Source of the DNA: a virus
Direction: 5' to 3' (one strand)
DNA: 33,318 nucleotides
IMG/VR virus record: IMGVR_UViG_3300028558_000075
Location: 1-33,318 of that record
The first letter of the stretch is position 1. Every line of letters starts with the position of its first letter. The position numbers and the translations under genes are program-made. Of this stretch, positions 1 through 33,318 are shown in pieces. The notes under the pieces were generated by a model. That model was not told the origin of the DNA, did no database searches, and worked only from the letters and a program-made list of their open reading frames with translations.

Positions 1-449
1 CCCAAGACGCCCAAGAGACTTTCGATTTTCAAGACGGCAACGGCCCAGTGCCGGCACACAAGCACTCGAACGGGGGCGGGTGGGTCGCGGATACCGCTAC
101 GGTCGCAGAGACGGCCTACGTAGGCCCGGACGCTTGGGTCTTCGGCAACGCTCGGGTCTACGGCTACGCGCTGATTTACGACCGCGCTAGGGTCTCCGGC
201 CGCGCGACGGTTTACGGCGACGCCTCGGTCTCCGGCAACGCTTGGGTCTTCGGCAACGCTCGGGTCTACGTCTACGCGGCTGTCTACGGCGACGCTTGGG
301 TCTACGGCGACGCGGAAGTCTCCGGCGGCGCGTCGGTCTCCGGCAACGCGTCGGTCTCCGGCCGCGCGTCGGTCTCCGGCAACGCTTGGGTCAAGGGCGA
401 CGCTCGGGTCCGCGGCAACGCGCGCGTAGAAGAAGGAGCAGTGAGATGA
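1..449 (+). CDS. beta-helix repeat protein, 5' end cut by window edge
   Basis: The reading frame is open to the first base of the window; the GTG at 48 is only an internal Val codon candidate, and the text before it (QDGNGPVPAHKH) reads as normal protein, so the true start is outside. From about residue 28 after that Val the protein is built of short repeats of the type GNAWV-YGDAxV-SGNAxV, with Gly-Asn/Asp-Ala turns every five to six residues. This is the pattern of left-handed beta-helix (hexapeptide-like) proteins found in many phages. The helix may form a trimeric rod or an adhesin; no enzyme residues are visible. It ends in an ATGA overlap with the endolysin gene. Function beyond fold is unknown. 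Confidence 0.75.
   Translation, partial: QDAQETFDFQDGNGPVPAHKHSNGGGWVADTATVAETAYVGPDAWVFGNARVYGYALIYDRARVSGRATVYGDASVSGNAWVFGNARVYVYAAVYGDAWVYGDAEVSGGASVSGNASVSGRASVSGNAWVKGDARVRGNARVEEGAVR
131..270 (+). repeat. 32-bp direct repeat inside the beta-helix gene
   Basis: Bases 131-162 and 239-270 are identical. They lie 108 bases (36 codons) apart, in frame, and encode the same A-W-V-F-G-N-A-R-V-Y stretch. Shorter near copies (ggtctccggcaacgc and relatives) fill the rest of the gene. The array looks like recent in-frame unit duplication and could change length by recombination. Confidence 0.85.
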
Positions 450-1000
450 ACCCCGAGACACGAAACAGGTTCCCGCACTACATAGAGACTTTCGAAGGGC
501 GCTGCGCTTGGATGTACCTCGATACGAAAGGTCTTGTCACGACCGCGGTAGGCAACCTGATTGACCCGCTGGGGCAGGCGATCCACTACCCGTGGCAAGA
601 CGGAGCAGAGATAGCGACCACGGCCCAGGTTCAAGCCGAATGGGATAAGGTCAAGTCCCTGAAGTCGATGTCTCAGCAAGGGGGCGGCGCGTTCGCGCGC
701 GTAACATCCCTGCGCCTGAGCGAAGCATTTATAGATTCACTCGTCAACATTCGCGCGGTGGAGATGTGGCACACCCTCCTAGATCGCTGGCCGGATGCGG
801 AGCAGTGGCCCTGGCAGGCCCAGCTAGCCACGCTGTCCATGGCGTGGTGCCTCGGGCCTTGCTTCCACTTCCCGCGCTTTGACGACTTCGCCAAAGACCA
901 GAACTGGCTAGGATGTATGAACGAGTGCATCATCCAGCACGAGTCAGCGCGTAACGCGGCCAATCAAGAACTTTTTGCTGAGGCAATGGGGGCGTCATGA
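446..1000 (+). CDS. endolysin, T4-lysozyme-like (GH24-type) muramidase
   Basis: This 184-residue protein should cut peptidoglycan glycan strands at the end of infection. Near the N-terminus the pattern F-E17-G-x(8)-D26-T-K-G-x-x-T32 has the same spacing as the Glu11/Asp20/Thr26 catalytic triad of T4 lysozyme (9 then 6 residues), followed by A-V-G-N where T4 has I-G-I-G-H. The rest is helical and rich in Trp, as in this fold. There is no signal peptide, so a holin is expected. ATG at 446 overlaps the stop of the upstream gene (ATGA). The next gene, 997-1104, encodes a one-helix membrane peptide. A longer reading of the same frame from 242 is only a shadow of the beta-helix gene. Confidence 0.75.
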   Translation: MNPETRNRFPHYIETFEGRCAWMYLDTKGLVTTAVGNLIDPLGQAIHYPWQDGAEIATTAQVQAEWDKVKSLKSMSQQGGGAFARVTSLRLSEAFIDSLVNIRAVEMWHTLLDRWPDAEQWPWQAQLATLSMAWCLGPCFHFPRFDDFAKDQNWLGCMNECIIQHESARNAANQELFAEAMGAS

Positions 1001-1104
1001 ACCATGTGCTTCAGAACATCGTTTCCCTGGGGGCCATCGTTGCGGCTCTGGGAGCCGTGGTGTTCCAGGTCATCCATCTATGTCGCCGGAGTCGACGACC
1101 ATGA
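997..1104 (+). CDS. small one-helix membrane protein, holin candidate
   Basis: A 35-residue protein with a hydrophobic helix at about residues 7-27 (starting IVSLGAIVAALGAVV) and a basic tail (CRRSRRP). It starts inside the stop of the endolysin gene (ATGA) and its own stop overlaps the next start at 1101 (ATGA), so it is well framed by coupling. A small helix with a positive C-terminal tail directly after an endolysin fits a holin or pinholin, but size and topology alone do not prove that. No family is recognised. Confidence 0.6.
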   Translation: MNHVLQNIVSLGAIVAALGAVVFQVIHLCRRSRRP

Positions 1105-1352
1105 GCGGCGACGACCAGACCCGATACACCCTATGGGCTGCGCTCGAGCGGGAGGCGGCGCGCGTTGCTGAGCTCGAGACAGAGCGGGACGTGTTGCGCA
1201 GTGAGCTCGAGAAGTCCTACCGGCGCGCAATAGAGGCGTGCATCGCAGTCTGCGAGTCTGTCAACAGCGAAGCCCTCGCGCCCGGCCCGTACACCGGAGC
1301 AGAGCACTGCATAAAGCGCATCCGGCGCGCCTTGTTAGGAGACAACAGATGA
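1101..1352 (+). CDS. small coiled-coil protein with Cys pairs, unknown function
   Basis: An 83-residue protein starting MSGDDQTRYTLW. Residues about 12-40 are a charged helix (AALEREAARVAELETERD) likely to form a coiled coil. The second half carries A-C-I-A-V-C-E and H-C-I-K-R-I-R, a Cys-rich helix pattern seen in small accessory phage proteins. ATGA overlaps on both sides place it in the lysis-region run. Its coiled coil looks like that of the next gene (A-R-V-A-E-L-E in both), and both end in G-D-N-R, suggesting a local duplication. It could be part of a spanin-like complex, but there is no membrane anchor. Confidence 0.6.
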   Translation: MSGDDQTRYTLWAALEREAARVAELETERDVLRSELEKSYRRAIEACIAVCESVNSEALAPGPYTGAEHCIKRIRRALLGDNR

Positions 1353-1552
1353 CCCCCGACGACCTTTTCTGGGCTAAATACAACCTATCGGGCGCGCTCG
1401 GTCGAGAAGAGGGGCTCAAGGCGCGCGTTGCGGAGCTTGAGAAAGAGCGCGACGACCTGCGCCGGCAGGTCAATGAGCTAAAGGCGTACCTGGTGAAGCG
1501 ATGGCTCAGCTCGCTGGCGTCTCAGGCCCGGCCCCCAGGAGACAACAGATGA
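1349..1552 (+). CDS. small coiled-coil protein, paralogue-like to the gene before it
   Basis: A 67-residue protein starting MTPDDLFWAKYNLSG. Residues about 17-45 form a charged heptad-like helix (ARVAELEKERDDLRRQV). It shares with the upstream protein the A-R-V-A-E-L-E core and the final G-D-N-R, and the DNA around both stops is the same (ggagacaacagatgacccc), so the following start codon is copied too. This points to a tandem duplication. ATGA overlaps join it to its neighbours. No known function. Confidence 0.6.
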   Translation: MTPDDLFWAKYNLSGALGREEGLKARVAELEKERDDLRRQVNELKAYLVKRWLSSLASQARPPGDNR

Positions 1553-1650
1553 CCCCACCCAAGTTACCAGAATTGGCGTGTTTCATCCTTGCTATCGTAT
1601 GGGGCTTAGGGATTGTTCTATGCGCCTTTATCGTGTGGGGCATAATCTGA
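1549..1650 (+). CDS. 33-residue one-helix membrane protein
   Basis: Starts at the ATGA overlapping the previous stop and reads MTPPKLPELA followed by an uninterrupted hydrophobic helix (FILAIVWGLGIVL...IVWGII) to the end. It is almost only a transmembrane segment. Position after the endolysin and two coiled-coil genes makes a lysis role (holin, antiholin or spanin partner) possible. Its last 31 bases overlap the next predicted gene in another frame, so one of the two starts may need correction. Confidence 0.5.
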   Translation: MTPPKLPELACFILAIVWGLGIVLCAFIVWGII

Positions 1651-1961
1651 CCTTCGAAAATCTGGAAGAGGATCTGGCCGAGCTATTCGATTCGCACGAC
1701 GATCGAATCGATGCCGCAATGTACGCCCGAGGCATCCGGCATCGGGCGATGCACCGGAGCAGAGGCGAGCCGGAGCGGGTAGGCAGCGTCTTTTGGTCCG
1801 GTTCCTACCTGATTCGGCCTATCGACCCTTTGCCTATGGCTAAGAACGACGCCCGACACGGGCCCCCTAAGGTCGCGGGAGAGCGCTTCGTGTGCTCAGA
1901 CGGCTACGTAATCCTATCGGAGCCCTATAAAATTAGGGATGCCCTGGGATCAAGGACCTAA
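1620..1961 (+). CDS. hypothetical protein, 113 residues
   Basis: Reads MRLYRVGHNLTFENLEEDL and ends EPYKIRDALGSRT. The frame is open further upstream (GTG 1578, ATG 1599), but those starts would lie almost wholly inside the membrane gene at 1549; ATG 1620 keeps the overlap to 31 bases. The N-terminal third is acidic and helical, with a His/Arg-rich middle (RHRAMHRSRGEPER). No signal peptide or membrane segment and no family is recognised. The 3' end overlaps the next gene by 23 bases. Confidence 0.5.
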   Translation: MRLYRVGHNLTFENLEEDLAELFDSHDDRIDAAMYARGIRHRAMHRSRGEPERVGSVFWSGSYLIRPIDPLPMAKNDARHGPPKVAGERFVCSDGYVILSEPYKIRDALGSRT

Positions 1962-2217
1962 TTACACCCCGACGGACGGTGTCCCCGTCGTTCTAACGTC
2001 AACGGATTTTGACCTAACTGTCCAGTTTCCTGGTCAGAAATATGCTTCGAGGCTCGCCGTCGGAGGTTCCGGCAACCTCACCGTGACCTTCCTGAGCGGT
2101 CGAAACGTCACCTACACGGTTACCACGACGAATAATGCCCCTGTATTTATCACGGGCCTGTTTACGAAAGTGGTTAGAGCTACCACCACTGCAACCCTAA
2201 TCATAGCGGAGCAGTGA
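1939..2217 (+). CDS. small beta-rich virion protein, spike-base-like
   Basis: A 92-residue all-beta protein. The stretch L-A-V-G-G-S-G-N-L-T-V-T-F-L-S-G-R and the closing V-V-R-A-T-T-T-A-T-L-I-I-A resemble the small phage proteins annotated as spike base proteins, in which a 'vGtaGdvtVtladG...V...f.rV.aTgTTAt.I' core recurs. Such proteins are thought to be virion parts near the spike or capsid surface. The resemblance is from memory and the assignment is tentative. It overlaps the upstream gene by 23 bases and is followed one base later by a membrane-protein gene. Confidence 0.55.
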   Translation: MPWDQGPNYTPTDGVPVVLTSTDFDLTVQFPGQKYASRLAVGGSGNLTVTFLSGRNVTYTVTTTNNAPVFITGLFTKVVRATTTATLIIAEQ

Positions 2218-2218
2218 C

Positions 2219-2419
2219 ATGAAGCCTTGTTGGAAGCATTACGCGATGGTAGCCTGCACCTTCGGGGCAGGGGCGTGCGAACTCGTCGCCCATTACGTGG
2301 CCGCAGGGGGGAGCCTGCCTTGGCACGTGACCACGGGCATGCTACTCTTGGGAACGAACCTGTTTGGGTTGCTCAGCCGATCGATTACCCAGACCCCTGA
2401 CTCGGAGCAGCAGAAATGA
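2219..2419 (+). CDS. 66-residue membrane protein, holin-like
   Basis: Starts MKPCWKHYAMVACTFGAGAC and contains two moderately hydrophobic segments (about residues 8-28 and 37-53, the latter TGMLLLGTNLFGLL) with a polar C-terminal tail (TQTPDSEQQK). Two helices and a charged tail fit a class II holin, and the endolysin is 1.2 kb upstream. It begins one base after the previous stop and ends in an ATGA overlap with a lipoprotein gene. No conserved domain recognised. Confidence 0.55.
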   Translation: MKPCWKHYAMVACTFGAGACELVAHYVAAGGSLPWHVTTGMLLLGTNLFGLLSRSITQTPDSEQQK

Positions 2420-2844
2420 AACCTTCCACCGCCGCGATTTTCCTAGGCGTAGCTCTCGCCGCTTGCGCCCCCGCAAACGCCCCCGTCCCACCCCGAGCCG
2501 AGGCGCGCGCCGCCGTGCTGGTCGCGAAAGACGCTTGGGTCACCGCCGCAACGGCGTGCATCGACCTCGCGAAAGAGACGATGATCGACAACGCCACTTG
2601 CGCCAAGTACCTGGAACCTGCGCACGATGCAATCGTAGTCGCGGCAGATGCCGTGGACGCGATGGACCCGTCGGCGAAGGTAACGCCGCCGGTCGTCGTG
2701 TGCAGCCTCATCCGAGCCACGCAGGCAATCGCTAAGACGCCTACAACGCTCCCTAAGGCCGTGGCGGACGTCTTGGCCCCAATCCTCGACGAAGCGGCGA
2801 AAGTCGCGTCTGGCCTAGGCTCTTGCCCGGACGGAGGTGTTTGA
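2416..2844 (+). CDS. lipoprotein, 142 residues
   Basis: The N-terminus has a lipoprotein signal: Lys2, a hydrophobic core and the lipobox L-A-A-C17. After cleavage the mature protein begins CAPANAPVPPRAEARAAV and is largely Ala-rich helix with four further Cys (about residues 47, 61, 95 and 137), so disulphides in the periplasm are likely. It lies between two membrane-type genes and is coupled by ATGA to the gene before. In this position an outer-membrane spanin subunit is possible, but it is much longer than Rz1-type spanins. A superinfection-exclusion lipoprotein is another option. Function unknown. Confidence 0.65.
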   Translation: MKPSTAAIFLGVALAACAPANAPVPPRAEARAAVLVAKDAWVTAATACIDLAKETMIDNATCAKYLEPAHDAIVVAADAVDAMDPSAKVTPPVVVCSLIRATQAIAKTPTTLPKAVADVLAPILDEAAKVASGLGSCPDGGV

Positions 2845-3017
2845 TGCTCCCGGCCCTACTCGCCCTTATCGGCACGGTGATCCAGATCGCCCCCGAGATC
2901 ATCACGGATATAGAGAAGCTCTTGGCGGACGCTAAAGCGGCCCCGAGCATTACCCCTATTGCGCCAGGCGTCACCGCCGACATGGCCGCCCTCGAAGCGA
3001 AACTGGTGGGCAAATGA
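2844..3017 (+). CDS. 57-residue hydrophobic/amphipathic small protein
   Basis: ATG at 2844 shares a base with the previous stop (TGATG) and has a GGAGG-type site at 2831-2835 (ggaggtgttt). The protein begins MLPALLALIGTVIQIAPEII, a membrane-active helix, and then a charged helix (EKLLADAKAA) and an acidic-basic tail. Small proteins of this form are common in phage lysis regions. No family is recognised. Its stop overlaps the next start (ATGA). Confidence 0.55.
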   Translation: MLPALLALIGTVIQIAPEIITDIEKLLADAKAAPSITPIAPGVTADMAALEAKLVGK

Positions 3018-3226
3018 CCACCGCCGTCAAAATAACGAACACGGATTCGCACCACAAGCTGCGCGTCGAGGCCGTCGAAGGACCTAATTACACCTTCTCT
3101 GTCATTCGCATTTTGGCCCCCGGGGAAAGCTGGGAGGGTCACGTCTGGTCGATTAGGGCCTTGCGCATTTCAGATGAGGCCGTATATACACCTTACTCCG
3201 ATCACACTCACCCCAGGACCCCATGA
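3014..3226 (+). CDS. 70-residue beta-rich hypothetical protein
   Basis: Starts MTTAVKITNTDSHHKLRVEA and looks like a small beta-sandwich (alternating hydrophobics, L-A-P-G-E-S-W-E-G-H-V-W turn). There is no export signal. ATGA overlaps on both sides place it firmly in the operon. Small proteins with a 'vkvtNtDsh..v.v........l.pGes....vw' pattern are found near phage spike or tail-fibre genes, but no function is assigned. Confidence 0.55.
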   Translation: MTTAVKITNTDSHHKLRVEAVEGPNYTFSVIRILAPGESWEGHVWSIRALRISDEAVYTPYSDHTHPRTP

Positions 3227-3720
3227 AAAAAGCCATCTCATTTGTGATTCTCTCCCTGCTCGCCGTCGCGTGCGGAGCGCAAGCGCCGGTCGAAACGACC
3301 GATACCGCGTCGCAGGACATCGTCGTCCACGGCCCCTACGAGTGCAAACAGAACGGCGTTCCTTACACCGACGCGAATAACCCGATCCTGAACGGTCCGG
3401 CGTGGTGTTTTTCGTCGCAAGAGGTTGGGTACACGGTTCCCGGCTCGAACACGTTCGTCCCTTACCTCGGGCCGATTCAGAAGTACACCGGCAGCTTATC
3501 GCAGTGTGGGTACAGCGGTTATGCCAACCTCTGTTACGCCAATATCGGGTGTACAACGAACAATACGCAGACGCTCGATCCGAATATCTACGTCACCGAC
3601 AACCTGACGTGGCTACCGGCTAGCGGCGTTTGGCAAGATATCCAATTTTCGAGCAACGTGGCGACGCACCAAACCTGGAAAACCTACGTAAACATTATAT
3701 TTTTTCCCGGAGCATGCTAA
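3223..3720 (+). CDS. exported lipoprotein A of a tandem pair
   Basis: A 165-residue protein with a lipoprotein signal ending in L-A-V-A-C17. The mature part is acidic and threonine-rich at first (VETTDTASQD), then a Cys-rich, Tyr/Asn/Gly-rich beta domain with about eight Cys, typical of a disulphide-stabilised surface protein. Its first 22 residues match those of the following gene at 19 positions, while the mature domains do not align. It couples to the upstream gene by ATGA. Possible roles are cell-surface change, superinfection exclusion or lysis; none is shown by sequence. Confidence 0.7.
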   Translation: MKKAISFVILSLLAVACGAQAPVETTDTASQDIVVHGPYECKQNGVPYTDANNPILNGPAWCFSSQEVGYTVPGSNTFVPYLGPIQKYTGSLSQCGYSGYANLCYANIGCTTNNTQTLDPNIYVTDNLTWLPASGVWQDIQFSSNVATHQTWKTYVNIIFFPGAC

Positions 3721-3721
3721 C

Positions 3722-4237
3722 ATGAAAAAAGCCCTCGCATTTGTGATTCTCGCCCTGCTCGCCGTCGCGTGCGGCGCTCAGGCTCCCGGATCGCCGGACG
3801 GCGGCACGGCCGAAGCTGTCGGCACGACGGAACAGGCATCGTGCTCCGGGTGCGGCTGCACCTATCCTGCACCACCCGGTGTCGAGGGCGCCAGCAAAAT
3901 CACAGCTCAGAATACCGTCTGCGGCTGGGGCAATCAAATCACCGAGAGTTGGGGTAACTGTCCAGGGGAGGTCTTCGGCACGGTGCAGGCGGCAAGTACC
4001 ATCGTGGGGTCGCCACTTTGCACGCAAACGGATGCCTGCCATATCACGTGCAGCAACGACGCTTTCACCTGGTATTACAATTGGATGGGTGACGGTTCGG
4101 ACCCAGTCCAGGAGTGGTCGTATACGCAATATTTCCCACTGATCAATAATTGCTACATCGGCGGTCGCGTCACCAAGCTGCACCTAATCCCGTATTCGAT
4201 CAACCGCGTGACCCATCAAGTCGTCTGCGGCACATGA
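3722..4237 (+). CDS. exported lipoprotein B of a tandem pair
   Basis: A 171-residue lipoprotein (lipobox L-A-V-A-C17) with the same leader as its neighbour. The mature region opens with a low-complexity linker (SPDGGTAEAVGTTEQ) that resembles linkers after lipoboxes in myxobacterial exported proteins, then a Cys-rich domain (C-S-G-C-G-C near the start, about ten Cys in all) with W-Y-Y-N-W and W-S-Y-T-Q aromatic clusters. It begins one base after the previous stop, with GGAG at 3710-3713. It is the last gene of the plus block and faces a minus-strand block. Function unknown. Confidence 0.7.
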   Translation: MKKALAFVILALLAVACGAQAPGSPDGGTAEAVGTTEQASCSGCGCTYPAPPGVEGASKITAQNTVCGWGNQITESWGNCPGEVFGTVQAASTIVGSPLCTQTDACHITCSNDAFTWYYNWMGDGSDPVQEWSYTQYFPLINNCYIGGRVTKLHLIPYSINRVTHQVVCGT

Positions 4238-4268
4238 TCGTCCGCGAAGCCACGCCGCACGCTCTAAA

Positions 4269-4472
4269 CTAGAACCCGTCCGGGTTCCACACCCTTCGAC
4301 ACACTCCGGGGCGCGGCGAAAGGTCGTCCGCCCCGCAGGCATACCCTTCCGGGCAACAGCCCGGCTCCGTCACGCAGCGCGTTTGCCCAGTGCCACAAGC
4401 CGGGACGAACGCTCTGCGCGGCAGAGCCGGGCTGTTGCACGCCAGGAGCAGGAGAAGCGCCAGATACCTCAC
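4269..4472 (-). CDS. small Cys-rich lipoprotein
   Basis: A 67-residue protein whose GTG start at 4472 overlaps the stop of the upstream membrane gene (GTGA), which decides the start. It begins with a very short signal, V/M-R-Y-L-A-L-L-L-L-L-A-C12, a good lipobox. The mature part has six more Cys (26, 33, 39, 40, 46, 58) in a C-x6-C-x5-CC-x5-C-x11-C pattern, suggesting a small disulphide-knotted domain. Together with the membrane gene before it, it looks like a minus-strand counterpart of the lysis/lipoprotein cluster on the plus strand. A spanin role is possible but unproven. Confidence 0.6.
   Translation of the reverse strand: MRYLALLLLLACNSPALPRRAFVPACGTGQTRCVTEPGCCPEGYACGADDLSPRPGVCRRVWNPDGF
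4272..4287. terminator. perfect small hairpin at convergent gene ends
   Basis: Bases 4272-4287 form gaacccg-tc-cgggttc, a 7-bp stem between the converging lipoprotein genes. It lies in the last codons of the minus-strand gene. There is no clear T-run on either side (tagtttag on the minus side), so intrinsic termination is only possible, not well supported. Confidence 0.3.
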
Positions 4473-4564
4473 GGCCCGTACTTCTTCCAGATGAACGCGG
4501 CGAACTTGACCGTGAAGGTAGAGACGAGCGTGGTGATAACGGCAAATAGCAGACGCCCGCCCAT
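4469..4564 (-). CDS. 31-residue one-helix membrane peptide
   Basis: Reads MGGRLLFAVITTLVSTFT and ends with a basic tail, F-I-W-K-K-Y-G-P. It is little more than one transmembrane helix. ATG 4564 is the only normal start in the open stretch, because the frame has a stop upstream near 4672 and no ATG/GTG/TTG in between. The GTGA overlap with the lipoprotein gene supports it being translated. The 61 bases between it and the upstream gene show no other feature. Holin-like or inner-membrane spanin-like roles are guesses. Confidence 0.5.
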   Translation of the reverse strand: MGGRLLFAVITTLVSTFTVKFAAFIWKKYGP

Positions 4565-4625
4565 GCCGACCCAAGAGTCGGGGATCGACAGGGCGAACGC
4601 CGCATTGCCGACGCTTAGGCAGATC

Positions 4626-4835
4626 TCACTCGGATGCAGGTGCAGGGGGCGTCTCCTCGGGGGTGGAAACCGTTAGCTCTTCAAGGTTGATCGAAACGGT
4701 CGGGTCGGCCGGGTCGAAACCCAGCGCCGAAACCAAGCCTGCGCCGAAGTCCGATACCCGCTGCTGGGCGGCGGTACGCGCGTCGAGTAGGGTTCGAAAG
4801 TGGGCGACGGTAGCTGGGAGTATGGAAGCTTTCAT
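4626..4835 (-). CDS. 69-residue hypothetical protein
   Basis: Starts MKASILPATVAHFRTLLDAR at 4835, where ATGA overlaps the end of the glycosyltransferase gene; a longer reading up to 4913 would run inside that gene and is rejected. The N-terminal half is helical, the C-terminal tail acidic and Pro-rich (EETPPAPASE). No export signal or domain recognised. Its place between a glycosyltransferase and a membrane peptide gives no firm clue. Confidence 0.55.
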   Translation of the reverse strand: MKASILPATVAHFRTLLDARTAAQQRVSDFGAGLVSALGFDPADPTVSINLEELTVSTPEETPPAPASE

Positions 4836-5479
4836 GGGCTGGATCTTAGCTCGGCGGCACGGTTCGTGCCAGCGTATTGTCCGATCTGGCCGTCGTGCAT
4901 GACGGGGGCGCAAAGCAGGTCGATGTTTACTCCGAGAGCTTTCAGTCGCTCGCAGAACGAGTAGTCGTCGCCGAGCCCGTCGCCTTCAAAAGTCATCGGC
5001 TGGAAGAGCGCCCAGATCGGCCAGCGGGCGAGTAGTGAACGCTGCTTGAGCTCGGGATGTGCGAGCGCCATCCTTTGAATGGTCTCGCGTGTCATCATCG
5101 AGCACCCTAGCGCAACGCGGTGCCCGTAGACCAGGTAATCGGCGCCCCCGCGGCGAAGGTACGGGACCGCAGTAACAGCCTTGACCGATCGGTACATGTA
5201 CTCTGCAACTTCGGGCGCGATCAGGATGTCCGCATCGATCCAAAGCAGGTGCGTGTAGCGCGGATCGGCCAGGAAAGCCCCCACTGCTTCCGCGCGCGCC
5301 CGGTCTACCATCATCGCGTCGTAACGGGCGAAAACGGACGCTACGCCGATGCGTTCGAACGCCAACCGGATTCGCTCGACGCACAACGAAAATTCGCCGT
5401 CGAGACCCCGGTAGCCGAGGGGCGAGCCCTCCGGCACTTCCGGCGGAACCTTGTACGATGGTGTGGCGATGAAAATCAT
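4832..5479 (-). CDS. glycosyltransferase-like protein (GT-A type)
   Basis: A 215-residue protein that should transfer a sugar from a nucleotide-sugar. It starts M-I-F-I-A-T-P-S-Y, the first strand of a GT-A fold; D82-A-D84 in L-L-W-I-D-A-D-I-L is the metal-binding DxD, G-D-D-Y-S-F-C-E-R (170-178) fits the acceptor/catalytic acidic motif, and H195 in V-M-H-D may be the late metal ligand. ATG 5479 overlaps the previous stop (ATGA) and has GAGGG upstream; a start at 5611 would lie within the fibre gene. Directly downstream of fibre genes, it may glycosylate virion fibres; DNA-base or host-surface modification are alternatives. Confidence 0.75.
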   Translation of the reverse strand: MIFIATPSYKVPPEVPEGSPLGYRGLDGEFSLCVERIRLAFERIGVASVFARYDAMMVDRARAEAVGAFLADPRYTHLLWIDADILIAPEVAEYMYRSVKAVTAVPYLRRGGADYLVYGHRVALGCSMMTRETIQRMALAHPELKQRSLLARWPIWALFQPMTFEGDGLGDDYSFCERLKALGVNIDLLCAPVMHDGQIGQYAGTNRAAELRSSP

Positions 5480-5904
5480 ACGACCCTCACGGTTGATAAG
5501 ATCTGCCAATCCGTTTGAGTAGTAATCAAAGGGGTCAATGTCAAGTTCAGGTTCGTTCCGCTGATTACGCCGGAAAAATAGGAAGTACCACTGGTCAGGG
5601 TGGTAGACCAAATGAAAGGATTGCCATTGGTCGTTTGCAGGAATAGTCTGGGTCGCAACGTCAGCGTCCCGCTATTGTTGTAAACCTCGAATGCCGTGTG
5701 CTCGCCGAGTGCCGCGCCTGCCGACGTGCGGCCGATACCGAAGACCTCGACCACGACGCCCGTGCTCGCGGCGATAGCGATCGTATCGTAGGTGACCCCG
5801 GTGACAGCGGTCGTGCGAATACGCGCGGGTCTCCGCGTCCAGAGCTCCGCTTGCGAGTTGAGCGTACCGGATGGCGTCGCGTTGTCGAAGGTGGGGGCGC
5901 TCAT
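5476..5904 (-). CDS. fibre-like virion protein, paralogue 3 of 3
   Basis: A 142-residue beta-rich protein starting MSAPTFDNATPSGTLNSQAE. It shares with the two upstream genes an N-terminal F-D-x(5)-G-x-x-x-x-Q-A-x-x-W-x-x-R motif, a middle D-T-I-A-I-A...G-R-T-S-A-G-A pattern and an ending T-Q-T-D-W-Q-I-L. ATG 5904 overlaps the previous stop; a start at 5934 is inside the upstream gene. No catalytic residues are seen. As it follows a collagen-like tail fibre gene it is probably a fibre tip, decoration or adhesin subunit. Confidence 0.65.
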   Translation of the reverse strand: MSAPTFDNATPSGTLNSQAELWTRRPARIRTTAVTGVTYDTIAIAASTGVVVEVFGIGRTSAGAALGEHTAFEVYNNSGTLTLRPRLFLQTTNGNPFIWSTTLTSGTSYFSGVISGTNLNLTLTPLITTQTDWQILSTVRVV

Positions 5905-6329
5905 ACGATGCTCGTATCGATCCAGGCCGACCAATCGGTCTGATTGGCCGACTTCGGTGTGATCTCAACCAGAAGATTCGTGCCGGAGGAAACAGCGCTG
6001 AGAAATGCCGTGTTGTTGGGGCTAGACGAATAGACGTAGAATCCGCCCAACACACTTAGTAGTGTCGTCATCGACGTGACAGTCAGAGTCCCGCTCACGT
6101 TTTTGACCAAAAAACACCCGCGCTCGAACTCGGTCAGGTTAGTGCCAGACGCTGACTGACGCCCCTCCAGATAGACTTCGCAGGCCATCACGGAGTTGTT
6201 CGGGACCGCGATCGACGCGAGGGCGGACAGCGCGAGTGTTGCAGTCTGGACACGATATACAGCCGAGCGCCAGACGAGCGCTTGCGTCGATGGCGTGCCA
6301 ACAAGAGAGATGCGATCGAAGACGGGCAT
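5901..6329 (-). CDS. fibre-like virion protein, paralogue 2 of 3
   Basis: A 142-residue beta-rich protein beginning MPVFDRISLVGTPSTQALVW. Its layout matches its two neighbours: N-terminal P-V-F-D and T-Q-A-x-V-W, a middle N-V-S-G-T-L-T-V, then S-S-G-T-N-L-L-V-E-I-T-P and N-Q-T-D-W near the end. ATG 6329 shares a base with the previous stop (TAATG), and the stop overlaps the next start (ATGA). Likely a small virion fibre or decoration subunit; the sequence shows no enzyme motif. Confidence 0.65.
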   Translation of the reverse strand: MPVFDRISLVGTPSTQALVWRSAVYRVQTATLALSALASIAVPNNSVMACEVYLEGRQSASGTNLTEFERGCFLVKNVSGTLTVTSMTTLLSVLGGFYVYSSSPNNTAFLSAVSSGTNLLVEITPKSANQTDWSAWIDTSIV

Positions 6330-6715
6330 TAGCAGGCCCACGCATCGACAAGCAGCTGCCAATCAACCGGGCCGGCGATGGCAGATGGAGTTTGCAGCGT
6401 CACGTTCGGCGCCGATACGACCTGAAATAGGTGCTGTCCAGCCGAGTTCGTCCAGATGACGCCGAAGGCAATAGTCGAGATCACGCCAGAGACATTTTGC
6501 CAGAGCACAACACCCCGCTCGGCCCACGCCGCGCCCGTCGACGTGTTGCGGCCGACAAGGAGGTACTCCATACCTACGACGGTACCGCTCGCAACGGTGA
6601 TCGTGTCCAGCGTGACATTGGTGCTATTCGACGTCGCGCAACTCGGCCGCTGCGTCCATACCTCGGCCTGCGTGTTGAGCGATCCGCTGGTCGTGAGCTG
6701 GTCGAAGACGGGCAT
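6329..6715 (-). CDS. fibre-like virion protein, paralogue 1 of 3
   Basis: A 128-residue beta-rich protein beginning MPVFDQLTTSGSLNTQAEVW, the first of three tandem related genes. It has the D-T-I-T-V-A-S-G-T-V-V and L-V-G-R-N-T-S-T-G-A-A-W-A-E segments that align with the third copy, and ends in P-V-D-W-Q-L-L. It starts directly after the tail-fibre stop (6716) and ends TAATG with the second copy. Interpreted as a head or tail appendage protein, from context and from fold-like composition. Confidence 0.65.
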   Translation of the reverse strand: MPVFDQLTTSGSLNTQAEVWTQRPSCATSNSTNVTLDTITVASGTVVGMEYLLVGRNTSTGAAWAERGVVLWQNVSGVISTIAFGVIWTNSAGQHLFQVVSAPNVTLQTPSAIAGPVDWQLLVDAWAC

Positions 6716-7921
6716 TTAGGCCGCCGCGATCGTGGTGACGGTGCCCGACGAGCCGCGATATTTGAGCGCGCCAGACGAGACGTACAGCACGCCGCCCCCG
6801 GACGGATTCGTCGTGGGGTCCGTCGTGGCGTTCGCGATACCGATGACGCCGGAGCCGCCCCCGAAGGAGACGGTTGTACCGAACTGACAGCCGTTTGTCT
6901 GTGCCGAGAACTTCAACACGGACGACACCATCATATTGACCGGGATCGCGTTCGTGCCGTCGAGCCTTATCTCACCGCTGCCGCCGCCATAATATCCGCT
7001 CGTCCCTTGGAGGGTCCCGGAGCCATCGCGAAACTGCAGCTGCGCTTTAGCCGTGGCGGATCCTTGAATCGCCAGCACGCACCCTGTATCTAGCGACTGG
7101 ATGATGTGCCCCGAAACCGTGGCACTTCCAGCATGGCCCTGTATGGTAACGCCTGCGATATTACTAGTGCCGTTACCTCCGATATAGACGTTATTGCTGG
7201 TATCTGTCGCCAGCAGCAACATGTCGGCAGTGTTCCCCGCGTTGCGCGCAGTCAGCGGAGTCGCGTTGTTTGAAAACCGCAGCAACCCCGCGGCGGCCGG
7301 TGTTGCCCCGAACGTGAGCGGCGCGGATACGGGTACGACGCCGCCGCCGCCGCCGTTCCCGGAAATGCCGGCGACCCATTGATGCGTGTTCGTCGAGCCG
7401 GCCAGATCGTTCGCCCATGTGACGCCCGCAGACGCCGCTGCCCAAGTAGGCACGCCGCCGACGATGGTGAAGACCTGAGTATTGCTGCCGTCCGCCACGA
7501 CGCTCAGGACGCCCGCGACGCTCCGAAGCATCCCAGTGCCCGAGGGTGTGAACGACTGCCCTGAGGGGGTCACCCCGGCGCCGGAATTGATGACCGTGGT
7601 CGGCGCAGCGTTGACGGCTATGGCAGGCGTCGGGTTGGTCAGAACAATGTGCGTTCCGTCGGGGACGGACGATACCGTGTAGTACCCCCCACCCGGCACG
7701 AAGACCCATTGCCCGACCTGCGCCCAGCCCGATTGCGCTACCTGGGCGCTAACCGTGCTCCCGACCGCAGGTTGCGTGAAGTTCGCCGTCGTGGTCGTGT
7801 AAGCGTTGAACCCGTTCGCTCCGTTGGCCCCGTTGGTGCCCGGGGTACCGCTACCAGGTACCCCGGGCGGCCCCTGAACGGCCAAGATATTCGAGATGTT
7901 GAACCGCGTTGGTAGGGGCAT
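6716..7921 (-). CDS. tail fibre with collagen-like segment
   Basis: A 401-residue protein. After a short head ([16 protein letters not shown]) comes a Gly-x-y collagen-like run at about residues 17-38 ([12 protein letters not shown], then GANGANG), which forms triple-helical stalks in phage fibres. The remainder is Gly/Ser/Thr/Ala-rich beta structure, and the last 35 residues ([14 protein letters not shown]...[12 protein letters not shown]) are the common C-terminal end of tail fibre proteins. It should bind the host surface. ATG 7921 has AGGGG a few bases upstream, and TAAAAT lies 9 bases before it without a clear -35 box. Confidence 0.85.
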
Positions 7922-7933
7922 CGCCCCTAGATT

Positions 7934-8356
7934 TTACCAACCAGAAGGGAAGTATCGCAGAGCCCACTTGCCCAGGCCGATAGCGTCGACCTCGTCGTGC
8001 GAGGGGTTGTGAATCAACGCCTTTTCCCGGGGAGTGAACTGGCTCGTGATGCGGCGCGTCATTACGTCGCCGTTGATCGTGCCCTTCCATTCGCGCGGGG
8101 TGACGAGCTTGACGGCCGTATAGGAGTACATCTCTTCGATCCGGCCGACGATACGAGCAAGCTTCAAGATGTCGGAAGGACGGGCTTTTGACCTGGGGTA
8201 TATCTGGGGGTTCTCAATAACGACGAAATTGATCCAAAGGAACCCTCGAATCACTCGGAGATCCCCGTGACCGGAGCTCGTAAAGACGCCGTCTTGGAAT
8301 ATGGCCCAGCCGAGGTTATCCTTCGTCCCCGGGTCGATCGCTAGTAGTCGAATCAT
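7934..8356 (-). CDS. RuvC-like Holliday-junction resolvase
   Basis: A 140-residue RNase H-fold nuclease. The first strand L-L-A-I-D8-P-G-T carries the first catalytic Asp, F-V-V-I-E48-N-P the Glu, and S-H-D121-E-V-D124-A-I-G the C-terminal Asp pair, which is the full RuvC acid set at the usual spacing for a short phage version. Such enzymes debranch replicated DNA before packaging, which fits its coupling (ATGA at 8353-8356) to the small-terminase gene. The protein is shorter than cellular RuvC but similar to other phage resolvases. Confidence 0.85.
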   Translation of the reverse strand: MIRLLAIDPGTKDNLGWAIFQDGVFTSSGHGDLRVIRGFLWINFVVIENPQIYPRSKARPSDILKLARIVGRIEEMYSYTAVKLVTPREWKGTINGDVMTRRITSQFTPREKALIHNPSHDEVDAIGLGKWALRYFPSGW

Positions 8357-8925
8357 TTGTTTTTTGCTTCGATTTCCATAATGATTTTCAGGTCTTCCGT
8401 CGACATCTTGCTGTAATCGACCGAGGTCTGATTTTCAACTCTCTCGGTCGGGAGCCCCGCGATCAGGTTGGTGAACTTCATCAAGAGTTCCGCCAGCTTG
8501 ATCACGTTCTTCTCCTGCATAATCGGCATTTTCTCCCATTGGGGATCGTTCGCCTTCTCGAGCATGAGCTGGATTTCTCGCCGAACTACCTGAAAGCCCT
8601 CGTTTATCGTCGCGACAGAGTGCGCCGCCGACTCGCGCATGAGTTTTCCGACGGTCTCTTTCTTGATCTCGACGGCGTGCTCTTCGAGCATGCGGTCGTA
8701 AGCCTCGCAGCGCTGGACCCACTTGTGCTCACTCGACCACTTCGCGATCTGGGCCGTGTCTTTGCCGTGTAGACGCTGCAAGCGCCTCGGCCAGGAGAGC
8801 TCGCGGTACGCGCGGAAGAACCGAAAGGCTTCGTCCGGCTCGTTCAGTTGCTGGAGCCAAGGCTCGGGCGCCTTCGCCAGGTCCTTCGGATCATAAACCG
8901 CGAGCTCGCGGTCGGTGCGGTTCAC
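8353..8925 (-). CDS. terminase small subunit-like protein
   Basis: A 190-residue protein. The segment P-D-E-A-F-R-F-F-R-A-Y-R-E-L, then the recognition region T-A-Q-I-A-K-W-S-S-E-H-K-W-V-Q-R-C-E-A-Y-D, matches the HTH module of phage small terminases ('AyraFraYrdlg...siekWSsrhgWveRaaayD'). It should recognise the phage packaging site and hand DNA to the large subunit, whose gene is 12 kb away on the other strand. GTG 8925 is chosen because it overlaps the upstream stop (GTGA) and has ggaaagg before it; ATG 8988 would lie 67 bases inside the neighbour. A long C-terminal helix region probably oligomerises. Confidence 0.7.
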   Translation of the reverse strand: MNRTDRELAVYDPKDLAKAPEPWLQQLNEPDEAFRFFRAYRELSWPRRLQRLHGKDTAQIAKWSSEHKWVQRCEAYDRMLEEHAVEIKKETVGKLMRESAAHSVATINEGFQVVRREIQLMLEKANDPQWEKMPIMQEKNVIKLAELLMKFTNLIAGLPTERVENQTSVDYSKMSTEDLKIIMEIEAKNK

Positions 8926-9410
8926 GACCGGCACCTTTCCAGGAACACCCGCCAGGGGTAGAACATCCCGTCGAAGAAAAAGTGCCACGATTTCCCTGTC
9001 TTGCCCCCGGTGAAAAACAGCGTGTAGGCCGGCTTGCCGTCGATGAGATCGATCCGGTGGTAATCGTTGCCTCGGATGAAGTTGAACGTGAAGGACCGCA
9101 CTCGACGGCGCTTGATCGTAAGGTCAGGCTGGAGTCGATCCTCCCAGTACCCGCGCCAGAGCACGAATGAAAACGCCCACTTCCACGGGTGGGAGTGCAA
9201 GGCGCTGGAGTCATCGCTTCGGTGAAACTTGTGCAGGTACGCGGCGACGCCGAACAACCTGCGCTCTTTGATCGGGACCTTGCGATAGTTCCCGTGCGCG
9301 TCGAAAGGGTCTAGACCGTCGGCCGCCTTAGGGCGCCCGATCAGGTAAATTCGCGTTAGGTACGCCGTCCCTTTGCCGCGGTGATCTTCGATGACGCGAG
9401 GCTTGAACAT
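8922..9410 (-). CDS. cupin-like phage protein, unknown function
   Basis: A 162-residue protein with cupin features: L-H72-S-H74-P-W-x-W-A-F-S-F-V-L-W-x-G-Y-x-E90-D, then Y-H118-R-I-D-L, giving the His-x-His, Glu and His metal ligands of a small beta-barrel, followed by T-L-F-F-T-G-G-K-T-G-x-S-W-x-F-F. Proteins with this pattern are frequent in phages but their substrate is unknown. The gene is preceded by a very good promoter (9417-9444) only 6 bases from ATG 9410, and its stop couples to the small-terminase GTG. No Shine-Dalgarno site can fit between promoter and start. Confidence 0.65.
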   Translation of the reverse strand: MFKPRVIEDHRGKGTAYLTRIYLIGRPKAADGLDPFDAHGNYRKVPIKERRLFGVAAYLHKFHRSDDSSALHSHPWKWAFSFVLWRGYWEDRLQPDLTIKRRRVRSFTFNFIRGNDYHRIDLIDGKPAYTLFFTGGKTGKSWHFFFDGMFYPWRVFLERCRS

Positions 9411-9416
9411 GGGGCT

Positions 9417-9444
9417 ATTATATAGCTCGGAAGTTTTCAGTCAA
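9417..9444 (-). promoter_or_regulatory. promoter with start codon at the expected +1 (leaderless)
   Basis: On the minus strand: TTGACT (9444-9439), 16 bases, TATAAT (9422-9417), then agcccc and ATG at 9410. The -10 box is a perfect sigma-70 consensus. Transcription normally starts about 7 bases after the -10 box, which is the A of the ATG. The site overlaps the last codons of the helicase gene. Confidence 0.75.
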
Positions 9445-10380
9445 GGTATTGGACGAATACCAGCGGCCCGGCCAGGCTAGCCCGTAGTGCAAGTGCAGCG
9501 CGGGTTTCGTGCGTCGGCAATCGCGCGCGCGACCGTGAGCTTGTTCGAGCTCGCACGCGAGTTTCTGTCGCCCGAGCTCGTTCGCGTCGACCCCGAAGAA
9601 CTCCGCTTCGATGTCGACGGATAGCAGGTTTTGATAGTGATCTCCTATGGTTGCAAAGACGTCGCACCCTTGCCAAGTGTCTAGCCCTTCGATCGCGCCG
9701 AAGTGACTGACTTCGAAGGTCTCGGCATATTCCTTGACCTTGTGCGTTAGCTTCTTCGGGCAGCACACGAACACGCGAGACCCCGGCCGACGTCGGTAGA
9801 TGTCGTCACAAATCGCACGAAGGCGTTCCGGGTCTTGTGCAAGCGCGCTAGTCGATGCCTGCGACACCAGCACGCGCACCCGCTCGATAGCCACGCCCGG
9901 CGAGTCTTCGACGTTGTGCTGCCGGTAGATCACATCCGGGCGCAAGGCCTGAAGGATCAACCGTGGGAGCCCCGCGGCGAGAATCGTGCCGCCTTGCGAC
10001 TTCAGATGCGCGGCGGCGGTGCTCAGGCGCACGACGTCGACGCGCCCCTCAGAGAACGTGAGCTTGCTGCTTTCGTGGGCCGCCCGGCGCACGTCCCCCG
10101 CGACCTTCACCGGGGCAAAAGACAGGGCGATAAGCTTGGCGTTGAAACCCCCAGAGCTCTCGAACCCGGGGATTTTGAACGAGTCGGGGATTTCTGGCAC
10201 TTCGCAAGCTCGGGCTCGGGCCGAGAGGTCATCCGTCCCCGCCATCAAAGCCTTGGCCCAGGGCTCGACCGCCTTGCGCCACGCCGCCCCCGTCGAGTCG
10301 AGAGCGGTCGGGATATCGGCCAAGGCTATGGAGAATTGATCCAGAACTTCGGGCCATTCGTCGATGATGATATTTTTCAT
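9418..10380 (-). CDS. helicase C-terminal half (separate piece of the primase-helicase)
   Basis: A 320-residue protein that begins exactly at a Walker B/DEAD-type motif, M-K-N-I-I-I-D-E-W-P-E (residues 4-11), and so lacks the Walker A, which ends up in the gene before it (10465-11736). Later come a motif III-like T-I-L-A-A-G-L-P (132-139), H-F-G-A-I-E-G-L-D (226-234) and a motif VI Q280-A-H-G-R-A-R-D. This is the second part of the helicase domain of phage primase-helicases. It lies in the same reading frame as the upstream half, with an 84-base spacer. ATG 10380 has no strong ribosome site. It may act with the N-terminal half as a two-chain enzyme. Confidence 0.75.
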   Translation of the reverse strand: MKNIIIDEWPEVLDQFSIALADIPTALDSTGAAWRKAVEPWAKALMAGTDDLSARARACEVPEIPDSFKIPGFESSGGFNAKLIALSFAPVKVAGDVRRAAHESSKLTFSEGRVDVVRLSTAAAHLKSQGGTILAAGLPRLILQALRPDVIYRQHNVEDSPGVAIERVRVLVSQASTSALAQDPERLRAICDDIYRRRPGSRVFVCCPKKLTHKVKEYAETFEVSHFGAIEGLDTWQGCDVFATIGDHYQNLLSVDIEAEFFGVDANELGRQKLACELEQAHGRARDCRRTKPALHLHYGLAWPGRWYSSNTLTENFRAI

Positions 10381-10398
10381 GGGCTAGCTCTGCCGTTT

Positions 10399-10455
10399 CA
10401 AGTCAGTGTCCCTTATGATCTAAGATCTTCTTCTCTTGAAGGGGACACTGACTTG
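10399..10455. repeat. perfect 14-bp inverted repeat in the break of the primase-helicase
   Basis: caagtcagtgtccc (10399-10412) and gggacactgacttg (10442-10455) are exact inverse copies around a 29-base AG-rich (on the minus strand) spacer. The whole 84-base space 10381-10464 is in frame with both gene pieces and holds two TAG codons after the TGA of the first piece. The stem could be an RNA processing or termination signal, a protein-binding site, or the ends of a small inserted element. A further partial copy, gggacac, follows at 10455-10461. Confidence 0.85.
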
Positions 10456-10464
10456 GGACACACC

Positions 10465-11736
10465 TCATCCGTAGCGATGTAGCATAGCATGAGAGCTTAC
10501 CTCACCTTTCAACTTGTCGCCGACGCCCTCGGCCACCGTGCAGCCCTCTCTGGTAGGGCAGTTCATGCAGGCATATTTGCTCGAAACTCCCGCATCCCTC
10601 AAAGCTTTTACGGTTTTTGGTTGAACGCATCCCCCCCGCTCGGGTAGGGGGACGTCGACCCCGGCCGCCTGGTGCGCGCCGCAGGCGAGGCGGTGCTGGG
10701 TCGCTAGGTCATTGGTCTTACTCAAGAGCACGTTCTTGATGCCTTCGTGAATCGCGCCGGGGGGTAGGTGTCGGCGGGTTTCGTGGCTCTTGCCCGCGCC
10801 CGTCGTCAGGTCGACGGCGCTAAGCTGTCCCCGGATCCCCCCGGCCTTGAGGGTCTCGAGCAGGGCCCGAGGCGTCGCGGTGACGGGCTGGGCCGGGGGG
10901 ATAATCGTCGCGGCCCAATCGGAATATGTTACGTGGCCGCAAGAGGCCTTCATGCACTTGAACCGGCCATCGGGCAGGATCGCCGTGGTCGACGTGAGGG
11001 CGCCCCCGTTGTGCCTTTCGGTCGGGCAATAGACGGCATAGACCCCCCGGCCTACGTGACACGCCTTGCCTTCCGAGATAGCTATGGCCAGTACCGGGTC
11101 GTCCGGGCCCCAAGACGCGCTCACGCTTTTCGTAGCGCGAGGGCGGGCCTTTCTAGGAGCCCTAGGGGTGAACGGTCCGGGGTCGAAGTCGAGGGGGGCA
11201 AGGGCGCCTTCGAGTACAGGGGTCTCGTCTTTGCCGTCACGCTTCACGAACGGAAGGCGCATGTGCCGACCAAAGGACCCCGCGGTGTGATCGACCCCGA
11301 GAAACCCCCGGCGCTCGAGTTCGAGGTACCAAGCCTTGGCGGTGAACTCATAAAATGCGCTGCCTAATATTTCGACCTGCCAGACTAACCTAACCCCCGA
11401 GCGTGTCTTGTAAATCAAGCATCCCCCCATGACCCGAGCGCGAGCCGCTTCGGTCTCCTTCCAGGCGTCGAGCGCGTCGCCCGTGAGCTTGTGCGCGTCG
11501 AGGTCTGCGAAGAGTAGAACGTACGTTAGTTCACCGGGGTAGTCCTTCGTGAGCCGGTAGGCCGGCAAGCCCTCGGGGATGGCGTGCGCGAGAGCGAACG
11601 CATCGTAGTCGTAACGGCGCGTGAAGACATCGGAAATAGACACACATTCCCCGGGCCTAGCGAGGGGCCATTTGGGGTAACCGAGCTGCTTCGTCCCGTT
11701 CATCACGGCGACGTGGACAATAGCCGGCAATAGCAC
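10465..11736 (-). CDS. primase (AEP/PrimPol-type) fused to helicase N-terminal part
   Basis: A 423-residue replication protein. Residues about 73-165 fit an archaeo-eukaryotic-type primase: L-L-F-A-D78-L-D80-A (metal acids), Y-K-T-R-S-G-V-R-L (nucleotide binding) and V-D-H-T...R-H-M-R-L-P. A zinc-ribbon follows (C237-P-T-E-R-H...F-K-C261-x4-C266-G-H), then Walker A T-T-G-A-G-K-S (311-317), a Cys cluster (352, 370, 390, 393, 399) like an iron-sulphur helicase, and S-S-H-A-M-L just before the stop. Motif II onward is in the next gene. The GTG at 11736 leaves 14 bases to the divergent gene; ATG 11703 is an alternative start. Confidence 0.8.
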   Translation of the reverse strand: MLLPAIVHVAVMNGTKQLGYPKWPLARPGECVSISDVFTRRYDYDAFALAHAIPEGLPAYRLTKDYPGELTYVLLFADLDAHKLTGDALDAWKETEAARARVMGGCLIYKTRSGVRLVWQVEILGSAFYEFTAKAWYLELERRGFLGVDHTAGSFGRHMRLPFVKRDGKDETPVLEGALAPLDFDPGPFTPRAPRKARPRATKSVSASWGPDDPVLAIAISEGKACHVGRGVYAVYCPTERHNGGALTSTTAILPDGRFKCMKASCGHVTYSDWAATIIPPAQPVTATPRALLETLKAGGIRGQLSAVDLTTGAGKSHETRRHLPPGAIHEGIKNVLLSKTNDLATQHRLACGAHQAAGVDVPLPERGGCVQPKTVKALRDAGVSSKYACMNCPTREGCTVAEGVGDKLKGEVSSHAMLHRYG

Positions 11737-11742
11737 TACCTT
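11714..11742 (+). promoter_or_regulatory. weak promoter candidate for the replication block
   Basis: TGGACA (11714-11719), 17 bases, TACCTT (11737-11742), with ATG 11751 eight bases later. The -35 box is the same as that of the methyltransferase promoter, but the -10 box is poor (three of six matches). It lies in the divergent gap and inside the primase start region. Confidence 0.35.
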
Positions 11743-11750
11743 ACTGAGCT

Positions 11751-12431
11751 ATGCAGTTTCGCGCAACCATGCTCACGACAGGGCTCCAATGCAAACGCGC
11801 CTGGTCATTCCGTTATTTGGCCGGAATGGAGGCCCCGGACACGGCGGCGTTCCAGGACGGTAGGGCGGGACACAAGTACATGGAAGACCTCGTCTCTCAC
11901 GGCACGTTGCCGGACACGTCTACGAAGATGGGGCGCGTCGCAGCGGTGCTAGAACCTTACGTTCGCCCCTGGGTAAAAAACAAGCTGGCGCAGGTCGAGG
12001 TCGAGTTCGACTTTCGGGGCGCGAAGCATTCTTGGGGTGGGCGAAAGGACCTTGAAGTTCCCGGAATGCTGATTGATTACAAGTTCATAGCTGACCTCAA
12101 GTACGCAATGACCCCGAGTCAGCTACTGACCAACCCGCAGGCATTACTTTACGGGCACGAGATTTTGCAGCGGACGGAGGTAGAGACGATCACGCTCCAG
12201 TGGCTCTACGCGGAAAAGAAGAAGCCTCACCGGCACCTTCCGGTCGTGACTGAGATGTCGCGGACGCACGCGGCACTCGGATTTCAGGTGCTAGAAAACG
12301 TCGCTGAAGAGCTCGCGGCATTGACAGAAACAACGGTCGACGCTATTGTTGCAAACGTACCTGGGAATTACTCCCACTGCGGCGCCTACGGCGGTTGTCC
12401 CTACCGAGCGCAATGCAAGCGCTATTTCTAA
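11751..12431 (+). CDS. Cas4/RecB-like PD-(D/E)XK exonuclease with iron-sulphur Cys
   Basis: A 226-residue nuclease of the RecB/AddB/Cas4 group. C14 near the N-terminus and C210, C216 and C222 at the C-terminus form the typical four-Cys iron-sulphur clamp. H41 (G-R-A-G-H), D100 (G-G-R-K-D-L), D109 and K111 (I-D-Y-K) are the catalytic set, and Q130-x3-Y134 is the RecB-type Q-x-x-x-Y motif. It would resect DNA ends for phage recombination or replication. It is the first gene of the plus replication block and is followed by an AT-hook protein and a Snf2-like helicase. There is no adjacent CRISPR array. Confidence 0.8.
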   Translation: MQFRATMLTTGLQCKRAWSFRYLAGMEAPDTAAFQDGRAGHKYMEDLVSHGTLPDTSTKMGRVAAVLEPYVRPWVKNKLAQVEVEFDFRGAKHSWGGRKDLEVPGMLIDYKFIADLKYAMTPSQLLTNPQALLYGHEILQRTEVETITLQWLYAEKKKPHRHLPVVTEMSRTHAALGFQVLENVAEELAALTETTVDAIVANVPGNYSHCGAYGGCPYRAQCKRYF

Positions 12432-12441
12432 GGAGCTAAAA

Positions 12442-13107
12442 ATGACTGACGTGTCCGATGACATTTTCGCACGTATGAAACAGCTCGCGTCTTCGGGGGG
12501 TGCGACCGTCGCGCCGCCGGCACCGGAGACCTTGGCTCCACCGGAGAATCCGACGCCCGGGGGCAACCCGCACCCCGCGGCCAGCTTGCCTATCGAGCCC
12601 ACCGAGGCGACCCCTACTGTCAACCGCAAGCCAGGACGGCCGCCGGGGGCGAAGAACAAGCCTAAGGCGCCGAAGGTAGAAGATGCCAACGGCACGTTCA
12701 CCGTCAACCCCGAGACGGCCACTAGCACGTTCACCGTCAACCCCGAGCCGTGGTCGCTTGACGCCACGGTGGGCGAAGCCGGCGCGCCCGCCGACGCCGT
12801 AGAGGTCGACCCCAAGGTCCCCGCCATTCGCACGCTTTACGTCAACTGCATCCCAATCGGCCGCGATCCTGCCGCACTTTTCTCTGACATTTTGGCGGCG
12901 GCCAAGAAGACACTCCCTTGCGACTACCGACTCGGCGAGGATCACTCTTTCGGGATGGGGCCGGCTAAGTTGCTTGAGGCGGTAGGCCGCGAGATCGAAA
13001 AAAGGCCCGGGGTGAGCATCATCATCGATACGTGTAGCCCCGAGGCCTATATCTGCATCGAAATGCTAAGGAGCCTAGCTCACGAAGTTATCATCGGTAC
13101 GCGCTAA
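12442..13107 (+). CDS. AT-hook-containing protein of the replication block
   Basis: A 221-residue protein starting MTDVSDDIFARMKQLASSGG at 12442, with AGGAG at 12431-12435. Residues 20-60 are a disordered Pro/Ala linker; K-P-G-R-P-P-G (63-69) followed by A-K-N-K-P-K is an AT-hook, which binds the minor groove of AT-rich DNA. A repeated F-T-V-N-P-E (86-91 and 97-102) follows. The last 100 residues look like a compact alpha/beta domain (I-R-T-L-Y-V-N-C-I-P-I-G... V-S-I-I-I-D-T) of unknown function. The stop shares a base with the helicase start (TAATG), so both are coupled. It may load or guide the helicase on DNA. Confidence 0.6.
   Translation: MTDVSDDIFARMKQLASSGGATVAPPAPETLAPPENPTPGGNPHPAASLPIEPTEATPTVNRKPGRPPGAKNKPKAPKVEDANGTFTVNPETATSTFTVNPEPWSLDATVGEAGAPADAVEVDPKVPAIRTLYVNCIPIGRDPAALFSDILAAAKKTLPCDYRLGEDHSFGMGPAKLLEAVGREIEKRPGVSIIIDTCSPEAYICIEMLRSLAHEVIIGTR
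12692..12747 (+). repeat. 23-bp direct repeat in the AT-hook gene
   Basis: Bases 12692-12714 and 12725-12747 are identical (gcacgttcaccgtc... to ...ccccgag), 33 bases apart and in frame, encoding the doubled F-T-V-N-P-E. This is a small in-frame duplication in a linker. Confidence 0.85.
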
Positions 13108-14774
13108 TGGCATTCGGCGGGAGCCACAACCCGATCAAGACCTCGGAGGATCTTCGGCGAGTGCTGGACCTTCCCGGGCGCGGGCCACTGCCGCCGTTGC
13201 CAGCCGTAGCCGACAACCCCCTTTGCAAGCTGAAGCCCGTTCAGGAGCAAGCGCTTCGCGAGTTCATAGCTTGCAAAGGGGGCGCGGGGCCGATCGCGGT
13301 CGGGGGCGGGAAGACGCTCATCTCCTTGCTTTTACCCCCACTGCTCGGTAACCCGAGGTCCGTGCTTCTGCTGCCTGGAGGTCTCATCGAAAAGACCGAG
13401 GTCGAGCGCATCAGGTACCGCCGGCAGGGGTGGAACGTGTCGATGTCGATGCGCATGATCGGGTACGAAGCCCTCGGCCGCAAGGCCATGCACGGCGAGC
13501 TCGAGTTCATTGGGCCGGAGTTGATCATCGGCGACGAAATACACAAGTTGAAACACCGCAAATCCGCGGTCACCCGACGTGTCGACCGCTACATGGACGC
13601 GCACCCTGAGACGATCTTCGTTGGGCTGGGCGGAACCTTCATCGAAAAAGAGTTGGAGCTCTTCGCGCACATCCTGATCTGGGCGCTGAAAGAGCGAGCC
13701 CCGGTGCCATTCGCGCGCGACATCCTGCGCGAATGGGGAGAAGCTTTGAACCCCAACGTGGACGACTTCAAGCGCCGTGCGCCAGGGGCGCTTCTGGAGC
13801 TATCCCCGGGGGCGGAAGATGGCCCGACGGCGTTCCGAGACAAGCTCCGGGATACCCCCGGGATCGTGTTCAGCACCAACGATCAGGATTGCAAGAGTTC
13901 CATCATCCTGCGCCGGATTACCTACGAACACGCGAAGGTCACGGACGACAACTTCAAGACCTTGCGCATGTTGAACGAAACCCCTGACGGGTGGGCTTTG
14001 ACCGAGGCCATGGAGGTCTCGGCCTGCGCGCGCCAACTAGCTCTCGGGCTGCACTATATTTGGGCCCCTCGCCCGCCGGATCCTTGGTACGCGGCCCGCA
14101 AGGCTTGGGGGAAGTTCGTGCGCGATGTGCTGTCCCGCTCGAGTACGGTCGACTCGGAATCGCAAGTTGTGAGCGCCGTGGACGCGGGGGAGATCGATGA
14201 TCTAGGGCTCTTGGCCGCGTGGAGGAAAGAGGCTCCGACGTTCGAGATCAACGTGCAGGCCGTCTGGCATGACGATGCCGCGCTGAAGGTCGCAGAGGCT
14301 TGGATTCATAAGGAGGACGAGCCGGGCATCGTCTGGACGCAGCATTCGTTTTTCGGTCGCGAGCTCGCGCGACGTACAGGTCTTGATTACTTCGGGGCCG
14401 GCGGAATGAACTCGCGCAAGGAGCGCATCGACGACGAATCGCGGGCGGGTTACGGGAAACCCTGCATCGCATCGGTGAAGGCGAACGCGACGGGGCGCAA
14501 CCTCCAACCCTGGTCGAGGGGGCTCATCACGTGCCCGCTCCCCGATGCCGGGCTCTGGGAGCAACTAATCGGCCGTCACCACCGCACGGGGCAACAGGCC
14601 GACACTATCCAGATAGACGTCTTTTATACCTGCAAAGAACACATGGACGCCTTCGATCGGGCCCTCGACGTCGCCGCGTCGAACTTCGCGCTGAACGGGC
14701 AGACGAGCAAGCTCCTCATCGCGGACATACTGCCGCCCCCGAAAAAACACCGCGGTAACGCCTGGTCTGCTTGA
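13107..14774 (+). CDS. Snf2-like superfamily 2 helicase/translocase
   Basis: A 555-residue ATPase. A Q-like L-K-P-V-Q (42-46) precedes Walker A A-V-G-G-G-K-T (64-70); D-E-I-H (143-146) is motif II, G-L-G-G-T-F (173-178) motif III, A-T-G-R-N-L-Q (461-467) motif V, and Q486-L-I-G-R-H-H-R-T-G-Q motif VI, the last being typical of the Snf2 group. It should translocate on DNA and could remodel replication or recombination intermediates. It overlaps the AT-hook gene by one base. A consensus-like promoter overlaps its stop codon and serves the following genes. Confidence 0.85.
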   Translation: MAFGGSHNPIKTSEDLRRVLDLPGRGPLPPLPAVADNPLCKLKPVQEQALREFIACKGGAGPIAVGGGKTLISLLLPPLLGNPRSVLLLPGGLIEKTEVERIRYRRQGWNVSMSMRMIGYEALGRKAMHGELEFIGPELIIGDEIHKLKHRKSAVTRRVDRYMDAHPETIFVGLGGTFIEKELELFAHILIWALKERAPVPFARDILREWGEALNPNVDDFKRRAPGALLELSPGAEDGPTAFRDKLRDTPGIVFSTNDQDCKSSIILRRITYEHAKVTDDNFKTLRMLNETPDGWALTEAMEVSACARQLALGLHYIWAPRPPDPWYAARKAWGKFVRDVLSRSSTVDSESQVVSAVDAGEIDDLGLLAAWRKEAPTFEINVQAVWHDDAALKVAEAWIHKEDEPGIVWTQHSFFGRELARRTGLDYFGAGGMNSRKERIDDESRAGYGKPCIASVKANATGRNLQPWSRGLITCPLPDAGLWEQLIGRHHRTGQQADTIQIDVFYTCKEHMDAFDRALDVAASNFALNGQTSKLLIADILPPPKKHRGNAWSA

Positions 14775-14799
14775 CCTTATCCGATTCGCTTCGTATAGT
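14771..14799 (+). promoter_or_regulatory. sigma-70-like promoter
   Basis: TTGACC (14771-14776), 17 bases, TATAGT (14794-14799). Transcription would start near 14806, leaving a short leader with the strong ribosome site aaggaga (14808-14814) before ATG 14821. It overlaps the helicase stop. This site, unlike the leaderless set, has a normal leader. Confidence 0.7.
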
Positions 14800-14820
14800 G
14801 ACAATCCAAGGAGATAGGAC

Positions 14821-14994
14821 ATGACCTTCAACTCTTTCATGGCAGAATACAAGGGGCAGTCCCCGGAAATCCTCTCGGTCCAGAACGCTTTTCAACCGCG
14901 CAAGGGCCGAGTCACGGAAAACAGCCTGGTCAAAGACTACGGCCCCGAGGCGCATTTCGCTTGGGCGGCCTTCGTCAAGGCCGGCGGACACTAA
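14821..14994 (+). CDS. 57-residue hypothetical protein
   Basis: Reads MTFNSFMAEYKGQSPEILSV and ends F-V-K-A-G-G-H. It is preceded by a good promoter and a strong ribosome site, so it should be highly expressed. No domain, signal or membrane segment is visible. It stands just before the single-strand-binding-like gene and polymerase, so an early or replication role is likely but unknown. Confidence 0.65.
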   Translation: MTFNSFMAEYKGQSPEILSVQNAFQPRKGRVTENSLVKDYGPEAHFAWAAFVKAGGH

Positions 14995-15024
14995 CCTAAC
15001 AACGAACGCACGAAGAGGTAGAAC

Positions 15025-15456
15025 ATGATTCCCGATATCGGCAACGCAAAAGACCTTTCATTCAAGACACCTTACTTCCCGGACGGGTTCCAAGGTCGAT
15101 GTGTCATCGACGAGATGCGAGAGCTCAGTGGCTTTGCCGGCCACGCTCTTGTAATCACCTTGACACCAGAAACTAGCAATCTGCCCGATGTAGCCGTCGG
15201 CGCTCAACACTCGTGGTATGTGTCCTTCGCTACGCCGAAGCAGATCGAATGGAACGCCCCCGTCGTGAAGCAATTCATGATGGCCGCCGTTGGGGCAAAG
15301 ACGGAGGAGGCTCGGAATAAGGTAGCCCCGAGCATTACCGCCCTGACCAACGCCGCCGTCCAGCCCAACCAGCCGATGAAAGGCACGAAGATCAACCTTC
15401 GGACTCAGAAGAACCAGAGCGGTTCGTTCACGAAGCACTTTTTTTCTCCGGTCTGA
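15025..15456 (+). CDS. putative single-stranded-DNA-binding protein
   Basis: A 143-residue protein. The layout (F-Q-G-R-C-V-I-D-E-M-R-E-L..., a middle L-V-I-T-L-T, then V-G-A-Q-H-S-W-Y-V-S-F and W-N-A-P-V-V-K-Q-F-M-M-A-A-V-G) resembles OB-fold phage replication proteins in which a 'G.r.sW.v......a...ikqFl.aalG' segment recurs. It would coat exposed strands for the polymerase, whose gene follows. It has a ribosome site (agagg) and ends before a terminator. The call is by pattern and context; there is no acidic tail of the usual SSB type. Confidence 0.5.
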   Translation: MIPDIGNAKDLSFKTPYFPDGFQGRCVIDEMRELSGFAGHALVITLTPETSNLPDVAVGAQHSWYVSFATPKQIEWNAPVVKQFMMAAVGAKTEEARNKVAPSITALTNAAVQPNQPMKGTKINLRTQKNQSGSFTKHFFSPV

Positions 15457-15466
15457 GCTTAGCTTT

Positions 15467-15488
15467 ACCCCGCTTGGTAGCGGGGTTT
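15467..15488 (+). terminator. rho-independent terminator
   Basis: accccgc (15467-15473), loop ttggta, gcggggt (15480-15486), a 7-bp GC-rich stem followed by a short T-run (ttt). It sits 11 bases after the stop of the SSB-like gene and likely separates it from the polymerase unit. Confidence 0.65.
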
Positions 15489-15560
15489 CGGGTGGCTAAG
15501 GCTAAGTCTGGCGGTGACCACGTTGCCGTTGGAGAGTAGGTTCGATTCCTACCCACCCAC
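15489..15560 (+). other. tRNA-like element (T-arm and acceptor stem), not a standard tRNA
   Basis: gtagg-ttcgatt-cctac (15536-15552) is a perfect tRNA T-arm with consensus loop, and gggtgg (15490-15495) pairs with ccaccc (15553-15558) as an acceptor stem, a total of about 72 bases. In between, however, no proper D-arm or 5-bp anticodon arm with a 7-base loop and U33 can be drawn. It may be a decayed tRNA, a tRNA mimic, or a leftover of a host tRNA 3' end. It lies between the terminator and DNA polymerase start. Confidence 0.45.
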
Positions 15561-15570
15561 TGAGGTTTCC

Positions 15571-17445
15571 ATGCCGATTGCATTCGACTTTGAAACCTTC
15601 TTGTTCGGTCCAGGCAACATGGCCCCCAAGGCCGTGTGCTTGTCGATCTACCCGAACCGGGAGTTGCATCACGCCAAAGGGGCCGAGCCTCGCATTGTAG
15701 AACTCTTTGGGGGTAATGACCTTCTGGTCGGGCAGAACGTGGCCTACGATTGTCAGGTGATCTGCGCCAACTGGCCCCATCTGATCCCGACGGTGTTTGC
15801 CAAGTACGATCGCAACCAGATCACCTGCACGAAAATTAGAGAACAACTCATAGACACGGCGCTCGGCAGGTTCCGCGGGGCGCGCGGCCTGGATGGCGAG
15901 TGGGTACAGCGCGGTTACTCACTGGACGACATGGCGTCTCGGTACCTGAAGCGCCGGCTAGACAAGGACACCTGGCGCCTGAAGTACGGCGAGCTTTACG
16001 ACGTGCCACTAGACCAATGGCCCGAAGGCGCGCGGCTCTACCCCCTAGAAGATGCCGTGGCGACGTACGAGGTTTTTCAGTGCCAAGAGCAGGCCGGCGT
16101 CGCGCTACTGGTGGATCAGTTCAACCAGACCCGGTACCAGTTCGCCCTTGCGCTCACGTCCTGCTACGGCCTGCGCACGGACCCGTCGCGGGTGGAGGAG
16201 TTCGCGCGGCTCGCGGAAGAGGATTACACCGACTTGAAGAAGACGCTCGTCGCGGCGGGTCTGGTTCGCCCCGATGTGGTGAATCGCAAAGGCGTCGTCG
16301 TCCCCGGTGCGGCCGACACGAAGGCGGCGCAAGCCGCGATGGCTCGCGCGTGCGAGGCGGAAGGCATCCAGCCCGTACTTACCAAAGGCGGCCAAATCTC
16401 GCTCGGGGCCGACGCTTGCGACCGAGTAGACGACCCGATCATTCAGGACTACAGCGAATTTCAGACCGCGCGCAAGGTGCTATCGAATGACGTGGAGATG
16501 CTCAAGGGCGCGCTCCAGATTTGCCACCCGAGATACGACCTGACGAAGACGGGGCGAACTACGTGCGCGGGGCCGAACATTCAGGCGCTTCGCAAGAAGG
16601 CGGGCATCCGGGATTGCTTCATGCCCGAAGAGGGTAACGTCTATATCCAGTGCGACTACCCTTCGCTGGAGCTTTACACCCGAGCCGAGTGGTGCATCCG
16701 TGTCTTGGGCTCCTCGTCGCTCGCGGCGACGCTCAATGCCGGGATGGACGCGCACCTTAGCGTCGCGGCGGTCATGCTGGGGATAACGTACGAAGAGGCC
16801 TTGCGGCGTAAAAAAGACAAGGACGTCAAGGAAGCGCGCCAGGCCGCAAAGCCTATAAACTTTGGCGTGCCGGGGGGTCTCGGCATCGCGCGCACGTGCG
16901 ACTACTCGAAGAAACAATACGGCGTCGACATGACGCCCGAGCAAGCCAAGACCTGGATCCGCGATTGGAAGCGAGCGCAGCCCGAGGTAGAGCCCTTCTT
17001 TCGACTTGCAGCGGAGCTCACCGCCGAGACGGGGACCGGGGGCGAGATCAGCCCTTTCACCGGACAGATTACGAGCGGGAAGAAATACAGCGAGCTCTGC
17101 AACGAGCGCTTTCAGCGCTTGGGGGCGGACATCGCCAAGATGGCCATGTGGTACGTGGCTCGCGAGTGCTTCACGGGTTCGATGATAGGTTGGCACCCGG
17201 TCGCGTTCATTCACGACGAGATTATCTGCGAGGGCCCTGCCGAGGACGCGGCCCGCGCGGCGGGGCTTCTGGCCAAGCTCATGAAGGACGCGGCGAACGT
17301 CTACCTGCAAAACGTGCCGATGCACGACGAAAAAGACTGGCCGCTAAAGCTTGAACCCCTTATTATGACTTGCTGGGCGAAAGAGGCCGAGCCTACCTAC
17401 AACGAGCAAGGAGTTCTGATTCCATGGGAACCTACGATCAAGTGA
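15571..17445 (+). CDS. DNA polymerase family A with 3'-5' exonuclease domain
   Basis: A 624-residue replicative polymerase. Exonuclease motifs: F-D6-F-E8-T, V-G-Q-N-V-A-Y-D60, and Y-P-L-E-D161-A. Polymerase motifs: T-G-R-T...G-P-N-I-Q-A-L (327-340), motif A C-D362-Y-P-S-L-E367-L, motif B R423-x3-K427-x3-F431-G, and motif C H548-D549-E550. The start ATG 15571 is chosen because exonuclease motif I follows at once and GAGG precedes it; the longer reading from 15514 runs through the tRNA-like element. In the O-helix the usual Tyr after F-G-x-x is Gly435 (F-G-V-P-G-G-L-G). All catalytic residues are present. Confidence 0.95.
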   Translation: MPIAFDFETFLFGPGNMAPKAVCLSIYPNRELHHAKGAEPRIVELFGGNDLLVGQNVAYDCQVICANWPHLIPTVFAKYDRNQITCTKIREQLIDTALGRFRGARGLDGEWVQRGYSLDDMASRYLKRRLDKDTWRLKYGELYDVPLDQWPEGARLYPLEDAVATYEVFQCQEQAGVALLVDQFNQTRYQFALALTSCYGLRTDPSRVEEFARLAEEDYTDLKKTLVAAGLVRPDVVNRKGVVVPGAADTKAAQAAMARACEAEGIQPVLTKGGQISLGADACDRVDDPIIQDYSEFQTARKVLSNDVEMLKGALQICHPRYDLTKTGRTTCAGPNIQALRKKAGIRDCFMPEEGNVYIQCDYPSLELYTRAEWCIRVLGSSSLAATLNAGMDAHLSVAAVMLGITYEEALRRKKDKDVKEARQAAKPINFGVPGGLGIARTCDYSKKQYGVDMTPEQAKTWIRDWKRAQPEVEPFFRLAAELTAETGTGGEISPFTGQITSGKKYSELCNERFQRLGADIAKMAMWYVARECFTGSMIGWHPVAFIHDEIICEGPAEDAARAAGLLAKLMKDAANVYLQNVPMHDEKDWPLKLEPLIMTCWAKEAEPTYNEQGVLIPWEPTIK

Positions 17446-17795
17446 ACGATGACGGGACGCCGCCGCAGGTCTTCGCGACCGGGGGCGTGCGGAGCAAGGC
17501 GAGTGGCAAGGGTAGATTCGACCTAATCCCCGCACACCCAATGCTGCGATTGGCGCGCCATTACGAGAACGGTGCCATCAAGTACGAGGATCGAAACTGG
17601 GAGAAGGGCCTGCCCCTTAGCCGGTTCGTCGACTCGGCGCAGCGACACATGAACGCTTTCATGTCAAACGACCGGACGGAAGACCACTTGGCCGCCGTGC
17701 TTTGGAACGTCATGGGGTACCTCTGGACGGAGAACGAGATCGACAAGGGTCGCCTGCCCGCCGAGTTGGCCGACGTACCTTGGAGCCCGTCATGA
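17424..17795 (+). CDS. dATP/dGTP pyrophosphohydrolase-like protein (DUF5664 type)
   Basis: A 123-residue protein. G-R-F-D-L-I-P-A-H-P-M-L-R-L-A-R-H and G-A-I-K-Y-E-D-R-N-W-E-K-G, then S-A-Q-R-H-M-N-A-F and D-H-L-A-A-V-L-W-N-V, match the all-alpha phage family named dATP/dGTP diphosphohydrolase N-terminal domain, related to MazG folds; acidic and Lys residues bind metal and nucleotide. It probably shapes the dNTP pool next to the polymerase. ATG 17424 has AAGGAG (17408-17413) and overlaps the polymerase end by 22 bases. Its stop overlaps the next ATG. Confidence 0.7.
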   Translation: MGTYDQVNDDGTPPQVFATGGVRSKASGKGRFDLIPAHPMLRLARHYENGAIKYEDRNWEKGLPLSRFVDSAQRHMNAFMSNDRTEDHLAAVLWNVMGYLWTENEIDKGRLPAELADVPWSPS

Positions 17796-18055
17796 GACTG
17801 CTAGAAGAAGTGCAAAGAGACCTGGGGATCGCTCAGCACAAGTTGGATGAATTACACGACGAGCAACAGGCGATCCTGAAGGTCGGTAGTACGGCGCACC
17901 TGACAACGGAGTTCTTCCACCTTATAGGCAAGCTCCAGTCGGGCGACGCCTGGCTAGTGGACAACGTGGCTTCTGCGGAGAGAACCGTCAAAGCTGTAAT
18001 TTACGACAGGGACGGTAACGTTTACTACTTCATTAGAGACGCCGAAAACACCTAG
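17792..18055 (+). CDS. 87-residue hypothetical protein
   Basis: Begins MRLLEEVQRDLGIAQHKLDE with a long helix (to about residue 30), then a mixed domain ending D-R-D-G-N-V-Y-Y-F-I-R-D. ATGA overlap with the gene before fixes the start. No family recognised. It lies in the nucleotide/replication stretch, and could be a small regulatory partner, but nothing in the sequence shows that. Confidence 0.6.
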   Translation: MRLLEEVQRDLGIAQHKLDELHDEQQAILKVGSTAHLTTEFFHLIGKLQSGDAWLVDNVASAERTVKAVIYDRDGNVYYFIRDAENT

Positions 18056-18060
18056 AAGCC

Positions 18061-18369
18061 ATGCCTTATAAAGACCCTGAAGCTAGGAGGGCCTGGCATA
18101 AGGCCTACAAGAAGGCCCGCTACGAAGCAAAAAAAGCGCGACTGGCTGCTCAACGCACTACGATTCATTATGAACGAACCGACGATCTGATGAATCTAGA
18201 GTGGTATCAGGCCTATCAAAAGGCCTACCGGCAGACCCCCGAGTATAAGGCCCGCCTGAAGGCCTACCGGCAGACCCCCGAGTATAAGGCCCGCCATGCG
18301 GTCCACAATAAGGTCTATTATGCAAGAAAGAAACAGGAGAGGCTAAATGCCGAATCATCAAAGACCTGA
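18061..18369 (+). CDS. basic Lys/Tyr-rich protein with internal repeat
   Basis: A 102-residue, strongly basic protein starting M-P-Y-K-D-P-E-A-R-R-A-W-H-K-A-Y-K-K-A-R-Y, a phage opening often seen in HNH- or zinc-type small proteins, but no HNH or Cys motif is present. Residues about 54-79 hold two copies of K-A-Y-R-Q-T-P-E-Y-K-A-R. The charge suggests nucleic-acid binding. It starts 5 bases after the gene before and overlaps the ParB/phosphoesterase gene by 23 bases, whose ribosome site lies within it. Confidence 0.6.
   Translation: MPYKDPEARRAWHKAYKKARYEAKKARLAAQRTTIHYERTDDLMNLEWYQAYQKAYRQTPEYKARLKAYRQTPEYKARHAVHNKVYYARKKQERLNAESSKT
18220..18295 (+). repeat. 37-bp tandem repeat, 39-bp period
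   Basis: Bases 18220-18256 and 18259-18295 are identical and in frame, 13 codons per unit (K-A-Y-R-Q-T-P-E-Y-K-A-R-x). A degenerate earlier copy (Y-Q-K-A-Y) precedes them. The exact DNA identity points to a recent duplication. Confidence 0.9.
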
Positions 18370-19621
18370 ACTACCCTACAAGCTGCACCCTGAGTGCGCG
18401 GCGTGGGATTACGACCCTGCGCGCGTGGCTAAGTACGAAGCTCGCCTGCGCGATGGCGAAGACCCCCCGCCCATTACGATGCACGAGGGTATGGTGCTCG
18501 ACGGCGCTCACCGCCTCGAAGCTTGGATTCGCGTCTGGCCGCACGCCCTGCCGCCCCTCGAACATCTGCCGGCGGGCGTCGACCCAGCGGTGTTCGTACA
18601 CCTGAGACACCTAGGCACTAGGGAATCCTCGTTGAAACAGAAGGTCGAACACATTCACGCCAGGATGGCGGCCACCGGGGCGACCCTGGAAGCTTGCCTG
18701 GCGTTGTTCCCCGTGGAGCATCGCGCCGCGTTGAAAGGTCGCTATTACCTGGCGTACCCCGCGGCGGCCCCGCCGAAGCCGCCGAAGGTGGCCAAGATTC
18801 ACATGTCCCCCGGCGCGGCCCCGGCGGTCGACACGATCGTGCGCGCCATCATTCCAGATTCGCACGGAGAACACATCGACCTCGGCGCGCGCGACGCTTT
18901 CCTGTCCGATCTACAGGCGCTCGACGTCCACGAGATTGTGATGCTCGGGGATCACTTGGATGCAGGCGGCACCATGTCGACGCATCAAAAATCCTACTCC
19001 CACGAAAAGACCGAGAGCTACCAAGACGACGTGACGGCGGCCAACGTTTTTCTCGACAAGATCCAGCGCGCCTCGCCGCGCGCCGTCATTCACTATCTCG
19101 AAGGCAATCACGAACAACACGTAGAGCGCTGGGCGGTGCGCGAGTTCGAGCGCAAGAAGGACGCCGACATGGTACTCGAGGCCATCGGTCCGGCAGCGGT
19201 GTTGAACCTGAAGAAGCGAGGCATCGCGTATTACCAGCGCTCGACGGCCTACATGAACTTGAGCATCCCCGGGGCCATCAAGCTTGGAGAGTGCTACTTC
19301 GTGCATGGGGTCTCACACGCCAAGAACGCCGACCAGGCCCACCTTGAACGCTTCGGCGCGAACGTCGTCTTTGGGCACGTCCACCGGGTCCAGGGGATGA
19401 ACTCGCGCACGGTGACGAGCTCGGGCTTCGGGTCCTGGTGCCCGGGCACGCTGGCAAAGCTCCAGCCCCTTTACGCGCACACGGCCCCCACGACTTGGAA
19501 CCACGGCTACGGGCTTCAGTTCGTGGCGAAGTCTGGAGCCTTCTTGCACATCAACGTCCCGATCCACAAGGGCGAATCGCTCCTGCGGTTGACCGGCATG
19601 TTCGCCAAGATGAAGAGCTGA
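18347..19621 (+). CDS. ParB-like domain fused to calcineurin-like metallophosphoesterase
   Basis: A 424-residue protein with two parts. Residues 20-62 (D-P-A-R-V-A-K-Y...P-P-I-T-M-H-E-G-M-V-L-D-G-A-H-R-L-E-A-W) match a ParB/sulfiredoxin-like nucleotide-binding module. From 166 on it is a metallophosphoesterase: D171-S-H173, G201-D202-H-L-D205-A-G, G253-N254-H255-E256, F-V-H320-G and G343-H344-V-H346 give the full two-metal site. It could cleave phosphodiesters or signalling nucleotides, with the ParB-like part choosing substrate. A strong site aggagagg (18335-18342) precedes ATG 18347. Confidence 0.8.
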   Translation: MPNHQRPELPYKLHPECAAWDYDPARVAKYEARLRDGEDPPPITMHEGMVLDGAHRLEAWIRVWPHALPPLEHLPAGVDPAVFVHLRHLGTRESSLKQKVEHIHARMAATGATLEACLALFPVEHRAALKGRYYLAYPAAAPPKPPKVAKIHMSPGAAPAVDTIVRAIIPDSHGEHIDLGARDAFLSDLQALDVHEIVMLGDHLDAGGTMSTHQKSYSHEKTESYQDDVTAANVFLDKIQRASPRAVIHYLEGNHEQHVERWAVREFERKKDADMVLEAIGPAAVLNLKKRGIAYYQRSTAYMNLSIPGAIKLGECYFVHGVSHAKNADQAHLERFGANVVFGHVHRVQGMNSRTVTSSGFGSWCPGTLAKLQPLYAHTAPTTWNHGYGLQFVAKSGAFLHINVPIHKGESLLRLTGMFAKMKS

Positions 19622-19673
19622 AAACATTCAGAAGCAACTTGCATGCCAGCTACCCGGGGGGTAAGCTCATGGC

Positions 19674-19985
19674 ATGGATATTGAAAAGCTTCTTCTTGCT
19701 TGGCCGAAGACTCCCGAAGGCAAGGCCTGCGTCGCAGACGCCGCGCTCAGGATACAGGATCCGGCCTTTTTCTTTTACCTCAATGCTGACGACGATATAG
19801 TCGGTGTCGTACTGCCTCGCGAGCGTGTTCAAAAGCTCGTCGGCGATCTACTCGGCCCCAGTTCGAAGACGGCGCTCCTGCTCGGGGAGTCTCGCCCGAC
19901 GTTCTACTGGGCCGTATACGTCGGGATAGAAGACTCGATACTCCTGGCCTACGCGGCGGCGCCCGCTAAAGCGGTGCTCAATTGA
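19674..19985 (+). CDS. 103-residue hypothetical protein
   Basis: Reads MDIEKLLLAWPKTPEGKACV and contains F-F-F-Y-L-N-A-D-D-D-I-V-G-V-V-L-P. It looks like a small alpha/beta protein with no signal or family I know. A G-rich run (19656-19661) lies 12 bases before the ATG, a little far for a ribosome site, and nearby agctaccc/gggtaagct can form a hairpin. The stop overlaps the TTG start of the sigma-like gene (TTGA), which supports coupled translation. The 52 bases before it hold nothing else clear. Confidence 0.55.
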   Translation: MDIEKLLLAWPKTPEGKACVADAALRIQDPAFFFYLNADDDIVGVVLPRERVQKLVGDLLGPSSKTALLLGESRPTFYWAVYVGIEDSILLAYAAAPAKAVLN

Positions 19986-20611
19986 CCCCGCGAGACACCG
20001 CGTTCTGGGCTCAGGTCCAGGCGTGGCGAGCGGGGAAAGGACCCGCACGAGAGCGCCTCTTTCGAACGATGTACGAAAGCCAGCAAAAAGTCTTGGCTTT
20101 TTACTGCTACCGATTCGCTTCCTTATCGATAGAGGTCCCCAAGGATGACTTGAACCAGGCAGCGGCGATCGGGATGATCCAAGCGTTGAACCGATGGGAC
20201 CCCCAGCGGGGCTCCTGGATCACGTGCCTATTCGTCTGGGTCCGAAGGGAGATCCAGAACTACACCATTCTCCAACCAATCGTTTATCGCCCGCATGGAT
20301 CGGGAAAGCCCTACAAGGTTCTTCGGGCGCAGGAAGCAATCGAGGCACGCACCGGCCGACCGGCCAAGGCGGAAGAGCTTGGACTGACGGAACGCAAGTG
20401 GAACAATATGAAGAGCCACGAGTGCGGAGGAGTTGTACACAAGCAGGACATCGAAATCAACGATTACGGGTGCGACCCGGAGACTTTGCTGATCGCGGCC
20501 CAGTTCGAGCACGCCTTCGAGATGCTGTCGGCCGCAGAGACGACCGTCTTGCTCGGCCCCCCGTGCGAGGCCAAGGAGGCCCTACGTGCCCGTTTCGAGC
20601 CGGCGAGTTGA
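19982..20611 (+). CDS. sigma-70-family-like RNA polymerase factor
   Basis: A 209-residue protein with TTG start overlapping the previous stop (TTGA). Residues 54-98 match sigma region 2: D-D-L-N-Q-A-A-A-I-G-M-I-Q-A-L-N-R-W-D-P-Q-R-G-S-W-I-T...V-W-V-R-R-E-I-Q, the core-binding and -10-recognition helices. V-Y-R-P-H (101-105) and the later G-R-P-A-K-A-E-E-L-G-L-T-E (125-137) fit region 3. A clear region 4 (-35 binding) is not seen. It would direct host polymerase to phage promoters, likely late ones. It sits directly before the large terminase, whose strong ribosome site is in its 3' end. Confidence 0.75.
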   Translation: MTPRDTAFWAQVQAWRAGKGPARERLFRTMYESQQKVLAFYCYRFASLSIEVPKDDLNQAAAIGMIQALNRWDPQRGSWITCLFVWVRREIQNYTILQPIVYRPHGSGKPYKVLRAQEAIEARTGRPAKAEELGLTERKWNNMKSHECGGVVHKQDIEINDYGCDPETLLIAAQFEHAFEMLSAAETTVLLGPPCEAKEALRARFEPAS

Positions 20612-22052
20612 GGCCGAGCGCCAGCTTGGCGAGCGTTCGCTAGCCGAGTTCGTTCGCATCTGCTGGCCGTGGATCGTCAACGAACCCCTCGAATGGAACT
20701 GGCACCTGGATCTCAAGTGCGCTGCGTACGAAGCGGCGTTGCTCGGGGCGTTCAATAGCCTGGTCGTCAACGAGCCCCCGGGGTGTTCGAAGAGTATTTT
20801 GACGAGCGTGTTCTTCCCCGCGTGGGCCTGGATCAAGCAACCGGGCCTGCGTTGGATCTTCGCGAGCCACGACCAGACGCTGGTCAATCGCGACGCCCGG
20901 CAATGCCTCGACCTCATGACGAGCGAGCCCTATCAAGCCCGGTGGGGACATCGCGTCTCCTTCCCCAGGCGCGTGCAGGCCATCGAAGAGATCCATAATA
21001 ACGCCCACGGGTTTCGCATCGGCACGACCCCGGGGGGTAAGGGCATCGGCTGGCACGCGCACATCCAGGTCTTCGACGATCTCATCAAGCCCAGCGAGCT
21101 CACCAGCGTTGAGCTGGCGCGGGTCGAGAACTGGCGAACGCAGACCATGGCTACCCGGTGGGTCCCAGCTGCGCTCAACGTGCGCATCATGATCGCCCAG
21201 CGCTTGCACGTGGACGACCCCCCGGCGCACGAACTCGAAGAGGGGGCCATGCACATCATGCTCCCGATGGAGTTCGATCCAGAGCGCAGGTGCCAGACGC
21301 CTTACGGGTGCGACCCGCGGCAGGTCGAGGGCGAGCTCTTGCACCCGAAGCGTTTTTCGCGTGAACGGGTCGACCAGTTGAAGAGGGCGTTGGGCGCGCT
21401 CGACGCCGCCGCCCAGCTCGACCAACTCCCGACGCCCAAGAGCGGGCTCATCTTCACCGATGACGACCTGGCGCAAACGTACACCGTCGCCCCTGACTTT
21501 CACCAGATCATCTTTTCGTGGGATTGCGCCTTCAAAGCGACGACGGATTCGGACTTCGTGGTCGGCCAGGTCTGGGGGCGTCACGGACCGAACTTTTACC
21601 TTATCGACCAGGTGCGAGGTCGCATGACCTTCAGCGAGACCTGTCAGGCCATCATCGGTCTAAAGGTTCGCTACCCGCGCGCGGTCGGGGTGCTTATCGA
21701 AGACAAGGCCAACGGAGCGGCTGTTATCGACACGCTCCAGAAGACCATTCCCGGCATCATCTCTGTCAACCCGGCCGGAGGCAAGGAGGCCCGCGCGAAC
21801 GCCGTGCAGCCCCTGTTTCGTGCCAGGAACGTATTCCTGCCGGCGAACGCCGAATGGCTCGGGGCTTACCGCATGGAAATGAAGCGTTTCCCCCGGGCGA
21901 AGCACGACGATCAGGTCGACGCGACGACGCAAGCGCTCTACTACCTTCAGCAGAACACGCACTACCTTTCCGGCCTGACGGCGGCCCTGAAGGCCGGGGC
22001 GGACAAGATGGACGTCCAGACGGCCTTGCGCATTGGAGCCTATGTATTATAG
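20586..22052 (+). CDS. terminase large subunit
   Basis: A 488-residue packaging motor. The ATPase has Walker A N-E-P-P-G-C-S-K-S (62-70) and Walker B I-Q-V-F-D-D (160-165); the nuclease half has S-W-D313, I-E-D373-K and H440-D-D-Q-V-D445-A, the RNase H-like acids of Terminase_6C enzymes. It cuts phage DNA and pumps it into the capsid. GTG 20586 is chosen for the strong AAGGAGG at 20572-20578; it overlaps the sigma-like gene by 26 bases. No portal gene follows, unlike the usual order, and the small subunit is on the other strand. Confidence 0.95.
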   Translation: MPVSSRRVEAERQLGERSLAEFVRICWPWIVNEPLEWNWHLDLKCAAYEAALLGAFNSLVVNEPPGCSKSILTSVFFPAWAWIKQPGLRWIFASHDQTLVNRDARQCLDLMTSEPYQARWGHRVSFPRRVQAIEEIHNNAHGFRIGTTPGGKGIGWHAHIQVFDDLIKPSELTSVELARVENWRTQTMATRWVPAALNVRIMIAQRLHVDDPPAHELEEGAMHIMLPMEFDPERRCQTPYGCDPRQVEGELLHPKRFSRERVDQLKRALGALDAAAQLDQLPTPKSGLIFTDDDLAQTYTVAPDFHQIIFSWDCAFKATTDSDFVVGQVWGRHGPNFYLIDQVRGRMTFSETCQAIIGLKVRYPRAVGVLIEDKANGAAVIDTLQKTIPGIISVNPAGGKEARANAVQPLFRARNVFLPANAEWLGAYRMEMKRFPRAKHDDQVDATTQALYYLQQNTHYLSGLTAALKAGADKMDVQTALRIGAYVL

Positions 22053-22053
22053 T
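22026..22053 (+). promoter_or_regulatory. promoter with start codon at the expected +1 (leaderless)
   Basis: TTGCGC (22026-22031), 16 bases, TATAGT (22048-22053), then cgggcg and ATG 22060. It overlaps the terminase 3' end. The spacing from -10 box to ATG is the same 6 bases as in the sites at 9410, 24499 and 29151. Confidence 0.65.
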
Positions 22054-22059
22054 CGGGCG

Positions 22060-22263
22060 ATGGCATCGACATTTCGCACCGAAGAGCAATACACGATCCA
22101 GCAACTAATCCTATGTCGCGGGGGAAACTTCACCCTCGCGCTCTTCAAGGGCACGGGGATCGGAATGAAGGATATCGGGGATGTCTATAATGGGCACCCC
22201 GTCAGCGATTCTACGTTCAGGGTGATTCAGCACGTTCTAAAAGAGCGCATGACTTCAGACTGA
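22060..22263 (+). CDS. 67-residue small protein, possible DNA-binding regulator
   Basis: Reads MASTFRTEEQYTIQQLILCR and ends V-I-Q-H-V-L-K-E-R-M-T-S-D. The middle (F-T-L-A-L-F-K-G-T-G-I-G-M-K-D-I-G-D-V-Y-N-G-H-P-V-S-D-S-T-F) could be a helix-turn-helix with a recognition helix, but this is a weak call. ATG 22060 is favoured over ATG 22042 because a promoter ends 6 bases before it. It is the last plus gene and its stop overlaps the end of the converging baseplate gene by 9 bases. Confidence 0.55.
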   Translation: MASTFRTEEQYTIQQLILCRGGNFTLALFKGTGIGMKDIGDVYNGHPVSDSTFRVIQHVLKERMTSD

Positions 22264-22863
22264 CTGGAGCGACACCGGAGCGTTCGGGAACGTCCCGCCG
22301 ACCGAATCCTTTAGCCCCGTGCCCGCCGGTACGGGCTGACCCAAGGTCGACGAGCTCCAGATCCAGATGTTAGCCACGGGGGCATAGCGCACGTTGCCCT
22401 GCGTCCCAGCGCTCTTCGCCTGGTGCAAGTACGCTACCAGCGCCGAGTAGACGCTGGACACCGCGAACCCCAAGTAGATCTCCCACGCCGCGGGGGGCCA
22501 TTCGTAGTACACCGCCCCGGTCGTGACGAGGTTGGTGATCTGAATGATATCCTCGGCGAACCCGTGGGAGTTGTTCGCCCGTATCTGAATCTTCAGAGCC
22601 GGCAAGTATTGGGCATCGGTGAGGCCGTTACGCGGTAGGCCGACGAGCGCCCCGTACTTGTCGAGGATATCCCAGTTCCCGCCCCCGAGGGGTTGGGCCG
22701 TCAGTAGCATCCCGTTGAGGTAGCTCCAGAACGCCGTCTCTAGATTCTGGACCTCGCCAACGAACACCTTCAGAAGGTTGGATATGTTCGGCAGGGGCGC
22801 GTACTGGGCTATCAGCAGCGCCTGCGCCTCGGCCGCCATCGTCAGGTCTTGGGTCGGAATCAT
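22255..22863 (-). CDS. baseplate protein, DUF2612-type
   Basis: A 202-residue protein. W-D-I-L-D-K-Y-G-A-L-V-G-L-P-R-N-G-L-T-D-A-Q-Y-L-P-A-L-K-I-Q-I and A-N-N-S-H-G-F-A-E-D-I-I-Q-I match the phage family DUF2612 ('Ld.lG.ivg.pR.gl.d..yr..l..ri..n.s.Gt.edi'), normally encoded right after baseplate J in contractile-tail phages and thought to lie at the baseplate edge. ATGA overlap with the J-like gene fixes the start. The last 50 residues are Ser/Gly/Pro-rich. Confidence 0.75.
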   Translation of the reverse strand: MIPTQDLTMAAEAQALLIAQYAPLPNISNLLKVFVGEVQNLETAFWSYLNGMLLTAQPLGGGNWDILDKYGALVGLPRNGLTDAQYLPALKIQIRANNSHGFAEDIIQITNLVTTGAVYYEWPPAAWEIYLGFAVSSVYSALVAYLHQAKSAGTQGNVRYAPVANIWIWSSSTLGQPVPAGTGLKDSVGGTFPNAPVSLQSV

Positions 22864-24107
22864 ACGCCGTTGACCAGGAAGTTAGCAGTCGCGAAGGTGG
22901 CGATCTGCGTCGTGCCTACGGTGAGGTTCGCCGTGTTCGTAGGGCTCGGGATGAAGTCGAGCGCGAACGTCGGGACATCGACCAAGGAGCCCGGGAACAT
23001 TTGCTGTAGAGCGGTGAAGACCGCCCCGCGCAAGGCCAGGGCGACGACGTTCTGCCCGAGTACGATGTTGGCCTGCGTGAGAGTCAGGCCGTTCGCGTCG
23101 TACGTGCCGATGGCGTAATTGACGATGGCCTGCTTGAGCGCGGCGATTTGGACCGACGTCAGGGCGACGGGGCTAGTCGTCGTCAGCGAGACATAAACCG
23201 GGAGTTGAGTTGCGCGATCGAACAAGACCGTGTGGGGGTTGCCGATCGAATCCGTCGCGGTGCCGGCCGTGACCCCGAAGGAGAAGATGCCCGAAGGCTT
23301 CACGTTCCAGATCGCCTGCGCCACGGCGTTGCTGAGCGCCATGCCGTTATCCCAAATGATGACGTGGAAGCTCTTGCCCGGCGTGCCGTCGGTCGCGGTG
23401 ACCAGAGTCGTGTTCTCCGTGACGACCACGGAGTTTAGCCCGGGCTGGATGCCGGGGACCTTGAGCACTGCGGCGCGGATCGCGTCGACGTCGCCCGAGC
23501 CTTGGCCTAGTAGCTCCTGGGCGCGTCGAGCGCGCAGCGTGGCATCAGAGTCAGCGGCGTTACCCAAGGTCGCGGCGGCGGGGTTGGTGACGCTATTCCA
23601 GCCTGGCGTCGAGACCTGGATGGTAGTCAGCGAGCCCGCAGGGGCCGCGAAGGGGCCTGGGTTCAGGCTTCGAAAGACGCCTTGATAGACGCCGGCCGTC
23701 GAGGAAACCACCGGGGCCGTCAAATACCAAAGCGACACGGGGGTCAGACCCGTGACCGAGATGAGGCTCCCCGTGTTGATCGTCGTCGAGGCGTTTAGGT
23801 TCAGGTTGCACGTAACGGTCGAGTAGGTCGCTGCCTGAGGGGCCGTCCCCGAGAGGGCACAAGCGTTGACAAGCAGAGCCCCGTCCGCCGCGTTGGGATT
23901 CAGGCTGTTGTAGACCGTCGCGCCCAATTGGTATGCCTCGGCGAGCTTCTCAGATAAGATGCCGATGATCTGCCCCAGGGGCTGACTAGGAGACAGGTCT
24001 AGGCCCGAGTTCACTTGAGCCAAGATCGCGGCGTTGATGTCGTTCACGATTTGCGTGAACGTGGGGGCGACGAAGCCCGACGGGGTAAGTCCGGCCAAGA
24101 GGGTCAT
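22860..24107 (-). CDS. baseplate J-like protein
   Basis: A 415-residue wedge protein of contractile tails. The early L-D-L-S-P-S-Q-P-L-G-Q-I-I-G-I-L-S-E-K-L-A-E and N-P-N-A-A-D-G-A-L-L, a central beta region, then D-S-D-A-T-L-R-A-R-R-A-Q-E-L-L and I-R-A-A-V-L-K-V-P-G-I follow the gpJ family order. Baseplate J links the baseplate hub and tail fibres and moves during contraction. ATGA overlaps on both sides (24104-24107, 22860-22863) show tight coupling with gp25/W-like and DUF2612 genes. Length is normal for the family. Confidence 0.85.
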   Translation of the reverse strand: MTLLAGLTPSGFVAPTFTQIVNDINAAILAQVNSGLDLSPSQPLGQIIGILSEKLAEAYQLGATVYNSLNPNAADGALLVNACALSGTAPQAATYSTVTCNLNLNASTTINTGSLISVTGLTPVSLWYLTAPVVSSTAGVYQGVFRSLNPGPFAAPAGSLTTIQVSTPGWNSVTNPAAATLGNAADSDATLRARRAQELLGQGSGDVDAIRAAVLKVPGIQPGLNSVVVTENTTLVTATDGTPGKSFHVIIWDNGMALSNAVAQAIWNVKPSGIFSFGVTAGTATDSIGNPHTVLFDRATQLPVYVSLTTTSPVALTSVQIAALKQAIVNYAIGTYDANGLTLTQANIVLGQNVVALALRGAVFTALQQMFPGSLVDVPTFALDFIPSPTNTANLTVGTTQIATFATANFLVNGV

Positions 24108-24499
24108 ACGGGGTTACCGCCTATGCCTTGGATGATGAAGGGGACGCCTACGCCCCCCGCGAGCAGGACGCCGCCTTTCGTGCGCACCACGAACGTACAC
24201 GACGCCTTGCGAAGGTTAGAGTAGTATTGCAAATCGGCGGATACAATTCCTGTTACCTCCGGCACCGACTCGATTACGGCGGTAAGAACTTGCCGCACGA
24301 TTGCGAGGTTCGGGTTCTTGACAAGGACGTAGCGGAAGTAGGGTACCCCCAGGCGCGTGTCCGCGAACCACTCCCCCAAGAAGAACTTGAATAGGGCGTT
24401 CAGCTTCTGAGCCGCGATCGTAGGGATGTCCGTGACGACCTGGAGATTCCCAGACGCGAGGTTCAGATCCCCGTTCGATTGGGTCAGCAGATCGGACAC
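24104..24499 (-). CDS. baseplate wedge protein, gp25/W-like
   Basis: A 131-residue protein starting at GTG 24499. G-D-L-N-L-A-S-G-N-L-Q-V-V-T-D and A-Q-K-L-N-A-L-F-K-F-F-L-G-E-W-F-A-D-T-R-L-G-V-P-Y-F fit the phage-side family (DUF2634/gp25-like) found before baseplate J. It forms the core of the wedge that starts sheath contraction. A promoter with leaderless spacing (24506-24534) precedes it. It is followed by the J-like gene with ATGA overlap. Confidence 0.75.
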   Translation of the reverse strand: MSDLLTQSNGDLNLASGNLQVVTDIPTIAAQKLNALFKFFLGEWFADTRLGVPYFRYVLVKNPNLAIVRQVLTAVIESVPEVTGIVSADLQYYSNLRKASCTFVVRTKGGVLLAGGVGVPFIIQGIGGNPV

Positions 24500-24505
24500 G
24501 CCCCT

Positions 24506-24534
24506 ATTTTAGGTGGGGCTAGACACTTCCGCAA
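24506..24534 (-). promoter_or_regulatory. promoter with start codon at the expected +1 (leaderless)
   Basis: On the minus strand: TTGCGG (24534-24529), 17 bases, TAAAAT (24511-24506), then aggggc and GTG 24499. The -10 box overlaps the stop codon of the upstream gene. The aggggc could also act as a very close ribosome site if transcription starts further upstream. Confidence 0.55.
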
Positions 24535-24772
24535 GAATCGTCTCGAGCAGGTTCCGCAAAGAGTTCATGTCGTATCGGGTCAAGAGGCCGCCGAAGTTCG
24601 CGCCGGACTTGACCAGGCCGCAGAGCCCCGTCTTGCTGTTGATCGTGAGGCCCCAGCCTCGCCCGTCGCTCGCGTAGAACGAGCCGGGAAGCATGCTCGC
24701 GCCGCTCGCCGGAGAAGCGTTCTTGCCGCTAGAAGTTGCGAGGGCCGTGCCCGTAAAGTTTTCCGCCGCCAT
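24509..24772 (-). CDS. 87-residue virion-type protein with NFTG N-terminus
   Basis: Begins M-A-A-E-N-F-T-G-T-A-L-A-T-S-S-G, an opening shared with two neck proteins on the other strand. The remainder (G-W-G-L-T-I-N-S-K-T-G-L-C-G-L-V, then a C-terminal helix N-S-L-R-N-L-L-E-T-I-L-A-E) looks like a small structural protein. The start follows the stop upstream directly. No family recognised; position between capsid and baseplate genes suggests a virion role. Confidence 0.6.
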   Translation of the reverse strand: MAAENFTGTALATSSGKNASPASGASMLPGSFYASDGRGWGLTINSKTGLCGLVKSGANFGGLLTRYDMNSLRNLLETILAEVSSPT

Positions 24773-25030
24773 TTAGACCTTCGCCGATCCCGAGGCCATG
24801 CAGTCATGATGTTCTGCCATGGCCTTGTGTTCGTCTTGCATGTAACCGTGACCCGCGTCCTTGTGCATGCGAGCCGCGTCCTTGTGAGCGTCGGATGCGT
24901 TCTTATGCGAGTCGGGGGTGTTCGACAGCATCGCGGCCCGCGTCGCCTCCATCGCGCGCGCGGTGCCGCCCTTGAAGTCGTGCATGTGCGAATCGCCGCG
25001 AGTGTCCGGGCGAAAGATGGAGACCGGCAT
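24773..25030 (-). CDS. His/Met-rich 85-residue helical protein
   Basis: Starts MPVSIFRPDTRGDSHMHDFK at 25030 (TAATG with the gene before). It has nine His and eight Met. From residue 42 to 75 it is a helix in which His recurs every seven residues: H42, H49, H56 and then H61, H68, H75, in the pattern A-H-K-D-A-A-R-M-H-K-D-A. This puts His on one face, suited to metal binding or to coiled-coil packing. No family function is known. Between capsid-type and baseplate genes it could be a minor virion protein. Confidence 0.6.
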   Translation of the reverse strand: MPVSIFRPDTRGDSHMHDFKGGTARAMEATRAAMLSNTPDSHKNASDAHKDAARMHKDAGHGYMQDEHKAMAEHHDCMASGSAKV

Positions 25031-25458
25031 TACTGCACCGTCAGCGTTAGCGTGCTCGCGTTGAAGGTTGGCGTTTGCGTGCTGGCGACCGACTGGGGTG
25101 TCCCGACGGGACCGTACATCAAAAGGTTTCCGCTGGTGAGGGCGTCGAAAATGCCCCAGGCCACAACAGGGAGGGTCGAGTTGCCCGTCGCCGTGGCGAA
25201 GGTGACCGTGGTCTGGTTCTGGATGAACTTCGGAATGCCCGCCGGAGCAACCGAAAAGATCGTCGCAGCGGCGACCGTCGCGCGGGCGTAGGAGGTGTAA
25301 TCCGTTTCGGTGCCGGTAACCGTCGCGCTCCCGTCCACGGGGCTCACGGCGAAGAGCGCGACGAAGACGTTCGTTGGGGCGGCGGGGAAGGCCGTACCCG
25401 ACATCCAAGAAAGGACTTTGCCTTCGAGGTAGGCCGAAAGGCCGGAAAGAGCTGCCAT
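25030..25458 (-). CDS. virion protein of the phage 'tail fibre-like' family
   Basis: A 142-residue beta-rich protein. L-S-A-Y-L-E-G-K-V-L-S-W-M-S-G-T at the start, P-T-N-V-F-V-A-L-F-A-V-S-P-V-D, then Y-T-S-Y-A-R-A-T-V, V-V-A-W-G-I-F-D-A-L-T-S-G-N-L-L-M-Y-G and the end F-N-A-S-T-L-T-L-T-V match a small family common next to capsid genes ('p..vyvaLft..P.d...ytgYaR..v....wGifDa.tgGnll..g.l....f.aG.lt.t'). NCBI often names it tail fibre protein, but its place is uncertain. AAGGAG (on the minus strand) precedes ATG 25458. Confidence 0.65.
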   Translation of the reverse strand: MAALSGLSAYLEGKVLSWMSGTAFPAAPTNVFVALFAVSPVDGSATVTGTETDYTSYARATVAAATIFSVAPAGIPKFIQNQTTVTFATATGNSTLPVVAWGIFDALTSGNLLMYGPVGTPQSVASTQTPTFNASTLTLTVQ

Positions 25459-25467
25459 GATGACTCC

Positions 25468-26559
25468 TTAGCCTGCCGCGCCGTCGAGGTAGCACACCGA
25501 CTTCGGGTAAGGCATTTTCACGCCACCGCAACGCATGTGGCAGGGGACCTTGAAGGCGTAGTTCAACATCTGCGGGGGGAATTGCTCGAACTCCTGGCTG
25601 ATAATCAGTTGGAAGTTCGTCGGGGTGTTTTCCGCCATCATGATCCTGGGGCCTGCGGTGGCGTTGTCTTGCTTGAGGCCCGCGGTATCGAGCGACGGCC
25701 AGAGCACGATCTTCTTGAGCCAGGGGCTTTGCGTCTGGATGTATTGCAGGACCGAATCGGTCGTGAACGTCGAGCTGCGCGCCTGCGTGCCGAGCTTGCT
25801 GTAAATCGGCGTGGGGAGGTAGAGCTCGTTGGGCTTGTGCGCGCCTTGCGTGATATTGACGATCGCCTTCTGCATGGCGTTGACGTCCGCCAGGATGGCC
25901 GCAACCGGCGTAGAGTCGAGGGTCCAGTTTAGGCCCGTCTGCAACGTCGATCCGCTGACCGAGGAAAGGCCGGCGTACAGCGTGCCGACAGGGACGGCCG
26001 CGTTCGTGATGTTGGGCTGGTTGGCGAACCCGTAGAAGCGGATCGGGTCTGAAGCGAAGCCAGTTCCAGAGCCCACAAATCCGACTCGGCTCTGAACGTC
26101 GCTGTACGAAGCAGCCGCGTCGCCGAGTACCGCGAGAGCTTCGATGCCTTGCTCGAAGGCCCGTCGGCAAGCCTCGGCCTTGCGAGTCTCGAGCGGGAGA
26201 CCGGCCATCTGCGCTTCGCGGATATCTTGGTAGGTGTACTGGTACGAACCGAGGATCGAAGTGATCCGGGTTTCGAACTCGACACCGCCGATCTCAACGT
26301 TCGGAGCGTCTTCGGCCGACATATCACCAAACTTCACCGTTCCGAAGCGATCGAACTGGCGCCAGGCTGCCGTAGCAGCCCCGGGGCCAGGCCGACCGTC
26401 GACCGAGAGAATCGTCCGGGCCAACAGATCGGTGTAGATGATATCGTACGTCTGTTCATAGATGTACGTCAGATCTCGCAGGAAGGTAGCCGTCGACGCG
26501 GCGTCCGTGCGGCACTGCGCTTGTGCGAGAATTTGGCGACAGATTGAATCGAGGCGCAT
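25468..26559 (-). CDS. major capsid protein (DUF2184 type)
   Basis: A 363-residue capsid protein. The pattern of a helical N-terminus with Y-E-Q-T-Y-D-I, a middle G-S-Y-Q-Y-T-Y-Q-D-I-R-E-A, A-F-E-Q-G-I-E-A-L-A-V-L-G-D, the stretch P-N-E-L-Y-L-P-T-P-I-Y-S-K-L and the end M-R-C-G-G-V-K-M-P-Y-P-K-S-V-C-Y-L-D-G fits DUF2184 capsid proteins, which have the HK97 fold. The order protease, cement, capsid is the usual one for this group. GGAG precedes ATG 26559, which lies one base after the cement stop. Confidence 0.85.
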   Translation of the reverse strand: MRLDSICRQILAQAQCRTDAASTATFLRDLTYIYEQTYDIIYTDLLARTILSVDGRPGPGAATAAWRQFDRFGTVKFGDMSAEDAPNVEIGGVEFETRITSILGSYQYTYQDIREAQMAGLPLETRKAEACRRAFEQGIEALAVLGDAAASYSDVQSRVGFVGSGTGFASDPIRFYGFANQPNITNAAVPVGTLYAGLSSVSGSTLQTGLNWTLDSTPVAAILADVNAMQKAIVNITQGAHKPNELYLPTPIYSKLGTQARSSTFTTDSVLQYIQTQSPWLKKIVLWPSLDTAGLKQDNATAGPRIMMAENTPTNFQLIISQEFEQFPPQMLNYAFKVPCHMRCGGVKMPYPKSVCYLDGAAG

Positions 26560-26560
26560 C

Positions 26561-27148
26561 TTAGAAGGCTCCAGTGAAGCCAGGGCTGCCGGGCATGTTG
26601 AGATCCAGAAGGATGATCGGGCCGCTGTTGGACAGGGTGTATCGGACCTGGACGTATTGGCCGATGTTGCTGACTTCGCTGCCGGCGACCTGGCTCAAGG
26701 CCGCATCGGTCACCGTGCCGCGAAGGGTCGCAACGGTGCTCGAGTGATTGATTTTCATCGCCTGCGAGAAGGCCACTTGCGTAGTGCCCGACCAAGCCGC
26801 GAAGATGCGCCCACGGCTCATGACCGGAACCATGTCGCCGATCTGGTAGGCTGCCCCGCCGACGCCGTAGCCCGTGACGCCGATGGCGCCCGAACCTTGA
26901 CGAGTCGTGCGAAGGACCGACCAACCCAAGATGCGCTTGTAGATGTGCGTGCCGGCGTCTTCCGCGGCGCTCGTCCCTTGGACCTGGCGCACCGAAAGAT
27001 TGTCCGATGCAATCTCGACAGCGACGCCGGGCTGAATCACTTCGAACGCGGGGAAGGTCGTAATGACGTTGTAGGCAAGGTCGGCGTACTGGCCCACTTG
27101 GGCCGTCGCCTGAAACATGCCGTAGGATTGCTGACCGATAGAGGGCAT
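26561..27148 (-). CDS. capsid cement/decoration protein (gp24-like)
   Basis: A 195-residue beta-rich protein encoded directly before the capsid. The N-terminus M-P-S-I-G-Q-Q-S-Y-G-M-F-Q-A-T-A-Q-V-G-Q-Y-A-D and R-V-L-L-type strands with P-G-V-A-V-E-I-A and Y-K-R-I-L-G-W-S-V-L-R-T match the 'structural cement protein Gp24' family beside DUF2184 capsids; such proteins bind capsomer junctions and stabilise the shell. The stop is adjacent to the capsid start. No export signal or enzyme motif. Confidence 0.7.
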   Translation of the reverse strand: MPSIGQQSYGMFQATAQVGQYADLAYNVITTFPAFEVIQPGVAVEIASDNLSVRQVQGTSAAEDAGTHIYKRILGWSVLRTTRQGSGAIGVTGYGVGGAAYQIGDMVPVMSRGRIFAAWSGTTQVAFSQAMKINHSSTVATLRGTVTDAALSQVAGSEVSNIGQYVQVRYTLSNSGPIILLDLNMPGSPGFTGAF

Positions 27149-27151
27149 GGC

Positions 27152-28171
27152 TTATTTCCCGCCGAAGTGTGGAGTGGTGCCGTACGCTTTTCGGGCTGCT
27201 TCGGCCCCTCGCTTTTTCGCAGCCTCGAGCGGGTCGCCGCCGTCATCGCGTCCGCCTTGGGTCACGTCGACCTGGGCCAGCGCGGGGTGGGGCAAAGCCA
27301 CCGTCACCGCGAAGGCGCCATGCAGGGCGTCGTCGCTGAGACCGTCGGCCCGGAACCCGGGGACGCGCTTCTCGAGAATCGCGACGCGAATCACTCGAAG
27401 CGAAGCCTTTGCGTCAACCGTCACGCCGTCTTTGCGCGCCTGGTCGAGCAATTCAACGCGCTCGGTCACCGCGGCATCCAGACGCTTGGGGTCGTTCGCG
27501 GTCGCGAGCTGCGTAGTGAGCACCGCGACTCGGCCGTCGGCCTCATCGGCGCGCTTCTGCGCGGCCTTCAGGTCGGCCTGCAATTGTGCCAATTGTTCGG
27601 GAGTCATCGGAAGAATTTTACTCGGGATTTCCAAAACCTCGTCCCCGAGTGAATCCAACCGCAGCGAGCAGCGCGATCCGCCGCGTGCTTCCCCCTTCGG
27701 CAACAGGGCAACGTGATTACCACGGATGTTCGTTTGCACCCCGTCGTACCGCTCGCCTTCGGGGGTTACCCCGGGCGTCGCGTCGTAATCGATGTCATAT
27801 CCGCAAGAGAGCTCGACGAGCTCCTTGTTTTCGACGCGGGTAATCGTCGCGGCGTCGCGCACCGTGATCGGGGCAACCATGAACGCATCCTTGCGCTTGG
27901 CTTCTCCCGTCTCTCCTACCGCAACAGCCTTCCAATTATCCGCGTTGACGCCGTTCGGGGGGTGCCCCACGGTGACCGCGACATCGGAAAAACCCGCCAA
28001 GGCCTTCGTATCGAAAACGCTGGAATCGGGGCGATACTCTCGCCTCTCGGTACCGTCAGCGTTTCGGTAGGTGAAGATCCCTGTGCGAGTTAGGGCGCCT
28101 TCGACACGGAGCGCACCGCCGGGCGTGCGCTCCAAAGCGTCAATTGTAAAAACGTCGTATCGTCTGGCCAC
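27152..28171 (-). CDS. prohead protease (DUF2213) fused to scaffold domain
   Basis: A 339-residue protein with GTG start at 28171, forced by a TGA directly before it. Residues 1-165 match DUF2213: D-V-F-T-I-D, F-T-Y-R-N-A-D-G-T-E-R-R-E-Y-R, V-T-V-G-H70-P-P-N-G-V-N-A-D-N-W, and G-N-H-V-A-L-L-P-K-G-E-A-R, giving His70 as the likely catalytic residue. From 189 the chain is a charged coiled coil (L-A-Q-L-Q-A-D-L-K-A-A-Q-K-R), typical of scaffold. It would shape and then mature the capsid, and the order before cement and capsid fits. Met189 could be an internal start for free scaffold. Confidence 0.8.
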   Translation of the reverse strand: MARRYDVFTIDALERTPGGALRVEGALTRTGIFTYRNADGTERREYRPDSSVFDTKALAGFSDVAVTVGHPPNGVNADNWKAVAVGETGEAKRKDAFMVAPITVRDAATITRVENKELVELSCGYDIDYDATPGVTPEGERYDGVQTNIRGNHVALLPKGEARGGSRCSLRLDSLGDEVLEIPSKILPMTPEQLAQLQADLKAAQKRADEADGRVAVLTTQLATANDPKRLDAAVTERVELLDQARKDGVTVDAKASLRVIRVAILEKRVPGFRADGLSDDALHGAFAVTVALPHPALAQVDVTQGGRDDGGDPLEAAKKRGAEAARKAYGTTPHFGGK

Positions 28172-28179
28172 TCACCATT

Positions 28180-28257
28180 TTAGGGGACCCACCAGACGAA
28201 CAAGAACGCCCAGCAAAGCATTTCTATGAACGTCCAGAGCACGTTGATATCATGCAT
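28180..28257 (-). CDS. 25-residue membrane peptide
   Basis: Reads M-H-D-I-N-V-L-W-T-F-I-E-M-L-C-W-A-F-L-F-V-W-W-V-P, almost all hydrophobic and very Trp-rich. It overlaps the stop of the gene before by 8 bases and ends 8 bases before the protease GTG. Such a tiny open frame could be chance, but its composition (four Trp, no charged residue in the last 13) is that of a membrane helix. Function unknown. Confidence 0.35.
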   Translation of the reverse strand: MHDINVLWTFIEMLCWAFLFVWWVP

Positions 28258-28423
28258 GGCGCTTTGGAGGGGGCGAGACGGCGGGGTCTACAGTGAACAC
28301 GCCCTTCGCATCGTAAACCGAGAAGGTCCGGCCGGTCTCGTTCGCCAGGCGCTTCGCCTCCCCTACGGCATCGGCGTACTCCCGTTCGATCAACCCGCCC
28401 AGCGCGACTACGATGTAGGCCAT
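28250..28423 (-). CDS. 57-residue hypothetical protein
   Basis: Starts MAYIVVALGGLIEREYADAV at 28423, overlapping the methyltransferase stop by one base (TAATG). The core Y-I-V-V-A-L-G-G...E-A-K-R-L-A-N-E-T-G-R-T-F-S-V-Y-D looks like a small beta-alpha-beta unit with a disordered Pro-rich tail (DPAVSPPPKRHA). No family recognised. Its coupling to the methyltransferase gene suggests an accessory role. Confidence 0.55.
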   Translation of the reverse strand: MAYIVVALGGLIEREYADAVGEAKRLANETGRTFSVYDAKGVFTVDPAVSPPPKRHA

Positions 28424-29151
28424 TACACGAGCTCCTTCATGGTGCAAAGTTTCAAGGCGTCTGCATCCGTCCGGGCCGTATAGGTAGCCGGGGGGGACGT
28501 CAATCGGGCACTGGCCTTGTCGACCCAGTTAGGGTCGAAGTCCAGGCCGACGTAGTTTCGGCTCAGGGATATAGCAGCCTCGCCAATGGCCGCCGACCCG
28601 CAGAAGGGATCGAAGATAGTCTCGCCTGGGTCGCTAAATAGAGCCGTTAGCTTCGAGCAAAGGGCCACGGGCTTCTCGTTCGGGTGCCGGTCCTTCTTAC
28701 CCCGCGTGCCGTTGCATTGCCAAATGCCGTAAGAGCCTCGTCCGTTCCAGCGCTTCTTCGGCGCCTGGGGGTGGAATAGCGCGATGAACTCGTAGGACGT
28801 CGCCGGGCGATCGGCCGTGAGCTGCCCCATCGAATTGGGCTTGTACCACACGCACCCCCGCACGTACTCCGGGACGACATAGCTAATACGGCCGAGATCT
28901 TCGAGGCAGCAGAACACGACGACCCAACGTTTCGTTATACGTAACAGGTCGGTAATAAAGGCGAAATCACCGATTGGATCGAACTCGAGTTCGTACTTCG
29001 GGACGGACTTCTTACCGACGAGCGAACCCGAGCAAAGATTTTCATGCACGTGCTTCGAATAGGGCGGGTCGGTAATAGTCACATCCACGCACTTATCGGG
29101 AAGCGTTTTCAAATAGGCGAACGTGTCAGGTACGAACTGAACGGCGTGCAT
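28423..29151 (-). CDS. DNA methyltransferase (N4/N6 adenine or cytosine, beta class)
   Basis: A 242-residue enzyme (from ATG 29151) that would methylate phage DNA, using S-adenosylmethionine. T-D-P-P-Y-S is catalytic motif IV and comes first; D-P-F-C-G-S-A-A-I-G near residue 190 is the cofactor motif I, the order of beta-class enzymes, and F-H-P-Q-A-P and R-H-P-N-E-K-P lie between. The start at 29151 is preferred to 29190 since a promoter ends 6 bases before it and the longer form would cover the divergent promoter. It may protect phage DNA from host restriction. No cognate restriction enzyme is present. Confidence 0.85.
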   Translation of the reverse strand: MHAVQFVPDTFAYLKTLPDKCVDVTITDPPYSKHVHENLCSGSLVGKKSVPKYELEFDPIGDFAFITDLLRITKRWVVVFCCLEDLGRISYVVPEYVRGCVWYKPNSMGQLTADRPATSYEFIALFHPQAPKKRWNGRGSYGIWQCNGTRGKKDRHPNEKPVALCSKLTALFSDPGETIFDPFCGSAAIGEAAISLSRNYVGLDFDPNWVDKASARLTSPPATYTARTDADALKLCTMKELV

Positions 29152-29153
29152 TC

Positions 29154-29181
29154 TTGACTTATACGGCCTAGACCCTAAAAT
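29154..29181 (+). promoter_or_regulatory. promoter for the neck/tail block, leaderless spacing
   Basis: TTGACT (29154-29159), 16 bases, TAAAAT (29176-29181), then gtccagc and ATG 29189. The first in-frame ATG (29180) lies inside the -10 box, so a transcript from here begins at or next to the second ATG. It overlaps the minus-strand promoter at 29158-29186. Confidence 0.65.
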
Positions 29182-29186
29182 GTCCA
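29158..29186 (-). promoter_or_regulatory. promoter for the methyltransferase/capsid block, leaderless spacing
   Basis: On the minus strand: TGGACA (29186-29181), 17 bases, TATAAG (29163-29158), then tcaaga and ATG 29151. It shares bases with the plus-strand promoter: its -10 box overlaps that promoter's -35 box, and its -35 box touches the other -10 box, so both cannot be bound at once. Confidence 0.65.
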
Positions 29187-29188
29187 GC

Positions 29189-29404
29189 ATGAGAACGCTC
29201 GTTGAACGACTCGAGATTGCGGCACACCGGAACGTTCAACAGGCGCTAAGGGACTTGCGCCGCGCGCGCGAGGTTAGGCTCCTGATCAAGGAGGTCATCG
29301 CGCTCGGAGACGAACCCCAACAGCTTCACCTGATCGGCATCTTGCAGCGCGAGCGCCCCGAGATCGTTCCCCCGCTCGTCGACCTTCCGCCCACCGTCCA
29401 GTAA
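29189..29404 (+). CDS. 71-residue hypothetical helical protein
   Basis: Begins MRTLVERLEIAAHRNVQQAL, a long charged helix, and ends in a Pro-rich tail (E-I-V-P-P-L-V-D-L-P-P-T-V-Q). ATG 29180 in the same frame would add M-S-S, but it lies in the -10 box. It ends directly before the DUF4054 gene. No family recognised; as first gene of the neck block it may be a small head-completion protein or a regulator. Confidence 0.6.
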   Translation: MRTLVERLEIAAHRNVQQALRDLRRAREVRLLIKEVIALGDEPQQLHLIGILQRERPEIVPPLVDLPPTVQ

Positions 29405-29764
29405 ATGCCCGCCCTGAACTTCACCGGATCCAGCACGGCGACGTCTACCTCGTCGCTGACGGCCTTCTATTATCCGCTGCTCGGTCAGTTCTTGGGCCAG
29501 TTTCCAGAGTTCGTCGGCGTCGGATCGGGGCAGCTAATCGCCGCGCTGAACGCCGCCGCGCTCGAGATAGACACTGTCATCTGGGGCCCTACGGCCCAGG
29601 AAGGCTTGTTCTTCTTGACCGCGCACCGTCTCGCGGCATCGCCCTTCGGGCAGAACGCCAAGATGATCACGTCCCCGCTCGCGCGCGGGTACATGCGCAC
29701 GACCTACGGCCAGACCTACAAGGAGCTCCAGATCCAGGCGAGCTCGGGTTACCGGGTATGCTGA
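29405..29764 (+). CDS. head-tail connector, DUF4054-type
   Basis: A 119-residue protein. F-P-E-F-V-G-V-G-S-G-Q-L-I-A-A-L-N-A-A-A-L-E-I-D, then E-G-L-F-F-L-T-A-H-R-L-A and the closing Y-M-R-T-T-Y-G-Q-T-Y-K-E-L match DUF4054 adaptor proteins ('FPeFa..sda.v...l..A......w.......a..llaAH.L....T.YGq.y..l') that join portal and neck. Before that is an N-terminal extension with N-F-T-G-S-S-T-A-T-S. It starts directly after the gene before and overlaps the next by 7 bases. Confidence 0.75.
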   Translation: MPALNFTGSSTATSTSSLTAFYYPLLGQFLGQFPEFVGVGSGQLIAALNAAALEIDTVIWGPTAQEGLFFLTAHRLAASPFGQNAKMITSPLARGYMRTTYGQTYKELQIQASSGYRVC

Positions 29765-30207
29765 AAGACACCGACCACGGCTTTGCCTCGCTCTTGAAGG
29801 CGCTCGACGGTCGCAAGATTCCGAACCTCGAAGTGGGGGTCTTCGGTGCCGCCGCGGAGGCCCCGCACGGCTCGGGGCGAGCGACGGTCGGCGACGTGTG
29901 CGCTTGGATGGAGCACGGCACCCCGACCGTGCCCGAGCGCCCTTTCATCTCGGGCTGGATGGATCGCCATGAGGCCGACATGGCCGAGGTCTTGAAGGGA
30001 GGTCTCATCAAAGCGATTCGAACCGTGATGCCCCTGACCGACGCGCTTCGCTCGGCCGGTAGGTTCGCGGTCGCGGGGATCAAGGAGGAGATGATCGACA
30101 CGCCCCCGCCTCTTTCGATCACGACCTTTCAGAAGAAGGGCCACGACCAGACGCTTGTCGAGACCGGACAACTACGAGACGCCCTAGCCTACAGGTTGAC
30201 GCCGTGA
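29758..30207 (+). CDS. neck/tail completion protein (HK97 gp10-like)
   Basis: A 149-residue protein. V-G-D-V-C-A-W-M-E-H-G-T-P-T-V-P-E-R-P-F-I-S-G-W-M-D contains the 'a..nE.Gt..iPaRPFlr' motif of gp10/virion morphogenesis neck proteins, and the end T-G-Q-L-R-D-A-L-A-Y fits 'LvdTGqLr.s'. It would sit between connector and tail terminator. It overlaps the connector gene by 7 bases and couples to the next by GTGA. Confidence 0.75.
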   Translation: MLKDTDHGFASLLKALDGRKIPNLEVGVFGAAAEAPHGSGRATVGDVCAWMEHGTPTVPERPFISGWMDRHEADMAEVLKGGLIKAIRTVMPLTDALRSAGRFAVAGIKEEMIDTPPPLSITTFQKKGHDQTLVETGQLRDALAYRLTP

Positions 30208-30380
30208 CCCCCGAGCGCCAGCTAGAGCACTTCAAGATGATTGCCTCGAACAAGACCTACCGGGCGCACTTCTCTTGGGGGCACACCGCGCTTCGCCGCG
30301 TCCTACTGCCCGACTTCGACCTTCGATTTTGCATTCGCTGCCTCCAGACGCACACGGGGCTGAAGTGTGATCACAAGTGA
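30204..30380 (+). CDS. 58-residue Cys/His-rich protein
   Basis: GTG 30204 overlaps the stop before it (GTGA), and the stop overlaps the next GTG the same way, so its place in the run is firm. It reads V/M-T-P-E-R-Q-L-E-H-F and has F-C-I-R-C near residue 42-46 and K-C-D-H at the end, a C-x2-C...C-x-H set that may bind zinc. No family recognised. It is embedded between neck genes. Confidence 0.6.
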   Translation: MTPERQLEHFKMIASNKTYRAHFSWGHTALRRVLLPDFDLRFCIRCLQTHTGLKCDHK

Positions 30381-31354
30381 GCGCGCTCAACTTCACCGGC
30401 ACGGGCTTAGCGTCGTCGCAAGCCTTCATGGACCTGCTCCTGGCGGGCGGGCCGACCCTAAATAAGACCCCGTTCCTTTCGCTGATCTTTAGTCTCTCGG
30501 GCCTGACTACGCCCGGCAACGTTCTCTGGACCCTAGACCCTAACCCCTTCATCGGTCCGGCCGACGCCGCGTGCGTGAAGCTTCGCGTGAAGCGGTTGAC
30601 GACCAAGGGCCGTGACGACTATCGGGACAACGCCCTGGCAGGCTGGCGCGAAATCACCATCTCGTTTCGCTGCGAGACCTACAACCGATCGATCGAGTCG
30701 TCCGAAATCTTGAACCGGATCGTGTCGCTGTTGCAGCTCCCGTCGAGCTCTACGGCGCTGAACTACCTCGGCCTGGCGTACTCGAGCAACGCGGGCTCCA
30801 ACGCGATGGACTACGTGTCGAACGAACGCGCGGTGAACGTCTCGCTGATCGATATCACATTCAACGCTGCAAACAACATCGTACTTGACCCCTACGGCGG
30901 CGCGGGCTTTATCCAGACCGCCGATGTGTCCGGCACGCTCCTTTCTGACGGCAACCCCGTCAACACCCCCTCCACCAATGGCGGCCAATTGATCACCATC
31001 ATAAACCCCCCGGCCAAGCCCTTTATCGGCGGGACAGTCTTCGTCCCGGCCAATGTGGGGCTCTCGGTCGCCGCGATTCAGACCATTTACATAGTCGACT
31101 CCACGGGATCGTCGGCCCAAATCCTACCACTTCCGCCGATCGTCGCCGGGTACGATGGTTCAGAGATCATCTTCCAGTTTAGCGGCACCTCGTTCCCGGT
31201 GCCTGCTCAAATTGTACCCTCGGGTGGCGCTTCGATCAGCGACCCGCAAAACCCCGGCGCGACGACGACGGGAACGGTGTACGTGAGCGACGTGGGCAAG
31301 GTGCTTTCGCTGACGGCTTCGTATTCACTAAACCGCTGGTTGCAACTCTCATGA
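30377..31354 (+). CDS. tail/neck terminator-like protein with long C-terminal domain
   Basis: A 325-residue protein starting at GTG 30377 (GTGA). Residues about 15-170 fit phage neck terminators (gp12-like/LIC_12616 group): W-R-E-I-T-I-S-F-R-C-E-T-Y, I-L-N-R-I-V-S-L-L, then N-E-R-A-V-N-V-S-L-I-D-I-T-F-N-A. The second half is Gly/Ser/Pro-rich beta with the fibre-like end V-Y-V-S-D-V-G-K-V-L-S-L-T. The N-terminus M-S-A-L-N-F-T-G-T-G-L-A-S-S resembles two other virion proteins. The fused second domain is unusual for a terminator. Confidence 0.6.
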   Translation: MSALNFTGTGLASSQAFMDLLLAGGPTLNKTPFLSLIFSLSGLTTPGNVLWTLDPNPFIGPADAACVKLRVKRLTTKGRDDYRDNALAGWREITISFRCETYNRSIESSEILNRIVSLLQLPSSSTALNYLGLAYSSNAGSNAMDYVSNERAVNVSLIDITFNAANNIVLDPYGGAGFIQTADVSGTLLSDGNPVNTPSTNGGQLITIINPPAKPFIGGTVFVPANVGLSVAAIQTIYIVDSTGSSAQILPLPPIVAGYDGSEIIFQFSGTSFPVPAQIVPSGGASISDPQNPGATTTGTVYVSDVGKVLSLTASYSLNRWLQLS

Positions 31355-32748
31355 AAAAGCGAATACCTTTTTTCTTGCTGCTGTTTTTGGCGATCATGAT
31401 GATCGCGGCCATCCCGGCTCGCAAGCCTCGGGTCGAATACTGGTGGGGTCAAGCCAACTGGTACGTCGATCCGGCCAACGTTACGGGGTTGGCAAACGAC
31501 GCGAACACGGGGGCCGACGCAACCCACCCGCTGCGCCATTTCGACGAGATTCACCAGCGTTGGGGTACGTGGCAACCGCTTCTGACCTGCCCCAACGGCG
31601 CGACCACGATTTGGGTAATGTCGGGTCAAGCTCCCGAAGTGGATCAGGTCTACATCGAGCCGCGCGTCGAAAACGGGTGTCAATTCGCGGTGCGCGGGCT
31701 CCTCAATGCGTCTAACACGATTCAAACCGGCACTCTCAGCGGCGTTACGCAGATCTCTAAATCCGGTGGCGGGACGTTAGCTCAGGCTACGTTCGGCGTG
31801 GGGCTCACCGTGGGCCCGGAGATCGTCTACAACAATACTCGGGCAACGACCGCATGGCTAAACACGTTGTCAAGCGGAACAACGTTCAACGTTTCAAATC
31901 CCGTACCCACTGCGCAAGTCCCGTATGTGCCTGGTCTAACGGGTAACGCCTGGGCTAACGGTGATTCGTACACAGTTTATCAGGTGCCTTGCATCAACCT
32001 GAAAACGTGGCATCCGGTATGGGGCGATCTGAGAGACACTCCTGATACGCGCGCTACCCTTGTGGATGTTTGCATTGACCAGGGAATAGACGGAGCCTTT
32101 GGCAATGGCGACCAGGGTGAGGCGCAAGTTACTCTGGACGGTTCGGCCATCCAAGAGGTTTACGTTCTCGGTTCCGGTTCGTTCGTGCAGGTGGTTGGGA
32201 CGCATGGATCCAGGGCGGGCGGGATCGTAAGCAACGTCTCGACGTTCCCCTTTGCGGCGCGGTTCAACATCAACGGATTAGAATCATTACCGGCCAAAGA
32301 AATAGTCGTAGTAGCGGGCCAGTTCATTCAACCCAGTATGACGAACGTGTTTTTGCAGGGGGACACCATCGTAACTAACGCCCAGTTCAGCGGACTTGTG
32401 CAGTTCACTTCGGTGTACTGGGGCGGTGCGTTGGACAAGATAATAAACGGATCGGTTTTTGCCAATTCGGCCGCATCCACAATATGGGGACCGGGAGCGC
32501 TCGCAGCCGGCGCGAACGGAACGATCATCTACCCATCGGGCGCCGGCCAGGCAGCGATCACATTTCCCGGGGGCTGGACATACCTGACGGCCGTGCAATT
32601 CAATCACGGATGTCTGGAGACCGCGACTGGGGGCGCCGTATCCTGCAACGTGTCGACTCAGGCGAGCAATCTTGACACGGTGCTTGGCGCAACGATCGGA
32701 TGCGTTAGGCTTGGTACTTCGGCCGTGTGCAACACCAACGCCCCCTAA
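31351..32748 (+). CDS. spike-like beta protein with N-terminal export signal
   Basis: A 465-residue protein. It opens M-K-K-R-I-P-F-F-L-L-L-F-L-A-I-M-M-I-A-A-I-P-A-R, a signal peptide or membrane anchor, then W-Y-V-D-P-A-N-V-T-G-L-A-N-D-A-N-T-G, a version of the 'wYVdp.nG.Dan.G....PF.tl' opening of phage tailspike beta-helix domains, followed by G/N/T/S-rich strands and six Cys. It may be a spike that is exported, or a surface protein expressed by the infected host. It couples to the gene before by ATGA and meets the minus-strand repeat gene tail to tail (4-base overlap). Confidence 0.6.
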   Translation: MKKRIPFFLLLFLAIMMIAAIPARKPRVEYWWGQANWYVDPANVTGLANDANTGADATHPLRHFDEIHQRWGTWQPLLTCPNGATTIWVMSGQAPEVDQVYIEPRVENGCQFAVRGLLNASNTIQTGTLSGVTQISKSGGGTLAQATFGVGLTVGPEIVYNNTRATTAWLNTLSSGTTFNVSNPVPTAQVPYVPGLTGNAWANGDSYTVYQVPCINLKTWHPVWGDLRDTPDTRATLVDVCIDQGIDGAFGNGDQGEAQVTLDGSAIQEVYVLGSGSFVQVVGTHGSRAGGIVSNVSTFPFAARFNINGLESLPAKEIVVVAGQFIQPSMTNVFLQGDTIVTNAQFSGLVQFTSVYWGGALDKIINGSVFANSAASTIWGPGALAAGANGTIIYPSGAGQAAITFPGGWTYLTAVQFNHGCLETATGGAVSCNVSTQASNLDTVLGATIGCVRLGTSAVCNTNAP

Positions 32749-33318
32749 TCTCTATGATCGTCTACGAATATGACGACCCGGAAAGGTTCTACGCGGGCGA
32801 ACTTGCCGGCCCCTAAGGCCTCGGTAGACTCGACCCCGAACGGGAAGATGCCTGCCATCCCCGCGACGGCGACTCCGGCCCCGAAAGTCTCGGTCGATGG
32901 GATGCCGGTGACGGCGATCTTCCACACGGCGGCCCCCGCGCCTGACCCCTCGCTCGAAGGGATGCCGGAAAGCGCGCCCTGAGCTAGCATCGTCCCCGCG
33001 CCTACGGCCTCGGTCGAAGGTATACCAGACGGCGAGATGGTGCTAATCGCGAGCGCGGACCCCGCGCCGAAAGCCTCGGTCGAAGGGATACCCGTGACCT
33101 TGAACTGCCAGACCGTCGCGGGGGCTCCAAGTGCTTCGCTCGAAGGGATGCCCGCGAGCGTACCCAGGGCTAGCGTCGTCCCTGAGCCGAAGGCCTCGGT
33201 CGAAGGGATGCCCGCAGGAGAGATAGAGCTAATAGCGAGCGAGACCCCCGCGCCGAAGGCTTCGGTCGAAGGCACGCCAGCGGGCTTTACCTGCCACACG
33301 GTGGCCGAGGCGCCGAAG
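32745..33318 (-). CDS. repetitive tail-type protein, 5' end cut by window edge
   Basis: The frame is open past the right edge (the first codons read F-G-A-S-A-T-V-W-Q, which is repeat text), so the start is outside. At least 190 residues are made of 20-22-residue units beginning G-I-P-S-T-E-A-F-G-A-G, a motif of phage tail and fibre proteins. Three unit types alternate, giving a 62-residue higher-order repeat. The end (K-F-A-R-V-E-P-F-R-V-V-I-F-V-D-D-H-R-D) is non-repetitive. Probably a long fibrous or baseplate-attached protein. Confidence 0.7.
   Translation of the reverse strand, partial: FGASATVWQVKPAGVPSTEAFGAGVSLAISSISPAGIPSTEAFGSGTTLALGTLAGIPSSEALGAPATVWQFKVTGIPSTEAFGAGSALAISTISPSGIPSTEAVGAGTMLAQGALSGIPSSEGSGAGAAVWKIAVTGIPSTETFGAGVAVAGMAGIFPFGVESTEALGAGKFARVEPFRVVIFVDDHRD
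32872..33299 (-). repeat. two-level repeat, about 60 and 186 bp
   Basis: Units start at G-I/V-P-S-T/S-E. Type A ends L-A-I-S-x-I-S-P, type B ends L-A-x-G-x-L, type C ends V-W-x-x-x-V-T. The order reads A-B-C-A-B-C and then a diverged unit; at the cut edge a type C end is again visible. DNA copies such as gcctcggtcgaagg recur on the plus strand. Confidence 0.85.

Follow-up and report, generated by a model that had tools for sequence, protein, structure and literature searches.

Three tandem paralogous genes behind a fibre gene of a metagenomic tailed phage, with a predicted fibre-type barrel fold

The locus considered here raises the question of what three small, adjoining and related genes contribute to a phage when they stand directly behind one of its fibre genes. 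The window, which is the whole stretch of DNA analysed, is one entire IMG/VR virus record (IMGVR_UViG_3300028558_000075; 33,318 bases). It belongs to a tailed phage that is represented in metagenome records only, and the presence of baseplate genes indicates that the tail is probably contractile. Among the best 15 of 1417 phage records, the closest terminases are those of Aeromonas phages vB_AsaM-56, 51 and 56 (39.3% identical), and a scan of GTDB genomes with the terminase, which reaches close relatives only, gave no match.

Gene order and neighbours

Between 9410 and 4832 the minus strand is closely packed with open reading frames, which encode, in turn, a dioxygenase-like protein, the small terminase, a resolvase, the fibre protein P0004, the three copies and a downstream protein (Table 1). 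The initial annotation had reported three tandem small genes here and given no strand; all three are present, lie on the minus strand and are read from copy 1 (P0003) through copy 2 (P0002) to copy 3 (P0001). The TAA stop of P0004 abuts the ATG of copy 1 (6713-6718), copies 1 and 2 meet in TAATG (6327-6331), copies 2 and 3 have a stop/start overlap of ATGA (5901-5904), and copy 3 and the downstream gene overlap by ATGA (5476-5479). A longer TTG-started reading frame is also listed for copy 3, and the ATG at 5904 is taken as its start because it falls in line with where the paralogues start (two residues longer). Inspection by eye shows no clear ribosome-binding site in the 30 bases upstream of each of the three starts, which fits translational coupling, and the three copies are probably coupled in this way. 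Scans of positions 4200-11800 found no excess of promoters (2, versus 1.5 in shuffles) or terminators (2, versus 6.0 in shuffles); the site most like a promoter (11/12) lies upstream of the cluster, at 9444-9417 on the minus strand.

Table 1. Positions of the three copies and other genes in the window
Feature	Position	Strand	Remark
Large terminase	20586-22052		
Baseplate-like protein, third	22255-22863		
Baseplate wedge protein	22860-24107		
Baseplate wedge protein, second	24104-24499		
Major head protein	25468-26559		
Head maturation protease	27152-28171		
Member of a PHROG named cysteine dioxygenase	8922-9410	-	No Pfam match
Small terminase	8353-8988	-	
RuvC-like resolvase	7934-8356	-	
Fibre gene P0004	6716-7921	-	401 aa
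Copy 1 (P0003)	6329-6715	-	128 aa; N-terminal conserved peptide and predicted eight-stranded beta fold
Copy 2 (P0002)	5901-6329	-	142 aa; most diverged of the three paralogues
Copy 3 (P0001)	5476-5904	-	142 aa
Downstream gene	4832-5479	-	215 aa from ATG 5479; putative glycosyltransferase

The gene ahead of the copies had been described as a collagen-like fibre. A fibre gene does stand directly before them, but its collagen-like part is short within 401 residues: by eye it amounts to about seven G-x-y triplets near the N-terminus, interrupted once, and it is regular at residues 25-39. Residues 21-139 of P0004 match PHROG 31840 (unknown function, E 1.7e-16), and its C-terminal half (residues 208-401) matches 194 residues of Streptomyces koganeiensis hyaluronidase 4UFQ at E 3e-5, a match in which the composition bias is large, at 16.6 bits. 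Without gaps, the final 26 residues align with 4UFQ at a score of 93, versus a maximum of 42 in 5000 shuffles. Hyal_Sk (4UFQ) is described as a PL16 enzyme consisting solely of the central triple-stranded beta-helix (PMC11669647). From its sequence, P0004 seems to be a trimeric fibre with its own C-terminal end cap and is perhaps polysaccharide-degrading. Scans of IMG/VR and of phage records for close relatives of P0004 found none.

The glycosyltransferase that had been named as the neighbour on the other side fares less well. A gene does adjoin copy 3, but it has no match in Pfam, NCBIfam or the PDB and matches a PHROG of that name only at E 0.41; its longer reading frame of 259 residues matches PHROG 1574 (unknown function) at E 3.3e-7. 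Its D-A-D motif, which we take to be a glycosyltransferase sign, makes this a possible assignment. No relative of this gene was found in phage records.

Further records of the virus overlap the window. IMGVR_UViG_3300028556_000018 is a sister record of the same virus (99.94% identical over window positions 8353-26077 and 100% over 26078-33318). With 42,030 bases it extends beyond the right end of the window, where its genes include one for a tape measure protein; it starts inside the resolvase gene, the neighbour of the small-terminase gene, and therefore does not include the three-copy region. That region is also absent from a 7,278-base record, which corresponds to window positions 21005-28282. 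Between the resolvase and small-terminase genes the sister record (L010, 1-300) has about 228 additional bases, absent from the window near 8353, with TCATT at both flanks; this segment is perhaps a small accessory gene of one strain only. A 61-base intergenic element occurs at two sites in the virus (window positions 10399-10459 and L012 positions 6768-6828; 93% identical), its window copy has inverted arms (AAGTCAGTGTCCC ... GGGACACTGACTT), and it is a possible operator or promoter region. Two adjacent plus-strand genes that look lipoprotein-like by eye (3223-3720 and 3722-4237) have 54 bases in common at the beginning (94% identical) and no DNA match beyond them. Repeat proteins are encoded at 48-449 on the plus strand (hexapeptide-like by eye, with internal DNA repeats at most 80% alike and matches to PHROGs of unknown function) and at 32745-33317 on the minus strand (GIPSTEAFGAG-like units and a match to a minor tail protein PHROG, E 5e-21).

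Paralogy and pattern of divergence

The three genes are true paralogues. BLASTP gives local identities of 39% for P0001 and P0003 (E 4e-19), 35% for P0001 and P0002 (E 3e-17) and 32% over 114 columns for P0002 and P0003 (E 8e-12), and in the pairwise alignment check that had been proposed, all 2000 shuffles per pair scored lower (Z 24.5, 21.4 and 15.2). A profile of the three copies has exactly three matches in the window, the copies themselves. Among the copies, codon position 2 is best conserved (0.53-0.60) and position 3 worst (0.35-0.44), and pS (0.62-0.70) exceeds pN (0.45-0.54), as expected of genes read in the annotated frame, although synonymous sites are near saturation. That near saturation suggests that the duplications are old or that the copies were acquired separately. 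We infer that the row itself arose by duplication. The window has no self-match within 5476-6715, and a near-identical template repeat of the end of a gene, as expected for the variable protein of a diversity-generating retroelement, was not seen at 4700-8400.

The conserved positions are unevenly distributed. In the three-copy alignment 23 of the 127 ungapped columns are invariant, and the opening motifs of the initial annotation, F-D and Q-A-x-x-W, are invariant in all three copies. Its central G-R-x-S/T-x-G pattern is exact in P0001 (GRTSAG), and G-R is invariant throughout, but the motif is one residue longer in P0002 (GRQSASG) and P0003 (GRNTSTG). The D-W pair is likewise found in all three, but nine residues before the C-terminus. 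The region up to W22 is the best conserved, with 8 of 20 ungapped columns invariant, compared with 15 of 107 further on (Fisher p 0.011, for a boundary picked after the alignment was seen). Identities up to W22 and beyond it are 9/20 versus 37/119 for P0001 and P0002, 13/20 versus 38/107 for P0001 and P0003, and 11/20 versus 27/108 for P0002 and P0003. The bodies are therefore at 25-36% identity.

Searches for more distant members of the family covered several collections. No relative of the three proteins was confirmed in IMG/VR, where the scans need exact or near-exact short peptides, or in GTDB genomes by short-peptide matching, both of which reach mostly close relatives, and tblastn against 50,697 phage records gave nothing at E <= 0.01. 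With the threshold at E <= 10, P0001 matched two Staphylococcus phage records (E 0.4), which are taken as chance. At E <= 1 the three proteins have no match in Pfam and a single match in PHROGs, which is taken up below; in NCBIfam P0001 matches a Maf-like family (E 0.031; 13.6 bits versus a cut-off of 290), again taken as chance. The three-row profile, which is shallow and of limited reach, matched no PDB chain at E <= 10. Against two further records of the same virus and two distant records the three-copy profile found nothing at E <= 1 (0 of 4), with three matches in the window as positive control. Three candidate sequence relatives were rejected on hhalign probability: PP_38 of cyanophage PP (0.25%), the phrog_240-like head protein at 25030-25458 (0.08%) and P0004 (0.31%).

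Predicted fold and proposed role

AlphaFold2 models of P0001 and P0003 were built on the three-row alignment and are not independent, since the same three sequences underlie both. Each model has eight strands, with a mean pLDDT of 63.9 for P0001 and 75.1 for P0003. In ten-residue blocks of P0003 pLDDT is 80-91 over residues 31-110, 67 at 111-120 and 82 at 121-128; it is below 50 for residues 1-20 in both models and for residues 88-106 in P0001.

The top VIA-align match of both models is the C-terminal domain of T4 gp9 (1qex 169-284; Z 9.1, rmsd 2.9 over 107 residues for P0001 and Z 10.6, rmsd 2.6 over 106 residues for P0003), tied with fibre gp42 of Klebsiella phage Kp9 (7xy1; Z 8.3 and 10.1). 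Models that lack a clear match usually reach a best Z of 7-8, and because 9-10.6 is only somewhat higher, the fold family is likely, short of proof. These are followed by Acinetobacter tailspikes (Z for P0001 and P0003 of 7.1 and 8.6 with 6c72, 7.7 and 8.2 with 6e1r, and 7.5 and 8.1 with 5w5p) and a Klebsiella phage baseplate entry, and phage fibre, tailspike or baseplate entries make up the best 7 of 50 rows in each list. With Foldseek, four PDB chains match the P0003 model at E <= 0.001, namely 7xy1, 5w5p and two of 6e1r; these fibre and tailspike matches have E 7.3e-5 to 5.9e-4 and TMq 0.33-0.50, and 0.50 is the maximum TMq among the five best rows. The 1qex entry is at rank 9 there (E 0.017, TMq 0.31, rmsd 11.2). 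In BFVD, Foldseek gives 62 and 115 matches at E 0.001 for the two models; those with names include viral collagen-repeat, YadA-like, tail-fibre and tailspike proteins, and most of the 50 rows shown are unnamed or uncharacterised. GOLD, CTLA-4 and animal or plant virus capsids low in the structure lists are taken as general beta-sandwich resemblance.

Both predicted models form an eight-stranded antiparallel barrel of about 110-120 residues, the strand direction being read from the superposition on 1qex. The copies thus likely have a barrel fold of the gp9 C-domain type, predicted for two of the three. The earlier label of fibre-type finds support in the predicted structure, as the two models align best with the gp9 barrel and with fibre or tailspike ends.

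Judged by these models and by the published descriptions cited below, the copies are best read as small, probably trimeric barrels at the side of the virion that faces the host. More specifically, we give a probability of about 0.5 to the copies being stand-alone virion mini-fibres or fibre-end proteins of a tail-fibre module, which were duplicated, form homotrimers and have glycan-binding bodies. Each copy would consist of a single eight-stranded beta-barrel, such as caps or links trimeric fibres in phages, preceded by a conserved peptide of 20-22 residues. Each protein would form a homotrimer, and the shared peptide would dock it on a common virion site, either the fibre P0004 or the baseplate. 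A common docking site is suggested by the conservation of this peptide together with its lack of confident structure in the monomer models. The diverged barrel surfaces may then bind different host glycans, and receptor-binding diversity, proposed initially, is a plausible role for the set. The gene context, with a fibre gene immediately before the copies and stop/start contacts along the row, favours a tail-fibre module. Two points count against this reading: these searches found no sequence-level link to fibre proteins, and P0004 seems to be capped already, so that a further tip may be superfluous for it.

Alternatively, the copies could be connectors or end caps and not receptor binders, since gp9-like trimeric barrels fold, cap or attach fibres, with each copy serving a different fibre or position. 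The conserved N-terminal peptide suits a fixed docking task, and T4 gp9, which is described as a fibre socket (PMC3004832), heads both VIA-align lists, tied with 7xy1. The copies, however, are without the baseplate-binding N-terminal part of gp9 (128-142 residues versus 288), and identity between their bodies is down to 25-36%. We regard this role as rather unlikely.

Head decoration by small jelly-roll cement trimers studding the capsid is improbable. The structure lists do include the cement trimer of phage KHP40 (7dou) and the capsid of KHP30 (7dn2), both at Z 5.0, as well as the Pam1 capsid (7eel, Z 4.9), but these values are about half those of the fibre rows. P0002, one of the three proteins, weakly matches 'Hoc-like head decoration' PHROG 14282 (E 0.04), its single PHROGs match; the recognised head genes, however, are at 25030-28171, far from the copies, and structural candidates are present there (25030-25458 and 26561-27148).

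Slightly more doubtful still is the suggestion of the initial annotation that the paralogues may form a hetero-trimer or alternative tips; in the form considered here, they would contribute one each to a C1q-like tip or serve as alternative tips of P0004. Exactly three paralogues adjoin one another, the fibre before them has a short collagen-like stretch, and C1q and TNF-like lectin domains occur lower in the structure lists, at Z of about 5, roughly half that of the best rows. The TNF-like jelly roll has ten strands, and eight are predicted in the P0001 and P0003 models. P0004 also appears to be self-capped, which weakens the need for the three proteins as its tips. T4 gp9, a relative of the fold, is described as a homotrimer (PMC3004832, PMC10253068). 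Listings and abstract openings of the literature on hetero-trimeric or tandem-duplicated fibre genes contained nothing matching. An obligate hetero-trimeric head on a separate stalk, as a phage analogue of the C1q A/B/C chains with a receptor surface per chain, is very improbable.

Comparison with known systems

As mini-fibres or fibre-end proteins, the copies would be familiar in one respect, since their predicted shape is that of a known phage-fibre part, and modestly new in another, namely the row of three free-standing copies of that fold. Phage receptor-binding or capping domains often terminate a long fibre protein. Here a domain predicted to be of this type is encoded separately, as three diverged small proteins, and the fibre before them seems to be self-capped. 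If the copies are host binders, the phage would multiply its binding heads by duplicating a gene of about 130 residues rather than the whole fibre. Their small size suits simple binding assays.

The gp9 C-terminal domain is described as a barrel of eight antiparallel strands that forms trimers and bears the long tail fibre, and the terminal domain of Klebsiella phage RaK2 fibre gp529 as resembling it (PMC10253068). The copies share its predicted fold over 106-107 residues at rmsd 2.6-2.9, and 5-9% of the aligned residues are identical. They lack counterparts of the gp9 N-terminal domains, and only about 20 residues precede the first strand. The ends of Kp9 gp42 (7xy1), Fri1 gp49 (6c72), vB_ApiP_P1 (6e1r) and AM24 (5w5p) also have a fold like that predicted for the copies, at 9-18% identity, but they are domains within long proteins, whereas the copies are separate genes, three in number, beside a fibre gene. 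A small stand-alone protein of cyanophage PP, U5PRH3 (166 aa; taken to be PP_38 by protein length), has a similar predicted fold (Foldseek E 6.5e-6, rank 26) and no sequence relation to the copies; its gene adjoins a terminase gene, and its next neighbour looks dissimilar. In a published database of injection-system fibres, the largest group is reported to be short mini-fibres whose putative saccharide-binding domain resembles that of 6E1R (PMC12923769). By that description these eCIS 'mini-fibers' are like the copies in being short proteins with a domain of the kind predicted here, and differ in that their group has an N-terminal eBAP2 domain (PMC12923769).
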